Part shown: piece after piece, positions 1-64,000 of the stretch
How the letters are laid out: each line of letters opens with the position of its first letter
Position numbering within the stretch: position 1 is the first letter of the stretch
NCBI RefSeq assembly: GCF_026003995.1
Contig: NZ_BPIG01000003.1
Span: 186,001-250,000 of the forward strand
Direction of reading: 5' to 3'
DNA: 64,000 nt
Source of the DNA: Tepidiforma sp.
GTDB taxonomy: Bacteria; Chloroflexota; Dehalococcoidia; Tepidiformales; Tepidiformaceae
Notes under the pieces: generated by a model
The model's database searches: none
Told to the model about the DNA's origin: nothing
Seen by the model: only the letters and a program-made list of their open reading frames with translations
Made by a program: the position numbers and the translations under genes

Positions 1-1
1 G

Positions 2-433
2 AACGACGGCATCAGCGCGGTGCTGCTGATGAGCGAGAAGAAAGCGCTCGAGCTCGGCCTCGAGCCGCTCGCCCGGATTGCGGGCTACGGCATCGCGGGC
101 GTGAAGCCGCAGGTGATGGGCCTCGGCCCGGTCCCCTCGACGAAGAAGGCGCTCCGCCATGCGGGCATCGAGGCCGACCAGATCGACCGGGTCGAGTTCA
201 ACGAGGCGTTCGCCGCGCAGGTCATCCCCTCCTGCAAGGAGCTGGGCATCCCGCTGGAGAAGGTGAACGTGAACGGCGGCTCGATCGCCATCGGCCACCC
301 GCTCGGCGCGACCGGCGCCCGGCTCGTGCTGACCGTCGCGCACGAACTGCGCCGCTCGGGCAAGCGCTACGGCCTCGCGACCCAGTGCATCGGCGCGGGC
401 ATGGGCATCAGCACCATCATCGAGGCGCTCTAG
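2..433 (+). CDS. Thiolase (acetyl-CoA C-acyltransferase), C-terminal part
   Basis: The window opens inside this gene, so only the last 143 codons are present. The frame is open from base 2 and begins with [10 protein letters not shown], the thiolase segment that leads into the C-terminal domain. The catalytic His lies in [10 protein letters not shown] (codon near 296) and the second active-site Cys in CIGAGMG (codon near 386). Thiolases cleave 3-ketoacyl-CoA or condense two acyl-CoAs in the cytoplasm. The chain ends in the normal place, so truncation is only by the window edge. A complete second thiolase lies at 61648-62823, so the genome has at least two. Chain-length preference cannot be read from this part. 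Confidence 0.93.
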
Positions 434-460
434 CCCTCCGCACCGGGTTCGAACCTCATG

Positions 461-490
461 CGCGGCGCCGGGAAATTTCCCGGCGCCGCG
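461..490. terminator. 30-bp perfect palindrome after the thiolase gene
   Basis: Bases 461-490 form an uninterrupted perfect palindrome, 15 bp per arm, centred on AATT. It lies 27 bp after the thiolase stop. A second palindrome (CGGCCGCGCGGCCG) follows and then CGTTTT. The arrangement suits a strong terminator hairpin, although a long T-run is missing. The rest of 434-597 holds no gene that I can see. Confidence 0.55.
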
Positions 491-597
491 TTCCGTTCGG
501 CCGCGCGGCCGCGTTTTACCGGGGTAAAGACGCCTGACCGTTCCCGCGGCGCCCCTGCGCGAAGATAGGCGGGACATCCGTGTCCCGGGAGCCGCTC

Positions 598-1368
598 ATG
601 AATCGGAAGCTGCTGATGTTCGGCGGGGGAGGGCTGGCGGTCGCAGCCATCGCCGCCTTCGCCGCCTGGTTCTTCTTCATCCGGAGCGACGCGCCGGAAG
701 CGGTGTCGCTCGAAGGTGCGCTCGAGACGCTGCGGACGCCGACGGCGGCGGGGCAGGCCGGGGCGGGCTCGACGCCGGCCGCCGGCGCGACGGCCCAGCC
801 CGGCAGCGGGGGCGGCAGCAGCGCAGCCGGCGGCATCGACGGCGCCTGGGGCATCGCCCCGGCCGGCGAGACGTTCGTCGGCTACCGGGTGCAGGAGGAG
901 CTCGCGCAGATCGGCGCGGTGACCGCGGTGGGCCGCACCTCCGACGTCCGGGGGACGGTGACCATCCAGGACGGCACGGTGCAGCCGGGGAGTTCGTTCA
1001 CGGCGAACCTGCAGACGCTCCGCAGCGACCGTTCGCAGCGGGACAACGCGCTCCGGCGGCAGGCGCTGGAGACGGACCTCTTCCCGAACGCGACCTTCAC
1101 GCTCAAGGAGGCGGTGCGGCTGCCGGCCGGGTTCGCGAACGGCGAGGCGTTCAGCACGACGCTGAAGGGCGCGCTCGAGCTGCACGGGGTGACGCGCGAC
1201 GTGGAGATCCCGGCGCAGGCGAAGGTGGAGAACGGCCTCATCGTCGTCGTGGGGTCGATCGAGATCAAATTCGCCGACTACAACATCGCGCAGCCGCGGG
1301 CGGCGATCGTGCTGAGCGTCGAGGACAAAGGCATCATGGAGTTCCAGCTCTTCCTCCAGAAGCAGTAA
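598..1368 (+). CDS. Membrane-anchored YceI-family protein
   Basis: YceI-like proteins are lipocalin-type beta barrels that bind isoprenoid-like lipids in the envelope. Residues 8-28 form one hydrophobic segment ending in WFFFIRS, an uncleaved anchor rather than a clear signal peptide. A low-complexity Gly/Ala/Ser linker spans about 45-80. The YceI domain fills about 82-256, with the typical Ser-Asp-Arg-Ser-Gln-Arg-Asp stretch, a LFPNATF turn and a GALELHGVTRDV strand. I chose the ATG at 598 because GGGAG sits 6 nt before it; a GTG at 580 would add six residues. The gene stands alone and converges on the EamA gene. Ligand unknown. Confidence 0.85.
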   Translation: MNRKLLMFGGGGLAVAAIAAFAAWFFFIRSDAPEAVSLEGALETLRTPTAAGQAGAGSTPAAGATAQPGSGGGSSAAGGIDGAWGIAPAGETFVGYRVQEELAQIGAVTAVGRTSDVRGTVTIQDGTVQPGSSFTANLQTLRSDRSQRDNALRRQALETDLFPNATFTLKEAVRLPAGFANGEAFSTTLKGALELHGVTRDVEIPAQAKVENGLIVVVGSIEIKFADYNIAQPRAAIVLSVEDKGIMEFQLFLQKQ

Positions 1369-1396
1369 GGCGGGGCCGAGCCCTGCGCATGTCGCA

Positions 1397-1422
1397 CCGG
1401 GGGCGCGGCGCCGCGCCCCCGG
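1397..1422. terminator. 26-bp perfect palindrome between convergent genes
   Basis: A perfect 26-bp GC palindrome lies between the stop of the YceI gene on the plus strand and the stop of the EamA gene on the minus strand. Its position and symmetry fit a bidirectional terminator. T-runs are short (GTTTCG on the plus side). Confidence 0.55.
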
Positions 1423-1444
1423 GTTTCGCGTGTGCCGGGGGGCG

Positions 1445-2287
1445 TCAGGCGGAGATGAGGGCCACCCCGGCGAGGGCGAGGGCAGCGCCGAGGATGCGCC
1501 GCGGGGTGAAGCGTTCGCCGCCGACGAGCCGGGCGAGCAGGAGCGTCTGCACCGGGTAGAGCGAGCCGAGGACGGAGGCGATGGCGACGTTGCCGCGGGC
1601 GGTGGCGAGGGCGAAGGAGAGGTTCGCCGCGGTATCGATGGCGCCGATGGCGGAGAGGCGGAGGCCGGGAAGCGCGCCGGGCCAGCGGAGCGCGCCGGCC
1701 GCCGCGCCGACGGTGCCGGTGAAGATCGCCGCGCCGATGCGGGCGAAGAGGACGGCGACGAGCGCATCGCCATCGCTGGCGGCGCCGCGGTCGATGAGGA
1801 GGAAGAAGACGCCGAAGCCGGCCGCCGCCGCGAGGCCGAGGACGACGGGCTGGAGGTGGCGGCCGCCGGCGAAGAGGCGGCCCTCGGCCGGGAGCGAGAC
1901 GAGGATGATGCCGGCGAAGGCGAGCGCCATCCCGGCGAGGGCTGCGGGCCCCGGCGCATCGCCCGCGATGAGCGCGGCAGCGACGGGGATGACGGCGCCG
2001 CAGGCGGAGAGCGGCGCGACCACCGCAGATTCGCCGAGGGAGAGCCCCTTGTAGAGGGCGAGACCCCCGAAGCTCGTGGCGAGGCCGGCGGCAAGCCCCC
2101 AGCTGAGCGCGCTGCCCGAGACGCCGGCCCCGCTGATGAGCAGCGCCGCCGTGAGGAGCACGACGGCGGCGACGTGGGCGGCGAAGCCGACGGTGAAGAC
2201 GGGGAGGCGGGTGGTGAACCGGCCGCCGAGGAAATCGGAGGTGCCCCAGGCGAGCGCCGCCCCGAGCCCGAGGAGGATGGACGTCAC
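1445..2287 (-). CDS. EamA/DMT-superfamily transporter
   Basis: This 280-residue integral membrane protein has the drug/metabolite transporter layout: two EamA repeats of about five helices each, roughly 1-138 and 145-280. N-terminal LAWGTSDFLGG and C-terminal SLYPVQTLLLARLVGGER plus RILGAALALAGV are typical EamA boundaries. The family exports amino acids, nucleosides or other small metabolites; the substrate here is unknown. It starts with GTG at 2287, only 12 nt after the gyrA stop on the same strand, so it is probably co-transcribed behind gyrA. Confidence 0.88.
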   Translation of the reverse strand: MTSILLGLGAALAWGTSDFLGGRFTTRLPVFTVGFAAHVAAVVLLTAALLISGAGVSGSALSWGLAAGLATSFGGLALYKGLSLGESAVVAPLSACGAVIPVAAALIAGDAPGPAALAGMALAFAGIILVSLPAEGRLFAGGRHLQPVVLGLAAAAGFGVFFLLIDRGAASDGDALVAVLFARIGAAIFTGTVGAAAGALRWPGALPGLRLSAIGAIDTAANLSFALATARGNVAIASVLGSLYPVQTLLLARLVGGERFTPRRILGAALALAGVALISA

Positions 2288-2299
2288 CGGGCGGGGGTG

Positions 2300-4960
<2,661 letters not shown>

Positions 4961-5004
4961 GGGCAGCTCCGGGGCAGGCTGAGCCGGGGGAAATGGTTGA
5001 AGTT

Positions 5005-5010
5005 ATTGTA
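5005..5010 (-). promoter_or_regulatory. Candidate -10 box of gyrA
   Basis: On the minus strand this reads TACAAT, about 45 bp before the gyrA start. At 17-bp spacing the -35 position falls on the first repeat of heptamer array A, and no TTGACA-like hexamer is seen there. Confidence 0.45.
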
Positions 5011-5026
5011 CCATTTTGGCGGGAAT

Positions 5027-5229
5027 GGAGGTTGGAGGTTGGAGGTAGGAGGTTGGAGGTTGGAGGTAGGAGGTTGGAGGTTGGAGGTTGGAGGTTGGAG
5101 GTAGGAGGTTGGAGGTTGGAGGTAGGAGGTTGGAGGTTGGAGGTTGGAGGTTGGAGGTTGGAGGTTGGAGGTAGGAGGTTGGAGGTAGGAGGTTGGAGGT
5201 TGGAGGTTGGAGGTAGGAGGTTGGAGGTT
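5027..5229. repeat. Heptamer array A: 29 tandem GGAGGTT/GGAGGTA units
   Basis: Exactly 203 bp (29 x 7) of GGAGGTT and GGAGGTA units in tandem, G-rich on the plus strand. The array keeps several reading frames open, but the encoded peptide repeats look spurious. It begins at the -35 position of the gyrA promoter. With the core at 5230-5562 it makes composite element A. Confidence 0.93.
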
Positions 5230-5562
5230 GATACGCCCTCCCCGTTCCCCGTCCCGCTCTCCCGCCTCCCAACTGCCGTCTCCCAACTCCGTAGCCGCGG
5301 GGCTCCGTCCCCGCGGAGGGCCGGTGAGGCCCACCCGGGCGTGCGCTTTCACCCGCATTCGACGCGCCGCCTCCCGCTTCCCGGCTCCTGCGTCCGGGGA
5401 CATCCGTTGGGCGCATGGCGCCCCGCGGGGACGGAGCCCCGCGATTACGGCTGGTGGTTGGGGCTTGACGGCAACCCGCAGGGGCGCGCGCTCCCAACTC
5501 CCAACTCCCAACTCCCCACTCCCAACTCGCCGCTGCGGGCGGCGAGCCCGCGGCATCCCGCG
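5230..5562. repeat. Element A core: REP-like hairpin modules plus short heptamers
   Basis: No gene seen. The segment holds two inverted hairpin modules: GCGGGGCTCCGTCCCCGC near 5298-5315 and its reverse complement near 5429-5446. They are separated by degenerate heptamers and a GTTGGGCGCAT motif. A CTCCCAA heptamer run follows at about 5489-5525, then a GC-rich hairpin module ending GCGGCATCCCGCG beside the Nudix gene. The same modules recur in elements C, D and E, sometimes inverted. The junction GATACGCCCTCC also occurs in B, C and D as its complement. Confidence 0.85.
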
Positions 5563-6450
5563 TCAGTGGAAGAGCTTGCGGTAGTGGGTGCTGGCGAAGA
5601 AGTCGCGCAGGACGCTGGCGGCGGGGCCAGCGACGGGGAGGCTCGCCAGCTCGCCCGGGGCCCAGTAGCGGAATGCTTGCCCTTCGCGCACCTCGATGAG
5701 CTCTTCGGGCAGGTCCGGGTCGCCGTAGTAGATGTGGTACACGTGGGTGAGCGAGCCGGGCAGCTCGCTGGCGCGGTAGACGCGGAAGAGGCGGAGGTCC
5801 TCGAGCAGGATGCCGGTTTCCTCTTCGAATTCGCGGAAGGCGGCGGCATCGGCCGGCTCGTCGGGTTCGACGAGGCCGCCGGGGATCGACCAGAGGCCGG
5901 GGAAGCGCTCGGGCGGGAGGTCGGCGTCGCGCAACTGGAGGAGGGCGCGGCCCCAGCGGTCGAGGGCGATGACGCCGACGCCGACGCGGAAGGGCTGGAG
6001 CATGCCGACGGTGCCGCGGTAGGCATCGCTGGCGGTGAAGCGGGCGAGCAGCTGGCGGGTGCCGGGGTTCATCGGCAGGGCATCGAAGGCTGAGGGGTGG
6101 TGGTACTGGAAGTCGAGCCCTTCGCGGACCTCGATGGCGGCGCGGGGGACGGGGTCGTCGGCGACGAAGAGGTGGAGGCAGGAGGGGAGGAGGTCCGGCA
6201 CCTGCGCGGTGGTGACGGTTTCGATGTAGCGGAGGCGCTGGAGGCGGACGCCGGTCTCTTCCTCGAATTCGCGTCGGGCGGTGTCGAGCGGTGATTCGCC
6301 GGGTTCGCGGCCGCCGCCGGGGGGTGTCCAGCGGCCGACGCCGGCCGGCGGCACGTCGTCGTCGCGCTGCTGGAGGAGGATGGAGCCGTCGGGCGCGACG
6401 AGGAAGACGGCGGAGCCTTCGCGGCCGGAGCCGGGCGCTTTGTAGGGCAT
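5563..6450 (-). CDS. Double-Nudix hydrolase
   Basis: This 295-residue protein contains two Nudix domains in tandem. Each has a complete Nudix box: GGGREPGESPLDTARREFEE in the N-terminal half and GGLVEPDEPADAAAFREFEE in the C-terminal half, each followed by ETGV or ETGI. Nudix enzymes hydrolyse nucleoside diphosphates linked to other groups, for example damaged nucleotides or ADP-ribose. Two intact metal-binding boxes suggest both halves could be active. The ATG at 6450 was preferred over longer readings because homology starts there and TACGGT lies 6 nt upstream (leaderless pattern). It is divergent from the DNA methylase gene. Substrate unknown. Confidence 0.88.
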   Translation of the reverse strand: MPYKAPGSGREGSAVFLVAPDGSILLQQRDDDVPPAGVGRWTPPGGGREPGESPLDTARREFEEETGVRLQRLRYIETVTTAQVPDLLPSCLHLFVADDPVPRAAIEVREGLDFQYHHPSAFDALPMNPGTRQLLARFTASDAYRGTVGMLQPFRVGVGVIALDRWGRALLQLRDADLPPERFPGLWSIPGGLVEPDEPADAAAFREFEEETGILLEDLRLFRVYRASELPGSLTHVYHIYYGDPDLPEELIEVREGQAFRYWAPGELASLPVAGPAASVLRDFFASTHYRKLFH

Positions 6451-6523
6451 GATTTCACCGTAGCAGCCGGCGCGGGCCGGGGGGAATTGCCCCCGGGCGG
6501 GCGGTTCGGCACGATGGTGGCCG

Positions 6524-7360
6524 ATGGCGACGCCCTTCCTGAAATGGGCCGGGGGCAAGGCGCGGCTGGTGCCGACGGTCGCCGCCGGGCTGGAGGGGCT
6601 GCGGGTCGAGCGGTACATCGAGCCGTTCCTCGGCGGGGGCGCGATGTTCTTCGGGCTGCGCGCGCTCGGGCTGCGGGTGCCCGCCATCCTCGCCGATGCG
6701 AACCCGGAGCTGATCGCCACGTTCGCCGCCGTGCGCGACGACGTCGACGGGGTGATCGCGGCGCTGCGGCCGCTGGCGGAGGCGTACCTCGCGGCGGACC
6801 GCGCGGGGCGGCGGGAGCTGTACTACCGGGTGCGGGCCTGCGAGCCGCGGGCGGCCGCCGAGCGGGCGGCACGGGTCATCTTCCTGAACCGGACCTGCTA
6901 TAACGGGCTCTACCGGGTGAACCGGCACGGCCGGTTCAACGTGCCGCACGGCAGATATGCGCGGCCGCGCATTTACGACGAGGCGAACCTGCGCGCCTGT
7001 GCGGCGGAGCTGGCCGATGCCGAGCTGCGCTGCGCCGATTTCGCCGACGTGTGCGCGGCGGCGGGGCCGGGCGATTTCGTCTATCTCGACCCGCCCTACC
7101 ACCCGCTGAGCGCGACAGCGAACTTCACGGCGTACACAGACCGGGCATTCGGCTGGGGCGACCAAGAGCGGCTGGCGGCGGCGGTGCGCGGACTCGCCGC
7201 GCGGGGGGCGTGGTTCGCGCTCTCGAACTCGGCCCACCCGGCGATCGCGGCGCTCTACGAAGGACTCCGGCCGCGCGTGGTGCAGATGTCGCGGGCGATC
7301 AATTCGAAGGCGAACGGCCGCGCGCCGGTGGCGGAGTACCTGTTCGGGAACGTTGGGTAG
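6524..7360 (+). CDS. Solitary DNA adenine N6-methyltransferase (D12 class)
   Basis: The 278-residue protein carries the D12/Dam-class motifs in order: FLKWAGGK near residue 5 (AdoMet binding), the EPFLGGGAMFF motif, a target-recognition region with FLNRTCYNGLYRVN, and the catalytic DPPY in YLDPPYHPLS near 190. It transfers a methyl group from AdoMet to adenine N6. Family members usually target GATC, but specificity cannot be read here. No restriction gene is adjacent, so it is probably an orphan methylase for repair, regulation or replication control. Heptamer array B starts 6 bp after its stop. Confidence 0.92.
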   Translation: MATPFLKWAGGKARLVPTVAAGLEGLRVERYIEPFLGGGAMFFGLRALGLRVPAILADANPELIATFAAVRDDVDGVIAALRPLAEAYLAADRAGRRELYYRVRACEPRAAAERAARVIFLNRTCYNGLYRVNRHGRFNVPHGRYARPRIYDEANLRACAAELADAELRCADFADVCAAAGPGDFVYLDPPYHPLSATANFTAYTDRAFGWGDQERLAAAVRGLAARGAWFALSNSAHPAIAALYEGLRPRVVQMSRAINSKANGRAPVAEYLFGNVG

Positions 7361-7365
7361 GGGGC

Positions 7366-7924
7366 GGAGACGGGAACCGGGAGGCGGGAACCGGGAGGCG
7401 GGAACCGGGAGGCGGGAACCGGGAGGCGGGAACCGGGAGGCGGGAACCGGGAGGCGGGAATCGGGAGACGGGAACCGCGAGGCGGGAACCGGAAGGCGGG
7501 AACCGGGAGGCGGGAACCGGGAGGCGGGAACCGGGAGGCGGGAACCGGGAGGCGGGAATCGGGAGACGGGAACCGCGAGGCGGGAACCGGAAGGCGGGAA
7601 CCGGGAGGCGGGAACCGGGAGACGAGAACCGGGAGACGGGAACCGGAAGGCGGGAACCGGGAGGCGGGAACCGGGAGACGAGAACCGGGAGACGGGAACC
7701 GGGAGGCGGGAACCGGGAGGCGGGAACCGGGAGACGAGAACCGGGAGACGGGAACCGGGAGGCGGGAACCGGGAGGCGGGAACCGGGAGACGAGAACCGG
7801 GAGACGGGAACCGGGAGGCGGGAACCGGGAGGCGGGAACCGGGAGACGGGAACCGGGAGACGGGAACGGGGAACGGGGGGCGGGGAGGGAGTATCAACCT
7901 CCAACCTCCAACCTCCAACCTCCT
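7366..7924. repeat. Element B: large GGGAACC/GGGAGGC heptamer array
   Basis: No gene seen between the methylase stop and the P450 start. About 515 bp are tandem heptamers that mostly alternate GGGAACC and GGGAGGC (or GGGAGAC), with variants GGGAATC and GAGAACC. Higher-order units are visible: a 56-bp unit repeats four times from about 7615, and a longer block recurs at 98-bp spacing (near 7450 and 7548). The array ends in GGGAGGGAGTATCAACC and then three to four TCCAACC heptamers of opposite G/C strand bias. Every unit carries a GGG tract. Confidence 0.93.
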
Positions 7925-7973
7925 TCCGAAACTCGAACGTGATTCGGGTAGAATGGTCGGCGGAGGTGTCCGC

Positions 7974-9149
7974 ATGGTTGCTGCCCCGAACATCAACGAC
8001 CCGGCGTTCCTGGAGAACCCGTTCCCGTTCTACGAGCTCGGCCGGGCGATGAGCCCGCTCATCCTGCCCGAGCGCGGGCTGGCGATGGTCTTCGGGTACG
8101 ACGACGCGACGGCCATCTTGAAAGACTGGGAGACGTGGTCGTCGCGGTTTCCGCCGCCGCCGGAGGTGACGGACCCGCCGGAGCCGATGATGCTGAGTTC
8201 GGACCCGCCGCGGCACACCCGGCTGCGGTCGCTGGTTTCGCAGGCGTTCACCCCGCGGATGGTCGAACAGCTCGAGCCCCGCATCCGGGAGATTACGCGC
8301 GAGCTGCTGGAGCCGGCGCTCGAAGCAGGGGAGTGCGACCTCGTGGCGGCGCTGGCCTACCCGCTGCCGGTCATCGTCATCGCCGAGATCCTCGGCATCC
8401 CGCCGGAGGACCGGGCGAAGTTCAAGGAGTGGTCGGACGAGGCGGTGGCGAGCCTTGGCACGGCGCTCGGGGGCGGCGGCCGGCAGATCCGGGCGGAAGT
8501 GTTCGAGGAGATGCGGGAGTACTTCACCCGCATGACGGAGGAGCGGCGGCAGCGGCCGCGGAACGACCTGATCAGCGGGCTCGTGCAGGCGGAGCAGGAT
8601 GGCGAGCGGCTGACCTTCGCGGACCTGCTGCAGATGCTGGTGCTGCTGCTCGTCGCGGGGAACGAAACGACGACGAACCTTATCAGCAACACGATGCTCT
8701 CCTTCCTCGAGCACCCGGGCGAGCTGGCGAAGGTAGAGTCGGAGCCGGCCCGCATCCCGGGCGCCATCGAAGAGGTGCTGCGCTACAACTCGCCGGTGCA
8801 GGCGACCGTCCGTCGGCCGACGCGCGACGTGGAGGTGCGGGGGAAGACGATCCCGGCGAACCTGCCAACGGTGGTGTGGCTGGCGGCGGCGAACCGCGAC
8901 CCGGCGCAGTTCCCGGAGCCGCTGCGGTTCGACGTGGAGCGGTCGCCGAACCGCCACCTGGCGTTCGGGCTCGGCATCCACTTCTGCCTCGGCGCGCCGC
9001 TGGCCCGGCTGGAGGCGCGGGTCGCCTACGAGGAGCTGCTGGGCGCGGCGACGGGGTTCGAACGGACGACGGAGGGCATGCTGCCGCGCGTGCCGACGTT
9101 CATCATGCGCGGCGTGCTGGAGCTGCCGATCGCGTTCCGCCGGCGGTAG
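7974..9149 (+). CDS. Cytochrome P450
   Basis: A soluble 391-residue bacterial class I-type P450 monooxygenase. The I-helix has AGNETTTN (oxygen-activation Thr, near 240), the K-helix ExxR is EEVLR near 270, and the heme loop is FGLGIHFCLGAPLARLE near 335-351, with Cys as thiolate ligand. I chose the ATG at 7974 because GGAGGTG lies about 5 nt upstream; the same frame is open back through the repeat array, but that stretch is clearly not protein. A TAGAAT box lies at 7949-7954. No ferredoxin or reductase gene is adjacent. Substrate unknown; it is tail-to-tail with an enoyl-CoA hydratase gene. Confidence 0.93.
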   Translation: MVAAPNINDPAFLENPFPFYELGRAMSPLILPERGLAMVFGYDDATAILKDWETWSSRFPPPPEVTDPPEPMMLSSDPPRHTRLRSLVSQAFTPRMVEQLEPRIREITRELLEPALEAGECDLVAALAYPLPVIVIAEILGIPPEDRAKFKEWSDEAVASLGTALGGGGRQIRAEVFEEMREYFTRMTEERRQRPRNDLISGLVQAEQDGERLTFADLLQMLVLLLVAGNETTTNLISNTMLSFLEHPGELAKVESEPARIPGAIEEVLRYNSPVQATVRRPTRDVEVRGKTIPANLPTVVWLAAANRDPAQFPEPLRFDVERSPNRHLAFGLGIHFCLGAPLARLEARVAYEELLGAATGFERTTEGMLPRVPTFIMRGVLELPIAFRRR

Positions 9150-9158
9150 CGGCCGGCG

Positions 9159-10058
9159 TCAGCGTTTGAGGCCGGGGGTGTCGGGGCGGTACATGCCTTC
9201 GCGCCAGTCGAGCGCGCCTTTGAGCCCGGTGCCGGCCTCCATGCTCTCCCGCATCTTGTCCTGCCAGGCGTAGCTGAAGGAGGTCATCTGGGCCATGGCG
9301 TCCATGTCGGTCGAGCTGCGCACCGAGCTGTAGATGCCCATGTTCTCGTAGAAGCGGTTCATGTTCAGTTTCAGGATGGCGAGGTGGTCGGCGGTGGCGT
9401 TCGCGAGGCGGTCGGCGAGGGCGATGGTGTTCGCTTCGAGGTCTTCTTTCGGCCACGCGTAGTTGATCATGCCGATGCGCTCGGCTTCGCGGCCGGAGAT
9501 GGAATCGCCGGTGTAGTAGAGCTCTTTCGCCTTGCGCATGCCGATGACGAGCGGCCAGATGACGCCGGTGCGGCTCGTGCCGAGGCCGCGCAGGCCCGGG
9601 TGGCCGAGCTGGGCGTCTTCGGCGGCGACGACGAGGTCGGCCATCATCGCCAGTTCGCAGCCGCCGGCGAGGGCGTAGCCGTGCACCTGCGCAATGGTGA
9701 CCTTCGCCATGTTCCAGAAGTAGAGGTGGATATCGGTGATCTGCTGCATGCCGGTGCGGATGCCCATGAGCAGCCGGCGGCCCTTCTCGTCGCTCGTGCG
9801 GTAGCGGCGGACGACGCCGTCGGCGCCGCCGCGCGGGGGAGCGAGGTCGTACCCGGCGCTGAAGGTGCGGCCCGCGCCGCGGACGATGATGACGCGGGCG
9901 GAGTCGTCGGCTTCGAGGTCGTGGAGGGCCTCCCAGAATTCGAAGAGGAGCTCCTGGGAGAGGGCGTTCATCTTCTCGGGACGGTTGAGGGTGATGCGGG
10001 CGACGCGGCCGTCGGTCCCGACGCGGTCGATGAGGAGGTGGTCGAAGGTGCGGCTCAT
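9159..10058 (-). CDS. Enoyl-CoA hydratase/isomerase family protein
   Basis: A 299-residue crotonase-fold protein. It shows the N-terminal RVARITLNRPEKMNALS strand, the first oxyanion-hole segment GRTFSAGYDL near 70, and the second, QVHGYALAGGCELAMMADLV, near 123. Crotonases hydrate enoyl-CoAs or isomerise and hydrolyse other acyl-CoA thioesters. The residue at the second catalytic Glu position is unclear, since the region reads GHPGLRGLGTSRT, so the exact reaction is uncertain. The extended C-terminal 60 residues are longer than in typical 260-residue members. A TATAAT box ends 8 nt before the ATG, suggesting a leaderless message. Confidence 0.87.
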   Translation of the reverse strand: MSRTFDHLLIDRVGTDGRVARITLNRPEKMNALSQELLFEFWEALHDLEADDSARVIIVRGAGRTFSAGYDLAPPRGGADGVVRRYRTSDEKGRRLLMGIRTGMQQITDIHLYFWNMAKVTIAQVHGYALAGGCELAMMADLVVAAEDAQLGHPGLRGLGTSRTGVIWPLVIGMRKAKELYYTGDSISGREAERIGMINYAWPKEDLEANTIALADRLANATADHLAILKLNMNRFYENMGIYSSVRSSTDMDAMAQMTSFSYAWQDKMRESMEAGTGLKGALDWREGMYRPDTPGLKR

Positions 10059-10066
10059 GACCGGGG

Positions 10067-10072
10067 ATTATA
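10067..10072 (-). promoter_or_regulatory. TATAAT box, leaderless pattern, enoyl-CoA hydratase
   Basis: On the minus strand TATAAT lies 8 nt before the ATG at 10058, so transcription would begin at or next to the start codon. The -35 position falls inside the heptamers of element C and has no consensus match. Confidence 0.55.
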
Positions 10073-10552
10073 GGGAACCGGGAGGCGGGAACCGGGAGGC
10101 GGGTGATGCGGGATGCCGCGGGCTGGCCGCCCGCGGCGGTGGATGGCTCGCCGCCTTCGGCGGCGTCACCGCGGGATGCCGGCGCTCCGCGCCGGCGGTG
10201 GGGGAACGGGGAAGCGGGAACGGGGAAGCGGGAACCGGGAAGCGGGAGGCGGGAGGGAGTATCAACCTTGAACCTTCAACCGGGCGGGGCGGGAGAAGTG
10301 GCGTAGTCGCGGGGCCCCGTCCCCGCGGGGCGCGATGCGCCCAACGGGTGTTCCGGGAGCCAGGAAGCGGGAGGGCGCTCGAATTCGACGGCCCGGGTGG
10401 GCCTCGCCGGCCCTCCGCGGGGGCGGAGCCCCGCGGCTACGGAGTTGGGAGATCGGAGTTCGGAGTTGGGAAACGGGGAACGGGGAGCCGGGAGGGAGTA
10501 TCAACCTCCAACCTCCAACCTCCAACCGGGCGGGGCGGGGTCGGGCGGGGGG
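10073..10552. repeat. Composite repeat element C
   Basis: No gene seen in this 480-bp gap. It contains GGGAACC/GGGAGGC heptamers (10073-10102), GC hairpin modules with CCGCGGGCTGGCCGCCCGCGG near 10123, and GGGAAGC heptamers ending in GGGAGGGAGTATCAACC. A REP-like hairpin follows near 10307-10327 with GCGATGCGCCCAACGGG. Next come a GAATTCGACG...GGGTGGGCCTCGCC module, the inverse REP hairpin near 10417-10437, GGAGTTG heptamers, and a second GGGAGGGAGTATCAACC junction with TCCAACC units. It separates the enoyl-CoA hydratase promoter from the 3' end of an MFS gene. Confidence 0.88.
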
Positions 10553-10557
10553 CCGCC

Positions 10558-11742
10558 TCAGGGCGTGCGGAGACGGCCGGTCGCGAGGAGGGCGGCCGTC
10601 GCGATGGCGGCGAGGAAGGCGGTGGCGGCGCCGAACCCGAAGGTGGCCGCGGGCCCGAAGGCGTCCCAGAGCAGGCCGGCGAGGAGGCTCGCGGCGAGGA
10701 CGAGACCGCCGGTGACGCCCTGGAAGAGGCCGAGCGCGGTGGTCCGGGCCGCCGCCGGCGCGAGGTCGGCGATGAACGCCTTCGTGATGCCTTCGGTGGC
10801 GGCGATGTAGGCGCCGTACAGCGGGAAGAGCACCCAGATGACCGCCTGCGAGCCGGCGAGCGCGAACCCGAGGTACACGGCGGCGAAGACGAGGTAGCCG
10901 CCGACGATGACGGCGGGCCGCGGCAGCCGGTCGCTCAGGGTGCCCGCGGGGTAGGAGAGCACGGCGTAGACGGCGTTGTAGACGACGTAGGCGAGGACGA
11001 CGGCCGTGGTGGCCATGCCGAGGTCTTTCGCCCGGAGGATGAGGAAGGCATCGGAGGAGTTGCCGACCATGAAGAGGCCGGTAGCGCCGAGGAAGAGCCA
11101 GTAGGCCGCGGGGAGGTCGCGCAGGCCGGGCGCGGGCGGGTCGCCGTCGCGCCGGGCAGGCGGCCGCCGTTCGGGGATGCGCGCGACGACGGCAACGGAG
11201 ACGACGGCCGGGATGATGGCGAGGCCGATCGCCCAGCGCAGGTGCTGTTCGCCGACGAGTGCGAGGAAGGCGAGCGCCGCCAGCGGGCCGAAGACTGCGC
11301 CGAGGGTATCGAACGCGCGGTGGAAGCCGAAGATGCGGCCGCGGTCGGCCGGGGTGGTCACATCGGCGAGGAGGGCATCGCGCGGGGGCGTGCGGATGCC
11401 CTTGCCGAAGCGGTCGACCGCGCGGCCGGCGAGCGCGACGCCCCACGCCGGCGCGGCGAAGAGGATCGCCTTGCCGGCGGCCGCCAGCCCGTAGCCGGCG
11501 ACGACGAACGGCTTGCGCGCGCCCGTCCGGTCGCTCCAGCGGCCGGCGAAGGGGCGCGTGGCGTAGGCGGTCGCCTCGGCGACGCCTTCGACGAGGCCGA
11601 CGACGGAGACGGGGGCGCCGAGCGTGACCGTCAGGAAGATCGGGATGAGCGGGTAGACGAGCTCGCTCGAGAGGTCGGCGAAGAGCGAGGTGAAGCCGAG
11701 GAGCCACGCGGCCCGGGGGATGTTGCGGAACGGCCGGCGCAC
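10558..11742 (-). CDS. MFS transporter
   Basis: A 394-residue major facilitator protein with about 12 membrane segments. Signature features are GRWSDRTGARKPFVVAGYGL (loop 2-3 motif) and DRFGKGIRTPPRDALLAD, which marks an MFS subgroup common in bacteria and often listed as multidrug exporters. It starts with GTG at 11742. Downstream it runs directly into element C. The upstream neighbour on the same strand is a small gene 62 bp away. Substrate unknown. Confidence 0.86.
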   Translation of the reverse strand: MRRPFRNIPRAAWLLGFTSLFADLSSELVYPLIPIFLTVTLGAPVSVVGLVEGVAEATAYATRPFAGRWSDRTGARKPFVVAGYGLAAAGKAILFAAPAWGVALAGRAVDRFGKGIRTPPRDALLADVTTPADRGRIFGFHRAFDTLGAVFGPLAALAFLALVGEQHLRWAIGLAIIPAVVSVAVVARIPERRPPARRDGDPPAPGLRDLPAAYWLFLGATGLFMVGNSSDAFLILRAKDLGMATTAVVLAYVVYNAVYAVLSYPAGTLSDRLPRPAVIVGGYLVFAAVYLGFALAGSQAVIWVLFPLYGAYIAATEGITKAFIADLAPAAARTTALGLFQGVTGGLVLAASLLAGLLWDAFGPAATFGFGAATAFLAAIATAALLATGRLRTP

Positions 11743-11804
11743 CGCCGTGATCCTACGCCGGGAAGGTCATCCGACAAGGGGCGCGGGCGTCCCGCGAGCG
11801 GGCG

Positions 11805-12101
11805 TCAGCCGCGGGCGAGGGGCGCGGGGGGCGGGCCGTCACCGTCGACGAGCAGGCTGGTGGTCCGGTGGCCGGCGCCGCCGCGGATGGCGGCTTCGCG
11901 GACGAGCGCGCGGCAGGGGGAGCGGCCGATGGTGAGTTCGATGCGGTCGCCGGGCGCGATCGAGGCGGCGCCGTCGATGACGACTTCGCCGGACCAGCCG
12001 GCGGGGCCGCCGTTGCGGAAGAGCGCCGCGCGGACGCGGGTTTCGAGGGCGTCGCCGAAGGTGAGCCGGGCTTCGCCCTGCCAGTCGATGGAATGCGCCA
12101 T
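11805..12101 (-). CDS. Small protein of unknown function (98 aa)
   Basis: I do not recognise a family. The frame from the ATG at 12101 encodes 98 residues, soluble and rich in charged strand-like segments (ARLTFGDALETRVRAALF, GEVVIDGAASIAPGDRIEL), suggesting a small beta-rich domain. A TAAGCT box lies 7 nt upstream and a perfect 16-bp palindrome overlaps that box, which supports a real, regulated start. It precedes an MFS gene on the same strand and is divergent from the CopD-like gene. Confidence 0.55.
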   Translation of the reverse strand: MAHSIDWQGEARLTFGDALETRVRAALFRNGGPAGWSGEVVIDGAASIAPGDRIELTIGRSPCRALVREAAIRGGAGHRTTSLLVDGDGPPPAPLARG

Positions 12102-12110
12102 GGCGGTGAG

Positions 12111-12126
12111 CTTAGCACGTGCTAAG
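12111..12126. promoter_or_regulatory. Operator-like palindrome CTTAGCACGTGCTAAG
   Basis: A perfect 16-bp palindrome, 9 bp from the ATG at 12101 and overlapping its candidate -10 box (TAAGCT on the minus strand). The TTAGC-N4-GCTAA shape resembles MarR-family operators (known for the family; assignment here is inference). It lies between divergent genes, so it could control both. Confidence 0.6.
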
Positions 12127-12176
12127 TCAACATGAGGTAATGTTCGACACATCGTCGAGCGTTGTATTCGCAACGT

Positions 12177-12190
12177 TGAACGGCCGTTCA
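12177..12190. promoter_or_regulatory. Second palindrome TGAACGGCCGTTCA
   Basis: A perfect 14-bp palindrome in the same divergent intergenic region, 63 bp before the GTG of the CopD-like gene. It could be an operator for that gene or a weak hairpin. Confidence 0.4.
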
Positions 12191-12253
12191 GCAGCTTTCC
12201 CGGTAGCGCGGGCTGGGCTGTAATCGAAGGAGTTCGACCGGGGGAGCGCCGCC

Positions 12254-12793
12254 GTGGATTCGACGCTGCACATCTTCTTCATCTGGCTCCACCTGCTGGG
12301 CATCGCGCTCTGGGTGGGGCCGCAGGTGTTCCTCGCCGTCGCGTGGGCGCCGGCCTCGCGGCAGATTGCCGACCTGCCGACGCGGGTGGCGGCGATGAAG
12401 ACGATCACGCGGCGGTTCGGCTACCTCGGCGGGTTCGGGCTCGCGCTCATCCTCATCGCCGGCACGTACCTGATCATCACGTGGCGCGACTACTACGCGA
12501 TCCCCGCGGATACGGAGTTCACGAGCCTCCGCTTCGGGGTCTGGTTCATCATCAAGATGAACGTGCTGATCGTGATGCTCGCGGTGGTCGCGCTGCACAT
12601 GTTCTGGGCGGGGCCGAAGCAGCTCCGGCTGTACGAGGCGAAGGCGCGCGGCGAGGCGATCGACGAAGCGGCGCTGCGGCGGGCGAGGGCGGTCTCGATG
12701 ACGCTCAGCCTGCTCGGCCTGATGCTCACGCTGGCGATCATGGTGATGGGCGTGATGATCGGGACGGGCACCTGGAGTTTCCAGGAGGCGTAG
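12254..12793 (+). CDS. CopD-like four-helix membrane protein
   Basis: A 179-residue protein with about four membrane helices (near 5-28, 55-77, 95-118 and 150-172). It opens with HIFFIWLHLLGIALWVGPQVF, the pattern of CopD/DUF4149-type proteins where conserved His residues may bind copper or heme. A further His lies in VVALHMFWAG. The GTG at 12254 follows a GGGGGAG sequence. It converges with an MFS gene 7 bp downstream. A copper role is a family-based guess only. Confidence 0.65.
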   Translation: MDSTLHIFFIWLHLLGIALWVGPQVFLAVAWAPASRQIADLPTRVAAMKTITRRFGYLGGFGLALILIAGTYLIITWRDYYAIPADTEFTSLRFGVWFIIKMNVLIVMLAVVALHMFWAGPKQLRLYEAKARGEAIDEAALRRARAVSMTLSLLGLMLTLAIMVMGVMIGTGTWSFQEA

Positions 12794-12800
12794 CTGCCGC

Positions 12801-14180
12801 TCAGCCGGCGGCTTCGGCACCCGCGCGGCGCTTCGGGGGCGCGGGCGCTTCTTCGATGGCGGCGAAGGCGCGGCGCCCGGCGCGGAGGTAGTAGGCCGCG
12901 CCGAGGAGCGTGCCGAACCCGCACAGCCCGGCCATGATGGCGAGGCCCCAGCCGACGCCGAGGTGCTCGGCGAGGAAGCCGGTGATGTAGCCGCCGACCG
13001 GCGTGGAGCCGGCGAAGAGCAGGAAGAAGATGCTCATCACCCGGCCGCGCAGCTCATCGGGCACGGCCACCTGCAGCGACGTGTTGATCGTCGTCGAAAA
13101 CGCCACTCCGACGATGCCGAGGAGGAAGAGCAGCCCGGCGGTGACGGCGTAGACGGGCGAGAAGGCGATCGCGGCGAGGAGCGCCGAGAAGACGGCCGAG
13201 GCGAGCAGCAGCCACGAAGGCCGCAGCCGGCCGGTGGCGGCCATGACGAGCGCGGCGACGAGGCTCCCCGCGCCCATCGCCGACGTCAGCATGCCGAACT
13301 TCTCCGGGCCGACCTTGAGGACGAATTCGGCGACGAGCGGGACGATGACGGTGAAGTTGTAGCCGAAGGTCCCGATGATGCCGAGGAGGATGAAGAAGAA
13401 GGCGACGGTAGGCGTGCGCGCGGAGTAGACGATGCCCTCGCGGACCTGGTGGAGGACGTTGCCGCGGGCTGCCGCGCGGGGCACGGCGCGGAATTCGGCC
13501 GGGCGCATGAGCGCATAGGCGACGAGGACGGCGATGAAGCTGGCGGCATTCGCGGCGAACGCCCAGCTGAGCCCGATGACGCCGATCGTGACGCCGGCCA
13601 CCGCCGGCCCGGCGATGCGGGCGAGGTTGAAGATGCTCGAATTGAGGGCGACGGCGTTCACGAGCCGCTCCCGCCCGACGAGTTCGACCACGAACGACTG
13701 GCGGACGGGGCCATCGAAGGCGTTGACGGTGCCGAGCCAGAGCGCGAGCGCGTAGACGTGCCAGAGCTGGACGCGGCCGGTGGCGACGAGGAGGGCGAGC
13801 ACGGCCGCCTGGAGCATGGCGAGCGTCTGGGTAACGACGAGGGCGCGCCGCTTCGGCAGCCGGTCGGCGACGGCGCCGCCGAAGAGGGTGAAGACCGTGA
13901 TGGGGAGGAACTGGAGGGTGGTGACGGTGCCGAGGGCGAGCGGCGAGCCGGTGAGCTTGAGGACGAGCCATGCCTGGGCGGTCGTCTGCATCCAGGTGCC
14001 GACCAGGGAGACGAGCTGGCCGGCGAAGTAGAGGCGGTAGTTGTAGACGGCGAGGCTGGCGAACTGGCGGGCGAGGATGGCGCGGAGGCTGCGCGCCGCG
14101 GCGGCTTCCGCGAGGTCGGCAGGCAGGCTGCCGGGCTGGCCGGGTTCGGCGGGTTCGCCGAGGGAGGGAGTCGCTGCCAT
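12801..14180 (-). CDS. MFS transporter, enterobactin-exporter-like (MFS_3)
   Basis: A 459-residue major facilitator with the MFS_3 features: NYRLYFAGQLVSLVGTWMQ in helix 1, GGAVADRLPKRR after helix 2, and NAFDGPVRQSFVVELVGRER in the next loop. Members export siderophores or drugs. The soluble N-terminal 40 residues and C-terminal 25 residues are charged. TACGCT lies 6 nt before the ATG, so the message is probably leaderless, and an inverted repeat sits just upstream of that box. Confidence 0.86.
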   Translation of the reverse strand: MAATPSLGEPAEPGQPGSLPADLAEAAAARSLRAILARQFASLAVYNYRLYFAGQLVSLVGTWMQTTAQAWLVLKLTGSPLALGTVTTLQFLPITVFTLFGGAVADRLPKRRALVVTQTLAMLQAAVLALLVATGRVQLWHVYALALWLGTVNAFDGPVRQSFVVELVGRERLVNAVALNSSIFNLARIAGPAVAGVTIGVIGLSWAFAANAASFIAVLVAYALMRPAEFRAVPRAAARGNVLHQVREGIVYSARTPTVAFFFILLGIIGTFGYNFTVIVPLVAEFVLKVGPEKFGMLTSAMGAGSLVAALVMAATGRLRPSWLLLASAVFSALLAAIAFSPVYAVTAGLLFLLGIVGVAFSTTINTSLQVAVPDELRGRVMSIFFLLFAGSTPVGGYITGFLAEHLGVGWGLAIMAGLCGFGTLLGAAYYLRAGRRAFAAIEEAPAPPKRRAGAEAAG

Positions 14181-14194
14181 ACTGCCAGCGTACC

Positions 14195-14210
14195 CTCACG
14201 TGAACGTGAG
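14195..14210. promoter_or_regulatory. Operator-like inverted repeat CTCACGT-GA-ACGTGAG
   Basis: Two 7-bp arms with a 2-bp spacer, immediately upstream of the candidate -10 box (14187-14192) of the MFS gene. Size and placement fit a TetR-type repressor site for an exporter. No regulator gene is adjacent. Confidence 0.55.
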
Positions 14211-14223
14211 TGTTAGATGCCAC

Positions 14224-14254
14224 GGATGGCCCGTCTTTACCGGACGGGCCATCC
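14224..14254 (-). terminator. Hairpin after the Calx-beta surface-protein gene
   Basis: A 12-bp perfect stem (GGATGGCCCGTC with GACGGGCCATCC) and a 7-nt loop start 17 bp beyond the stop of the 14272-17898 gene. There is no T-run, so it may act as a Rho-assisted terminator or simply protect the message end. Confidence 0.55.
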
Positions 14255-14271
14255 GCGGCGGGTGAGCGGGG

Positions 14272-17200
14272 CTACGGGCTGACGAGCCAGCTGACCGGGC
14301 TGGGCCCGGGGCGGATAGCGATGAAGTAGCTCCGGCCCGTGCGCAGCGTCGAGAAATCGTTCGCGCCCGGGACGTTTTCGCTTCCGGGGAAGTAGCCGAG
14401 CCACCGCTGGCCGACCGGGTCGAACGTCCAGATGGCGCTGATGCGGGCGCGGATGGTGGGGTTCGCAGCCAGGAGCGCGGCGATGGAGGCGTTATCGGGG
14501 CCGGCCCAGGCGATGAGCGTGTAGGTGGCGTAGAGCGTGTAGGTGACCGGGCCGGGCGTGATGGTCGCCGGGTCGGGCGAGCCGCCGGTGCCGGGTGTGC
14601 CCGTGCCGCTGCCCGGGTTCGAACCGCCGGGCGTGCTGCCCGTGCCGCCGGTGCCGCCGGTCCCACCCGTGCCGCCGGTGCCACCGGTGCCGCCGCTGCC
14701 GGGGTTCGAACCGCCCTGCGTCGGCGGCGCGAGGCAGGTGAAGTCGTCGGCAGCGGTGTTCGGGCTCGTGCCGTTGGGCGTGGTGACGCGGATATCGACC
14801 TGGCCGGGCGCGCGGGCGGCGGGCCGGATGACGAGGGTGTTCTGGTTGACGTAGGTGACCGTCGCGGCGGCCCCGCCGAAGGTCGCAGTGGCGCCGCTCG
14901 TGAAGGCGCTGCCGAGCACGGCAACCTGGAGCGTGCCGTCGCAGACGCCGGAGCTGGGCACCACGCCGGAGACAGCGGGCGCGGCCGTGATGGGGGCCGG
15001 GGTGCTCGTGGCCGGCGGCGGCGTGCTGCTGGACCCGCCCGCGCAGGTGAGGTCGTCGGCAGCGACGTCGGCGGAGGTGCCTTCGACGGTGGTGACCGTC
15101 ACGCGGTAGGAGCCGGCCGGGAGCGCCGGCGCGAGGACGAGCAGCGCGCTTTCGCCGAAGCTGAGGACCAGGTGCTGGTAGTCGACCAGCTGGCCGCCGA
15201 TGCGAACCTGGAGGCTGGCCGCGCCGGCGGAACCCCAGGTGAAGAAGCGGGTGCCGCGGACCACGACCCAGTGCTGGCCGTTGCAGGTGGTGGTGGCGGG
15301 CACGAGCTGCGTGACAGCCGGGCCGGGGCCGTAGTAGAGGAAGTCGTCGGCGGTGCCCTCCCAGGGCGAGCTCCGGGTATCCCACTGGCCGACGGGGACA
15401 TGGACGACGACGCTGGCCGGGCCGTAAGCGGCCGCGGGGCCGCCCGGGCGCGGCGGGGTGGTGCAGGTGATGGTGGTATCGGAGACGACGGTCATGCTGG
15501 CGCAGGGTTCCATGCCGACGTAGACCGTGCTGGCGCCGGTGAAGTTATAGCCGGAGATGGTGATGGGGGTCCCGCCGGCGATGGGCCCGCTGGCGGGCGA
15601 GACCCCGGTAACGATGGGGCCGTCGTTGTCGTAGACCCAAAACTCAACGGCACCGCCCCAGACGGTGGCGCCGCCCGTGGGGTTCACGAGTTCCAGTCGT
15701 ACGGTCTCGTTTTGCTCGATCAGCGTGTCGTCGATCACCGCGAAGTTGCACGGCTTCGGCGCGGTGTCGCCGTCGTCCCAGGTAAGGGTCTGCTGGATGA
15801 AGGTGAAATCGACCCCCGGCGTCGCCGTGAAGCTCGCGCTGGCGAGGCGGCAGACCACCGACACCTGACCCGAGGACCCTCCGGTCCGCCGCACCATTAA
15901 GGAACCCGGCGGGTCACCCTCCCGGTTCCCGGTCACGGTGTCGAACGAAAGGTGGCCAGGCCCGTCGTCCGAGGCGATGAGCACGACGACGGTCGCGGGC
16001 TCGCCCAGGACCGCGCCGCCGGTCGGGTTCGCGAGCTGAAGGCGAACCGCCTCCGCCTGCTCGATCGCGCTGTCGTCGATGATGGCGACCTCGCACTCCT
16101 GCGGGGCAGTTTCGCCGTCTGCCCAGTTCAGCGGCTGGGAGACGAAGGTGTAGTCGCTGCCGAGGGTGGCCGAGCCGGGGACGGCGGCGAGCTGGCAGGT
16201 GACCGATACCCCGCCGGCGGAGCCGTTGACGCGCTCGACCCGGAGCCGGACGGTGCCCGCCGATTCGGGAACCTCCTTCGCGTACTCGCGCGGCCCGGAT
16301 GGCGGCCAGTACCAGTTGAGCCCGCTCACTTCGAACCGAAGGGTGCCCGGCCCATCGTCGTCGAGGATCGTGACGACGGCGCTGCCAGGCGGGGCGATGG
16401 TCGCGCCGGCCGGGTCGACGAGGTCGATGACGATCGTCTCGTTCGGCTCGGCGAGGGTGTCGTTGACCAGCGTGCCGCTGCACGTCTTCGAACCGGCCTC
16501 GCCGGCGTTCCAGGTCAGCCGCTGCTCGGGGAACGCGAAGTCCGCCGGCGCGGCGGCGGTCCCGGCCCCCGCGCCGGTGCGGAGACGGCAGGTCACCGCG
16601 GCCTCGCCGGCGGCGCCTCCGTCGCGCAACACACTGACCTGGAACGTGCCGGCACTCTCGAGCACCTGGACGTTGCCAGTCCGGAACTGGCCCGGGAAAT
16701 CGTCGCTCTGGATGCGGATGACGATCGTCGGCGGGCTGCCGAGGAGCGCCCCGGTGGCGTCGGCGAGTTCGAGGATGATCGTTTCGTCCTCTTCGACCTC
16801 GGCGTCGTCATGGATAGTGATGCGGCAGGGCCTCTGGAGGTCGTCGCCGTCGCCCCACGAGAGCGTCTGGGTCGTGAAGGTGAAATCGGTCCCGGCTGTG
16901 GCGGTGAACGGCGCGGTCGCGGAAAGCCGGCAGGTCACGGAGGCCGGCCCGTTGGCGCCCCCGGTCCGGGCCACGGGGATGGTGATTTCGCCGGTGTTGT
17001 ATTCGTAAGCCGTCAGCGACGCCTCGGTGAACCGGACGGTGCCGGGATTATCGTCATCAAGAATGCCGAGCGTCATCACCGCCCAGCCATAGCCCAAGCC
17101 GGGCGGGAGGCTGGCGGTCGAGAAGGCGATGGGAACCAGTTCCGTGGTTTCGGATTCCAAGTCGTCGAGCAGATGAACGGGGCACCACGTTACCCACTCC

Positions 17201-17898
17201 CCGGCGCCGAACGTGGCCGTGTACTTGCGGTCGACGGTCCAGCCGGGCAGGCCGTAGTCGGTCCCGAGCGTCGCCCTCTGGGTCGCATCCGGGTGGTCGT
17301 AGGAAATGCATTCGACAGCAAGACTGTTGCTCGTGTCGCCGCTCCGAAGCAGCGGGACCTGAATGAGGCCGGTGCCCTCCCGCACCGGGAGATGCCCCAA
17401 GTTTGGGAAGGTCACCCGCGCGGGGCCGTCGTCGTCCACGGTGGTAATCGTGTGTCCCGAAGGCCAGGCCTTGAGCGCGGTGGACCCGTAGGGGATGGAA
17501 AGGTCGAGGATGGCGAGTTGGATGCCGTCGTCGCTGGTGTTGTCCGGGAGCGACAGGCAGGACGGCCCGGGCCAGTTGATGGTCCGCTCGGTGACGCCGG
17601 GCGCGAACACGAGCGTCACCCTATCGAACGCATAGAACTCCGACGCTGAGGAGGTGCCCATGTATGGGCTGTACACGTCGACGGTCTGATGAGTTGACGT
17701 ATCCCCTTCGCGGATGACCTTGATGCAGACCTGCGCGCCCGGGCCCTCGCGGACCCAGGAGAGCGCCTGTTCGAAACGGAAGCGCGTCACCGGCGGGGTA
17801 TCGGCGCCGGCGCGCCGTTCGCTGCCGGCGATCGGCAGCAGCAAGACGGTGAGGGCGACGAGCGCAACCGCCGCCCGGCGCATGAGCATCCTGTGCAC
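14272..17898 (-). CDS. Secreted Calx-beta and IPT/TIG multidomain surface protein
   Basis: A 1208-residue exported protein. A signal peptide at the N-terminus (MLMRRAAVALVALTVLLLP) is followed by about six Calx-beta-like units in roughly 35-730. These carry the recurrent GTDFTF, DDGDTAP and IEQNETVRLELVNPTG motifs and end in DDDGPG calcium-loop remnants. Three IPT/TIG immunoglobulin-like repeats follow (about 735-1045), then a Gly-Gly-Thr linker encoded by 9-bp repeats, and a 100-residue C-terminal domain with a WAG...FDPVGQRWLGYFPG region. Such proteins act in adhesion or cell-surface binding. The GTG at 17898 is chosen because AAGGAGG lies about 6 nt upstream. No sortase motif is seen. Confidence 0.85.
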   Translation of the reverse strand: MHRMLMRRAAVALVALTVLLLPIAGSERRAGADTPPVTRFRFEQALSWVREGPGAQVCIKVIREGDTSTHQTVDVYSPYMGTSSASEFYAFDRVTLVFAPGVTERTINWPGPSCLSLPDNTSDDGIQLAILDLSIPYGSTALKAWPSGHTITTVDDDGPARVTFPNLGHLPVREGTGLIQVPLLRSGDTSNSLAVECISYDHPDATQRATLGTDYGLPGWTVDRKYTATFGAGEWVTWCPVHLLDDLESETTELVPIAFSTASLPPGLGYGWAVMTLGILDDDNPGTVRFTEASLTAYEYNTGEITIPVARTGGANGPASVTCRLSATAPFTATAGTDFTFTTQTLSWGDGDDLQRPCRITIHDDAEVEEDETIILELADATGALLGSPPTIVIRIQSDDFPGQFRTGNVQVLESAGTFQVSVLRDGGAAGEAAVTCRLRTGAGAGTAAAPADFAFPEQRLTWNAGEAGSKTCSGTLVNDTLAEPNETIVIDLVDPAGATIAPPGSAVVTILDDDGPGTLRFEVSGLNWYWPPSGPREYAKEVPESAGTVRLRVERVNGSAGGVSVTCQLAAVPGSATLGSDYTFVSQPLNWADGETAPQECEVAIIDDSAIEQAEAVRLQLANPTGGAVLGEPATVVVLIASDDGPGHLSFDTVTGNREGDPPGSLMVRRTGGSSGQVSVVCRLASASFTATPGVDFTFIQQTLTWDDGDTAPKPCNFAVIDDTLIEQNETVRLELVNPTGGATVWGGAVEFWVYDNDGPIVTGVSPASGPIAGGTPITISGYNFTGASTVYVGMEPCASMTVVSDTTITCTTPPRPGGPAAAYGPASVVVHVPVGQWDTRSSPWEGTADDFLYYGPGPAVTQLVPATTTCNGQHWVVVRGTRFFTWGSAGAASLQVRIGGQLVDYQHLVLSFGESALLVLAPALPAGSYRVTVTTVEGTSADVAADDLTCAGGSSSTPPPATSTPAPITAAPAVSGVVPSSGVCDGTLQVAVLGSAFTSGATATFGGAAATVTYVNQNTLVIRPAARAPGQVDIRVTTPNGTSPNTAADDFTCLAPPTQGGSNPGSGGTGGTGGTGGTGGTGGTGSTPGGSNPGSGTGTPGTGGSPDPATITPGPVTYTLYATYTLIAWAGPDNASIAALLAANPTIRARISAIWTFDPVGQRWLGYFPGSENVPGANDFSTLRTGRSYFIAIRPGPSPVSWLVSP

Positions 17899-18010
17899 GA
17901 CACCCTCCTTCGTTTCGCGGCCCGGTTGCCGTCGTGTTGCGGGCCGGGGAAGGAATCGTAATGAGGACGGCCGCGTCACGTCAGCAGGTTTTCGGCCCCC
18001 GGCGCAAAGT

Positions 18011-18025
18011 CGACAACATTTGTCG
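18011..18025. promoter_or_regulatory. Inverted repeat CGACAA-CAT-TTGTCG
   Basis: Perfect 6-bp arms with a 3-bp spacer between the divergent surface-protein and methyltransferase genes, about 40 bp before the GATAAT box of the latter. Operator-like, protein unknown. Confidence 0.4.
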
Positions 18026-18064
18026 CGAACGGCCGCCGCCGGGGCGGATAGCGGGGCGCTGCGC

Positions 18065-18070
18065 GATAAT
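18065..18070 (+). promoter_or_regulatory. GATAAT box, leaderless pattern, methyltransferase
   Basis: A near-consensus -10 hexamer with exactly 7 nt to the ATG at 18078 and no recognisable -35. Confidence 0.5.
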
Positions 18071-18077
18071 CCGCGGC

Positions 18078-18719
18078 ATGACCGGCTTCGTCAGCGCCTT
18101 CCCCGGGCACGCCATCCCGGCCGACGACCCGACCCGCCGGCGCGTCATCATCGACCTCGGCTGCGGCACCCGGAAGAAGCCGGGCGCCATCGGGCTCGAT
18201 ATCGCGCGCGTGCCGGGGGTCGACGTCATCGCCGATGTGATGCGGCCGCTGCCGCTGAAGGACGATTCGGTCGATGAGGTGTACGCCTCGCACCTCATCG
18301 AGCACGTGGACGACGTGCTGGCGTTCATGGGGGAGGTGTGGCGGGTGTGCAAGCCGGGCGCGCTGGTGTACTTCCGCTTCCCGCACGGGTCGACGCCGTA
18401 CCTGACGTGGAAGGACCCGACGCACCGGCGGGGCGTCTACCTGGCGATGTTCGAGTATTTCGACCCGACGACGCTGGACGGGCAGCTGTGGGGGTATTAC
18501 CACCCGGCGAAGTTCAAGATCGAACGGCGGCGGCTGTGCTTCAATTTGAACGCGGATACGCGCCAGCCGGGGCGGGGGCGGCGGCTGGTGGGCGCGCTGC
18601 TGGACTGGCTGGCGAACCGGGACGAGCGGTGGCTGTACGTGTGCGAACGGTGGTGGGGGAACTGGGTGGGGATGGAGGAGGCGCACATCTGGCTGCGTGC
18701 GCTGAAGCCGGGGCGGTAG
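18078..18719 (+). CDS. Class I SAM-dependent methyltransferase
   Basis: A 213-residue protein with the Rossmann-type methyltransferase core. Motif I is IDLGCGTRKK near 25-34, followed by GLDI (acidic end of strand 2), a DVIADVMRPLPLKDDSVD segment and ASHLIEHVDDVLAFMGEVWR, as in the Methyltransf_11 family. The C-terminal third, with many Trp, Tyr and Arg residues, probably forms the substrate site. Similar enzymes sit in polysaccharide or lipid modification pathways. The ATG at 18078 follows the GATAAT box by 7 nt. Substrate unknown. Confidence 0.85.
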   Translation: MTGFVSAFPGHAIPADDPTRRRVIIDLGCGTRKKPGAIGLDIARVPGVDVIADVMRPLPLKDDSVDEVYASHLIEHVDDVLAFMGEVWRVCKPGALVYFRFPHGSTPYLTWKDPTHRRGVYLAMFEYFDPTTLDGQLWGYYHPAKFKIERRRLCFNLNADTRQPGRGRRLVGALLDWLANRDERWLYVCERWWGNWVGMEEAHIWLRALKPGR

Positions 18720-18740
18720 GGGGGATTCTGTCGCGTTGTT

Positions 18741-18756
18741 GTCGCGTTCGCGCGAC
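18741..18756. promoter_or_regulatory. Hairpin or operator before the brxD-like operon
   Basis: GTCGCG-TTCG-CGCGAC, 6-bp arms with a 4-nt loop, preceded by a direct copy of TGTCGCGTT. It lies 61 bp before the first gene of the operon, in the promoter area. Function unknown. Confidence 0.35.
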
Positions 18757-18817
18757 GTATTGCGAAGCAGCCAGGGCACGCATAAACTCCCCCGCGACGC
18801 TCATCGGCGGGATTACC

Positions 18818-19600
18818 GTGCTCGAAGAACTGTTTTCGGAACTCGATGCGGCCCTGGGTGACCTCGACACGGCGGCACAGCGGTCTGCCAGGGCTGCCCG
18901 CGCCTCAGCGCGTGCGAGCCGCGAAGGCGAGATTGGACGCATCCGGCGGAGTATCGAGGCGGTCACCGCGGCACTCCCGCAGCTGACGGCCTCCCTCGAA
19001 GCGGCCCGCGAGCGGCTGAGCCGAGTGAGCACCGCGCTCGAGACGAACCCCGGCGCACTGAAAGACGAGGTTCGCGAGCTCTCGTTGAAGCAAGGCTGGG
19101 AATGGCAGCCGACGGACCGGGAATCGACCGCCGTCGTCTTTCCCGTCATCGTCACGTTCAGCGGCGACGCCGTCCGGCTGGACCACAAACCGTTTCGCGG
19201 TCAGCGACCGAGCGCGGTCGTTGCGGGGATCCAGCGGGCGCGGGCGCGGTTTCGGGAGGACGCTTCGACGCAATCCATCCTGCGGGCTATCTACCGGGCC
19301 ACGCTGTATGCCGCCGGGCAGGCCCAGCGCCGGCCCGGCCAGCGCGATGATTCGTTCTCAGCGGACGCAGGTGCGGTGTACGAGATTCTCTCGCTCAATA
19401 ACCCCGAGTACACCGCGGCAGACTTCACGCGACACCTGTATCTCCTCGACCGGCGCGTGAACAACTTCATCGATGGCTACCGGCTCTCGCTCCCGGCGTC
19501 GACCGGCACCCGCGCGCGCACGCCGTTCCGCATCTACGGCCCGGACGGCTACGAGCACGTCTACTACGCGATCAGGTTCGAGAGGGTCGCTGATGCCTGA
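18818..19600 (+). CDS. Unknown coiled-coil protein, first gene of brxD-like operon
   Basis: I do not recognise a family. The 260-residue product has a long alpha-helical, coiled-coil-like N-terminal half (about 1-95, rich in Ala, Arg and Glu, with heptad-like LPQLTASLEAARERLSRV). A globular mixed domain follows (about 100-260), beginning VVFPVIVTFSGD and ending RIYGPDGYEHVYYAIRFE. The start is a GTG at 18818 with a weak GGCGGG upstream. Its stop overlaps the next gene by 8 nt (ATGCCTGA), so the two are translationally coupled. As it heads an operon with a BrxD-like ATPase, it may be a scaffold or DNA-binding partner; this is inference. Confidence 0.7.
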   Translation: MLEELFSELDAALGDLDTAAQRSARAARASARASREGEIGRIRRSIEAVTAALPQLTASLEAARERLSRVSTALETNPGALKDEVRELSLKQGWEWQPTDRESTAVVFPVIVTFSGDAVRLDHKPFRGQRPSAVVAGIQRARARFREDASTQSILRAIYRATLYAAGQAQRRPGQRDDSFSADAGAVYEILSLNNPEYTAADFTRHLYLLDRRVNNFIDGYRLSLPASTGTRARTPFRIYGPDGYEHVYYAIRFERVADA

Positions 19601-20528
19601 CGTCCCGCTCGAAATATTGCGGCGCTCCCTGCGGGAAGAGTATTTCGAATCTTTCCTGCCGGCCGGTGGCGGCACCGTGAAGATTCTCGTCGCAGACGAC
19701 CCGGTGCGGCGGAAGGCGCTCGACGACATCTCCGCCGATGCCGAGGCGGCCGGGGTCACCGTCTTCGACCTTACGGCCGACGACGTGCTGCTTCACAAGA
19801 TGGATGCAGTGTGGTCCGCCATCGCGCGAAAGGTCGACTGGGACGGGCTCGTCGATCGGTATCTCCGAAGGATCTGCGCGGACATCGGTTTCCCGATGGA
19901 TGACCCGGGGATTCCCTGCACTCTCGAACGGGTGTGCGCGACGTACGAAGTCGACCGCTCCCAGGTGACGACGGCGTACCAGGCCGCGGTGCGCGACCTC
20001 ATCTTCCGCGACTATGGCCTGGACATCGATTACCGGAAGGCGATGACCGTTCTGGTTCACGGCGCATTCTCAGGTTCCGAGAATTTCCAGACATCTGTCG
20101 CAAAAATGTGGCTCGCCGGCGAAGACGTGTTAGCGCGAGATTTGCGCGAAATCCAGATTTTCCAACGTATCGATCGGACACGAGCGCGTTCGATTCTTTA
20201 TTCTTTCATCAGGTCGCGTTTTCGCTTCGGCCTACCGACAGCTTTCGTTCTCGATGGAAGCCGATATTACACGGAACGGACCCGGCTTGGCACACTTCGT
20301 TTCACAAGACTTCAGCTCTTCGACCTGTTCGAGCTCGTTCGCGAGTTCATCGACGAAGCGGACAGGCTCCATGGCGCGGCCATCATCTTTACGTTTCCGC
20401 AGGATTTCGTTGAATCTGAGCGCCGGTCGTTCGACATCTACCGCGCACTCTACTCTCGGATAGCCGACGACGTCCGGGGACGCGATCGGGCCAATCCGTG
20501 CGCGGCGCTGCTGAGGGTAGCTCTGTGA
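19593..20528 (+). CDS. BrxD-like protein lacking a P-loop (probable pseudo-ATPase)
   Basis: The 311-residue product resembles the BrxC/BrxD (DUF2791) layout of the next gene but without nucleotide-binding residues. Where the partner has a Walker A loop, this protein reads VADDPVRRKALDD (33-45). Both share a downstream motif, W-x(4)-[DN]-x-L-x-ARDLR (here MWLAGEDVLARDLRE). A hydrophobic strand follows that ends FVLDGS here against FLDEVEL in the partner. This alignment is by eye. Bases 20050-20330 are less GC-rich than the surroundings, a sign of transfer. It overlaps both neighbours (8 nt and 4 nt). A degenerate regulatory subunit is my best guess. Confidence 0.6.
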   Translation: MPDVPLEILRRSLREEYFESFLPAGGGTVKILVADDPVRRKALDDISADAEAAGVTVFDLTADDVLLHKMDAVWSAIARKVDWDGLVDRYLRRICADIGFPMDDPGIPCTLERVCATYEVDRSQVTTAYQAAVRDLIFRDYGLDIDYRKAMTVLVHGAFSGSENFQTSVAKMWLAGEDVLARDLREIQIFQRIDRTRARSILYSFIRSRFRFGLPTAFVLDGSRYYTERTRLGTLRFTRLQLFDLFELVREFIDEADRLHGAAIIFTFPQDFVESERRSFDIYRALYSRIADDVRGRDRANPCAALLRVAL

Positions 20529-21779
20529 ACGACAACGCTATCGGTGCCCGCTGGGCTATCGAGGCGCTCCGCAACGGAGTCCCGAACCGCCACGCAGTGG
20601 CGCTCTTGGGGACGTTCCAGCAGCGGATCGAGGAGCGGTTTCGCCAGCAGGCCCTCGAGACTGCGGTTTCGCCAGGAACCCGCGGGTTTCTGGTGCGTGC
20701 CGATTTCGGAGCGGGGAAGTCACACCTCCTCTATGCCCTGCAGCAGATTGCGAGTGACCTGAGTTTCGCGACAGCCACGCTCGCCGTCTCGAAGGAGACG
20801 CCTCTGAGCTCCTTCCCCCGGACGGCACGAACGATCCTGCGGCAATTGCGCCTCCCGGATATGGAGGGGACCGGCTTGCCGGCGGCGGCGACCCGCGCGA
20901 AATTCCAGAGCGAAGACTGGCTCGACCTTCAGACCTGGGCTGACGGTCTCGAATTCGGCGGAGGCTGGTGGGGGCGCGACGCTGGCGCTCTACGCAAGCC
21001 TCCGGGCGCAGCACGAGCTGTCCGACCGGGTCGTTCGCTTCTGGGGCGGCGATAACAATCTCACCGCCCGGGATCTGCGCAACGAGCTCCACCAGCGAGG
21101 CGTTTCGGGCATCCAGCAGCTCGGCCCGCGCCCGGCGGCTGGCGAGCTCGATTATCAGCGGCTGGCCTTCGCTTCCCGTTTCGTCCAGGGACTGGGCTTC
21201 AAGGGGCTCGTCGTCTTCCTCGACGAGGTCGAGCTCATCGCGCAATATCCCCGCCAGCAGCGCATCCAGGCGTACCGCAACCTGGCGGCGCTCCTCGGAC
21301 AGACGGACCGGCCGGAGCTCGCAGAGGCAGCCCTCCTTGTCGTCGGCGCAGTTACCTCGGATTTCGACGATGCCGTTCTCCGCGGTAAGGAGGACTGGGA
21401 AGAGGTTCCCCGCATAGCGGATGTGAAGTATGGGCCTGAAGCGGCCGAAGCCAGCAAGGCCGGGATGGAGGCGATCCGCGCGGCTATCCCCCTCGCAACA
21501 CCGGACGAAGCAGCTATCGCCCGCATCCGCGAGGTGGTGACAGACATCTACCGGCGGGCCTACGCCGGCTGGACGCCGCCGCCGGCCGACCACATCACGC
21601 TCTACGCTTCGACCCGGATGCGCGAACTCATTCGGCGCTGGATAACGTCGTGGGATCTTCAGCGATATTACGAAGGCCCCGCAGAGATCGAGGTCGAGGA
21701 CATCGGATCGACTCCGACCGACGAATCCGAGGAGCTGACAGCAGGCGAGGAGGGTGGCGCAAGCGACAGCGGCCGGTGA
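20525..21779 (+). pseudogene. BrxD-like P-loop ATPase, +1 frameshift
   Basis: Read with one correction this encodes about 417 residues. The first frame has Walker A DFGAGKSHLL (Lys65). After a shift at the GGGGG run 20970-20974 the next frame carries Walker B VVFLDEVEL (Asp near 233), then a Ser-Asp sensor-like segment (GAVTSDFDDAVL) and a helical C-terminus. Removing one G joins WADGLEFGGGWWG directly to ATLALYASLRAQ. This order fits the BrxC/BrxD (DUF2791) ATPases of BREX and related defence loci; assignment is by motif, not by search. GTG at 20525 overlaps the previous stop (GTGA). As given, the gene is broken; sequence error is possible. Confidence 0.6.
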
Positions 21780-21789
21780 CAGTGAGGGC

Positions 21790-23022
21790 GTGAGGTTCGG
21801 CGGCCCCTACCGCGTCGCACCCGTCCCGGCTCGCAGTCCGGTCGCCCTCCTCCTCCCAGGCGCCGCGATCGGAGCGGTTGCGGCGTTTACGGCGTCCCGG
21901 TTCGAGGGGACGGCAGCCTTCGCGGACCCGGGCTGGGACCGCCACTACTACCTCGAGGCGGCCCGCGCCGGGCCGTGGAATTTCCACATCGCGCCGTATT
22001 GCTGGCGGGTGCTGGTCCCGCTGCTGGCCTGGGCGGCGCCGCTGCCGCTCCAGTGGACGTTCCTCGCGGCCGCGTTCGCCGGCGCGTTCACGGCCGGGGC
22101 GGCCACCTGGCGGCTGCTCCGCAGCGAAGGCCACCCGCCCGGGCTGGCGGCTGCGGGCGTGCTGCTGCTCTTCGCGACGGGCTGGGGGCTCCGCTACCAG
22201 CTGGCGGATTTCTGGCTGCCGGATGCGGCGGCCTCGGGTGCCATCGCGCTCTGCCTGCTGTTCGCGGCGCGTGGCCAGCCGCGCGCGTTCGCGGCGGCGC
22301 TCTTCGCCGGCGCGCTGGCGAAGGAGAGCGCGCTCATCGCGGCCCCGCTGGCGCTGGCGTTCGCCGACCGCCTGCCGGGCAGCGGCCGCCGCCGGCTCGT
22401 GACGGGGGCGCTGGCGCCGCTGCCGGGTGTCGCGGCGGCAGTCCTCGTGCGGGTCGCCATCCCGGCGTGGAACGACGACGCGGGGTATGTGGCCTCGCTG
22501 CCGCCGGTCATCAGCCGCTTCCCGGAGATCGTGGCCCATTACGACTACCGCTCGCTGCTGCGGGAGGTGGGCTGGGAGCAGCGGGTGCTGGGGTTCGACG
22601 GCGGGCTCGCGCGGGCGCTGACGTTCGGGACGTTCGGGCCGCTCACGGCGGCGCTGGCGCTCGCCGGGGCAGCCGCGAAGCCGCGGCTGGCGGCCCGGCT
22701 GGCGCCGGTGCTGCTGCTCGCGTGGGCGCAGCTGCTGGTGGCGCGGGACACGGAGCGGCTCGTGGCGATGGCGGCGCCGGCGGTCTGCTGGCTCGCGGTC
22801 GAGGGAGCGGGCGCGGTCTGCCGGCGGGGGTTCGCGCGGCCGGCCGATGCCGCTCTCGCCGCGGCGGGGGCGTTCGCGCTCGCGCTGGCGAACGGCCGGG
22901 AGGCATTCGGCCTCGATCTCGCGGCGCAGGGGCTGCTCGCTGGGGGCGTGCTCGCCGCTCTGGCCTTCCGCCGCGGGTTCGAAGGTGCGCGCCCGTGCGG
23001 CGGCGTCAATCCTCGAGGATGA
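21790..23022 (+). CDS. Polytopic membrane protein, GT-C-like
   Basis: A 410-residue protein with about 10-11 membrane segments. After helix 1 comes a periplasm-side loop DPGWDRHYYLEAARAGPW and later APYCWRVLVPLLAW, a layout seen in GT-C type glycosyltransferases and DUF2029-like proteins, where an acidic first loop is functional. No adjacent glycan genes support this. The GTG at 21790 is 10 bp after the brxD-like gene; a GTG at 21754 inside that gene is the alternative. Its last 17 bp overlap the dodecin gene on the other strand. Codon use returns to the genome norm here. Confidence 0.6.
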   Translation: MRFGGPYRVAPVPARSPVALLLPGAAIGAVAAFTASRFEGTAAFADPGWDRHYYLEAARAGPWNFHIAPYCWRVLVPLLAWAAPLPLQWTFLAAAFAGAFTAGAATWRLLRSEGHPPGLAAAGVLLLFATGWGLRYQLADFWLPDAAASGAIALCLLFAARGQPRAFAAALFAGALAKESALIAAPLALAFADRLPGSGRRRLVTGALAPLPGVAAAVLVRVAIPAWNDDAGYVASLPPVISRFPEIVAHYDYRSLLREVGWEQRVLGFDGGLARALTFGTFGPLTAALALAGAAAKPRLAARLAPVLLLAWAQLLVARDTERLVAMAAPAVCWLAVEGAGAVCRRGFARPADAALAAAGAFALALANGREAFGLDLAAQGLLAGGVLAALAFRRGFEGARPCGGVNPRG

Positions 23023-23209
23023 AGGTCACCTTCATGTTGACGCGGTACTCCTTGATGGTGCCGTCTTCGACGCTGACCGTCTGCTCCTGGACCCAGGCGC
23101 CCTTCACGTTGCGGAGGGTCTTGTTCGCGCGGTCGATGCCCTTCTTGATGGCGTCTTCGAAGGAGACGGGCGAGGCGGCGGTGATCTCGGTGACGCGTGC
23201 GACGGACAT
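23006..23209 (-). CDS. Dodecin
   Basis: A 67-residue dodecin: small flavin-storing protein that forms hollow dodecamers. The sequence has the family order: MSVARVTEITAASPVSFEDA, then IKKGIDRANKTLRNVKGAWV with the flavin-stacking Trp, then a C-terminal strand VNMKVTFILED. GGAGG lies 6 nt before the ATG at 23209. The 3' end overlaps the membrane-protein gene on the opposite strand by 17 bp. Role: buffering riboflavin or FMN in the cytoplasm. Confidence 0.93.
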   Translation of the reverse strand: MSVARVTEITAASPVSFEDAIKKGIDRANKTLRNVKGAWVQEQTVSVEDGTIKEYRVNMKVTFILED

Positions 23210-23361
23210 GGCGGACCTCCACCGGGGTATCGCGCTCATTATGCTCCCGGATGGCAAGGGGCCCGTGGCCGAACGGTGCGGGCTGGCGGGTGCGAACGGC
23301 CGTTTCCGGCTGCGAGGGGCTGGACCGTTAGGCGGACGCGGGCGACACTTGCCACCGAACC

Positions 23362-23490
23362 GAAGGGGAGTAGCCCCGCGCGCGTCATCGACATGCTCCC
23401 GCTGCGGCGGGCGGTGGCGCGGCCCGGTCGACCGGGCGGGCGAGACTTTCGGCCAGCACACCGTGGTGTGCCGGCCGAGGGTACTCCCCG
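23362..23490 (+). promoter_or_regulatory. yybP-ykoY manganese riboswitch
   Basis: The leader holds the conserved parts of this class in order: GGGGAGTAGC at 23365, GCGTCATCGACATG near 23382, then GGCGAGACTTTC near 23440. The outer stem closes with TACTCCCC at 23482-23489, pairing perfectly with GGGGAGTA (23365-23372). It lies 28 bp before a GDT1/TMEM165-family gene, a frequent partner of this riboswitch, which binds Mn2+ and turns on exporters. The rest of the 23210-23517 gap holds two extra hairpins and no gene. Confidence 0.88.
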
Positions 23491-23517
23491 CGAGAGCCGG
23501 CACACGAGGAGTTCGTG

Positions 23518-24088
23518 ATGTCGGCGTTTTTCGTTTCTACGGCCCTGATTTTCTTCGCCGAGCTGGGCGACAAGTCGCAGCTGGTGGCGCTCTGGTTCGC
23601 GACGCGCTACCGGTGGTGGATCGTGCTGGCGGGGGTGAGCCTCGCGACGCTGGTGGTGCACCTGGGGTCGGTGGCGCTGGGGCTGGCGTTCGATGAGCTG
23701 CTGCCGGAGCGGTGGCTGCTCACCATCGTGGGCGTCTCGTTCTTCGCCTTCGCGGCGTGGAGCCTGCGGGGCGACACGCTGGAGGAAGAGCCGGGCGAGC
23801 CGCGCCTGGGGAAGCGGTTCGGCGCCTTCGGGGTCGTGACGGCGGCGTTCTTCCTCTCGGAGCTGGGCGACAAGACGATGCTGGCGACCGTCTCGCTGGC
23901 AGGGCGGGAGTCGAGCGCGGTGGGCGTGTGGCTGGGTTCGACGTTGGGGATGGTGCTGGCCGACGCGGGTAGCGATCGGCGCGGGGGTGCTGGCGGGGAA
24001 GCGGCTGCCGCAGCGGGCGATTGCGGTGGTGGCGGCGGCGCTGTTCGCGATATTCGGCGCGTGGGCGCTCTGGTCGGCCTGGGGCTGA
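23518..24088 (+). pseudogene. GDT1/TMEM165-family manganese exporter, +1 frameshift
   Basis: The family exchanges Mn2+ or Ca2+ across the membrane and has two ExGD(K/R) motifs. Both are present: FAELGDKSQLVALWF near the start and LSELGDKTMLATVSL near 120. After VLADA the frame breaks; dropping one G from GGG at 23967-23969 restores VAIGAGVLAGKRLPQRAIAVV and a final helix ending at the TGA 24086-24088, giving 189 residues, the usual bacterial length. GAGGAG precedes the ATG at 23518. The stop lies inside the left 43-bp direct repeat. A manganese riboswitch upstream supports the role. Confidence 0.82.
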
Positions 24089-24126
24089 CCGGCTTCAGCC
24101 CCGGCGGCGGATGGCGAGGGCGGAGA
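24084..24126. repeat. Left copy of perfect 43-bp direct repeat (DR-L)
   Basis: Bases 24084-24126 are identical to 28620-28662. The repeat begins GCTGACCGGCTTCAGCCCCG. It contains the stop codon of the GDT1-like gene. Copy spacing is 4536 bp. The right copy is the native 3' end of the ABC permease gene, so this left copy looks like the duplicated target of an insertion. Confidence 0.9.
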
Positions 24127-24181
24127 CAACGCCCGAGTTCTTCGTTAGAATTCGCGGCCCATTTCGCCTTCAGGAGTCATC

Positions 24182-27100
24182 ATGTCGTCGCCTTCGTGTC
24201 CGCAATGCGGCGGAGTGATGGAGCTCAAAACTGCCCGAAAGGGCTCGAACGCAGGGAAAAAGTTTTGGGGCTGTACACGCTATCCCGACTGCAAGGGCAC
24301 GCGGCCGTATGACGAGAACGAGAGCGGCGAGCCCACTGATCGACAGCGGGCCAGCGGCGACATCGCTCCCGAAGAACTCCCCCATGTGGTGGAGATCGCC
24401 TCGCTGTACCCGGAACTCCAGGGCCGGCTCTACCAGGCGGTGGGACTGCCGCAGCGGTTCGTCGAACGGGTGCATGATGCGGACGTGCCGATGCGGCTCC
24501 GCCGGGCCGCGGGCCAGTGGCGGCTCGACCTGCCGGAGCCCGGGCCGCGGTCGGACGACATCCGGGACCAGTTCGGCACCCTGATCGCGGTCGTCGAATC
24601 GATCCTCACCCGCGGCGCCATCACCTTCGTCGACCCGGCGATCGAGGAGGCGCTCCCGGACCCGCCGAGGGAGCTGGCGACCGATGACGACATCACCGGC
24701 GCTGTCGAGGAGCTCGCCGCAGCGCCGACGATCCCGTTTCGGCCGCGGACGGACCTGCCCTTGTGGGGAGAGGGCCGCCGAATTGCCGAGTGGTTCTTCG
24801 AGCGCGGCTTCGACCGCCAGGGCTGGACGATCGTCCCGCGCGTCGCCGTCCACCCGGTCTTCGCGGAGCCGGGCGCGAACCGGCCTCCGGAGCTGCCGGT
24901 CGTGCTCGCGCACCCGTCCATCGAGGCCCTCACGGCGGTCGACGTGAGCGGCGCACTCGCCGGACCAGGCGGAGCTGACTGGCGATCGTGGTTCGACCGG
25001 CGGCTCATGGAGGTCATCCCGGGCGGGGGGAACCTGGCGCGAACCGCGCGGGTCGAAGAGATGCTCCGGCGCGCGGGCAGCCGGCCGCGGAAGGAGGAGC
25101 CGCTGACGGACCTGCGACTTGCGCGCTTCGGCCACCAGGTGCAGATCGCCGTCTTCGAAGCGTTCCGGGCCGGCTTCTTCCCGAACCTCGAGCACTGGGA
25201 GGTGGCCGTCCTCCCGCCGCAGCGGCTCGTGGATGAAGCCGCAGAACACGTCGAGCTCGTCCTCTCGGCGGCCGTGGAAGGGCTGGCCGAGCTGGTCTAC
25301 CGGGTCGCGTGCCTGCATGAGTTGCCGCTCTCGCGGCCGACCACGCGGGTCCACACGACTCCCGCGAAGGGCGCGCCCGGTGCCGCCGTGCTCGTCTCAG
25401 CGGGGCAGCCGCAGGCCGCGCTGCCGCCGCCGGTCGCGGGCCTGCCGCGATTCGTCATCCACGACCTCCCGCTCGGGATCAACGTCGCGGCCCCGATCTC
25501 GACGGCGCGAGCCGTCCGGGCAACCGCACCGGCCCGGGAGCACGCGGAGTGGATGCTCCGGTACATCTTCCGCAAGCAGGGCTTCTGGGAAGGACAGTGG
25601 GAAACGATTCAGCGGACCCTGCAAGGGAAGGACACGCTCGTCCTTCTGCCCACCGGAGGCGGGAAGTCCATCGCCTTCCAGCTCGGGGCGCTCTGCCTGC
25701 CCGGCGTGTGCATCGTGGTCGACCCGATCGTGTCGCTGATCGAAGACCAAATCGACAACCTTCGGCGGGTCGGCATCGACCGCGCGATCGGCATCAGCAG
25801 TCTGATCCGGGAGCGGCAGGAGCGGGAAGCTGCCGTGAATGCCATGGCCCAGGGGCGTTACCTCTTCTGCTATGTCGCCCCGGAGCGGTTCCAGATCTCG
25901 ACGTTCCGCGATGCGCTGCGCACCCTCACGGCTATCGTCCCGGTCTGTTCCGTCGCGATCGACGAGGCGCACTGCGTCTCCGAGTGGGGACACGATTTCC
26001 GGACGGCGTACCTGAATCTCGGCCGCATCGCGCGGGACTACTGCCAGAAGGACGGCAAAGCCCCGCCCCTCGTAGGCCTGACCGGCACTGCGAGCTACAT
26101 CGTCCTCCGCGACGTCCAGAACGAGCTCCAGATCAGGGATTTCGAAGCGCTGGTGACGCCCACCACGTTCGACCGGCCGGAGCTGAAGTTCGAGGTGCTG
26201 CGGTGCGCCTCCGACGAGAAAGTGAACCGTCTCGTGGGAGTCCTGAACTCGCTGCCGTCACGGTTCGGGATGACCCCCGGCGCTTTCTTCGACCCGCGCC
26301 GGCCGAAGCCGGCAGCGGGGCTCATTTTCTGTCCTTTCGTGCAGGGGCCGTTCGGGATTCGCTCGATTCACGAGGAGGTCGAGAAGCGGCTGAGCGGCAA
26401 ATTCGGCATCTATGCCGGGCAGCTCCAGGACGACGAAAAGCGGAGCAACGCCCGGGACTTCAAACGGAGCCGGGTGCACGGGCTCGTGTGCACGAAAGCC
26501 TTCGGCATGGGCATCGACAAGCCGAACATCCGCTACACGATCCATACAGGCCTCCCGGAGTCGATCGAAGCGTTCTACCAGGAGGCCGGGCGCGCCGGGC
26601 GCGACCGGGGCCGCGCGTATTCGTTCATCCTGCTCTCCGATGAACAGCAGGGCGTCAACCGGCAGCTCCTCGACCCGAACACGACCGTCCAGGATATCGA
26701 AGCAACCCAGCAGAATCGCCGGAGGTACGGCACCGACGACGACGTCAGCCGGGCGCTCTGGTTCCACCTGCAGGCGTTCAGGGGGCGCGAGCAGGATCTC
26801 CAGACGACGCGGGTGGTGCTGGAGCTCCTGGGCGAGACCGGGTACGCGCGAGCAACGTCGCTGCAGTGGAGGGGGCAGGACCCGAAACGCTTCCGTGTGA
26901 GGGCGACCGGGGACCCCGGGAAGGACGGGGACGCCGTCCGCTCGGCGATGGAGAAGGTGCTCCATCGGCTCGTCGTCCTCGGCGTGGTCGCCGATTACAC
27001 GGTCGATTACGCGCACAGTGCGTTCGAAGTGAAGGTCGCCGGCGCCGACGCGGGCACGGTCCGGGACCGACTCCTGCAGTACGTGCGTGGGTACCAGGCA

Positions 27101-27817
27101 GGCCTCGTGCGGGGGTACGCGGAGCGGCTCGATACGGCAGCGGAACGTCCCTGGGACGAGTTCGTCCTGTACGCGTGCGAGCTCCTCATCGACTTCATCT
27201 ACGAGCACATCGAACGGGCGCGGCGCCGGTCGCTGCAGGAGATGCTCGAGGCGGCCTCTGCCGGCGACGGCGAGGCGCTGCGGGACCGCATCCTGAACTA
27301 CCTGACCACCACCGAGTACGACGACTACCTGGTCCAGATGGTGAACGCGGTGACCGAGCCGGAAGAGCACGATGCGATGACGGGGCTGTTCGAGCTCATC
27401 GTGGCGCCGCTCGACGCTGAGCGCGTCCGGGGCGCGGCGGGCCGGTACCTCACCTCCTATCCCGACCAGCCCGCCCTGCTGATGGTGCGCGCCGCAGCCG
27501 AAGCCCTCGCGCGGGAACCGGACGGCGTAGCGGTGCGGCAGAACCTGACCGCCGCCCTCCAGTTCGGGCGGACCCGCTACCTGTACGACGATGGGCGGCT
27601 CGCGCGCCTTGCGGGGACGGCAATCGGGCTCGTCGCGGGGCGGAAACCGGACATGGCGCGCCGGATGGCCCTCGAGGCCGCGCGCGCCCAGGCCGACCAG
27701 CCGGAATTCGTCCGGGAACTGGCGCGGGTCATGCCCGAGGTGACCGCCGTGCCGGCGGCGCTGGTGCTGGCCGAACGGCTCGCTGCGAGAGTCGACCACA
27801 TCTTGAAGGCAGGGTGA
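24182..27817 (+). CDS. RecQ-like superfamily 2 helicase with N-terminal topoisomerase-type zinc ribbon
   Basis: A 1211-residue protein. Residues 6-37 form a four-Cys zinc ribbon (C6, C9, C31, C37) as in topoisomerase I C-termini. About 40-470 is a long unknown region. The helicase core has Walker A LLPTGGGKS (Lys495), DEAH in IDEAHCVSEWGHDFR (594-597) as in RecQ, and motif VI QEAGRAGRDRGR (from 800). About 330 residues of unknown, mostly helical sequence follow. Canonical RecQ is about 600 residues with RQC and HRDC domains, which I do not see. TAGAAT lies at 24146 and AGGAG before the ATG. The gene lies in the repeat-bounded insert, which suggests a defence or mobile-element role. Confidence 0.85.
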   Translation: MSSPSCPQCGGVMELKTARKGSNAGKKFWGCTRYPDCKGTRPYDENESGEPTDRQRASGDIAPEELPHVVEIASLYPELQGRLYQAVGLPQRFVERVHDADVPMRLRRAAGQWRLDLPEPGPRSDDIRDQFGTLIAVVESILTRGAITFVDPAIEEALPDPPRELATDDDITGAVEELAAAPTIPFRPRTDLPLWGEGRRIAEWFFERGFDRQGWTIVPRVAVHPVFAEPGANRPPELPVVLAHPSIEALTAVDVSGALAGPGGADWRSWFDRRLMEVIPGGGNLARTARVEEMLRRAGSRPRKEEPLTDLRLARFGHQVQIAVFEAFRAGFFPNLEHWEVAVLPPQRLVDEAAEHVELVLSAAVEGLAELVYRVACLHELPLSRPTTRVHTTPAKGAPGAAVLVSAGQPQAALPPPVAGLPRFVIHDLPLGINVAAPISTARAVRATAPAREHAEWMLRYIFRKQGFWEGQWETIQRTLQGKDTLVLLPTGGGKSIAFQLGALCLPGVCIVVDPIVSLIEDQIDNLRRVGIDRAIGISSLIRERQEREAAVNAMAQGRYLFCYVAPERFQISTFRDALRTLTAIVPVCSVAIDEAHCVSEWGHDFRTAYLNLGRIARDYCQKDGKAPPLVGLTGTASYIVLRDVQNELQIRDFEALVTPTTFDRPELKFEVLRCASDEKVNRLVGVLNSLPSRFGMTPGAFFDPRRPKPAAGLIFCPFVQGPFGIRSIHEEVEKRLSGKFGIYAGQLQDDEKRSNARDFKRSRVHGLVCTKAFGMGIDKPNIRYTIHTGLPESIEAFYQEAGRAGRDRGRAYSFILLSDEQQGVNRQLLDPNTTVQDIEATQQNRRRYGTDDDVSRALWFHLQAFRGREQDLQTTRVVLELLGETGYARATSLQWRGQDPKRFRVRATGDPGKDGDAVRSAMEKVLHRLVVLGVVADYTVDYAHSAFEVKVAGADAGTVRDRLLQYVRGYQAGLVRGYAERLDTAAERPWDEFVLYACELLIDFIYEHIERARRRSLQEMLEAASAGDGEALRDRILNYLTTTEYDDYLVQMVNAVTEPEEHDAMTGLFELIVAPLDAERVRGAAGRYLTSYPDQPALLMVRAAAEALAREPDGVAVRQNLTAALQFGRTRYLYDDGRLARLAGTAIGLVAGRKPDMARRMALEAARAQADQPEFVRELARVMPEVTAVPAALVLAERLAARVDHILKAG

Positions 27818-27820
27818 TCG

Positions 27821-28624
27821 ATGACGATCGAAGAAGAACTGGCGAAGTTCCTCACGCTCGAGGAGGCCGTCGCCGGCCTGGCGGACCGGCTCGAGCAGCT
27901 GCGCTCCGAGACCGAACGGTACGACCAGGCGCGCGGACACCTCGACGACGCTGCCCGGCAGCTCGACACGCTCATCGCCGGGCTCACAGAGGTCACGAGC
28001 GGCGTCGGGAGCGTGATCGAGACGCTGCGGAGCATCGATACCGCGGCGCTGCTCGTCGGACAGGAAGAAATCGCGGGGCGTTTCGCGGCGGTGGAATCCG
28101 GGTTCGCCGAGGCGCGGGCGCAATCGGGAGCGCTCCAGGCGGCGTTCGAGGCGACGGGGCAGTCCGTCGTCGAAGCGGTGGGAGCTGTTCGCAGTGCGCT
28201 CGACAGCCTGCCGGCTCAGCTCGCAGGGGTCGAAGAAGCGTTGACGGGAAGGCTCGATGCCCTCGACGCCCGGTCCAGCGCGGCCGAGGAACGGCTCGCC
28301 GGCCTCGCTGCGGGAAACGGCGCGTCGATCGAGGCCCTCGCCGGAAAGCTCGAGCGGTTCGAATCGAGCTCCAGCACCGCCCTGGAAGACCAGCGCGCAC
28401 TGATCCTCTCCAGCGCGGCGGAGACCGCAAAGAACGTTCGGTCATCACTGGAGTCATTTGCCACGACCGTCAGCGAGGGGACGAACCGCCTGGAAGCCGC
28501 TGAAGCCGCCACGAGGCAGGAGCTCCAGGCGGCCATCCGTCAGCTCCAGGGCAGAGTCACGATCGGTTTCGGGGCCCTCGGAGCCCTGGGCATCGCGACA
28601 CTGGTAGCGGCGCTCATCCGCTGA
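27821..28624 (+). CDS. Coiled-coil protein with C-terminal membrane anchor
   Basis: I do not recognise a family. The 267-residue product is almost wholly helical and coiled-coil-like through residue 240, with repeated Ala/Glu/Leu heptads, resembling methyl-accepting or apolipoprotein-like rods. One C-terminal hydrophobic segment (about 245-265, IGFGALGALGIATLVAALI) ends in Arg, suggesting a tail-anchored protein with the rod in the cytoplasm. It starts 3 bp after the helicase stop, so the two form an operon and may act together. Its TGA lies in the right copy of the 43-bp repeat, at the same offset as the GDT1-like stop in the left copy. Confidence 0.72.
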   Translation: MTIEEELAKFLTLEEAVAGLADRLEQLRSETERYDQARGHLDDAARQLDTLIAGLTEVTSGVGSVIETLRSIDTAALLVGQEEIAGRFAAVESGFAEARAQSGALQAAFEATGQSVVEAVGAVRSALDSLPAQLAGVEEALTGRLDALDARSSAAEERLAGLAAGNGASIEALAGKLERFESSSSTALEDQRALILSSAAETAKNVRSSLESFATTVSEGTNRLEAAEAATRQELQAAIRQLQGRVTIGFGALGALGIATLVAALIR

Positions 28625-28662
28625 CCGGCTTCAGCCCCGGCGGCGGATGGCGAGGGCGGAGA
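28620..28662. repeat. Right copy of perfect 43-bp direct repeat (DR-R)
   Basis: Identical to 24084-24126. This copy contains the stop of the coiled-coil gene and, on the minus strand, the last codons of the ABC permease gene (LAIRRRG and stop). The sequence beyond the repeat differs on both sides. Confidence 0.9.
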
Positions 28663-29368
28663 GCGCGATCGAGCCGAGCGCGAAGAGCGCCATGATAGCC
28701 AGCGAGGTGCCGAGGTGCGTCCCGGGCAGGTCCGTCGATGTGGCGCGGATGGCATCCGCGGCGTAGGTCGGCGGGGCGAACCGGGCCGTCTCGCGCAGCG
28801 CGGCGGGCAGCTGCTCGCGCGGCATCAGCACGGGCGCGAAGAAGAGTACGTAGAAGATGATGAGCTGGGTGAGGGCGTTCGTGAGCTGCGGGTGGCGCGA
28901 ATACACCGCCATGGCGATGCCGACGCCGGCGAGTGAGCCGACGCCGAGGAGAATCGCCACCGGCAGCAGCGGGTGCAGTTCGAGGGCGAGGTCGTACCGC
29001 CACGCGCCGACGGCGAGGCAGAAGAAGATGCCCGGCAGCGCCATGACACCCACGGCGGTGACCAGCGCGAGCAGGTAGGCCTCGCGGCTGATCGGCATGC
29101 TCAGGTAGTAGTCGAGCCGCCCTTCGTGCTTCGACTGGGCGAGCAGCTGGGGGAGCATGACGAGCCCCATGGTGACGACGCCCTGCGTCGCGGTGCCGGT
29201 GACGATGTAGAGGGCCGTCGATTCGGTGATGCCGGGGATGAGGTAGCCGAAGCCGAAGACGAACCCGACCATGAAGCCGATCTGCACGGCGGCGATGATG
29301 GGGACTTCGCCGCGCATGCTGCGCAGCTCCATCGAGACGAGGTCACGGTACTGGCGGAGGAAGGTCAC
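28631..29368 (-). CDS. ABC-2 type transporter permease
   Basis: A 245-residue protein with six membrane helices and the ABC-2 exporter layout, including a KHEGRLDYYLSMPISREAYLLA coupling helix between helices 2 and 3. It is the membrane part of an exporter with the ATPase encoded just upstream; the genes overlap by 4 nt (ATGA). The 3' end carries the right 43-bp repeat. Such pairs export drugs, lipids or peptides; the substrate is unknown. Confidence 0.87.
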   Translation of the reverse strand: MTFLRQYRDLVSMELRSMRGEVPIIAAVQIGFMVGFVFGFGYLIPGITESTALYIVTGTATQGVVTMGLVMLPQLLAQSKHEGRLDYYLSMPISREAYLLALVTAVGVMALPGIFFCLAVGAWRYDLALELHPLLPVAILLGVGSLAGVGIAMAVYSRHPQLTNALTQLIIFYVLFFAPVLMPREQLPAALRETARFAPPTYAADAIRATSTDLPGTHLGTSLAIMALFALGSIALSALAIRRRG

Positions 29369-30318
29369 GCGGTGGCTCCTTCGATGGCGAGGCCCGGCCC
29401 GGGGCGGCCCGCGGCGGCGGGGGCCATGGCGGCGGCGTAGATGTCATCGAGCGTGGGCGGACCGATGCGGAAATCGAGCACCGTCCCGAGTTCGCGCAGG
29501 CGGCTGACCCAGGCGGCGACCCGGGGCAGGTCAGCGGCGTCGAAGAGGTAAGCGCCGGCGCCGTCCGGGACGAGCGCGGGGTGAGGCGTGAGGGTGCCGG
29601 CGGCCGCGAGCTCGAGCCGGAGGCGTTCGGTGACGATGCTGCGGAGGGCGGCGGGCGTCCCTTCGCGGACGATGCGGCCGGCGTTCATGATGGCGAGCCG
29701 GTCGATGACGCGCTCGGCCTCGGCGAGGTTGTGGGTGACGAGGAGGATGGTGGCGCCCCCGCGGCCGAGCTCGCTGATGAGCTCCCAGAGCAGCACGCGC
29801 CGGAGGGGGTCGACGTCGTTCGTGGGTTCATCGAGCACGAGCAGGCGCGCGGGGGCGGCGATGGCGGCGGCGAACCCGGCCAGCCGGCGCACGCCGCCGG
29901 AGGCGCTGCGCATGGCGGTGCCGCGGAAGGGGCCGAGGTCGAGCCGCTCGATGAGGCGCGCGGCGGCGGCGCGGGCGGCGCGGGGCGGGATGCCCCGGAG
30001 CCGGGCGGCGAACTCGATCGTCTCGGCGACGGTGAGCGACTGGAGGTCGAAGGTGCCCTGCGGGAGGAAGCCGATATTCCGGCGGGCGAAGCCCGGGTCG
30101 GCGACGATGTCGACGCCGTCGAGGGTGATGGTGCCGGAGGTCGGCCGGGCGAGGCCGAGCACCTGGCGGACGAGGGTCGTCTTGCCGGCGCCGTTCGGGC
30201 CGAGGAGGCCGAAGATTTCGCCGGGCCGGAGCTCGAGGTCGATGCCGGCGTTGGCGAGGGTGCCGTTGCGGTAGCGCTTGGTGACGCCGCGGAGGGCGAG
30301 GACGGGCGGCGCGCTCAT
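29365..30318 (-). CDS. ABC transporter ATP-binding protein
   Basis: A 317-residue ATPase of the ABC-2 exporter group. Walker A is LLGPNGAGKTTLVRQ near 40, the signature reads SASGGVRRLAGFA (ASGGV in place of LSGGQ), and Walker B with D-loop is LLVLDEPTNDVDPLRR near 160. The switch His is in LLVTHNLAEAE. The C-terminal about 90 residues form the usual DrrA-like accessory domain. It overlaps the permease gene downstream and the 108-residue gene upstream by 4 nt each, so all three are one operon. Confidence 0.9.
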   Translation of the reverse strand: MSAPPVLALRGVTKRYRNGTLANAGIDLELRPGEIFGLLGPNGAGKTTLVRQVLGLARPTSGTITLDGVDIVADPGFARRNIGFLPQGTFDLQSLTVAETIEFAARLRGIPPRAARAAAARLIERLDLGPFRGTAMRSASGGVRRLAGFAAAIAAPARLLVLDEPTNDVDPLRRVLLWELISELGRGGATILLVTHNLAEAERVIDRLAIMNAGRIVREGTPAALRSIVTERLRLELAAAGTLTPHPALVPDGAGAYLFDAADLPRVAAWVSRLRELGTVLDFRIGPPTLDDIYAAAMAPAAAGRPGPGLAIEGATA

Positions 30319-30641
30319 GCGGCGGCCCCGGCGGGCGCGGCGGCGCGGGCGAGGAGGGATTCGAGCGCGGCGAGGGCGGCCTCGATGTCGGCCGGGTCGG
30401 CGCCTTCCCGGGCGGCGCGGGCGAGGCCGCCGATGGCGGCGGCGGCAGCGGCGGCCGTGCCCCGGAGCGGGAGGTCGCGGGGGATTTCGCAGAAGGCCAT
30501 GGCGACGAGCAGGGCGGCGGCGGCCCGGTCCATGAGGTCATCGAACGGGGGCAGCGGCGCCGCGCCATCGCGGACGGCAGCGACGAGGCAGCGGGCGTGG
30601 GCGAGCAGCTGGCAGAGGTGGGGGTGCGGGCGTTCGGTCAT
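30315..30641 (-). CDS. Small helical protein heading the ABC operon (108 aa)
   Basis: No family recognised. The 108-residue product is Ala-rich and helical, without a membrane segment long enough to be sure. It contains Cys at HLCQLL and AFCEIP and a polyalanine-like stretch in the middle. It overlaps the ABC ATPase gene by 4 nt and is the first gene of the operon. Possible roles are sensor or accessory subunit; this rests on position only. Confidence 0.6.
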   Translation of the reverse strand: MTERPHPHLCQLLAHARCLVAAVRDGAAPLPPFDDLMDRAAAALLVAMAFCEIPRDLPLRGTAAAAAAAIGGLARAAREGADPADIEAALAALESLLARAAAPAGAAA

Positions 30642-30651
30642 GTCTCAACTC

Positions 30652-30721
30652 CTGCTGCCGTATCTTAAGGACGAGCTCGCGAAAGTCAATATTCTGATTG
30701 AAATTTCTCATGCGGCAGCAG
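30652..30721. promoter_or_regulatory. AT-rich divergent promoter region with nested inverted repeats
   Basis: Between the ABC operon and chrA lies an unusually AT-rich 70 bp. An outer pair, CTGCTGCCG (30652-30660) and CGGCAGCAG (30713-30721), encloses an inner pair, TCAAT-N6-ATTGA (30686-30701). Nested symmetry of this type suggests repressor binding or a cruciform. A TAGGCT box at 30748-30753 then precedes chrA by 8 nt. Confidence 0.5.
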
Positions 30722-30761
30722 AGGGCGAACGTTGACGGGGGCTGGCGTAGGCTGTGGGGCC

Positions 30762-32007
30762 ATGACGTCCGCGACGACGCCGGGCCGCGCCGGCGAGGTG
30801 GCGCGCTACTTCTTCCGCCTTGGGTGCATCGCCTTCGGCGGGCCGGCCGCGCACATCGCGCTGATGCGCCGCGAGCTGGTCCGCGAGCGGGGCTGGGTAA
30901 GCGACCAGGAGTTCCTCGACATGCTGGGGGTGACGAACCTCATCCCCGGCCCCAATTCGACCGAGATGACGATGCACCTCGGCCACCGGCGCGCGGGGAT
31001 GGCCGGCCTCTGGCTGGGCGGCCTGCTCTTCTTGCTCCCGGCGGTGGCGATCGTGACGGCGCTCGCCTGGGCCTACGTGCGGTACGGGACGACGCCCGCC
31101 GGCGAGGGCATCCTGCTGGGGGCGCAGCCGGTGGTGCTGGCGCTCATCCTCCACGCGGCGTGGGGACTGACGGGGGCGGCGTTCCGCGGCCTCGAGTCCG
31201 TGATCGTCATCGCGGCCGTCACGGGGCTCGCCCTCGCCGGCGTGAGCGAAGTCGCGCTGGTGCTGGGCGCGGGCGTGTATTCGGCCGCGGCCTGGGCGCT
31301 CGTGCACGCGCTCACGCGCTCCGCGCGGCGGCAGCTGCCGGAGCTGCCGCGGGCCGGCGGCCACTGGTGGCGGCTGCCCCGCCAGCGGAAGGACGGGACC
31401 GGCCGGGACCGGCGGTCCCGCGGCTGGCTGCCGCCGCTCGCGCCCGGCCCGGCGCTGGCGGCTGCCGGCGGCGCCGCCGGGGCGACGACGCTCGGCATCT
31501 TCCTCGGCTTCCTGAAGATCGGGGCGGTGCTGTACGGGAGCGGCTACGTGCTCGTCTCGTTCATGCGTGACGAGTTCGTCCAGCGGCGAGTCTGGCTCAC
31601 GGAGGCGCAGCTGCTGGACGCGATCGCGGCCGGGCAGGTGACGCCTGGGCCGCTCTTCAGCTCGGCGGCGTTCGCGGGCTACGTGATGGACGGCTTTGCG
31701 GGGGCGCTCGCGGCGGCGGCCGGCATCTTCCTGCCGTCGTTCCTGTTCGTGATGCTGGCGGCGCCGTTCGTGCCGCGGCTGCGGCGGTGGCGGCTCTCCG
31801 CGGCCTTCCTCGATGGGGGTGAACGCCGCGGCCTGGGCGCTCATCGTAGTCGTCAGCGTGCAGCTGGCGCGGGAGGTGCTCACCGGCCCGTTCGCGTGGA
31901 GCCTCTTCGCGGCCGCCCTCGGCGCGGCGGTCGCGACGCGGATCAACTCGGCGTGGCTGGTGCTCGGCGGCATCGCGCTCGGCCTCGCCTGGACGGCGGC
32001 GGGCTGA
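30762..32007 (+). pseudogene. chrA: Chromate transporter ChrA family, +1 frameshift
   Basis: CHR-family transporters expel chromate. The protein has two CHR half-domains: the first with CIAFGGPAAHIALMRRE and NLIPGPNSTEM, the second with FLKIGAVLYGSGYVL and AAGQVTPGPLFS. Near codon 352 the frame breaks in GGGGG at 31815-31819. With one G removed, AAFLDG continues as VNAAAWALIVVVSVQL and the protein ends at 32007 with 414 residues, about the normal length. As given, the last 64 residues are out of frame. The start ATG at 30762 has TAGGCT 8 nt before it and no good Shine-Dalgarno. Confidence 0.85.
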
Positions 32008-32028
32008 ACGACGCGTCGGTGGGCCGGC

Positions 32029-32568
32029 TCAGCGCTCGTTCGCGCGCATCTTCCAGTAGTCGCTCAGGGCGATGCGGATGACCTCGAGCGCCCGCTCCCG
32101 GCCTTCGAAGGGGTCGACGACGACCTCCTTCTCCTCAAGCACCTTGTAGTCGATGAAGAAGCGCTGGATTTCGGCCACGAGGTGGGGCGGGACGTCCTCC
32201 AGCTTCCGGATGTGGCTGAAGGCCGGGTCGTGGGAGTGGACGCCGAGGATCTTCTCATCGGCCTTGCCGCCGTCGCGCATGTGCATGACGCCGACCGGCC
32301 GGACGTAGACGAGCGTCATCGGGACGACGGGCTCCTGGCCGAGGACGAGGACATCGAGCGGGTCGCCGTCGTCGCAGAAGCTGCGGGGGATGAAGCCGTA
32401 GTTGGCGGGGTAGCGGACGGAGCTGGAGAGCACGCGGTCCAGCTTGAGGATGCCGCTCTTCTTTTCGAGTTCGTACTTGTTCTTGCTGCCTGCGGGGATT
32501 TCGATGACGACGGGAAGCTCGGACTCGATCTTGTCGGGGTCGACGGCGATGTCGTGCCAGGGATGCAT
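32029..32568 (-). CDS. ppa: Inorganic pyrophosphatase (family I)
   Basis: Cytoplasmic enzyme that hydrolyses pyrophosphate to phosphate, pulling biosynthetic reactions forward. The 179-residue length fits family I. Active-site markers are EIPAGSKNKYE near 24, YPANYGFIPRSFCDDGDPLD near 53 (metal-binding Asp residues) and KADEKILGVHSHDPAF near 103. The ATG at 32568 is taken since the conserved region begins ten residues later. It converges with chrA 21 bp away. Confidence 0.95.
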   Translation of the reverse strand: MHPWHDIAVDPDKIESELPVVIEIPAGSKNKYELEKKSGILKLDRVLSSSVRYPANYGFIPRSFCDDGDPLDVLVLGQEPVVPMTLVYVRPVGVMHMRDGGKADEKILGVHSHDPAFSHIRKLEDVPPHLVAEIQRFFIDYKVLEEKEVVVDPFEGRERALEVIRIALSDYWKMRANER

Positions 32569-32685
32569 CGGTGCGCGGCTCGCTTCCGGGTGAGATGTCC
32601 CGAGTGTCGCACCGGGCGAATCTCGGCGCGAGTGACGTGACAGGCACCTGTTGGAGCTGCGGCGGCATGCTGCCAGCGTGGGGGC

Positions 32686-33273
32686 ATGACGACACTGGCT
32701 GATTTTCGCGAACGGATGCGCATCGACCTGCAGGACCCCGACGGGGAGCGGTGGACGGACGCGGCGCTGGATCGGCACTTCGGCCGGGCGCTGGCGGAGC
32801 TTTCGCGGGCGGCCCCGCGGGAGGCGCGGCTGACGGCGGCGACGGCGCCGGGCAGCCGGGAGCTGAGCCTCGCGGGCATCCCCGGGCTGCTCGGGGTGGC
32901 GCGGGCGGAGTACCCGGCCGGGCTCGAACCGCCGGCGTTCCGCCGCTTCGCCGTCTTCGGCAGCCTGCTGCGGTTCGAAGACGGGCCGCTGCCGGACGGG
33001 AGCGACTGCCGGCTCTGGTGCCGGCTGCTCCACGAGGCCGACGACGCGGGTTCGACGCTGCCGGCCGCGCTGGAGGACATCGCGGTGCTGGGGGCGACGG
33101 CGTTCGCAGCGGCGGAGGCGGCGAGCGGCACGCTCGAGCGGCTCACGCTGAACGCCGGCACGGCGGCGGCCTACGCCGCCATGGCCCGGGAGCGGGAGAC
33201 GGCCTTCCGCCAGCTGCTGCGGGAGCTGGGCGGGCGCGGGCGGCTGCGCGCCCGGCGCGCCGGGGCGGGCTAG
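32686..33273 (+). CDS. Phage connector-like orphan protein
   Basis: The 195-residue product begins MTTLADFRERMRIDLQDPDG and continues ERWTDAALDRHFGRALAELSRA. This N-terminal pattern resembles phage head-tail connector or adaptor proteins; the match is from memory. The remaining part is helical and Ala-rich with no membrane segment. No other phage gene is nearby, so it may be a domesticated remnant. The gene overlaps the stop of the ABC-F gene on the opposite strand by 4 bp. Confidence 0.55.
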   Translation: MTTLADFRERMRIDLQDPDGERWTDAALDRHFGRALAELSRAAPREARLTAATAPGSRELSLAGIPGLLGVARAEYPAGLEPPAFRRFAVFGSLLRFEDGPLPDGSDCRLWCRLLHEADDAGSTLPAALEDIAVLGATAFAAAEAASGTLERLTLNAGTAAAYAAMARERETAFRQLLRELGGRGRLRARRAGAG

Positions 33274-34841
33274 CCCTTCCGCAGGTGGAGGAGTTCGCGC
33301 ACGCCGAGGTCTTTCACTTCGTAGACGTGGGTGGCGACGCCTTCGACGATGCCGGGGTCGTGGCTCGCGCAGAGGATGGTGCCGTCGTAGGCCTGCAGGG
33401 CTTCGATGAGCTTGCGGCGGGTGGTGCGGTCGAGGTGGTTCGTCGGCTCGTCCAGCAGGAGGACGTTCGTCGGCTGGAGGAGGAACTTCGCGAGCGCGAC
33501 CCGGCTCCGTTCGCCGCCGGAGAGCACCCGAATCGGCTTGAAGACGTCGTCGCCTTTGAAGAGGAACTGGCCGAGGACGGTGCGGAGGCGGACTTCCGGC
33601 TCGTGGGGGGCGACGGAGCGGACCTCCTCGAGCACGGTGCGGTCCATGGCGAGGGCTTCGTCCTGGTGCTGGTCGTAGTAGCCGAAGCGGGCGCGCTCGG
33701 CCCATTCGACGGACCCCTCCGTGGGGGCGATGAGGCCGGCCGCGATCTTCAGCAGGGTGCTCTTGCCGCCGCCGTTCGGGCCGACGAGGACGACTTTCTG
33801 GCCGCGCTCGATGTGGAGGTTGACGTCGACGAGCACGAGGTGGTCGCCGTAGGCGTGGCCGACGTGGCGGAAGACGAGGACGTCGCGCTCGGTGCGGCCG
33901 TGGGCGCTGATTTCGAAGTGGACTTCGGCTTCCTTTTTCGGCCGTTCGATGCGCTCGACGCGGGCGAGCTGCTTTTCGCGGGACTGGACCTGCGCGGCTT
34001 TGGTGGCCTTGGCGCGGAACCGTTCGATGAAGCGCTCCTGCCGGGCGAGTTCGCGCTCCTGCCGGGCGGCAGCCTGGTCGAGCGCCTGGAGCTTCGCCGC
34101 CTTCTGCTTCTGGAAGGCGGTGTAGTTGCCGGGGTAGCTCTCGATGGTCTTCTCGCGGAGGTCGAGGATGCGGGTGGCGAAGCGGTCGAGGAACTCGCCG
34201 TCGTGGGTGACGACGAGGATGGCGGCGTCCCATTCGGTCAGCTCCTCTGCGAGCCAGTCGCGGGCGCGGGCGTCGAGGTGGTTCGTCGGCTCATCGAGCA
34301 GGACGTTTTCGGGCCGGCGGACGAGGACCTTCGCGAGGGCGATGCGCATCTGCCAGCCGCCGGAGAACTCGCTGCAGCGCTTCTGCCAGTCGGCGGGTTC
34401 GAAGCCGAGGCCGTCGAGGACGCGGCCGATGCGGGCTTCGATGCGGTAGCCGTCGAGCGCTTCGAACCGTTCGAAGAGGCGGGCCTGCTCGTCGACGAGC
34501 GCGTCGAGGTCGCCTTCGCCGGCTTCGATGGCGGCGGCGACGCGGGCGAGTTCGCGCTCGATGGCGCTGGCATCGGGGAACGCGCGCCAGAGCTCCTGGA
34601 GGAGGGTGTTGTCGTCGTCGAGGTCGGCCTCCTGGCGGAGGTAGCCGAGGCTGCCGCCGGTGTAGCCGGCGTTGCCGGCATCGGGCTGCTCGAGGCCGGC
34701 GATGAGGCGGAGGACAGTGGATTTGCCCGCGCCGTTGGGCCCGACGAGGCCGACGCGCTCGCCTTCGCTGACGGTGAAGGTGACATCGCGGAGCACTTCT
34801 TTGGCACCGAACGACTTCGAAACGTGGTCGCAGAAGAGCAT
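33270..34841 (-). CDS. ABC-F family ATPase
   Basis: A 523-residue soluble protein with two ABC domains and no membrane helices, as in ribosome-associated ABC-F factors. Domain 1 has GPNGAGKSTVLR near 35 and signature FSGGWQMRIALAK; domain 2 has GPNGGGKSTLLK near 350 and LSGGERSRVALAK. Walker B motifs are VLLDEPTNHLD and LLLDEPTNHLD. The linker (about 220-310) is basic and helical (ERFIERFRAKATKAAQVQSR), where ABC-F proteins reach the peptidyl-transferase centre. Roles range from translation rescue to antibiotic protection; the exact subgroup is unclear. The promoter side faces element D. Confidence 0.93.
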   Translation of the reverse strand: MLFCDHVSKSFGAKEVLRDVTFTVSEGERVGLVGPNGAGKSTVLRLIAGLEQPDAGNAGYTGGSLGYLRQEADLDDDNTLLQELWRAFPDASAIERELARVAAAIEAGEGDLDALVDEQARLFERFEALDGYRIEARIGRVLDGLGFEPADWQKRCSEFSGGWQMRIALAKVLVRRPENVLLDEPTNHLDARARDWLAEELTEWDAAILVVTHDGEFLDRFATRILDLREKTIESYPGNYTAFQKQKAAKLQALDQAAARQERELARQERFIERFRAKATKAAQVQSREKQLARVERIERPKKEAEVHFEISAHGRTERDVLVFRHVGHAYGDHLVLVDVNLHIERGQKVVLVGPNGGGKSTLLKIAAGLIAPTEGSVEWAERARFGYYDQHQDEALAMDRTVLEEVRSVAPHEPEVRLRTVLGQFLFKGDDVFKPIRVLSGGERSRVALAKFLLQPTNVLLLDEPTNHLDRTTRRKLIEALQAYDGTILCASHDPGIVEGVATHVYEVKDLGVRELLHLRKG

Positions 34842-34862
34842 GGGGACAGGGTGAGGGTAGCA

Positions 34863-35215
34863 GGAGTTGGGAGGGAAGCGGGAAGCGGGAAGCGGGAAGC
34901 GGGAGGCGGGAGACGGGAAGCGGGAGGCGGGAGGCGGGAGGGCGCGTGAATTCGACGGTCGGGGTGGGCCTCGCCGGCCCTCCGCGGGGACGGAGCCCCG
35001 CGGCTACGGAGTTCGGAGACGGGAAGCGGGAAGCGGGAGGCGGGAAGCGGGAGGCGGGGAACGGGGAACGGGAAACGGGGAACGGGGAACGGGGAGGGAG
35101 CATCAACCTCCAACCTCCAACCTCCAACCTTCAACCTCCAACCTCCAACCTCCAACCTCCAACCTCCAACCTCCAACCTCTCCCTCTCTCCCTCCTCCCC
35201 CGTTCTCGCCTCCCG
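34863..35215. repeat. Composite repeat element D
   Basis: No gene seen between the divergent ABC-F and 3-hydroxyacyl-CoA dehydrogenase genes. The order is GGGAAGC/GGGAGGC heptamers, a GAATTCGACG...GGGTGGGCCTCGCC module, a REP-like hairpin (GCGGGGACGGAGCCCCGC near 34986-35003), more GGGAAGC and GGGAACG heptamers, a GGGAGGGAGCATCAACC junction, ten or so TCCAACC heptamers, then a pyrimidine tract. Layout matches the second half of element C. Confidence 0.88.
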
Positions 35216-35272
35216 GTGTACCTTGCGGGGCACGAGATTCGAGGGGCGTTCGGCCCCGTGGAGGTTGGACCG

Positions 35273-36025
35273 GTGAAGTTCGAGGACGTGAAGAAGGTCG
35301 GCTGCCTGGGCGGCGGCATCATGGGCGGCGGCATCGCCCAGGTCGTGGCGCAGGCGGGCTACGAGGTGGTGGTCCGCGATATCAGCGACGAGGCGATTGC
35401 GAAGACCCGCCACGCGATCGAAGACGGCAAGTGGGGCATGAAGCGCGCAGTGGAGCGCGGCAAGCTCGGCTTCGACGACGCGCTGGCGGCGATGGCCCGC
35501 ATCAGCTACAGCACCGACCTCGCTGCCCTCGCCGACTGCGACGTCATCATCGAGGCGATCCCGGAGAAGCTCGACCTGAAGCAGCAGGTCTTCGCCGAGC
35601 TCGACCGGCTGGCGAAGCCCGAGGCCATCTTCGCGACGAACACGAGCGGCTTCTGCATCCAGGACGTGGCGCGGGACGTTTCCGACGCCCGGAAGGAGCG
35701 GTTCATCGGGATGCACTTCTCGAACCCGGTGACCGTGATGCGGATGTGCGAAGTGATCTGGACGCCGCAGAACAGCGAGGAGGTCATCGCGACCGCGCGG
35801 AAGCTGGCCGAGGCCGCCGGCAAGGAGGTCTCGATGGTGAAGGACACGCCGGGGACGTACGGCTTCATCCTGAACCGGGTGTTCGCGGCCGCCTACCGCG
35901 AGGCGCGCGCCATCGTCGAGGCCGGCATCGCCACGCCGGAGGACGTCGACAAGGCGATGATCACCGGGCGCAACTGGCCGTCCGGCTTCTTCGGCGGCCG
36001 CGGCGGCATCGGCAAGGAGTGGTGA
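35273..36025 (+). CDS. 3-hydroxyacyl-CoA dehydrogenase, short form
   Basis: Oxidises 3-hydroxyacyl-CoA with NAD+. The Rossmann motif is GCLGGGIMGGGIAQ near 10-23, with Asp in VVRDIS as ribose ligand, and the catalytic His is in IGMHFSNP near 140. GGAGG precedes the GTG at 35273 by 8 nt. The protein has 250 residues and ends NWPSGFFGGRGGIGKEW, where typical enzymes continue about 30 residues past the NWP motif, so it is either a short subfamily or trimmed. It could serve fatty-acid oxidation or butanoyl-CoA formation with the thiolases in this window. Confidence 0.87.
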   Translation: MKFEDVKKVGCLGGGIMGGGIAQVVAQAGYEVVVRDISDEAIAKTRHAIEDGKWGMKRAVERGKLGFDDALAAMARISYSTDLAALADCDVIIEAIPEKLDLKQQVFAELDRLAKPEAIFATNTSGFCIQDVARDVSDARKERFIGMHFSNPVTVMRMCEVIWTPQNSEEVIATARKLAEAAGKEVSMVKDTPGTYGFILNRVFAAAYREARAIVEAGIATPEDVDKAMITGRNWPSGFFGGRGGIGKEW

Positions 36026-36031
36026 CGGGCC

Positions 36032-36688
36032 TCAGCTGATGGCGGGGACGCCCAGCTCTTCGAGCAGCTTCCGGACCCGGCCTTCGATGTCGGCGACGAT
36101 CGCTTCGACGACTTCGCGCGGCTGGCCCGCCGGGTCCGGCACCTCCCAGTCCATGTACCGCTTGCCGGGGTAGATGGGGCAGGCGTCGCCGCAGCCCATC
36201 GTGATGACGACGTCGGCGGCGCGGACCAGTTCGTCGGCGAGCGGCTTCGGGAACTCCTGCGAGAGGTCGATGCCGCGCTCGGCGAGGATGGCGACGACGG
36301 CCGGGTTGATCTCATCGGCCGGGTCGGAGCCGGCGGAGCGGACCGCCACGGCGCCCCCGCTGAGCTGCGCCGTGAGCGCCGCCGCGATTTGCGAGCGGCC
36401 GGCGTTGTGGACGCAAACGTAGAGGACTTCGGGCCGGTCCTTCGTCACGAGGCCCTCCGCCTGCGCGAGGGCGCGGAGCCGTTCACGCGTGTAACGGTGC
36501 ACGAAGACGGGCACGAAGTCGAGCAGCCGGGCGCGGCCGCGGATGGCATCGAACGATTCGTTGACGTACCGCTCGATGGTTTCGATGGAGAAGATGCCGG
36601 CGAATTCGCGGGCGAGCGCTTCGGCTTCGCGGCGGATGCGGAGGCGGAGTTCGCCTTCCTCGGCAGGGGTGAGCGAGAGGGCAGCCAT
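36032..36688 (-). CDS. Arsenate reductase (LMW-PTPase fold) with N-terminal helical domain
   Basis: The C-terminal part (about 85-218) is a low-molecular-weight phosphatase-type arsenate reductase: CVHNAGRSQIAAAL is the CX5RS phosphate loop (Cys near 92), followed by GCGDACPIYPGKRYMDWEVPDP with the resolving Cys residues. It reduces arsenate to arsenite using thioredoxin. The N-terminal 80 residues are helical (LRIRREAEALAREFAGIFSI), of the type found fused to such reductases. The adjacent aquaporin gene, 3 bp upstream on the same strand, would release arsenite. No ArsR regulator is seen. Confidence 0.87.
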   Translation of the reverse strand: MAALSLTPAEEGELRLRIRREAEALAREFAGIFSIETIERYVNESFDAIRGRARLLDFVPVFVHRYTRERLRALAQAEGLVTKDRPEVLYVCVHNAGRSQIAAALTAQLSGGAVAVRSAGSDPADEINPAVVAILAERGIDLSQEFPKPLADELVRAADVVITMGCGDACPIYPGKRYMDWEVPDPAGQPREVVEAIVADIEGRVRKLLEELGVPAIS

Positions 36689-36691
36689 GGG

Positions 36692-37378
36692 TCAGCTCCT
36701 TTCGGGTGGTGGCGGCGGCGCGCCGGGGCGGAGGAGGTCGTAGGCGAAGGCGGCGAGCACGGCGCCGAGCGCGGGGCCGAGCCAGTAGACCCAGTGGGCA
36801 TCCCACGCGCCAGAGGCGACGGCCGGGCCGAAGCTGCGCGCCGGGTTCATCGAGGCGTTGGCGACCGGCCCCCAGCCGGTGGCCGCCATCGCGACGTAGC
36901 CGCCGATGGCGATGGCCGCGAGCGCGCCCTGCGCCCGCGCATCGGTCGCGACGGAGAAGACGACCAGGGCGAGGAAGAAGGTGAGGACGATTTCTGAGGC
37001 GAGGGCGGCATCGGCGCCGCCGAGGCGCGGCAGGCTGGCGCCGGCATCGGCGTGGTCACCGACGATGGCGACGACGGCGAGGCCGGCGAGCGCCGCGCCG
37101 GCGAGCTGGGCGGCGATGTAGCCGGCCGCGCGGCCGGGGCGGATGCGGCGCGTGGCGGCGAAGGCGGCCGTGATCGCCGGGTTGATGTGGCAGCCGGAGA
37201 CGTGGCCGAGCGCGAAGATCATCGCCATCACGATGAAGCCGAAGCTGAGGCCGATGCCCACGCCGCCGACCGCGCCGCCGGAGGCGGCATCGACGGCCAT
37301 CGAGCCCGGCCCGGCGAAGACGAGCGCGAACGTGCCGAGGAACTCGGCCAGGTACGGCGCAGCCTGTTCGCGGGACAC
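36692..37378 (-). CDS. Aquaporin-family channel (MIP), probable arsenite exit channel
   Basis: A 228-residue MIP channel with six membrane helices. The two pore motifs are INPAITAA and MNPARSFG. It lies 3 bp before the arsenate reductase gene and is surely co-transcribed with it. In Sinorhizobium the pair AqpS plus ArsC gives arsenate resistance by reduction and passive arsenite efflux; I infer the same here. GGAGAG precedes the GTG start by about 10 nt. Water or glycerol transport is possible as well. Confidence 0.88.
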   Translation of the reverse strand: MSREQAAPYLAEFLGTFALVFAGPGSMAVDAASGGAVGGVGIGLSFGFIVMAMIFALGHVSGCHINPAITAAFAATRRIRPGRAAGYIAAQLAGAALAGLAVVAIVGDHADAGASLPRLGGADAALASEIVLTFFLALVVFSVATDARAQGALAAIAIGGYVAMAATGWGPVANASMNPARSFGPAVASGAWDAHWVYWLGPALGAVLAAFAYDLLRPGAPPPPPERS

Positions 37379-37449
37379 GCGGTCGAACTCTCCTGCGGAA
37401 AGGTTAACGGGAGATGAGCAGCGGGCCGCTGAGCAGCCGCTGCCGTAGC

Positions 37450-37932
37450 ATGGGGACGGTGATCGGGCGCGACGACCTCATCAAGTACGTGGTGAACGTG
37501 CAGGCGCGGACGTACGAGGCGTTCGAGCGGCTGCGCGACGAGCACCTCGAGTGGCGGCCGGCGCCCGGCGAATTCTCGGTTGCGGAGCTGGCGCTCCACA
37601 TCGTGGCGGCGCGGCGGATGAACCTGCTCGCCATCGAAACGGGCGCGCCGCGCTACCCGGGCCACGAACCGACGCCCGGGCTGACGGCGGACCGGCTGCG
37701 GGAGCTCTGCCTCCGCTCGGGGAAGAAGACGGTCGCCGTGCTCGCGCGGGCCGACCTGGAGCGGACCATCGGCAACCTCGCGGGCGACCCATTCCCGGCG
37801 TGGAAGCGGGTGCTGGGCGGGCTGGTAGAGCACGAGGTGCACCACCGGAGCCAGCTCTGTTCGTACCTCGCGGCGCTGGGGACCGAGCCGCCGGCGCTCT
37901 TCGGCCTGCGGGTGGAAGCGCTGCCGCGCTAG
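37450..37932 (+). CDS. DinB-family protein
   Basis: A 160-residue four-helix-bundle protein of the DinB/YfiT type. Metal-binding His candidates are in LALHIVAARR near 44 and EHEVHHRSQL near 130. The family includes thiol transferases and other metal-dependent enzymes; function here is unknown. Two starts are plausible: the ATG at 37450, or a GTG at 37459, which lies 7 nt after a TAGCAT box and would be leaderless. It converges with a lipase-type gene 9 bp away. Confidence 0.8.
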   Translation: MGTVIGRDDLIKYVVNVQARTYEAFERLRDEHLEWRPAPGEFSVAELALHIVAARRMNLLAIETGAPRYPGHEPTPGLTADRLRELCLRSGKKTVAVLARADLERTIGNLAGDPFPAWKRVLGGLVEHEVHHRSQLCSYLAALGTEPPALFGLRVEALPR

Positions 37933-37941
37933 GAGGGCCGG

Positions 37942-38835
37942 TTAGCTCCCGGTGTGGCGGGCGATGAAGGCGCCGGCGGCCTTCACGGCGGTGTGCGCCT
38001 CCGGGAGCATCCCGAAGATTTGGAAGACGTGGAACATCTCCGGGTACGGCTCGAAGGCGACCGGCACGCCGGCTTCGACCGCCCGGACGGCGAGGCGGAC
38101 GGCATCGTCGTAGAGCGTCTCTTCGGTGCCGACCTGGATGAGGAGGGGCGGCAGGCCGCGGAGGTCGCCGTGGATGGGCGAGGCGAGCGGCTGGCGCGCG
38201 TCCTGCCCGGCGAGGTACCAGTCGGCCATCTGCTGGAGGCCGGGCCGGTGCACCATCGGGTCGCGGGCATCGCGGGCGTCCATAGAGGCGCCTTCGAGGG
38301 CGAGGTCCGTCCACGGCGAGAAGACGACGGCGCAGGCGGGCAGCGGCGCCCCGGCGTCGCGCAGGGCGAGGAGCGTGGCGACGGTCAGCCCGCCGCCGGC
38401 GGAGTCGCCGGCGATGGCGATGCGGCCGGGCTCGAGGCCCTGCCCGAGCAGCCAGCGGTAGGCCGCGACCGAATCGTCGACGGCCGCCGGGAAGGGGTGC
38501 TCGGGCGCGAGCCGGTAATCGATGGCGAAGCCGGCCGCGCCGGAGGCGGCCGAGAGCCGGGAGACGAGGCCGCGGTGGGTGGCGATGGAGCCGATGACGT
38601 AGCCGCCGCCGTGGAGGTAGAGGATGGCCCGCGTGCGGGAGGCGCCGGGCGCGACGGACCACTCGGCGGGGACGCCGGCGGCATCGGCCGGTTCGAGCGC
38701 GGTGCCGGGCTCAGCGCCGCCGAGCGCGGCCATCCCCTCCATGTTCGCCCGCATCTGGCGGACGTCGGGCGTTTCGAGGGGCGGGGGCGCGGCGCGGAAC
38801 ATCGCGGCGAGCTGCTGGGCTTCGGCGCTGGGCAT
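37942..38835 (-). CDS. Alpha/beta hydrolase, hormone-sensitive-lipase family
   Basis: A 297-residue esterase of the HSL group. It has the oxyanion motif HGGGYVIGS near 75, nucleophile motif GDSAGGGL near 145 (Ser), and the C-terminal catalytic Asp and His in GTEETLYDD and YPEMFHVFQ. These enzymes hydrolyse short-chain esters. GGAGG precedes the ATG at 38835. No signal peptide, so it is cytoplasmic. Confidence 0.92.
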   Translation of the reverse strand: MPSAEAQQLAAMFRAAPPPLETPDVRQMRANMEGMAALGGAEPGTALEPADAAGVPAEWSVAPGASRTRAILYLHGGGYVIGSIATHRGLVSRLSAASGAAGFAIDYRLAPEHPFPAAVDDSVAAYRWLLGQGLEPGRIAIAGDSAGGGLTVATLLALRDAGAPLPACAVVFSPWTDLALEGASMDARDARDPMVHRPGLQQMADWYLAGQDARQPLASPIHGDLRGLPPLLIQVGTEETLYDDAVRLAVRAVEAGVPVAFEPYPEMFHVFQIFGMLPEAHTAVKAAGAFIARHTGS

Positions 38836-38885
38836 CGGGAATCCTCCACCGGGAGAGCGTGCCGGCGCCGGCGCAGCGCCGCGGG

Positions 38886-39104
38886 CTAGCGGCGGAGCTT
38901 CGGCGTCAGCCAGCCGGCAGCATACCCGAGGACGGCGGCGACGATCAGCGCCCACGCGAGGCGCGTCTCCGTCTTCGCGAAGAGGAAGCGGACCTGCACC
39001 GTGAGCCAGTTCTCGGCGATGAAGACGATGAGGGCGAGCAGGACGACGGCGAAGATGATGAGCCGCATCCGCCACTTCGTTTCGGTGCGCTGGGCTTGCG
39101 TCAC
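38886..39104 (-). CDS. LapA-domain small membrane protein
   Basis: A 72-residue protein with two membrane helices (about 12-32 and 46-66) joined by a loop with ENWLTVQVRFLFAKTET, the LapA/DUF1049 pattern. The family has a role in envelope assembly in Gram-negatives; its role here is unknown. GGGAGG precedes the GTG at 39104. Confidence 0.75.
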   Translation of the reverse strand: MTQAQRTETKWRMRLIIFAVVLLALIVFIAENWLTVQVRFLFAKTETRLAWALIVAAVLGYAAGWLTPKLRR

Positions 39105-39179
39105 GGGGCATCCTCCCGGCGATGGTGTCGCGAACGGCCCGTATCGTAGGCACGCGCGGGCCGGGCGAGCGCGAACGGT

Positions 39180-40400
39180 TCAGGAGCCTCGAACGATCGG
39201 ACCCGGGGCCGGCGCCGCCCCGGCGCGGCGGGCGTAGGCGAGCGTGGCGAGCGCCGCGGCCGCGGCCAGCGCCGCCGAGACGGTGAAGGCGGCGGGCGCG
39301 CCCCAGCGGCCGACGACGAAGCCGCCGAGCGCAGGCCCGAGCGCGAGCGCCAGCCCGCTGAGCGCCACCGAGAGGCCGATGAGCGTGCCGCGGTGGCTCT
39401 CGGGCGCGAGGTCCATCACCGCAGCGTTCCACGCCGGCACGGTGAGCACGTTGCCGGCGACGACGAGGACTGCGGCCGCCATCGCCACGGGCAGGCTGGC
39501 GGTGGCCGCCAGCACGAGCAGCCCGGCGACGAGGCAGAGCTGGCCCGCGGCGAACGGCTTCCAGCGCCCGAACCGGTCGGCGAGGTCGCCGGCCGGGATG
39601 TAGAGCAGCGCGCCGACGGCGATGGCCGGGATGAGGGCGATGGTCAGCCGGGAGAAGGAGATGCCGATGACGCGTTCGCCGTAGGGGCGGATGGCAGGCA
39701 CGAGCATCGCGAGGGCGATGCTGGCGAGCAGGATGAGGCCGGCGAGGGCCGCCACCCGGCGGTCGAGCACGCTCCAGAGCGCGGGCCGGTCCGGGGCATC
39801 GACCCGGCGGAAGAGGGAGCCGCCGCGGTAGCTGGGGATGCCGAGGAGGGCAGCGGCGAAGGCGAGCGCCACCGCGCCCGCCGCGCTGCCGAAGAGCGCC
39901 CCCGCCGGCGCGTGGTCGACGAGGAACGCGCCGCCGAGCGCGCCGAGGCCGAAGCCGGCGAGCTGGGCGAGATTGAGGAAGCCGATGACCTTGCCGCGGC
40001 GGTCGATGGCGTAGAGGTCGGCGGCGATGGCGTAGGTCGCGGGCCAGAGGAAGGCGGTCGCCGCGCCGAGCAGGGCGGCAAAGGCGAGGTAGGCGTGCTC
40101 CTGCCGGACGGCCGCCATGAGGCCGATGGCGGGGAGCATCAGGAGGAAGCCGAGGAGGAGCCCGGCGCGGCGCTCGAGGCGGTCGGCGATGGCGCCGGTC
40201 GGCGTTTCAAGCAGGAAGCGGGCGGCGCCGTAGCTGGCGAGGAGGTAGCCGCCCCAGGCATCGGACGTGCCGAGCCGGCGCGGCACCCACTCCTGGAAGG
40301 TGGCGAAGAGGAGGATGCCGAGCGCGGCCTGCACGAGCAGGATGGCCAGCGCCAGCGGCAGCGGGTAGCGCCCGAACCCGGGCGGGAGGCCGCCATCCAT
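39180..40400 (-). CDS. MFS transporter
   Basis: A 406-residue major facilitator with 12 helices. Loop motifs are TGAIADRLERRAGL after helix 2 and AGDLADRFGRWKPF in the second half; the centre has a 40-residue cytoplasmic loop (GGSLFRRVDAPDRPALW). TACCCT lies exactly 7 nt before the ATG at 40400, with no Shine-Dalgarno, so leaderless translation is likely. Substrate unknown. Confidence 0.85.
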   Translation of the reverse strand: MDGGLPPGFGRYPLPLALAILLVQAALGILLFATFQEWVPRRLGTSDAWGGYLLASYGAARFLLETPTGAIADRLERRAGLLLGFLLMLPAIGLMAAVRQEHAYLAFAALLGAATAFLWPATYAIAADLYAIDRRGKVIGFLNLAQLAGFGLGALGGAFLVDHAPAGALFGSAAGAVALAFAAALLGIPSYRGGSLFRRVDAPDRPALWSVLDRRVAALAGLILLASIALAMLVPAIRPYGERVIGISFSRLTIALIPAIAVGALLYIPAGDLADRFGRWKPFAAGQLCLVAGLLVLAATASLPVAMAAAVLVVAGNVLTVPAWNAAVMDLAPESHRGTLIGLSVALSGLALALGPALGGFVVGRWGAPAAFTVSAALAAAAALATLAYARRAGAAPAPGPIVRGS

Positions 40401-40456
40401 CCACCCGAGGGTACGGCCCGCGGCAGGAACGGACGACCGCGGCGGCCGCGCCCCGC

Positions 40457-41515
40457 TCAGGGGATGCCGGCTTCGGCTTTCAGGACGGCCATGATGGCCC
40501 GGGCCGCCCGCTCGCCGCCGTCGCGGACGAGGTGGACGCCGTCCGGGTGGCGCATCTCCTTCACCTGCCCGTCGTCGTCGCGGAGGTAGGCGTCGTAGCC
40601 GCCGGAGGGCGTCTGGAAGAGCGGCCAGAGGTCGATGAACTGGACCCACGGGCGCTTCGCGGCCTCTTCGCGGTAGATGGCATTCAGCTCGGCCATGCGC
40701 TGGGAGAACTCGGCGCTGCGCATGATGGGCTGGCCGACCCAGAGGACGAGGCGGTTGCCGCCGCCGAGGAGGTCCATGACGCCGGCGACGCGGCGGCGGT
40801 ATTCGGCCGTCCAGCCGGGGTCGCCGGGCTGGAAGATCTGGCCGTCGGGCGTTTTGATGCCCTGCGAATCGTTCGCGCCGAACATCACGATGAAGACTTC
40901 GTAGCGGCCGGACTGGACGAGCTGGTTGAAGTGGCCGGGCCAGTCGAAGAAATCCGGCCGGGTGAGGCCGCTGGAGAGCTGGGGGTCGTGGGTGGCGGCG
41001 ATGACGCCGGTTTCGGCGGCCTGCCGGACGAACGCTTCGCCGAGGACTTTGACCATCGAATCGCCGCCGATCCAGACGCGGAGGGGGTCGGCGGCGGTCG
41101 GGGTGCGGAGCTTCGGGCGCGGGTCGGGGGTGGGCGTCGGGGAGGCGGCGGGGGTGCCGCGGCCGGGGGTGGGCGTCCGGCCGGGCACGGGGGTCGCATC
41201 GCCGCCCGGCTGGCCGGGTTCGTCCCCCGGCGCGGCGGGCAGTTCGAACAGGCCGCGCTGCTCCCGGCCGAGGGCGCGGTCGAGCAGGTTGCGCGGCTCA
41301 TCGAGGAAGAAGAGGCGGCTCACCGTGGCGAACGGCTTCCAGACGGCGAGCCAGAAATCGCGCTCTCGGCCGTAGGGCATCGATTCGGCGCCCTGTTCGA
41401 GCGCGGGGGCGTTGAGGAGCACGGCGAGGAGGAGGCCGCCGACCATGACGCCGAAGACGCGCCGGGGCCGGGCGCCGAGGCGCGGGCGGGGGCCGGGGCG
41501 GGTGGCATCAGCCAT
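40457..41515 (-). CDS. Membrane-anchored SGNH-type (DUF459) protein
   Basis: A 352-residue protein with one N-terminal membrane helix (about 20-40), a Pro/Thr-rich linker (about 95-135) and an SGNH hydrolase-like domain. Hydrolase blocks are IGGDSMVK (block I Ser), FGANDSQG (block III) and PDGVHL (catalytic Asp and His). The gene lies directly upstream-to-downstream with the MBOAT gene (22 bp apart, same strand), and a paralogue lies on the other side of it. In such clusters, MBOAT and SGNH proteins O-acetylate polysaccharides outside the membrane. Confidence 0.84.
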   Translation of the reverse strand: MADATRPGPRPRLGARPRRVFGVMVGGLLLAVLLNAPALEQGAESMPYGRERDFWLAVWKPFATVSRLFFLDEPRNLLDRALGREQRGLFELPAAPGDEPGQPGGDATPVPGRTPTPGRGTPAASPTPTPDPRPKLRTPTAADPLRVWIGGDSMVKVLGEAFVRQAAETGVIAATHDPQLSSGLTRPDFFDWPGHFNQLVQSGRYEVFIVMFGANDSQGIKTPDGQIFQPGDPGWTAEYRRRVAGVMDLLGGGNRLVLWVGQPIMRSAEFSQRMAELNAIYREEAAKRPWVQFIDLWPLFQTPSGGYDAYLRDDDGQVKEMRHPDGVHLVRDGGERAARAIMAVLKAEAGIP

Positions 41516-41537
41516 CGGGCAGGGTCACCTCCGGCGC

Positions 41538-42959
41538 TCAGAACTGGAAGTAGATGAAGGGCGCGACGCCCTCCGGCCCGAGGGCATCGATGAGCACCAG
41601 CGCCACGGCCAGCATAGCCGCCTGCGCGGCAGGGGCGAGTTCAGAGTAGGTCACTTCGAACCGCCGGAAGAGGTCGCGCGGGAGGAACTGAGCCGCGATG
41701 GCGCCGGCGATGACGGCCACGAGGAGCGGGGTGGCGGCGGGCGAGGGCTCGCCCCAGGCGGTGGCGATGCGCGTGATCACCTGCCAGGCAGCGCCGAACG
41801 TCTCAGCGCGGAAGAAGATCCAGGCGAAGCAGACGACGTGGAAGGTGATGAACCAGCCGGCCGCCTTCGCCGCCGTGCCCCGGAGCCAGCGGTTGCGGGC
41901 GCGGACCTCCCGCTCGATGACGAGCCCCGCGCCGTGGATGGCGCCCCAGGCGACGAACGTCCAGGCCGCGCCGTGCCAGAGCCCACCGAGCAGCATCGTG
42001 AGGAAGAGATTGCGGTAGGTGAACCACGTGCTGCCCCGGCTGCCGCCGAGCGGGATGTAGAGGTAATCGCGCAGCCAGCGGCTGAGCGTCATGTGCCAGC
42101 GCCGCCAGAAGTCCTGCAGCGACCACGCGCGGTAGGGCTGGTCGAAGTTCTGCGGGAACTGGATGCCGAGGAGGAGCGCGCAGCCGATGGCGATATCGGT
42201 GTAGCCGCTGAAATCGGCGAAGATCTGGACCGCGTAGGCGTAGACGCCGAGCAGGTTTTCGAGCGCGCTGTGGGTGCCCGGGCTGGCGAAGACGGGGTCG
42301 GCGATTTCGCCGGCGAGGTAGGTGGAGATGACGACCTTCTTGAACAGGCCGGCGACGATGAGCGTGAAGGCCGGCGCGGCGTCGATGACGCGGTCGCGGA
42401 AGGGCTCGCGAATCTGCGGCGCGAACTCGGTGACGCGGACGATGGGGCCGGCGACGAGGTGGGGGAAGAAGGAGAGGTAGAGCGCGAAATCGAGCGGCGA
42501 GAGCGGCTCGCACTGCCCGCGGGCGATATCGACCAGGTAGCTGATGGCGTGGAAGGTGAAGAACGAGATGGCGACGGGGAGGGTGACCTGGAGGAGCGGC
42601 AGGGGGAGATCGACGCCGAAGCGCTCGATGAGGCCGGCGACGTCCTTCACGAAGAAGCCGTAGTACTTGAACCAGCCGAGGGTGGCGAGGTTGGCGGCGA
42701 TGCCGAAGCCGAGGAACCAGCGGCCGAAGCGGTCGAGCCCCTCCGGGCCGCGCATCCGGGCGAGGTCGCGGCCGACGGCCCAGTTGAAGGCCGTCGAGCC
42801 GATGAGGAGGAGGACGAACTTCGGCTCCCAGAAGCCGTAGAAGAACCAGCTGGCGAGCACGAGGAAGACGCGCCACCAGAGGTGCCACGGCCGGATGAGC
42901 CAGGCGACGGCGAAGACGGCGACGAAGAAGATGGCGAAATCGACGGTCGGGAAGAGCAT
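41538..42959 (-). CDS. MBOAT O-acyltransferase (AlgI-like)
   Basis: A 473-residue polytopic protein with about 11 helices. Family marks are FYGFWEPKFVLLL near the start, YPIPLGGSR-like YIPLGGSRGS near 280, the FADFSGYTDIAIG motif, and the catalytic His in LGGLWHGAAWTFV. AlgI-type MBOAT proteins pass acyl groups across the membrane to a secreted acceptor. The ATG at 42959 is taken as the N-terminal motif LFPTVDFAIFF starts at once. With the flanking SGNH proteins it forms a likely exopolysaccharide O-acetylation unit; the polymer is unknown. Confidence 0.92.
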   Translation of the reverse strand: MLFPTVDFAIFFVAVFAVAWLIRPWHLWWRVFLVLASWFFYGFWEPKFVLLLIGSTAFNWAVGRDLARMRGPEGLDRFGRWFLGFGIAANLATLGWFKYYGFFVKDVAGLIERFGVDLPLPLLQVTLPVAISFFTFHAISYLVDIARGQCEPLSPLDFALYLSFFPHLVAGPIVRVTEFAPQIREPFRDRVIDAAPAFTLIVAGLFKKVVISTYLAGEIADPVFASPGTHSALENLLGVYAYAVQIFADFSGYTDIAIGCALLLGIQFPQNFDQPYRAWSLQDFWRRWHMTLSRWLRDYLYIPLGGSRGSTWFTYRNLFLTMLLGGLWHGAAWTFVAWGAIHGAGLVIEREVRARNRWLRGTAAKAAGWFITFHVVCFAWIFFRAETFGAAWQVITRIATAWGEPSPAATPLLVAVIAGAIAAQFLPRDLFRRFEVTYSELAPAAQAAMLAVALVLIDALGPEGVAPFIYFQF

Positions 42960-43081
42960 GGTCGCGGCCGGCGGGGGCGCCGCCCCCCGCCCCGCATTGT
43001 CGCGGGCTGGCGCGAAGCGGGCGACTGCGGGAACTTTACCCCGGGTCCGCGCGTTGTCGGATTCGAAGCCCCTGCGAGGTC

Positions 43082-43978
43082 GTGGAGTTGGAGGATTCGC
43101 CCGGCGCCGACGCGGCACCCGACCCGGGCGAGCGCGCCGGGCGGCGGTGGCGCGCCCGCCGCTGGCACGGGGCGCTGCTCGTGCTCGCCGGGGTGCTCGG
43201 CGGCTGCGCGGGGGTCGTCTTCTCGCTGGCCGATGATCCGGCGGCGGAGGCCCCGGGCGGCGCTGCGGCGGCCGACGCGCCCGCGCGCTACGTCTTCGTG
43301 GCCGGGCTGGCCTACGACGGCACGCCGGAGCCGCCGCCGACGCCCACCCCCACGCCGACCCCGCCCCCGGCGCGGCTGCAATCCGCGCAGGGCGTCCGCC
43401 TCTGGTCGGACGGCGATTCGACGTCGTACTTCATGACGGTCGCGCTCCTTGCCGGGTGGTCGGCGCTGGGCGGGGTGCCGGTGCGCGGGGCGGACTACAA
43501 GATCAGCTCGGGGCTGATGCGGCCGGACTTCTTCGACTGGCCGGCGTACCTCGCGGCGGAGATGGCCCGCTACGACCCGGACGTGGTGGTCTTCATGGTG
43601 GGCGCGAACGATGCGAACCAGGTGCGCTCGACGGAGGAGTACGGCGCGCGGGTCGGCGCGGTGATGGACCTGCTCTACCGGCCGGGGCGGACGGTGGTGT
43701 GGGTGGGGCAGCCGAACATGGGCCGGGCCGACCTCGCGGCGAGCGTGCCGCGCATCAACGCCGTCTTCGCGGAGCAGGCAGCCGCCCGCCCGTGGGTGCT
43801 CTACCTCGATACGTGGGCGCTGACCTCGGCGCCGGACGGCAGCTACGCCGCGGCCCTGCCGGATGAGCACGGCACGCTGCAGGTCGTCCGGGTGAGCGAC
43901 GGGGTGCACTTCACGCCGGCCGGCGGGCGGCGGCTGGCGCTGGCCGTCATCGCGGCCCTGTTCGAACCCGGCCGCTGA
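43082..43978 (+). CDS. Second SGNH-type (DUF459) protein
   Basis: A 298-residue paralogue of the 40457-41515 product, divergent from the MBOAT gene. It has an N-terminal signal or anchor (about 28-50, with Cys in LGGCAG), a Pro/Thr linker (PPPTPTPTPTPPP), then the hydrolase blocks SDGDSTS, VGANDANQ and SDGVHFTPAG. The segment GLMRPDFFDWPAYL closely matches GLTRPDFFDWPGHF of its partner, so they arose by duplication. The GTG at 43082 has a weak upstream signal. Confidence 0.82.
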   Translation: MELEDSPGADAAPDPGERAGRRWRARRWHGALLVLAGVLGGCAGVVFSLADDPAAEAPGGAAAADAPARYVFVAGLAYDGTPEPPPTPTPTPTPPPARLQSAQGVRLWSDGDSTSYFMTVALLAGWSALGGVPVRGADYKISSGLMRPDFFDWPAYLAAEMARYDPDVVVFMVGANDANQVRSTEEYGARVGAVMDLLYRPGRTVVWVGQPNMGRADLAASVPRINAVFAEQAAARPWVLYLDTWALTSAPDGSYAAALPDEHGTLQVVRVSDGVHFTPAGGRRLALAVIAALFEPGR

Positions 43979-44004
43979 GCGCCGGGGGCCCGGCCGCCCG
44001 GCGG

Positions 44005-44010
44005 TATAAT
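44005..44010 (+). promoter_or_regulatory. TATAAT box, leaderless pattern, ClpS-like gene
   Basis: A perfect -10 hexamer with 7 nt to the ATG at 44018 and no Shine-Dalgarno or -35 match. Confidence 0.6.
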
Positions 44011-44017
44011 CAGAGGC

Positions 44018-44356
44018 ATGAGCCTGCTGCCATCTCCCGGGACGCACGTCATCGACGAGACCGACCAGCAGCTCGAACCGCCGTACCACCTCGTGCTGCT
44101 GGACGACGACGAGCACACCTACGCGTACGTCATCCGGATGTGCGCGGAGATCTTCGGCTACGGGCCGGAGAAGGGGTACGCGATAGCCTGCGTGGTGGAC
44201 AGCCAGGGGCGGGCCGTGCTGATGACGGGCAGCCACGATGAGGTCCGCGCGAAGCAGGAGCTGGTGCACGCCTACGGGCCGGACCCGCTGATGCCGAATT
44301 CGCGCGGGAGCATGTCGGCCGTCATCGAGCCGGCGTACCAGGGCACGGGAAGTTAA
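44018..44356 (+). CDS. ClpS-like protein, divergent
   Basis: The 112-residue protein has the ClpS fold order: PYHLVLLDDDEHTYAYVIR near 22, a helix, then ACVVDSQGRAVLMTGSHDEV. ClpS delivers N-degron substrates to the Clp protease. Compared with true adaptors, the conserved Val-His that binds the substrate amino group is Val-Asp here, so it may recognise something else or act only on Clp. A more typical ClpS is encoded at 56562. Start chosen from the TATAAT-N7-ATG arrangement. Confidence 0.8.
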   Translation: MSLLPSPGTHVIDETDQQLEPPYHLVLLDDDEHTYAYVIRMCAEIFGYGPEKGYAIACVVDSQGRAVLMTGSHDEVRAKQELVHAYGPDPLMPNSRGSMSAVIEPAYQGTGS

Positions 44357-44509
44357 CGTTCGCCGACACGCAGGCGCTCTGCGGGTGCGGTACACTGGAA
44401 GCAGGTTGCGCAGGGTTTTCGCACTGCCGTTGCCATCGAGCATTCGCATCACCACGTGCCCCTCGGTTGCCGTCCGTGAGCCGCGCCCTGCGCCGGGGGC
44501 TGGTTCCGC

Positions 44510-45127
44510 ATGACGGTTTCGCCGCGTTCGTCCGCGCCCCGCACCGTGGGGGTGCTGGCGCTGCAGGGGGATTTCCGGGAGCACCGGGAGATGCTGGAGG
44601 GGATGGGCCACCGGGCGATCGAAGTCCGGAAGCCGGCCCAGCTCGAGGGGCTCGATGCGCTCATCATCCCGGGCGGGGAGAGCACGACGATCGCCCGCCT
44701 CATCCTCTCGAACGGGTTCCAGGAGCCGCTGCGGGCGTTCTGCGCGAGCGGCCGGCCGACGTGGGGCACCTGCGCCGGCGCCATCCTGCTCGCGAAGGAA
44801 GTCGACCGCCTCGACCGGCCGGGCATCGAAACGATGCACATCCGCGTGCGGCGGAACGCGTTCGGCAGGCAGGTGGACAGCTTCGAAGAAGACCTCGCCA
44901 TCGAAGGGCTGGAGGGCGGGCCGTTCCGGGCCGTCTTCATCCGCGCGCCGGTCATCGAGCGGGTGGACCCGCCGGCGCGGCCGATCGCGCGGCTGGCGGA
45001 CGGCACGGTGGTCGCCGCCCGGCAGGGGAACCTGCTGGCGACGAGCTTCCACCCGGAGCTGACGCACGACACGCGGCTGCACGCCTACTTCCTCACCATC
45101 GGCGCGCCGCCGGGAGCCGCGAAATGA
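44510..45127 (+). CDS. pdxT: Pyridoxal 5'-phosphate synthase glutaminase subunit PdxT
   Basis: PdxT releases ammonia from glutamine for PdxS, which builds vitamin B6. The 205-residue protein has GVLALQGDFREHREML at the N-terminus, the GGESTTIARL motif near 55, nucleophile Cys in GTCAGAILLA near 88, and the His-Glu pair in SFHPELTHD near 183. pdxS is not in the window, which is unusual since the two often sit together. A TACACT box lies about 115 bp upstream. It overlaps the next gene by 4 nt (ATGA). Confidence 0.95.
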   Translation: MTVSPRSSAPRTVGVLALQGDFREHREMLEGMGHRAIEVRKPAQLEGLDALIIPGGESTTIARLILSNGFQEPLRAFCASGRPTWGTCAGAILLAKEVDRLDRPGIETMHIRVRRNAFGRQVDSFEEDLAIEGLEGGPFRAVFIRAPVIERVDPPARPIARLADGTVVAARQGNLLATSFHPELTHDTRLHAYFLTIGAPPGAAK

Positions 45128-46047
45128 GCGACCACGCAGCCGAGGCCCTGAGCCCGATCGACGCGGCGACGCTCTGGCCGCAGCTCCACCGGCTGGATAC
45201 GGAGGTGGTGGCGCTGCGCGGCGGGCAGAACCTGCTCGTCTCGAGCGGGCTGGCGGCGACGGGCATCACCCGGCTGCCGAAAGTGCCGCGGACGGCCGTC
45301 GTCGGGCTGCGCCGCGGCCTCAGCTACCGCGGCGTGGCGGTCGCGCGGCAGCTGGCGGGCGGCGCCGGCTGGGATGTGGCCTCGCTCCGCATCGGCCGGC
45401 CGAAGGACGACGATGCGGTGACGGCGCTCCTGCAGGGCCTCGCGCGCGAGGTGGCGCTGCGCGGCGGGCGGGTGCTCTACCTGCGGTACGCCGAGGGGTC
45501 GCCCCATGCAGGCGCGCTGCGGCGGGCCGGCTTCTACGCCTACCGGCTGGAGCGCCTGTACGCGCTGCGGAGCAGCCGGGCCGCGCCGGGGCCGGGCAAC
45601 CCGTTCCGGCCGGCCGTGCGGGCCGACCGCGCGGGCATCTTCCGGCTCTACTGCCGGGCCGTGCCGGAGCCGGTGCGGCGGAACGAAGCGCCGGGCCAGC
45701 AGGAGTTCCGGGCGGTGCTCGATTCGTTCGATTGCGAACAGGAATTCGTGGCCGATGGGGAGGGCGGGCTCATCGGCTGGGCCGGGATCGGCGAGCGGGA
45801 GGCGCACCTCCTGCTCGCGGAAGGGGGCGCCCTCGTCGAGGCGGCGCTCGATACGGTGGAGGCGCACGCGCCGCGCCACGGCGCGCTCGTCGTCGCCGAA
45901 CACCAGCCCGGCATCGAAGCGGCCGCGCAGGAGCGCGGCTACCCGGCCCTCGGAGTGCGGCTCATGTGCGCGCGCCGCCTCGCGCGGGCCGAGACCCTCA
46001 AGGAGGTCGTGGCGGTCCCGGCGGAATCCTTCCCCGTGCCGCAATGA
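45124..46047 (+). CDS. GNAT-like acetyltransferase-fold protein
   Basis: A 307-residue protein probably made of two GNAT-type halves. The first contains VALRGGRVLYLRYAEGS and GALRRAGFYAYRLERLYAL, where the latter resembles the end of a GNAT domain. The second (about 160-300) contains GLIGWAGIGERE and PGIEAAAQERGYPALGVRLM. The CoA loop Q/RxxGxG/A is not obvious. It overlaps pdxT by 4 nt and is followed 3 bp later by an AAA protein, so these genes run as one operon to tmk. Substrate unknown. Confidence 0.65.
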   Translation: MSDHAAEALSPIDAATLWPQLHRLDTEVVALRGGQNLLVSSGLAATGITRLPKVPRTAVVGLRRGLSYRGVAVARQLAGGAGWDVASLRIGRPKDDDAVTALLQGLAREVALRGGRVLYLRYAEGSPHAGALRRAGFYAYRLERLYALRSSRAAPGPGNPFRPAVRADRAGIFRLYCRAVPEPVRRNEAPGQQEFRAVLDSFDCEQEFVADGEGGLIGWAGIGEREAHLLLAEGGALVEAALDTVEAHAPRHGALVVAEHQPGIEAAAQERGYPALGVRLMCARRLARAETLKEVVAVPAESFPVPQ

Positions 46048-46050
46048 GCC

Positions 46051-47808
46051 GTGAGCCAGTCATCTTCTGCATCCGCACCGCTGCCCCCTGAGCAGATCGT
46101 CACCGACGATCTCGACCTGCTGCTCGATGCGCTCCCGCCGCACATCTCCGGCCCGCTGCGCGAGGCGGAGCGCCGCGCCGACCTGCTCGAAGTCGTGATG
46201 GACCTCGGCCGGCTGCCCGAAGCCCGCTACCCGGGCCGCGAAGTCATCCTCAGCCGCGAAGAAGTGACCGAAGCGGACCTCCAGTGGGTCATCGCGCGCA
46301 TCGGCGACTTCGGCGATGACAACCGCGCCGGCATCGAACGGACGCTCCACCGGATCAGCTGCATCCGCAACCGGCGCGGCAAGGTCATCGGCCTCACCTG
46401 CCGCGTGGGCCGGGCCGTCTACGGCACCATCCGCGTCATCGAAGACCTCGTGCTCAGCGGGAAGAACATCCTCCTGCTCGGGCGGCCGGGCGTGGGCAAG
46501 ACGACCATGCTGCGCGAAGTCGCGCGGGTGCTCGCCGACGACGCGAACAAGCGCGTCATCATCGTCGATACCTCGAACGAAATCGGCGGCGACGGCGATG
46601 TGCCCCACCCGGCGATCGGCGGCTCCCGCCGGATGCAGGTCGCCACGCCCTCGATGCAGCACGCGGTGATGATCGAGGCGGTGGAGAACCACATGCCGGA
46701 AGTGATCGTCATCGACGAGATCGGCACGGAGCTGGAGGCGCAGGCAGCGCGCACGATCGCCGAGCGCGGCGTGCAGCTCGTCGGCACCGCCCACGGCACC
46801 TCGCTCGAGAACCTGATGCTGAACCCGACGCTGGCCGACCTCATCGGCGGGATCCAGTCGGTGACGCTGGGCGACGAAGAGGCGCGCCGCCGCGGCACGC
46901 AGAAGTCGATCCTCGAACGGAAGGCGCCGCCGACGTTCGACATCGTGGTCGAAATCGAGAGCTGGCGGCGGGTGGCCATCCACAAGAACGTCGCCGAGAC
47001 GGTCGACGCCATCCTGCGGGGCTACCGGGCGAAGCCGGAGACGCGGCAGCTCGGCCCCGGCGGCCGGATCGAAATCGTGGACGACGCCGACCGGGAGGGC
47101 GGCGAATTCGGCATGGGCGCGCCGGCGCCGGCCCGCCCGGGCCGGCCCCCGACGTGGGAGATCGGCCACCGGCGGAACGGCGGCCACATCCGGGAGTTCC
47201 GGGAGCCGCGCGAGCCGCGGGGGTTCGAGCCCGCCCCGGCGGAGCCGGCGGAGTTCGACGACGATGAGCCGCCGCAGTTCGCAGCCCCGGCGCTGCGGCC
47301 GGCCTCCCGCATCACCCGCATCTTCCCGTTCGGCATCCCGCGGGCGCGGCTCGAACAGGCGGCCCGCTCCGTCGACGCCAACATCGAACTGGTCGATGAC
47401 CCGGCCGATGCCGACGCGGTCATCACCCTGCGCAACTACTACCGGAGCAAGCCGCCGGCCCTGCGCGAGGCCGAGGAGCGGAACCTGCCGCTTTACGTGG
47501 TGAAGAGCAGCGGCGTCTACCAGCTCGAACAGGCGCTGCTCCAGCTGCGCGGCGACCGGGGCAGCTCTGGCGCGCGCGGCCCGAAGCGCGACCCGATGGT
47601 CGATGTCTTCCGGGAGACGGAGGAGGCGATCGCGAAGGTGCTGGAGGAGGGGCGGCCGGTGGAGCTGCCGCCGGCGAACAGCTACATCCGCCGGGTGCAG
47701 CACCAGCTGGCGACCCGCTACAACCTGGAGAGCCGCAGCTCGGGCAAGGAGCCGATGCGCCGCGTGAAGATCCTGCCGCTCGGCAGCGGGACGCCGTTCG
47801 AGCGGTGA
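46051..47808 (+). CDS. SpoIIIAA-like AAA ATPase with C-terminal R3H domain
   Basis: A 585-residue protein. The N-terminal half is an AAA ATPase like SpoIIIAA or plastid Ycf45: Walker A LGRPGVGKTTMLREVAR near 150, Walker B VIVIDEIG near 230, and the conserved GDGDVPHPAIG and GTAHGTSLENL segments. A low-complexity linker spans about 335-420, then a domain with ITRIFPFGIPRARLEQA, and at the end an R3H nucleic-acid-binding motif (RRVQHQLA, Arg-x3-His). Such fusions are common outside spore formers, so sporulation is not implied. Its exact role is unknown. The GTG at 46051 follows 3 bp after the GNAT stop. Confidence 0.85.
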   Translation: MSQSSSASAPLPPEQIVTDDLDLLLDALPPHISGPLREAERRADLLEVVMDLGRLPEARYPGREVILSREEVTEADLQWVIARIGDFGDDNRAGIERTLHRISCIRNRRGKVIGLTCRVGRAVYGTIRVIEDLVLSGKNILLLGRPGVGKTTMLREVARVLADDANKRVIIVDTSNEIGGDGDVPHPAIGGSRRMQVATPSMQHAVMIEAVENHMPEVIVIDEIGTELEAQAARTIAERGVQLVGTAHGTSLENLMLNPTLADLIGGIQSVTLGDEEARRRGTQKSILERKAPPTFDIVVEIESWRRVAIHKNVAETVDAILRGYRAKPETRQLGPGGRIEIVDDADREGGEFGMGAPAPARPGRPPTWEIGHRRNGGHIREFREPREPRGFEPAPAEPAEFDDDEPPQFAAPALRPASRITRIFPFGIPRARLEQAARSVDANIELVDDPADADAVITLRNYYRSKPPALREAEERNLPLYVVKSSGVYQLEQALLQLRGDRGSSGARGPKRDPMVDVFRETEEAIAKVLEEGRPVELPPANSYIRRVQHQLATRYNLESRSSGKEPMRRVKILPLGSGTPFER

Positions 47809-48416
47809 GCAGCGGCCGCTTCATCGTCTTCGAAGGGGGCGAAGGCTCCGGCAAGAGCACGGCCGCGGCGGCCGTCGCGGCACGGCTGGAGGCGGCCGGC
47901 CGGCGCGTCGTCCTCACCCGCGAGCCGGGCGGCACCCCGGCGGGCGAGGTCATCCGCGGGCTGCTCCACGAGCGGCTGAGCCCGTGGGCCGAGCTGTTCG
48001 CCTTCCTCACCGCCCGCGCCGAGCTCGTCGCGGCCGTCATCCGGCCGGCGCTCGAGCGGGGCGACACGGTCATCTGCGACCGGTTCGCGCCGAGCACCTT
48101 CGCCTACCAGGTGCACGCGCGCGGGCTCGACCCCGTCATCGTCCGCACGGCGAACCGGGCGGCCACCGGCGGGCTCGAGCCGGACCTCGTGGTCTACCTC
48201 GACATCGACCCGGCGGCCGGCCTCGCGCGGAAGGGGAGCGAGAGCGCCGTAGTGGCGACGGGGCTGGAGGGGCTGGAGTTCCACCGGAAGGTGCGCGAGG
48301 GCTACCTGCTGCAGGCGCGCGACGACGCCGGCCGCTGGGCGGTGATCGATGCCGCGCTGCCGGCCGAGCGGGTGGCGGAGCTGGCGGCGGAGCGGGTGCT
48401 GCGGCTGCTGGGGTAG
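47805..48416 (+). CDS. tmk: Thymidylate kinase
   Basis: Phosphorylates dTMP to dTDP in DNA precursor synthesis. The 203-residue length fits. Motifs: P-loop FEGGEGSGKST at 9-19, the TREPGGTPAGE dTMP-contact segment near 40, the DRFAPSTFAYQ motif near 95, and a short LID region with few basic residues. GTG at 47805 overlaps the stop of the AAA gene by 4 nt (GTGA), so it is the last gene of the pdxT operon. Confidence 0.95.
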   Translation: MSSGRFIVFEGGEGSGKSTAAAAVAARLEAAGRRVVLTREPGGTPAGEVIRGLLHERLSPWAELFAFLTARAELVAAVIRPALERGDTVICDRFAPSTFAYQVHARGLDPVIVRTANRAATGGLEPDLVVYLDIDPAAGLARKGSESAVVATGLEGLEFHRKVREGYLLQARDDAGRWAVIDAALPAERVAELAAERVLRLLG

Positions 48417-48439
48417 GCGGGGCTTGCGCGGAGGGGCTA

Positions 48440-48470
48440 TTGCACTTCGCCTCTCCGAAGTCGATACTAT
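48440..48470 (+). promoter_or_regulatory. Candidate promoter for a small RNA
   Basis: TTGCAC (48440-48445), 19-bp spacer, TACTAT (48465-48470). It points into a region with no gene on the plus strand but strong secondary structure. Confidence 0.45.
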
Positions 48471-48476
48471 GGTTGG

Positions 48477-48550
48477 AAACGGCCCGCTTTGCCGAATTGT
48501 CGCCCGGAGGGCGTGCGTTCCGGTCACACCGGATAGGCAGCGGGCCATTT
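48477..48550 (+). ncRNA. Candidate structured RNA, three-way junction
   Basis: About 75 nt after the promoter at 48440. P1 pairs GGCCCGCT (48481-48488) with AGCGGGCC (48539-48546) and, after a two-base bulge, GCC with GGC. P2 is CGCCC-GGA-GGGCG (48501-48513). P3 is TCCGG-TCACA-CCGGA (48519-48533). ATTTT follows P1. The 3' strand of P1 can also pair with GCCCGCT at 48555-48561, an alternative hairpin. I know no RNA class that matches. It may instead be the terminator of the DUF3800 gene on the minus strand. Confidence 0.4.
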
Positions 48551-49192
48551 TCATGCCCGCTGTCCCGGCGGTCCCCAGACCCTGCAGGCGACGAAGCGTT
48601 TCTCTACTTCTCGATAGTACACGTCATCCCCCCGCTTCCCTAACGCTTTCCTGTTCGCAATGCCCGCGCAGTAGTCTGCGAGCTGCAGCAGGCGGTCGGA
48701 ATCCGAGCGGCTGCCCTTGCACTCGGCGACCTCAACGCCCTCGCCCAACCGGCCCTCTTTGTTGAGATAGCGCTTGAGCGCGGCCCGGAACTTCTTATCG
48801 CCAACAGAATCGAAGACGACGCGGAGCTTCCCCGGCGGTAGGTTGAGATTCTCGAAGGCAATCTTGGCGACGTTTTTCATCAGCGAAGGAGCGTAACGAT
48901 AGCCTGAGTCGACAGGGCATTTCTGCTTGTCGAGGGAGAAGGCGGAAACCGAGAACCGGTGGGACCCTACGGTACGAAGGAATTCCAAACGACGCTGATG
49001 ACTGTCCCCGCGGAAGTGAAACTCCGCGTTGTTCGCCATGCCCAGCTCCCTTGCAAGGCTGTCCAGCGCACGCTGGCAGGCGAGCGCATCGCGCTCGTCC
49101 AGGAACAGCACCACCGCGACGGTGAAAAATCGGCTTGAGCCCTTATCGAACCGAAATCCGCCGTCGCCCGATTCGTCGACGAAAGCCAACAC
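48551..49192 (-). CDS. DUF3800 family protein
   Basis: A 213-residue protein with the DUF3800 marks: LAFVDESGDGG at the N-terminus, an acidic DSVGDKKFR segment in the middle, and SDSDRLLQLADYCAGIANR near 170. The conserved Asp residues suggest an RNase H-like fold, with a nuclease role often guessed. Members are frequent in mobile and defence regions. The gene stands alone and its surroundings (49193-49260) are AT-richer than the genome, which hints at transfer. Confidence 0.87.
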   Translation of the reverse strand: MLAFVDESGDGGFRFDKGSSRFFTVAVVLFLDERDALACQRALDSLARELGMANNAEFHFRGDSHQRRLEFLRTVGSHRFSVSAFSLDKQKCPVDSGYRYAPSLMKNVAKIAFENLNLPPGKLRVVFDSVGDKKFRAALKRYLNKEGRLGEGVEVAECKGSRSDSDRLLQLADYCAGIANRKALGKRGDDVYYREVEKRFVACRVWGPPGQRA

Positions 49193-49304
49193 AGCGGTAG
49201 ATTAGCGGTGGTTCAAATTCTGCTCAAGTACATAAGCAATTACGCCAATCACAGGAGCCCCCGCTGGCGCTGCCGGCCGCCATCGCGTAGCATCGCGGCC
49301 CGCG

Positions 49305-50543
49305 ATGGGGAGCTGGTTCGAGACGGCCCGGTTCGGGATGTTCATCCACTGGGGGCACTCCTCGCAGCAGGGTGTCGAACTCTCCTGGCCGATGGCCGGC
49401 GGCAACGTCGCCCTGCCGACCGGCAGCATGGCCGTCGCCGACTACCAGGCCTCCGCGGCGACCTTCGACCCCCGCGAGCGCGACTTCGCCGCCCTCGCCC
49501 GGCTCGCGAAACGCTGCGGCATGCAGTACGCCGTCTTCACCGCGAAGCACCACGACGGCTACGCGATGTTCCACACGAAGACCTCGGATTTCGGGGTCGC
49601 CAGTTCGCCCGTCGGCGCCGACCTCGTCCGCGAGTACGTGGAGGCGTTCCGGGCCGAGGGGCTCCGGGTCGGGCTTTACTTTTCGCTCTGCGACTGGCAC
49701 CACCCGGACTACCCGGCGATGACCGACGACGACCGGCCGTACCGGTTCGGCCGCGGCCGGCAGCCGACGCCGGAAGGCTGGGCGCGGTTCCTCGGCGACA
49801 TATTCGAACAGGTGCGCGAGCTGCTGACGAACTACGGGCCGATCGACCTCCTCTGGTTCGACGGCGGCTGGGAGCGGACGCCGGGGCAGTGGCGCGCGGC
49901 AGAGCTGGAGGCGCTCATCCGGGAGCTGCAGCCCGGCATCCTCATCAACGACCGGCTGCCGGGCGCGGGCGACTTCGAAACGCCGGAGCAGTTCGTGCCG
50001 CCGCAGCCGCCGGGCCGGCCGTGGGAGACCTGCATGACGCTCAACGAGAGCTGGGGCTACGTGCCCTCGGACACGCGGCGGAAATCGCCGCGGCAGGTCG
50101 TCCACACGCTCTGCGAGGTGGCCGGCCGGGGCGGCAACCTGCTGCTGAACGTGAGCCCGATGGGCGACGGCCGCCTGCCGCCGGAGCAGCTCGCCATCCT
50201 CGAAGAGGTGGCGGGGTGGATGGCGCGCCACGGCGAGGCGGTCATCGGCACGGAGCCGGGGCTCGAACCGTGGCAGGTCTACGGCCCCTCGACGAAGCGC
50301 GGCAGCGTGACGTACGTCTTCCTCCTCATGCGCCCGTACGAATCGGTGACGCTGCGCAGCGTGCCGATCGACCACGCGGCCCGGGTGTGGTGTCTCGGCA
50401 CCGGCGAGGAGCTGCGCGCCAGAGGCCGCTGCGCCATCGCCGACCGGCTTTTCGGGCGCGACCCGCTGGGCGAGCTGACCATCGAGGTGCCGCCCGGCGC
50501 GGTCGACCCGCTAGCGACCGTGCTGGCGGTCGAGTGGCGGTGA
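49305..50543 (+). CDS. Alpha-L-fucosidase (GH29 family)
   Basis: A 412-residue glycoside hydrolase. Family features: FGMFIHWGHSSQQGVE at the start, CGMQYAVFTAKHHDGYAMF near 70 and the nucleophile in LLWFDGGWE near 185 (Asp), then AGRGGNLLLNVSPMGDG near 280. The C-terminal beta domain follows (about 320-412). GH29 enzymes remove alpha-linked fucose. There is no signal peptide, so it acts on imported oligosaccharides. A TAGCAT box lies 11 nt upstream of the ATG. Its 3' end overlaps the MFS gene on the other strand by 33 bp. Confidence 0.93.
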   Translation: MGSWFETARFGMFIHWGHSSQQGVELSWPMAGGNVALPTGSMAVADYQASAATFDPRERDFAALARLAKRCGMQYAVFTAKHHDGYAMFHTKTSDFGVASSPVGADLVREYVEAFRAEGLRVGLYFSLCDWHHPDYPAMTDDDRPYRFGRGRQPTPEGWARFLGDIFEQVRELLTNYGPIDLLWFDGGWERTPGQWRAAELEALIRELQPGILINDRLPGAGDFETPEQFVPPQPPGRPWETCMTLNESWGYVPSDTRRKSPRQVVHTLCEVAGRGGNLLLNVSPMGDGRLPPEQLAILEEVAGWMARHGEAVIGTEPGLEPWQVYGPSTKRGSVTYVFLLMRPYESVTLRSVPIDHAARVWCLGTGEELRARGRCAIADRLFGRDPLGELTIEVPPGAVDPLATVLAVEWR

Positions 50544-51815
50544 GGGCCGCCGCGCGAGCAGGAAGAAGATGGAGCCGGAGAGCGCGATGAGCGCGAGGAC
50601 ATCGAAGCCGAGCCGGTAGTTGCCGGTCCGGTCGTAGAGCGCGCCGGCGATGAGCGGCCCGAAGACGGTGCCGGTGATGATGACCATCGCGGAGACGCCC
50701 ATGATCTTGCCGAACGCCGCCCGGCCGAAGTAGTCGGCGCGGATGGCGGACATCTGCGGGCCGCGCCAGCCCCACGCGAGGCCGTGGATGACGACGAAGG
50801 CCGCCACCATCCACGTCGCGACCGCGTGGGAGAGGATGAGCAGGCCGGTGCAGTGCATCGCCATGCAGGCGACGAGGAAGGCGCGCTTGTTCACCCGGTC
50901 GCCGATGAAGCCGCCGGTGAGGTTCCCGACCATGAAGGTGAAGGTGAGCGCGAGCACCACCGCCGAGGCCTGCCCGAGCGTGTAGCCGAGCGCCTCGCGC
51001 AGGTGGGAGACGAGGTGGACGGCCATCGAGCTGACGACGAAGAGCGCGGACGCGTGGCCAAAGGCGATGAGCCAGAACGCCGGCGTGCGGAGCGCCTCGC
51101 CGAGGGTGAAGTCGCGGGAGGCCGGCATCCCCAGCGGCGGGTCGGCAGGGTCGCGGGCCGGGCGGGCCGGCGGCGCGCCGTCCGGTTCGAGCCCGAGGTC
51201 GTGCGGGTGGTGGCGGTAGAGCTGGGCGAGCGGCAGCCCGGCCGCGATGATGAGCACGCCCGAGAGGAACGCCGTCGTCCGCCAGCCGAGCGATTCGAGC
51301 GCGAGGACGGTGAGCGGCACACACATCCCGCCGACGGCGAAGCCGGCCGAGGTGAGCGAGATGGCCGTCGCCCGGCGGCGTTCGAACCAGTGGACGGCGG
51401 CGAACGTCGCGGTGAAGTAGCCGGACATGCTGGCCCCGACGGACATCACGAGGAAGGCGCCGTAGAACTGGAGCGGGTCCTGCACGCGGCTGAAGAGCAT
51501 GAAGCCGATGCCGAGGATGACCACGCCGGCGGAGGCGATTTTGCGGGGGCCGAAGCGGTCGAGCAGGGTGCCGTGGACGGGGCCGAGGATGCCGCTTTCG
51601 GCCTCGCGGAGGCTGGAGGCGGCGGAGAGGAGCGTCTTGCTCCAGCCGAACTCGTCGCGCAGGAGGACGACGTAGGCGCCGTAGGCCTGGCCGAGGAGGG
51701 CAGCCTGCAAGGCCTGGAGGGCGCCGCCGACGGCGACGACCCACCAGCCGTAGAAGACGCGGGCCGGGCGGCGGACCCGGCGGCCCGCGAGAGCGCCGGG
51801 CGCGGCGTCGGCCAC
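50511..51815 (-). CDS. MFS transporter, monocarboxylate/OFA-like
   Basis: A 434-residue major facilitator with 12 helices. YGWWVVAVGGALQALQ at helix 1, FGWSKTLLSAASSL and RFGPRKIASAGVVILGIGF fit the OFA/monocarboxylate-type group that includes oxalate:formate exchangers. GGAGGAG lies before the GTG at 51815. The last 33 bp overlap the fucosidase gene tail to tail. Substrate unknown. Confidence 0.87.
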   Translation of the reverse strand: MADAAPGALAGRRVRRPARVFYGWWVVAVGGALQALQAALLGQAYGAYVVLLRDEFGWSKTLLSAASSLREAESGILGPVHGTLLDRFGPRKIASAGVVILGIGFMLFSRVQDPLQFYGAFLVMSVGASMSGYFTATFAAVHWFERRRATAISLTSAGFAVGGMCVPLTVLALESLGWRTTAFLSGVLIIAAGLPLAQLYRHHPHDLGLEPDGAPPARPARDPADPPLGMPASRDFTLGEALRTPAFWLIAFGHASALFVVSSMAVHLVSHLREALGYTLGQASAVVLALTFTFMVGNLTGGFIGDRVNKRAFLVACMAMHCTGLLILSHAVATWMVAAFVVIHGLAWGWRGPQMSAIRADYFGRAAFGKIMGVSAMVIITGTVFGPLIAGALYDRTGNYRLGFDVLALIALSGSIFFLLARRPSPPLDRQHGR

Positions 51816-51869
51816 GCGGCTCCTCCGGTCCCGGGGCGGGGGTGAGGTGGAGTCTACGCGAGCAGCCGG

Positions 51870-53636
51870 TTAGCTGCCGGGGCGGCCCCGGCGGGCCTGG
51901 GCGACGCCGACGCCGACGAAGGCGACGGCCATGGCGAGCAGCAGGAGGCCGGCGACCCAGTAGCCCCAGGTGGCGGGTTCGCCGCTGCCGGCGTCCGTCT
52001 CCGGCGGCGGAGGCGTCGTCTCGCCTTCGTCGCCGCCGTCGTTCGCGGCGGGCGGCTCCGCGGCGCCGGCAGGGGCCGGCGTCGGGGCGAGGCGGGCCGA
52101 GCGGGTCGGCGTCGCTTCCGTCCGCGGCGCGGCCGTCGGGCCGGCCTGCTGGCCGGGCGGCGGCGGGCCGTCGCCGCAGGTAGCGCCGGCGGCGGGCACG
52201 GCCAGGTTCAGGAGGTAGGCGTTCACGATCTCATCGACGCAGGCGCTGCCCTGCGCGTAGATGGTGTGGCCTTCGCCGCGGTAGGTGAGAAGGACGCCGC
52301 TTTCGAGCTGTTCGCTGAGCGCTTTCCCCCATTCGTAGGGAGTCGCCGGGTCGTTGGTGGTGGCGATGACGAGGATGGGCGGCGCGCCGGCCGCGCGCGG
52401 CACGCCGAGGGGGTCCGGCTCGGCGGCCCAGTAGGCGCAGACGAGCCCGCTGGTGGCCGCCGCCCGGCCGAAGGTGGGCGCCAGCTTCGCGAAGCGGTCG
52501 GCCATCGCGCGGTAGGCCTGCGGGTCGCGCGGGCAGACCGAGTCGACCGAGTTGACGGCGTAGTTCGCCTCGATGAGGTTCGGGTAGGTGCCGTCCGGGT
52601 TCCGCTGGAGGTAGAAGTCGGTCAGTTCGACGAGCCCGGTGCCGTCGCCGCCGAGGGCCCGGGTGAGCGCCCCGGTGAGCTGGTTCCACGTGAACTTGCT
52701 GTAGAGGGCGGCGATGATGCCGAGCTGGACTTCGCCGGGGCCGGCGGGCCGGTCCGCGCCGGGCGCGGGGATGGGCGCCTGCTCCGCCATGGCGATGACG
52801 CGGTCGATGGCCGCGCGCGGGTCGCCGTCGCGGGCGAGCGCGCACCGCTTCGCCGCGCAATCGGCGAGGTAGGCCTGGAGGGCGCGTTCGAAGCCGATCA
52901 TCTGGGTGATGGAGACGGTTTCGTAGTCGAGCGCCTGGTCGGTGCCGCCATCGAGGACGAAGGCGCGCACCCGGCCGGGAAACATGTCGGCGTAGACGGC
53001 GCCGATGGTGGTGCCGTAGGAGTAGCCGACGTAGGTGAGCTGCTCTTCGCCGAGCGCCTGGCGGAGGGCGTCCATGTCGCGCGCGACGTTCTTCGTGCCG
53101 ACATAGGGGAGGAGGCGGCCGGCCGCGGCGGCGCAGTCATCGGCGAAGGCTTTCGAGACGCGCTCGGCGTCGCGCCATTCGGCGTCGGTCTCCGGGTCGG
53201 GGTCGACGGCGACGAGCTCCTGGAGCCGCTGGTGGCACACGATGGGGGTGCTTTCGCCGACGCCGCGGGGGTCGAAGGCGACGAGGTCGAAGCGGTCGCG
53301 GATGGCGGCGGGGGCGATGGCCTGCCACGTCTTCATGAAATCGATGGCGGAGCCGCCGGGGCCGCCGGGGTTGGCCATGAGGACGCCGATGCGCTGGTCG
53401 GGCTTGCGGGCCGGGTAGCGGATGACGCTGAGCTCGATGGTCTCACCCGCGGGGTCGGCCCAGTCGAGCGGGACCTGGAGCGTGGCGCATTCGGCGCGGC
53501 CGCCGCAGGAGGACCACTGGAGGGCGGCGGAGCTGCCGGGGGTGGCATCGACGCCGGCGGCCGGGCGCTCGCGGTCGGAGCAGGCGGCAGCGAAGACGGC
53601 GAGGGCGGCGGCGAGGGCGAGGAGGGGGGTGCGCAT
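51870..53636 (-). CDS. Secreted alpha/beta hydrolase, tripeptidyl aminopeptidase-like
   Basis: A 588-residue exported protein. The N-terminus MRTPLLALAAALAVFAAAC has a lipobox-like Cys19, so it may be a lipoprotein. Oxyanion and nucleophile motifs are NPGGPGGSAIDF near 85 and VGYSYGTTIG near 195 (Ser). The catalytic Asp is in IATTNDPATPYEWG near 430 and His in YRGEGHTIY near 460. A Pro/Thr-rich linker and a C-terminal membrane helix (WVAGLLLLAMAVAFVGVGV) follow, so the protein may be anchored at both ends. The family trims peptides from the N-terminus. Confidence 0.88.
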   Translation of the reverse strand: MRTPLLALAAALAVFAAACSDRERPAAGVDATPGSSAALQWSSCGGRAECATLQVPLDWADPAGETIELSVIRYPARKPDQRIGVLMANPGGPGGSAIDFMKTWQAIAPAAIRDRFDLVAFDPRGVGESTPIVCHQRLQELVAVDPDPETDAEWRDAERVSKAFADDCAAAAGRLLPYVGTKNVARDMDALRQALGEEQLTYVGYSYGTTIGAVYADMFPGRVRAFVLDGGTDQALDYETVSITQMIGFERALQAYLADCAAKRCALARDGDPRAAIDRVIAMAEQAPIPAPGADRPAGPGEVQLGIIAALYSKFTWNQLTGALTRALGGDGTGLVELTDFYLQRNPDGTYPNLIEANYAVNSVDSVCPRDPQAYRAMADRFAKLAPTFGRAAATSGLVCAYWAAEPDPLGVPRAAGAPPILVIATTNDPATPYEWGKALSEQLESGVLLTYRGEGHTIYAQGSACVDEIVNAYLLNLAVPAAGATCGDGPPPPGQQAGPTAAPRTEATPTRSARLAPTPAPAGAAEPPAANDGGDEGETTPPPPETDAGSGEPATWGYWVAGLLLLAMAVAFVGVGVAQARRGRPGS

Positions 53637-53756
53637 ACGTGAGAGAAGGTACCAGCAGAAAGGGAAAGGAAAGAGCGAGGCGGGGTGCGGGCGGAGGCTC
53701 AGGTCTTGAGGCCGGCATGCCAGGGTGCTATACCTCGGGCCTTCGGGGGCGTTGGC

Positions 53757-54329
53757 GTGGAGATCTGGCTCGGAAAACACCCGGTCGAGCCCTGGCGGGG
53801 CGCATGGGCGCTGGACTGGCATACCGTCGACCACGAGGGACCGGGCTACCGGCGGTCGCCGCTCGGGGAGCTCGTGTATGCGATGAAGTACGGGGCGGAC
53901 CGGAGCACGGCGGCCGCCATCGCGGACCGGCTCGCTGAATTCGTATCCGGGCTGTACGTCTTTCGACACGTCGCTGCCATCATCCCGGTTCCGCCGAGCG
54001 ACCGGGAGCGAGCGTGGCAGCCTGTCGAGGCTCTCGCCGACGAACTCGCGGCGCGCACCGGACGCACGGCAGACCGGGAGTGGCTGGTGCGGGTCCGCGC
54101 GGGGGTGCCGCTCAAGGACCTGGAATCGCCGGAAGAGCGAGAGGAGGCGCTGCGGGGGGCCTTCGCGGTCACGGACCCCGGCCGGTACCGCGGCAGGCCC
54201 CTGCTGCTGCTGGACGACATCTTCCGTTCCGGAGCGACCCTGCGCGAGTGCACGAGGGCGATGCTGCAGGACGAGGCCTGCGCGGCCGTCTATGCTGTGA
54301 CCATCACGAGAACGAGGGTACGGCGTTGA
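53757..54329 (+). CDS. ComF-like phosphoribosyltransferase
   Basis: A 190-residue protein with the type I PRTase fold. The PRPP loop is LLLLDDIFRSGATLRECTRA near 150-170 and an upstream AAIIPVPPSDRERAW segment matches ComF proteins. The N-terminal zinc finger of ComF is absent. Function of ComF is linked to DNA uptake in competent bacteria. The next gene encodes a DprA-like protein and overlaps by 4 nt (TTGA), so the pair is one unit. Start GTG at 53757 is chosen by frame; no strong Shine-Dalgarno. The upstream 53637-53756 stretch holds no gene. Confidence 0.8.
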   Translation: MEIWLGKHPVEPWRGAWALDWHTVDHEGPGYRRSPLGELVYAMKYGADRSTAAAIADRLAEFVSGLYVFRHVAAIIPVPPSDRERAWQPVEALADELAARTGRTADREWLVRVRAGVPLKDLESPEEREEALRGAFAVTDPGRYRGRPLLLLDDIFRSGATLRECTRAMLQDEACAAVYAVTITRTRVRR

Positions 54330-55147
54330 CGGGTTCGGGTGCTGCCGGGGCCGCGGCCGAAATCCGGCCGGGAAGCGCGGGCTACCCCTCGAGGGTGGCG
54401 AACCGTCTCGCGCGGCCGGCGACCCTGTACGTTTTCGGCAACCCGGCCCTGCTCGCCGCCTCCCCGGCTGTCGCCGTCGCCGGGTCACGCGCGGCGCCCG
54501 CGCCTGCGCTTGCAGATGCGGCAGCGATTGGCGCGGAGTGCGCGAAACGCGGCTGGATGGTCGTTACCGGCGGCGCGCGCGGCGTGGACGCCGCCGCGGT
54601 CGACGGTGCGCTTTCGGCCGGCGGGCGCGCGCTCATCGTCCTTGCGGAGGGAATCGAGAGCGGCAAGGCGCGGGCGATGCTCCGGCAGCACCCGGCGGAG
54701 CGCGTCGCCGTCGTCTCCCAGTTCGCGCCGCGCGCCGGCTGGAAATCATGGCAGGCCATGGTCCGTAACGGGCTCATCCTCGCGTTTGCCGATGCGCTCG
54801 TCACAGTCGCCTTCGGGGAGGGCGGGGAGCGCCCGGAATCCCCCGGTACGCTCTCGAAGCAGCCGCTCAGCGGCACCCTCGATGCGGTCATCAAAGCGAT
54901 TGGCTTCGCCGGGAAACCGGGCTGGGAGGACTTCGCGGGAGCCTGGTCGCTGAGCCCAGTCCCCCGGTCCGAACGGCAACCGGTCGACGCGCGCGCCGTC
55001 AATCTCGCCGCCTCCCCGGCCGCAGCAATCGCGGACATCGAGACGCGCCTCCAGTCCGCCGCTCCTGCGGATTCGCTCGCTGCGGCCTTCGCCGGGGGCG
55101 AGGTCGACGAGCGCACCCAGCTCCCCCTGTTCGTCCTGGAACGGTAG
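54326..55147 (+). CDS. DprA/Smf-like Rossmann-fold protein
   Basis: A 273-residue protein whose middle (about 45-175) matches the DprA/Smf Rossmann domain: VAVAGSRAAPAPALADAA, GWMVVTGGARGVDAAAVDGA, and ALIVLAEGIES. DprA loads RecA on incoming single-stranded DNA in transformation. The C-terminal DprA winged-helix domain is replaced by an unrelated 80 residues. TTG at 54326 overlaps the PRTase stop. Codon use is less biased than in core neighbours. The pairing with a ComF-like PRTase outside a competence locus may indicate an anti-foreign-DNA role (inference). Confidence 0.78.
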   Translation: MTGSGAAGAAAEIRPGSAGYPSRVANRLARPATLYVFGNPALLAASPAVAVAGSRAAPAPALADAAAIGAECAKRGWMVVTGGARGVDAAAVDGALSAGGRALIVLAEGIESGKARAMLRQHPAERVAVVSQFAPRAGWKSWQAMVRNGLILAFADALVTVAFGEGGERPESPGTLSKQPLSGTLDAVIKAIGFAGKPGWEDFAGAWSLSPVPRSERQPVDARAVNLAASPAAAIADIETRLQSAAPADSLAAAFAGGEVDERTQLPLFVLER

Positions 55148-55207
55148 GCGGCCGCTGCCGCCCGGCGAAACTCGCCCTTCGGGCGCGCCATCCGCCTGCC
55201 GATACCC

Positions 55208-56131
55208 ATGACACAGGAGGATGCAGGGGTGACGGCGCAGGGTCCGCGGCAGGGCAGGCGCGCGCTGGTGCTCGGGGGCGGCGGCACGCTCGGGGTGGTG
55301 CAGGCCGCCTACATCCAGGCCGCCTTCGAACTCGGCTTCCGGCCCGATATCGTCATCGGCACGAGCGTCGGCGCGCTCAACGGCGCCTGGGTAGCGATGT
55401 ACCCGGACGACCCCCAGGGCCTGCTCGATGTCTGGCGGGGGCTCGGCCGCATCCGCGTGCTCCGCTGGAACCCGCTCCACCTCGCCGCCCGCGTCACCCG
55501 GAACCCGCGCGCCCTGCGCGACAACGACATCGTCCGCGGGCTCATCGATGCCCACGTGCGCGACCTCCGGTTCGAAGACGCGCGGCTCGAGCTGGCGGTG
55601 GTGGCGACGAACCTGACCCGAGGGCGGAAGCACCTCTTCCGCAACGGGCCGCTCGCGCCGGCCATCGCGGCCTCGACCGCGATCCCGGGGGTGTTCGAAC
55701 CGGTCGAGCTGGGCGGCGAGCTGTACGTCGACGGCTGCATCACGGCCTCGGTCGATATCGCGAGCGCGCTGGCGCTCGGCGCGACGGAGGTGCTGGCGAT
55801 CGACCTGACGCCGCCGGCCGGCGCCGCGGCGCCGCCGAAGACGGCGCTCGGCGTGCTGGCCCAATCGTTCCGCATCCTCAGCCGCGCCACGACGGAGGCG
55901 ATGGAAGCGATCGGGCGGTCGGCGGCCGCGGTGCAGGTCGTGCGGCCCGACCTCGCCGGGCTGTCGCCGTGGCGGCTCGACGTGGCCGAACCGATCATCC
56001 AGGAGCAGCTCGCGCAGGCGCGCTGCCGCCTCACGCGCGTCCTCGACCCGTGGGGCCGGGTGGCAGGGGGCGGGAACCGGGAAGCGGGAGGCGGGAACCG
56101 GGAGGCGGGAGCGCGGAAGCACGCCGCGTAG
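55208..56131 (+). CDS. Patatin-like phospholipase with repeat-encoded tail
   Basis: A 307-residue patatin-family acyl hydrolase. Oxyanion motif LVLGGGGTLGVVQ near 21, nucleophile GTSVGALNG near 56 (Ser), and catalytic Asp in YVDGCITAS near 178. These enzymes cleave acyl chains from membrane lipids. The final 20 or so residues ([18 protein letters not shown]) are encoded by the GGGAACC heptamers of element E, so the repeat has replaced or extended the original 3' end. The ATG at 55208 has no strong Shine-Dalgarno. Confidence 0.9.
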   Translation: MTQEDAGVTAQGPRQGRRALVLGGGGTLGVVQAAYIQAAFELGFRPDIVIGTSVGALNGAWVAMYPDDPQGLLDVWRGLGRIRVLRWNPLHLAARVTRNPRALRDNDIVRGLIDAHVRDLRFEDARLELAVVATNLTRGRKHLFRNGPLAPAIAASTAIPGVFEPVELGGELYVDGCITASVDIASALALGATEVLAIDLTPPAGAAAPPKTALGVLAQSFRILSRATTEAMEAIGRSAAAVQVVRPDLAGLSPWRLDVAEPIIQEQLAQARCRLTRVLDPWGRVAGGGNREAGGGNREAGARKHAA

Positions 56132-56561
56132 AGCGGGAACCGGGAACGGGGAACGGGGAACCGGTGGAGGCGCCGTCGTCGCGGGGCTCCGTCCCCGCAG
56201 GGCGCCATGCGCCCAACGGATGCCCCGGGAACGGGGAGACGGGAACCGGGAGGCGGGAGCGCGCTTGAATTCGAACGCCCGGGGTGGGCCTCGCCGGCCC
56301 TCCGCGAGGACGGCGCCCCGCGGCGACGGAGTTGGGAGTTGGGAGTTGGGAGTTGGGAGTTGGGAGTTGGGAGTTGGGAGTTGGGAGTTGGGAGTTGGGA
56401 GTTGGGAGTTGGGAGTTGGGAGAGAGCGTGAACCTGCGCATGTTGTCGTCAACCTCCAACCTTCAACCTTCAACCTCCCGCGGGCGGCCAGCCCGCGGCA
56501 TCCCGCGCTATACTTCCAACGCTCCCACCTCCCAGCTCCCAACCCCGAACTCCCAACTCCC
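56066..56561. repeat. Composite repeat element E
   Basis: Overlaps the 3' end of the patatin gene and runs to the clpS start; 56132-56561 holds no gene. The order is GGGAACC/GGGAGGC heptamers, a REP-like hairpin (GCGGGGCTCCGTCCCCGC near 56180) with GCGCCATGCGCCCAACGG, more heptamers, the GAATTCGAACG...GGGTGGGCCTCGCC module, a second hairpin, and 13 perfect GAGTTGG heptamers (56329-56421). TCCAACC/TTCAACC units follow, then the GCGGCATCCCGCG module, then short CTCCCAA units before the ATG. A TATACT box lies at 56511-56516. Confidence 0.9.
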
Positions 56562-56855
56562 ATGTCCACGCCGACCATCGAACTCGACCCCGTCGTGCTC
56601 GAGAAGGTGCTCCCGCCCTACCGGGTCATCCTCCACAACGACGACGTGAACACCATGGACCACGTGGTGCGCGCCCTGCAGCGGTCCGTGCCGTCGCTGA
56701 CGCGGGAGGAGGCGACGGCGATCATGCTCGAAGCGCACCACCACGGCCGGGCCGTCGTCATCGAATGCCCGAAAGAAGCGGCCGAGCACTACCGCGCGCG
56801 GCTGGAATCGTTCGGGCTCACGGCGACCATCGAACCCGCCGGGCGGGACGGTTGA
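56562..56855 (+). CDS. clpS: ATP-dependent Clp protease adaptor ClpS
   Basis: A 97-residue ClpS that brings N-degron proteins to the ClpAP/ClpCP protease. The N-degron pocket motif is [17 protein letters not shown], followed by [20 protein letters not shown] with the conserved His, and a C-terminal helix-strand ([16 protein letters not shown]). The ATG at 56562 fits family length. Its 5' flank is element E: a TATACT box and short heptamers form the leader, so expression may depend on the repeat. No clpA or clpC in the window. Confidence 0.92.
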
Positions 56856-56894
56856 CTTTCCCCTTTCGCGCGCAGGGGTAGGCTTGGGATACCG

Positions 56895-57464
56895 GTGACC
56901 GACGCGACCTGTCATTACTGCGAACGCCCGGCGACGGCCGATTGCCCGACCTGCGGCCGGCTCTACTGCGACGAGCACGGGGCAGAGGTCTGCCTGCGCT
57001 GCATGGCCCCCGAGGCGGCGGTGCCTTCGGCCCGGGTGTTCCGCGGTTCGCTCGCGCTCCTCGCGCTGGCGACGCTCGTGACCGCCTTCCTCCTCATCCG
57101 GCCGCCCGCGACCGAGAGCCGCGGCCCGCTCGTGCGCGAACTCCCGAGCCCGACCCCGGCGGTGGCGGCGACCGCGACCCCGACGCCCCGCGGCGGCGCA
57201 CCGACGCCGACGGCGGCTCCCGGCGGCGCGACGCAGCCGCCTTCGACGCCGGCCACGCCGGCGACAGCCCAGCCCGGTTCGCCCACGCCGACCCCCGCGG
57301 GCGCGACCCCGACGCCGGCGGCGCGCACCTACGTCGTCAGGTCCGGCGACACCCTCTTCCAGATCGCGCTCGACAACGGCACGACGGTCGATGCCATCCT
57401 CGCGGTGAACCCGGGCCTGAACCCGGATACGCTTGCGGTCGGCATGGAGATCCGGCTGCCGTGA
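56895..57464 (+). CDS. Zinc-finger, single-helix, LysM-domain protein
   Basis: A 189-residue protein. The N-terminal 40 residues form a Cys/His zinc finger of B-box type (CHYCERPATADCPTCGRLYC). One membrane helix (about 50-68) follows, then a Thr/Pro-rich linker (about 80-142) and a C-terminal LysM domain (about 145-189, TYVVRSGDTLFQIALDNG). LysM binds peptidoglycan-type glycans, so the finger would be cytoplasmic and LysM outside. The GTG at 56895 starts 39 bp after clpS. It overlaps the next gene by 4 nt (GTGA). Confidence 0.83.
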   Translation: MTDATCHYCERPATADCPTCGRLYCDEHGAEVCLRCMAPEAAVPSARVFRGSLALLALATLVTAFLLIRPPATESRGPLVRELPSPTPAVAATATPTPRGGAPTPTAAPGGATQPPSTPATPATAQPGSPTPTPAGATPTPAARTYVVRSGDTLFQIALDNGTTVDAILAVNPGLNPDTLAVGMEIRLP

Positions 57465-57997
57465 GGTACGACGACGACCCCGAACTCCAGCGCGAGCTGA
57501 AGACGCGCGCGGTCCGCGCGGGCATCCTGCGCTCGGCGATCCTGTGGGTGCCGGTCGCGCTGGTCACGGTCAGCGCCTTCCTCTTCTTCTTCGTCGACCG
57601 GGTGTTCGCCGGCGGCGACCGCGGCTCGACGTGGTTCCTCGTGGTGGTGCTGGGCCTGCTGGCGCTGCTGTTCGGGTTCCAGGCGGTGCAATCGACCATG
57701 GACCTGTTCACGAAGCCGCGCGTGCGGCGGGGGCGCATCACGCGGATGTGGTCGCGGCGCGATTCGCTCGTGATGAAGACGTACTACGTGCGCGTGGACC
57801 GGCAGATCCTGCGGGCGGACGCACATGCCGTGGCGGGCATCCGCGAGGGCGACTGGGTGGAGGTGACCTACTACCCGCACTCGGCGGTGCTGGTCTGGGC
57901 CGATGTGGTGCCCGCGCCGCCGGCGGGGGAGGCGGAGGGGGACGGCGGGGGCCGGGGCGGCCCCACGGGCGGCGACGGGCCGGTACGGCGGCGGTAG
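57461..57997 (+). CDS. Small membrane protein of unknown function (178 aa)
   Basis: No family recognised. Two N-terminal membrane helices (about 22-45 and 52-72) are followed by a soluble beta-rich part (RRGRITRMWSRRDSLV, then YYVRVDRQILRAD and GDWVEVTYYPHSAVLVW), the kind of small domain seen in bacterial DUF membrane proteins. The tail is Gly-rich. Starting GTG overlaps the LysM-gene stop, so they are coupled. TGTGAATTTTTTG follows the stop. Confidence 0.65.
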   Translation: MRYDDDPELQRELKTRAVRAGILRSAILWVPVALVTVSAFLFFFVDRVFAGGDRGSTWFLVVVLGLLALLFGFQAVQSTMDLFTKPRVRRGRITRMWSRRDSLVMKTYYVRVDRQILRADAHAVAGIREGDWVEVTYYPHSAVLVWADVVPAPPAGEAEGDGGGRGGPTGGDGPVRRR

Positions 57998-58023
57998 TGT
58001 GAATTTTTTGCAGGGCCGGGCCC

Positions 58024-58046
58024 GGCGCGTCAGGAGATGACGCGCC
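58024..58046. promoter_or_regulatory. Hairpin GGCGCGTCA-GGAGA-TGACGCGCC in a protease leader
   Basis: A 9-bp perfect stem with a 5-nt loop, 42 bp before the GTG of the first secreted protease. It follows a T-run, so it may be a leader structure or a terminator of the preceding operon acting in reverse. GGAG in the loop is probably not the ribosome site, as another GGAG lies at about 58076. Confidence 0.4.
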
Positions 58047-58088
58047 GAAATCGCATCGTGCACGCCATTTCAGCCTGGAGTTGCTGCT

Positions 58089-59219
58089 GTGCGCCGCGCC
58101 CCTGCCCTGCTCCTCATCCTCGCCGCGATCGCCGGGGTCGCGGCCCTCGCCGTCGCGGGCCCGTCCGAATCGGGGGCGGCGGCCGACCGGGGTTACGATC
58201 TCATCGAGCACACCTCGCCGCCGATGAACCCCGCTGAGACCCAGGCTCTGGCCGACCAGTTCTTCGCCGAGCTGGCCACCGGGAGCGCGGCCCGCGGCGT
58301 CTTCCCGCCCGACGAACGGTACCCGATGGCGAATGCCAACCTGCCGCTGATTCGGACGATCGCGCTGGTGGGCATCTACGTTGGGAACCAGTACGTGGGG
58401 CATTGCACCGGCTTCATGGTCAACCCAATCGTGCTCATGACCGCAGCTCATTGCCTCTACGAGAACGGCCGGTTCTACGACCGCGTGGTGATCGTCCCCG
58501 GGTACAACGGCGAGTCCTACGGGCCCTTCGGCGTGGCCGCCAGTGCGAAGATGGTCGTGCCGCGCGGCTGGGCGGAAGGGCGGGGTGCGCGCGTGCCGAA
58601 CCCTAACATCCCGGACGAGTTCGACTGGGGCATCGCCGTCGTCGATAACCCGCCGTGGGGGCGGGCGCTCGAGCCCTACCCTTACCTGGCCGATGCGCCC
58701 GATTCCTTCTTCACGAGCGGCGCAGTCGAGCTTTTCACCGCCGGCTACCCCGGGGACAAGCCGGTCGGCATGTGGTGGACGACGTCGCGGGAGTTCATCG
58801 TCACGCCGACGATGCTCTACACAAAGATGGATATGTGGCACGGCCAGAGCGGTTCGCCCATCTACGCCATTTCCGGGGACCTCGGATTCATCTTCAGCGT
58901 CGTCTCCGCTGGCAACGACGACTGGAACTTCTCGGTGCGGTTCACGCGGGCGATGCTGTCCGCGCTCGAAACGTACTGCCGCCCATTCGGGTGCATCCTG
59001 CTCACCTTCACGGTCCCGGAGGGCGTCGGCCTGCCCGGCACCCCCACCCCCACCCGCACCGCCACCCCATCGCCGACACCGACGCCGACGCGCACGGTGC
59101 CGCCGACCTTCACGCCGACGCCGACGGCGACGCCGACCCGGACGGCGACGGTTCCGCCGACGCCCACGCCGCGGCCTTCCCCGGTGCCCATCCGCATCCC
59201 GCTGCTGGCGCGCGACTAG
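58089..59219 (+). CDS. Secreted trypsin-like serine protease, first of two
   Basis: A 376-residue exported protease. A signal peptide (about 1-25) is followed by a chymotrypsin-fold domain. His is in MTAAHCLYEN near 120, Asp in EFDWGIAVVDN near 180, and Ser in WHGQSGSPIYA near 255. The domain resembles glutamyl-endopeptidase-like V8 proteases. A Thr/Pro linker (about 318-362) precedes the final RIPLLARD tail, which also ends the next protein. GGAG lies about 10 nt before the GTG at 58089. Probably a surface or extracellular protease. Confidence 0.9.
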   Translation: MRRAPALLLILAAIAGVAALAVAGPSESGAAADRGYDLIEHTSPPMNPAETQALADQFFAELATGSAARGVFPPDERYPMANANLPLIRTIALVGIYVGNQYVGHCTGFMVNPIVLMTAAHCLYENGRFYDRVVIVPGYNGESYGPFGVAASAKMVVPRGWAEGRGARVPNPNIPDEFDWGIAVVDNPPWGRALEPYPYLADAPDSFFTSGAVELFTAGYPGDKPVGMWWTTSREFIVTPTMLYTKMDMWHGQSGSPIYAISGDLGFIFSVVSAGNDDWNFSVRFTRAMLSALETYCRPFGCILLTFTVPEGVGLPGTPTPTRTATPSPTPTPTRTVPPTFTPTPTATPTRTATVPPTPTPRPSPVPIRIPLLARD

Positions 59220-59316
59220 GGGCGGCAGCGACCCGGTAGAATGCGGGCCGCGCGGTGCCGCGGCCTGCCCCCTCCCCCGCGGCCGCATCGCGACACCCTC
59301 CGCGGAGCGTCCCAGC

Positions 59317-60384
59317 GTGCTGCGCCGCCCTGCTTCCCTCTCCCTCGCCGCCCTCCTGCTCGCCGCCGTCGGCGCAGTGCTGCTCGCCGCCAGCCAGGCC
59401 GGCGTCGCCGCTCCCGCGGGCGCCGAACCGCCGGCGCAGCCCTCCGGGCGCGGCGGCAAGGTCTACCGCAGCGACGGCACCTACCCGGCCGTCCCGGCCC
59501 CTCCGGCCGACGCCGGCGCCGGGCCGGCGGCCGTCATCGGCACCGACAACCGCATCCGCGTCTTCAACACGACGGATTTCCCCTGGTCGGCAGTCGTCTA
59601 CCTCGAGCTGTACGACGAGTTCGGCGACGTGACGGGCTCCTGCACCGGCACCTTCATTTCGCCCGACGCGATCCTCACGGCCGCGCACTGCCTCTACGGC
59701 GAGGACGGCTGGACGGCGGACATCCGCGTCGTCCCGGCGAAAAACGGCAGCGCCGAGCCGTTCGGCTGGGACTGGGCCACCAGCTGGTGGGTGCCGGACC
59801 CGTGGTACTTCGACCCCGGCAACGAGCTGTACGACTGGGGCATGATCTACGTCGACAGCGAACCCGGCCAGGATACGGGCTGGTGGACGATCGCGCTGCT
59901 TTCGACCGCCACGCTTTCGCTGCCGGACATCGAGCCCGCGATCATCGGCTACCCGGGCGACAAGCCGGACGGCACGATGTGGTTCCACTACCGCCCGGCC
60001 TTCCTCGAGGTCGGCAGCTTCACGCTCTACCACGACATCGATACCGCGCCGGGGCAGAGCGGCTCGGCCGTGGTGCTGACGAACACGACGAACCGCATCC
60101 AGCTCCTCGGCTACATCGTCGGCATCCACGTGCGGGGCGTCGCCGCGGGCGGCTGGAACGAAGCGACCCGTATCGACCGCGAAGTGCTGGACGACCTCGT
60201 CACCGCCTGCGACGAGATGGGCTGCAGCTTCGAGTGGGAGGAGGAGCCCGCGGCGGTGACACCAACCGCCACCCCGACGCGCACGCCGACGGCGACGGCG
60301 ACGCCCACCCGCACGCCCACCCCGCCGGCCACGCCGCCCGCGGGCGGCTTCCGGCTCCGCATCCCGCTCCTCGCGCGGGACTGA
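59317..60384 (+). CDS. Secreted trypsin-like serine protease, second of two
   Basis: A 355-residue paralogue of the upstream protease. Signal peptide (about 1-30). His is in LTAAHCLYGE near 125, Asp in LYDWGMIYVD near 172, and Ser in APGQSGSAVV near 248. A Thr/Pro linker with PTRTPT units precedes FRLRIPLLARD, the same tail as its partner. GGAG lies before the GTG at 59317, and TAGAAT at 59236 could be its own -10 box. The duplicated pair suggests dose or specificity variation. Confidence 0.9.
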   Translation: MLRRPASLSLAALLLAAVGAVLLAASQAGVAAPAGAEPPAQPSGRGGKVYRSDGTYPAVPAPPADAGAGPAAVIGTDNRIRVFNTTDFPWSAVVYLELYDEFGDVTGSCTGTFISPDAILTAAHCLYGEDGWTADIRVVPAKNGSAEPFGWDWATSWWVPDPWYFDPGNELYDWGMIYVDSEPGQDTGWWTIALLSTATLSLPDIEPAIIGYPGDKPDGTMWFHYRPAFLEVGSFTLYHDIDTAPGQSGSAVVLTNTTNRIQLLGYIVGIHVRGVAAGGWNEATRIDREVLDDLVTACDEMGCSFEWEEEPAAVTPTATPTRTPTATATPTRTPTPPATPPAGGFRLRIPLLARD

Positions 60385-60404
60385 GCGGCGGGAACCGGCG
60401 CCCG

Positions 60405-61121
60405 GTGAGCGAGGACCGGCCGGCGGCGCCCTACCGCACGATGCGGGAGTGGGCGGGCGATGAGCGCCCGCGCGAGCGGCTGCTCGAACACGGGCCGGGC
60501 GTCCTCGCCGATGCGGAGCTGCTCGCCATCCTGCTCCGCACCGGGCGGAAGGGCGAAAACGTGGTCGACCTCGCCCGGCGGCTGCTCGAGACGCTCGGCG
60601 GGCTGCGCGGCCTCACCCGGGCCGACCCGGCCGCGCTGCGGCGGCTCGACGGGCTCGGCCCGGCGAAGGCGGCCGAGCTGGCCGCCGCCATCGAACTCGG
60701 CCGCCGGGTGCATGCGCTCGACCCCGGCGACCAGCCGGCGCTCCTCCGGCCGGAGGCGGTCTTCGACCTGCTGGGGCCGCGCCTGCTCGGGAAGACGCGC
60801 GAGGAGTTCTACGCCCTGCCGCTCGATACGAAAGGGCGGCTGCTCGGCGGCATCGCACCGGTCAACGGCGGCAGCGTGAGCGCCGTGAGCATCCGCCCGG
60901 CGGAGACGTTCCGGCAGGCGGTCGTCCTGGAGGCCACGTCCGTCATCCTCGCCCACAACCACCCCTCCGGCGACCCGCGGCCGAGCCCGCAGGACGTCGC
61001 CCTCACCCGCGAACTGATCCGCGCCGGGGAGCTGCTCGATATCGCCGTGCTCGACCACGTGGTCATCGGCGCCGCGGGCTTCGTCTCGCTCCGGCGCGAA
61101 GGGCTGGCGTTCGAACGGTAG
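60405..61121 (+). CDS. radC: RadC-family JAB/MPN protein
   Basis: A 238-residue RadC (JAMM domain) protein. The N-terminal part has a helix-hairpin-helix-like GLRGLTRADPAALRRLDGLG (about 65-85). The C-terminal domain carries VILAHNHPSGDPRPSPQD near 180, the His-x-His-x10-Asp metal motif. RadC was once linked to repair but its function remains uncertain. The GTG at 60405 is 20 bp after the second protease stop, so it may be read through from there. Confidence 0.93.
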   Translation: MSEDRPAAPYRTMREWAGDERPRERLLEHGPGVLADAELLAILLRTGRKGENVVDLARRLLETLGGLRGLTRADPAALRRLDGLGPAKAAELAAAIELGRRVHALDPGDQPALLRPEAVFDLLGPRLLGKTREEFYALPLDTKGRLLGGIAPVNGGSVSAVSIRPAETFRQAVVLEATSVILAHNHPSGDPRPSPQDVALTRELIRAGELLDIAVLDHVVIGAAGFVSLRREGLAFER

Positions 61122-61125
61122 CGCG

Positions 61126-61148
61126 CCGGGCTGCCGGCCGGCCCGGGG
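61126..61148. terminator. Candidate hairpin between radC and the DUF3467-like gene
   Basis: CCGGGC and GCCCGG arms around a GC-rich 9-nt loop lie between convergent stops. It has no T-run. Confidence 0.3.
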
Positions 61149-61152
61149 GCGG

Positions 61153-61446
61153 CTAGAAGCCCCAGTCCTCCCGGGCGATGCCGAGCGAGGTGTAGAGGCT
61201 GGGCGGCAGCGGGATTTCGCCGTTCTCGCGCTCGTACTCCTTGAGCTGGGCGCGGAGGAGCATCGCGAGCACCTTGGCGTGCTCAAGGCTCATGCGGAGG
61301 TGGCAGAGATCCTTCGGCACGGCGCCGTGGGGGCCCGTGGGGTGGGGCGGGTTGAGGCCGAAGGTGAGCGCCACGCCGTAGACCCCGGTGCTGATCTGGA
61401 CGGCATCGACGTAGAACTCGGGCACGGGCTGGTCGGGGTCGCTCAC
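61153..61446 (-). CDS. DUF3467-like small protein
   Basis: A 97-residue soluble protein. It reads EFYVDAVQISTGVYGVALTFG, then HLRMSLEHAKVLAMLLRAQL, a pattern I associate with DUF3467, whose function is unknown. GGAGG lies before the GTG at 61446. It is convergent with radC and divergent from the thiolase gene. Confidence 0.7.
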   Translation of the reverse strand: MSDPDQPVPEFYVDAVQISTGVYGVALTFGLNPPHPTGPHGAVPKDLCHLRMSLEHAKVLAMLLRAQLKEYERENGEIPLPPSLYTSLGIAREDWGF

Positions 61447-61647
61447 GCGGGGCCTCCTCGGGGGTTTCGGCGACAGGGTACGATGGCTGCCGCTTCCGAC
61501 CCATAGCCCGGGGCTATCGGTGGGGAGCCTGCTATCCACTGGCACAGGGTTGTCGGCCGCGCGTACAATGGGGCGAACGTGTTCCCGGGCCCTTCTCCGC
61601 GGGCCCCGGCACTCCACGCACCCGGGATTTTCGAAGGGATTTCACAC

Positions 61648-62823
61648 ATGGAAGATGTCGTCATCACCAGCGGTGTGCGCACCGCCATCGGCCGGTTCCA
61701 GGGTTCGCTGGCCGATGTCCCGGCCTCGGACCTCGGCGCCCATGTCATCCGCGAGGCGGTGAACCGGGCCGGCATCGAACCCGATGCCGTCGACCACGTC
61801 GTCATGGGCATCGTCGGGCAGGTCGCCGAGGATGCTTACCTCTCCCGCCACGCCACGGTGAAGGCGGGCCTGCCGATCGGCACGCCGGCGATGAACGTGA
61901 ACCGGATCTGCGGCTCCGGCCTCGAAGCGATCAACACCGCCTCCCGCCTCATCCAGAGCGGCGACGCGCAGGTCGTGGTCGCCGGCGGCGCGGAGAACAT
62001 GACGCGGATGCCGTTCTACCTGCGGAAGGCGCGGACCGGCTACCGGCTCGGCCACGACAGCATCGAAGACGGCATCATCCACATGCTGAGCGACCCCTTC
62101 AAGGGCTACCACATGGGGATCACGGCGGAGAACCTGGCCGAGCGGTTCGAAGTGAGCCGCGAGGCGCAGGATGCCTTCGCCGCCGAGAGCCAGCGGCGCG
62201 CCATCGCCGCCATCGAAGCCGGCCGCTTCAAGGAGCAGATCGCGCCGATCACCATCCGCGTCGGCAAGGAAGAGAAGGTCTTCGACACCGACGAGCACCC
62301 GCGCGCGACGACCGTCGAAGCGCTCGCCAAGCTGCGGCCCGCCTTCAAGGAGGGCGGCGTGGTGACGGCCGGCAACGCCAGCGGCATCAACGACGGCGCC
62401 GCCGCGCTCGTCCTCATGAGCGCGAGCAAGGCGAAGGAGCTGGGCGCGACGCCGCGGCTCCGCATCGTCGCCCGCGCCGAGGCCGGCGTCGACCCGGCGA
62501 TCATGGGCAGCGGCCCCATCCCGGCCATCCGGAAGGTGCTCGAGAAGGCCCAGATGACGCTCGACCAGATCGACTGCATCGAGCTGAACGAGGCGTTCGC
62601 CAGCGTCTCCTGCGCCTGCGCGAGCGAGCTCTGCCTCGACCCGGAGAAGGTGAACCCGAACGGCGGCGCAATCGCGCTCGGCCACCCGATCGGCGCGACC
62701 GGCGCCATCCTGACCGTGAAGCTGATGTACGAGCTGGAGCGGACGGGCGGCCGCTACGGCATCGTCAGCCTCTGCATCGGCGGCGGCCAGGGCATCGCGA
62801 CGATCTTCGAGCGGGTGAGCTAA
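61648..62823 (+). CDS. Thiolase (acetyl-CoA C-acetyltransferase family)
   Basis: A 391-residue complete thiolase. The nucleophile Cys is in [15 protein letters not shown] near 88, the His in [15 protein letters not shown] near 349, and the second Cys in [10 protein letters not shown] near 379. It condenses or cleaves acyl-CoAs. A TACAAT box at about 61563 and GAAGGGA before the ATG give a normal leader of about 75 nt. With the dehydrogenase at 35273 and hydratase at 9159 it could serve beta-oxidation, but the genes are far apart. Confidence 0.95.
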
Positions 62824-62849
62824 CCGCCCGTTCCGGTGGGAACGCGCAG

Positions 62850-62883
62850 CGGGGGCAGCCGGCTGGCTGCCCCCGTTTCGTTT
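62850..62883. terminator. Strong hairpin with T-rich tail
   Basis: CGGGGGCAGCC-GGCT-GGCTGCCCCCG, an 11-bp perfect stem, then TTTCGTTT. It lies 26 bp after the thiolase stop and 28 bp before the stop of the convergent CoA-binding gene, so it likely serves both. Confidence 0.85.
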
Positions 62884-62910
62884 GCCGTTCGTTCGCCGAG
62901 CGGGAGATGG

Positions 62911-63357
62911 CTACCCCGCGGCCTGGCCGCCTGCGCGCTTCGGCGCCTCCTGGCTGTGCACCACCTTCGCGCAGCGGTCCTGGATGGCGGCGAGGCCGGC
63001 GGCCCGGGCGCGTTCGATGCCCGCGTCATTCGTGATGCCTTCCTGCAGCCAGACGCACTTCGCACCCGCCGCGATCGCCTCGTCGATCACCTCGTCGGTA
63101 TCGGCCGGGCGGACGAAGACGTCGACGACATCGACCGGGCCGGGGACGTCGCGGAGGGAGGCGTAGGCCGTTTCGCCGAGGATTTCATCGGCGGGGAAGC
63201 GGCCGCGGTGGACGGGGATGATGCGGTAGCCGGCCTCCTTCAGGTACTTCGCGACGCGGTAGGCGGGCCGGTCTTCGCGGCTGTCGAGGCCGACGACGGC
63301 GATGGTGGCCGCGCTCATCAGGGCATCGATGGCGGCCTGGTCAGCGGTGCTTGCCAC
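62911..63357 (-). CDS. CoA-binding domain protein (YccU-like)
   Basis: A 148-residue single CoA-binding Rossmann domain. It has TIAVVGLDSREDRPAYRVAKYL, the GYRIIPVHRGR strand, and KCVWLQEGITND, all typical of YccU-type proteins. Members bind CoA or acyl-CoA; no reaction is assigned. The GTG at 63357 overlaps the upstream gene by 17 nt, so the two are coupled. Confidence 0.88.
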   Translation of the reverse strand: MASTADQAAIDALMSAATIAVVGLDSREDRPAYRVAKYLKEAGYRIIPVHRGRFPADEILGETAYASLRDVPGPVDVVDVFVRPADTDEVIDEAIAAGAKCVWLQEGITNDAGIERARAAGLAAIQDRCAKVVHSQEAPKRAGGQAAG

Positions 63358-63985
63358 GGGGTTTCCTCCTCGAACCGGCGCGTTCGCCGGCGGTTCGTTC
63401 GATGGGCTGGCCGGTGTCGGTATCGATTTCGACCAGCTCCCAGCCCTCGGGCAGGTCGATGCGGGCGCCCGTCATGGCGGCGATCGCCTGGCCGACGGCA
63501 AGGGTGCGGTCCATGCCGTCCTCCTGGCCGTAGGCGGGCACGGGCACGTTGCAGATGGTGAGCCGCTTGCCGCTCTTCTTCACGAGGACGAGCGAGAACT
63601 GGCGGAGGTCGTCCGGCAGGTCGTGCCAGCGGTCCGGCTGGTCGCCTTCGATGCAGACCTCGAGGTGGTCGATCTTGGCGAAGGGGACGAGCTCCTTCGT
63701 GCCGATGCCCATGCCGAGGTAGCCCTGCTGCCAGGTGGCCGAGCCCTTGCGGCGGTCGACGACGACATCGGCGCCGACGAGCGCGCCGACGAGGCCCATG
63801 ACGGAGACGGGCACGAGGATGATGAGAAGCAGGAGCAGGCCGACGAGCAGCCAGAACGGGAGGGCCGGGCCGCGGTCGACCATGAACCAGCCGGCGGCGA
63901 AGGAGAGGAGGAGGCCGAGGAGCGGGAGGATGATGGTGCCGCGGGCGCTCTTGATTTCGATCCGGTCGTCGCCGATGACGGCCAT
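63341..63985 (-). CDS. Membrane protein of unknown function (214 aa)
   Basis: No family recognised. Two N-terminal membrane helices (about 20-38 and 42-70) precede a soluble part with beta strands (DRRKGSATWQQGYLGMG, FAKIDHLEVCIEGDQ, FSLVLVKKSGKRLTICNV), which resembles a bacterial PH-like domain. The tail is basic. It overlaps the CoA-binding gene by 17 nt. Confidence 0.65.
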   Translation of the reverse strand: MAVIGDDRIEIKSARGTIILPLLGLLLSFAAGWFMVDRGPALPFWLLVGLLLLLIILVPVSVMGLVGALVGADVVVDRRKGSATWQQGYLGMGIGTKELVPFAKIDHLEVCIEGDQPDRWHDLPDDLRQFSLVLVKKSGKRLTICNVPVPAYGQEDGMDRTLAVGQAIAAMTGARIDLPEGWELVEIDTDTGQPIERTAGERAGSRRKPRGKHR

Positions 63986-64000
63986 GGAGCGGTGGAGCAG

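What the first reader, a model, noticed from the sequence alone, without database searches (positions are those of the whole stretch)
18818..21779. Three-gene operon: coiled-coil protein, P-loop-less BrxD-like protein and BrxD-like ATPase
Seen: three overlapping genes (8-nt and 4-nt overlaps). The third has Walker A DFGAGKSH and, after correcting one G, Walker B FLDEVEL. The second aligns by eye to it: VADDPVRRKA where the P-loop should be, a shared ARDLR motif, and FVLDGS at Walker B. Established: BrxC/BrxD (DUF2791) ATPases belong to BREX and are also found in other defence loci such as those with helicases. Inference: an active/pseudo-ATPase pair plus a coiled-coil partner forms a compact defence or DNA-processing system. 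No PglX, PglZ, BrxC or TerB gene is nearby, so it is neither BREX nor, as far as I can tell, Shango. Lower GC in 20050-20330 suggests transfer.
Basis: partly seen in the sequence, partly recalled or inferred. Interest (0 to 1): 0.85.

Follow-up and report, generated by a model that had tools for sequence, protein, structure and literature searches.

The report
Paired ATPase/pseudo-ATPase defence-like operon
Three overlapping genes encode a coiled-coil protein and two related DNA-handling ATPases, one of which has lost its ATP-binding loop; the same trio occurs in many bacterial phyla, often with a DNA-moving and sometimes DNA-cutting enzyme, and looks like an undescribed defence system.

Summary
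In detail: A (18818-19600), B (19593-20528) and C (20525-21779, frame broken near 20965-20985) overlap by 8 and 4 nt. C is a BrxC/BrxD-family (PF10923) AAA+ ATPase; B is its paralogue without P-loop or Walker B acid pair. All three occur in the same 16 of 148 related genomes. In 86 distinct loci from about a dozen phyla they stand in order A-B-C in 68; B and C are fused in 16 (A found beside only 3); 2 are cut. An SNF2 helicase is present in 40 of 65 loci with enough sequence, and 17 of 44 helicases end in an Mrr-like nuclease. Two relatives keep the P-loop in B, and six more distant loci are active BrxD-like pairs, four beside a BrxHI/SngC-like helicase; in the tree B lost ATP binding once. 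The window's trio is GC-poor and absent from the same site in a close relative. It fails the BREX and Shango tests. Best reading: an undescribed, mobile ORC/Cdc6-type module that loads or controls a helicase, probably against invaders. Defence is inferred, not shown. This copy lacks the helicase, and C's broken frame may be assembly error.

The parts
18818..19600 (+). Gene A: 260-aa coiled-coil protein (helical hairpin residues 2-76, then alpha/beta part)
   Evidence: model pLDDT 92; 58 sequences aligned; no significant Pfam, PADLOC or NCBIfam match (best E 0.02); no significant PDB fold match
19593..20528 (+). Gene B: 311-aa BrxD-like pseudo-ATPase, no P-loop, FVLDGS at the Walker B site
   Evidence: tree
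20525..21779 (+). Gene C: BrxD-like AAA+ ATPase; Walker A DFGAGKSH, Walker B VFLDEVEL; frame changes within about 20965-20985
   Evidence: intact in relatives; two other window genes also show frame changes against relatives
18723..21789 (.). Segment absent from the same site in a close relative (L197, genome G001). Upstream boundary sharp at 18722; downstream boundary not resolved at the DNA level (gene match from 21790, DNA alignment resumes at 21897)
20050..20330 (.). Lowest-GC 281-nt stretch of the window, inside gene B

Best explanation
The three genes are the core of an undescribed, horizontally moving operon. Shown by sequence: C is an AAA+ ATPase of the BrxC/BrxD family with intact Walker motifs; B is a paralogue that, in the tree, lost its P-loop once; A is a coiled-coil partner that accompanies separate B and C genes; in many loci a small protein D (fused to the helicase in some) and an SNF2 motor E follow, and in a minority E ends in an Mrr-like nuclease. 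Inferred: B and C form a mixed AAA+ assembly in which only C hydrolyses ATP and B is scaffold or regulator; A couples it to DNA or to a signal; the assembly recognises invading DNA and loads or licenses the SNF2(-Mrr) motor on it, as has been proposed for BrxD and BrxHI. In trio-only genomes such as this one a helicase encoded elsewhere would have to serve, the trio acts alone, or the copy is on its way out.
For: A, B and C in the same 16 of 148 genomes (A has one further short match). Of 86 distinct loci, 68 have separate A, B and C, 16 have B-C fusions, 2 are cut by contig ends. Distances of A, B, C and E correlate (Mantel r 0.89-0.94, 0 of 999 permutations as high; 37-60 loci). The pseudo-ATPases form one clade (100/99) joined to the two P-loop-intact B relatives (100/99), and the tree nests phyla in one another (56 rows, 17 of the 86 loci chosen by hand). 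Active tandem BrxD-like pairs lie beside BrxHI/SngC-like helicases in 4 of 6 loci. C's P-loop region weakly resembles helicase loaders and a DnaA-related protein (no E below 0.15). E is SNF2 with or without Mrr, nearest PADLOC models ZorD1 and DpdE. Empty site in a near relative; lowest GC in the window. Restriction-type neighbours in a few loci (ten neighbours chosen by eye).
Against: No experiment. B was not found on plasmids or in viral contigs, nor C in phage records. Among 16 fused loci A was detected in only 3; the Nitrospirota fusion genes sit in a conserved neighbourhood near a glutamyl/glutaminyl-tRNA synthetase gene with no E found, which looks vertical. Several neighbours printed look by eye like ordinary genes. 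25 of 65 loci with at least 2.5 kb after C lack E. 27 of 44 E sequences lack the nuclease domain, some of them partial. Foldseek matches of B and A are weak.
Confidence: 0.58

Rival explanations
1. A housekeeping DNA-metabolism module (helicase loader or repair complex), not defence.
For: AAA+ of initiator/loader type (weak matches); B-C fusions in a conserved neighbourhood in Nitrospirota; trio-only loci next to genes that look ordinary by eye.
Against: Patchy: 16 of 148 related genomes, 2 of 6 in the genus; present/absent at one site between near relatives; gene trees cross phyla; helicase partner related to defence families.
Confidence: 0.22
2. In this window the operon is a decaying remnant: C is frame-broken and D-E are missing, so it does nothing here. 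(This concerns the one copy and can be true together with the best explanation.)
For: Frame change in C; no D-E beside it and only weak SNF2 matches to E elsewhere in the genome (best E 3.5e-17, one query).
Against: 2 of 53 other orthologues compared also show frame changes, both within this window, so assembly error is plausible; C of the same-genus copy L017 is intact although that locus also lacks D-E.
Confidence: 0.35
3. A transposition or mobile-element regulator of the IstB/TniB/MuB kind.
For: Best Foldseek hit of B is IstB; segment present/absent at one site.
Against: The recurring partner is an SNF2 helicase. Apart from D/E and the Nitrospirota block, the most recurrent neighbour families were ABC-type ATPases and a histidine kinase; the rarer ones were not checked for transposases. 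The repeat search over 18690-21860 found no repeat pair at the two ends.
Confidence: 0.06

Closest known systems
BrxD/BrxHI dyad of type-2 BREX (Pgl)
   Same: Same AAA+ family (PF10923). BrxD is classed as ORC-Cdc6 AAA+ and suggested to load or activate BrxHI (PMC12839542, passages). Distant twin relatives here lie next to BrxHI-like helicases.
   Different: C and B of L026 score far below the BrxD equivalog cut-off (62.5 and 37.4 of 350 bits). Two paralogues, one without P-loop. SNF2 instead of BrxHI. No PglX, PglZ or BrxC model among the 10 flanking window proteins scanned.
Shango (SngA TerB-like, SngB ATPase, SngC helicase)
   Same: A small operon with a BrxD-like ATPase and a helicase. SngB falls on the same side of the midpoint-rooted tree as B.
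   Different: No TerB match in the proteins scanned, E is not SngC-like in the best 25 listed, and SngB scores are low. Shango is described with one TerB-like protein, one ATPase and one helicase (PMC10250203, passages).
Zorya type I ZorD
   Same: SNF2 helicase with Mrr-like nuclease; nearest PADLOC family of E.
   Different: No ZorA/ZorB match among the five genes scanned; E is shorter and has other partners.
DUF499 BREX-Related (Hma) systems and other paired ORC/Cdc6 systems
   Same: AAA+ ATPase with SNF2 helicase, often with nuclease (PMC12839542: abstract, sections 28 and 36, passages). A second Orc/CDC6 gene with disrupted Walker B is mentioned in another context (PMC10853773, passages).
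   Different: Those carry a methyltransferase, HerA or KAP partner, and the described inactive copy keeps Walker A. The A-B-C arrangement does not appear in the passages seen.

Membership tests
PF10923 BrxC_BrxD | Score above gathering threshold 22.2 bits | tested here: met
   C halves 31.5 and 33.7 bits. B of the window 15.8 (not met); its homologue in L026 44.6 (met)
BrxD (NF033438 equivalog) | Score above 350 bits | tested here: not met
   31 and 17 bits for the halves of C; 62.5 (C) and 37.4 (B) for L026
BREX | PglX, PglZ and BrxC in the locus | tested here: not met
   None among 10 flanking window proteins by PADLOC at 1e-8 (10 of the 57 window genes called); A-E show only weak BrxC hits at the P-loop
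Shango | TerB-like SngA, SngB ATPase, SngC helicase | tested here: not met
   SngB 12.9 and 15.6 bits for the halves of C, 26.4 (C) and 18.6 (B) for L026; no TerB-type hit; E nearest ZorD1/DpdE
Zorya I | ZorA/ZorB motor with ZorC/ZorD | tested here: not met
   No ZorA/ZorB hit for the five genes of L026 or for the window trio; other neighbours of those loci not scanned with PADLOC
Pseudo-ATPase | Loss of P-loop and Walker B acid pair conserved across the family | tested here: met
   No P-loop-like pattern in B of 67 of 68 loci with separate B; the exception L031 has an intact one, and L187 found later has one too. The 13 aligned B rows lack the DE of Walker B. B parts of the fused genes were not tested for the pattern
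Pseudo-ATPase | No ATP binding or hydrolysis | not testable with these tools
   Needs biochemistry
Anti-phage defence system | Protection against phage | not testable with these tools
   No experiment; only indirect genomic evidence

The most novel reading that the evidence does not exclude
A distinct, undescribed immune system family, 'twin BrxD': a coiled-coil subunit with a paired ORC/Cdc6-type ATPase assembly whose first subunit became a pseudo-ATPase, acting as a sensor and loader on which different effectors (DEAD helicase, SNF2 helicase, SNF2-Mrr nuclease) have been swapped.
Probability: 0.48. Interest if true: 0.85.

Novelty: new variant of a known kind. Interest (0 to 1): 0.71.

Why it matters
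BrxD-type ATPases accompany helicases in type-2 BREX and a related ATPase does so in Shango, but what they do there is unsettled. Here they come in pairs, one without and one with an ATP-binding loop, with living relatives that still keep both loops and with natural fusions of the two. This makes the loader or mixed-ring hypothesis directly testable. In the libraries scanned (Pfam, PADLOC 2023, NCBIfam 2026) A and D match nothing significantly, and B and C match only the general BrxC/BrxD family and, below the NCBIfam cut-off, BrxD, so routine annotation would probably miss the system in phyla known mostly from metagenomes.

Tried and rejected
Pairing of the trio with the window's RecQ/DpdF-like helicase (24182-27817) was considered. 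Orthologues of that helicase are in G002 and G003, but in G003 it lies about 170 kb from the trio, so adjacency is not conserved. Both trio genomes of the genus have it, against 1 of 4 others: too few to judge. Not counted as a part.

A as a known fold: Foldseek gave nothing with E below 0.49. B and C profiles against PDB sequences gave only weak matches. The second structural aligner was not available.

The Nitrospirota gene c2 (246 aa) was considered as a divergent A: Pfam gives a weak regulator-like match, and the A profile reported nothing at E up to 10 in the seven fused loci looked at. Dropped.

Searches of plasmids with B, phage records with C and viral contigs with B found nothing. A true BrxD for the tree was sought: 0 of 294 class genomes at E 1e-60; 2 of 350 phylum genomes at 1e-50, neither over the cut-off and one of them the SngB gene. 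The control genomes also held none over the cut-off, so BrxD itself is not in the tree. The letter-pattern column for Mrr is stricter than the profile count and was not used. Literature: searches showed no paper describing this gene set in their listings; the library holds open-licence papers only.

Full report
Observation. A runs 18818-19600, B 19593-20528, C from 20525; overlaps are 8 and 4 nt. The frame of C changes between about 20965 and 20985; both halves match PF10923 BrxC_BrxD above its gathering score (31.5 and 33.7 bits against 22.2). B of the window matches the same family only at E 0.007, but its homologue in L026 matches at 1.3e-11, and the B and C profiles match each other at E 2.4e-6, probability 89. 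In the 13 B rows aligned the P-loop is absent and the Walker B position reads like VxxLDISRY, without the acidic pair. In C the P-loop is present: 78 of 84 loci with C fit a strict pattern, and the other six carry GKS with the first glycine changed.

Conservation. Among 148 related genomes (the window's own included) B was found in 16, C in the same 16, and A in those 16 plus one short coiled-coil match in G022. In the other 15 loci the genes lie side by side in the order A-B-C; A was found by translated search in 14 of 15 and by profile in all 15. A scan of genome contigs with the B alignment, using one peptide pattern, matched 109 relatives, of which 80 loci were returned. By their record titles they come from Chloroflexota, Nitrospirota, Nitrospinota, Actinomycetota, Acidobacteriota, Armatimonadota, Bacillota, Pseudomonadota, the former Deltaproteobacteria, Spirochaetota, Latescibacterota and CSSED10-310; all but one title (L058) begin with MAG. 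Of 95 loci, nine were dropped as duplicates. In the remaining 86, 68 have separate A, B and C, 16 have B and C fused into one reading frame (A detected beside 3 of these), and 2 are cut by contig ends (one of the 68, listed as B-A-C, is an over-long reading frame in L096). Since these loci were found through B, the fair test of co-occurrence is the 148-genome comparison. A possible start of B lies within -25 to +40 nt of the stop of A in 66 of 68 cases, and one of C near the stop of B in 62 of 65 (the nearest candidate start was taken, so this leans towards closeness). In 400 genomes drawn from the phylum, 22 match the B profile at E 1e-10; six of them are the tandem active pairs described below and one (G428) has a P-loop in B. 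The window's class is probably Dehalococcoidia, because several class relatives are the same contigs as records so named.

Longer operon. Downstream of C, a pair follows in many loci: D (about 185 aa, no significant match in Pfam, PADLOC or NCBIfam) and E, an SNF2 helicase. Of 65 loci with at least 2.5 kb after C, 40 have E and 26 have a separate D. The D profile matches the start of E clearly in 8 of 44 E sequences and weakly in 3 more, so D is fused to E there. An Mrr-like domain closes E in 17 of 44; 14 of the 17 show both a DGG[IV]D and a QCK signature, 3 only one of them. Some of the 44 are partial. The nearest PADLOC models of E are ZorD1 and DpdE. Neither the window nor its same-genus relative L017 has D or E beside the trio, and the SNF2-like matches elsewhere in the window's genome are weak (best E 3.5e-17).

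Origin of the dead ATPase. L031 and L187 (the gene of L178) have A, C and a B that still holds a P-loop (GRPGAGKTH, GRPGSGKTH). Six further loci are tandem pairs of BrxD-like ATPases, both with P-loops. In four of these (L183-L186) a DEAD helicase most like BrxHI and SngC lies downstream; in L183 and L184 a weak A-like gene precedes the pair (E about 2e-4). A maximum-likelihood tree was built of 56 proteins, with 17 of the 86 loci chosen by hand. The pseudo-ATPases form one clade (100/99), joined to the two P-loop-intact B relatives (100/99); C proteins form one clade (100/97); first-position ATPases and SngB lie on one side, second-position ATPases and C on the other (95/95). The root is a midpoint, row L017_C is long, and the first- and second-position twins do not each form one clade. 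The simplest history is an old duplication giving two specialised ATPases, then one loss of ATP binding in the first. B and C show the same cross-phylum groupings (a Deltaproteobacteria record with Peptococcaceae, Actinomycetota with Latescibacterota), so the block appears to move as a unit. Distances of A, B, C and E correlate at 0.89-0.94; shared ancestry alone can also raise such values.

Structure. B models at pLDDT 94. Foldseek's best hit is the IstB AAA+ domain (prob 0.99, E 0.012, TM 0.28), with archaeal ORC2 at rank 12; no hit reaches E 0.001. A models at pLDDT 92 as a long helical hairpin with a mixed C-terminal part and no significant match. The C profile's weak PDB matches (best E 0.15) include two helicase loaders, a DnaA-related protein and BrxC-BrxB.

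The window copy. It is the GC-poorest stretch of its size in the window apart from two windows that overlap it, with third-position GC of 0.72-0.81 against 0.88-0.95 in the three neighbouring genes measured. In G001, a genus member whose proteins at this place are mostly 88-99% identical, the methyltransferase (18078-18719) is followed directly by the gene at 21790, without the trio; DNA identity stops at 18722. In G003 a trio only 39-49% identical lies beside the same gene (23515-24312, TMEM165-like by recall), whose protein is about 91% identical. The frame break in C may be an assembly error: 2 of 53 other orthologues compared against relatives also show a frame change, both in this window.

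Mechanism. Shown: anatomy, co-inheritance, one loss of the P-loop in the tree, partner helicases. Inferred: an ORC/Cdc6-like mixed assembly of B and C with A, acting on DNA and controlling an SNF2(-Mrr) motor. The loader idea follows the suggestion made for BrxD and BrxHI in PMC12839542 (abstract, sections 28 and 36 and passages read). That the target is invading DNA rests on the helicase-nuclease type, the patchy and mobile distribution, and restriction-type neighbours in a few loci. Ten neighbours were picked by eye from many and scanned: an HsdR-like protein (L063), a DUF1156 protein and a PLD-SNF2 protein (L064) and HNH endonucleases (L085, L088) fit; a YgjP-like protein, a DUF4143 ATPase, an HTH-M78 protein, an AAA_30 helicase and one without match are neutral. 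They illustrate and do not measure enrichment. Against defence stand the conserved Nitrospirota fusion loci without A or E nearby, the many trio-only loci, and the absence from plasmids, phage records and viral contigs in the searches made.

Comparison with known systems. By score it is not BrxD, BREX, Shango or Zorya (see membership test). The listings of the literature searches showed no description; PMC11890865, PMC10250203, PMC10853773 and PMC11090510 were read in passages only. PADLOC 2023, NCBIfam 2026 and Pfam were the libraries tested; DefenseFinder models were not. I rate it a new variant of a known kind (helicase-coupled BrxD-type ATPase modules), with a real chance of being a separate system. 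In mending this report the claim that A is always present was cut back to the separate-gene loci; it was already weighed in the odds, which are unchanged.

Noticed in passing
window 24084-28673: A two-gene cassette (RecQ/DpdF-like helicase 24182-27817 with topoisomerase-type zinc ribbon, and a coiled-coil gene 27821-28624) is bracketed by a direct repeat (54 nt, 91%, identical over its first 43 nt) and is absent from the same place in G001. Helicase orthologues are in G002 (63%) and G003 (56%).
   Followed up: partly
window 14272-17979: A large Calx-beta/TIG repeat protein gene next to the trio has no counterpart at the same site in G001, so three segments of this roughly 15-kb stretch differ between close relatives.
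   Followed up: no
window 23515-24312 and 30732-32081: Two conserved genes show frame changes against relatives, which suggests indel errors in this assembly.
   Followed up: partly
L033, L035, L036, L039, L040, L042, L043, L047, L049, L051, L084: In Nitrospirota a fused B-C gene of about 860 aa lies in a conserved neighbourhood between a regulator-like gene downstream of a Glu/Gln-tRNA synthetase gene and a gene that looks by eye like a membrane protein, with no A or E found by profile.
   Followed up: partly
L183 6114-11565, L184 9009-14460, L186 5660-10720: Tandem active BrxD-like ATPases with an upstream roughly 300-aa gene and a BrxHI/SngC-like helicase: a second candidate system related to the finding. 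In L183 an SNF2-like reading frame matching the E profile (E 4e-31) lies further downstream, from 14855.
   Followed up: partly
L077 1093-5835: A Nitrospirae locus with two consecutive B-C fusion genes after A.
   Followed up: no
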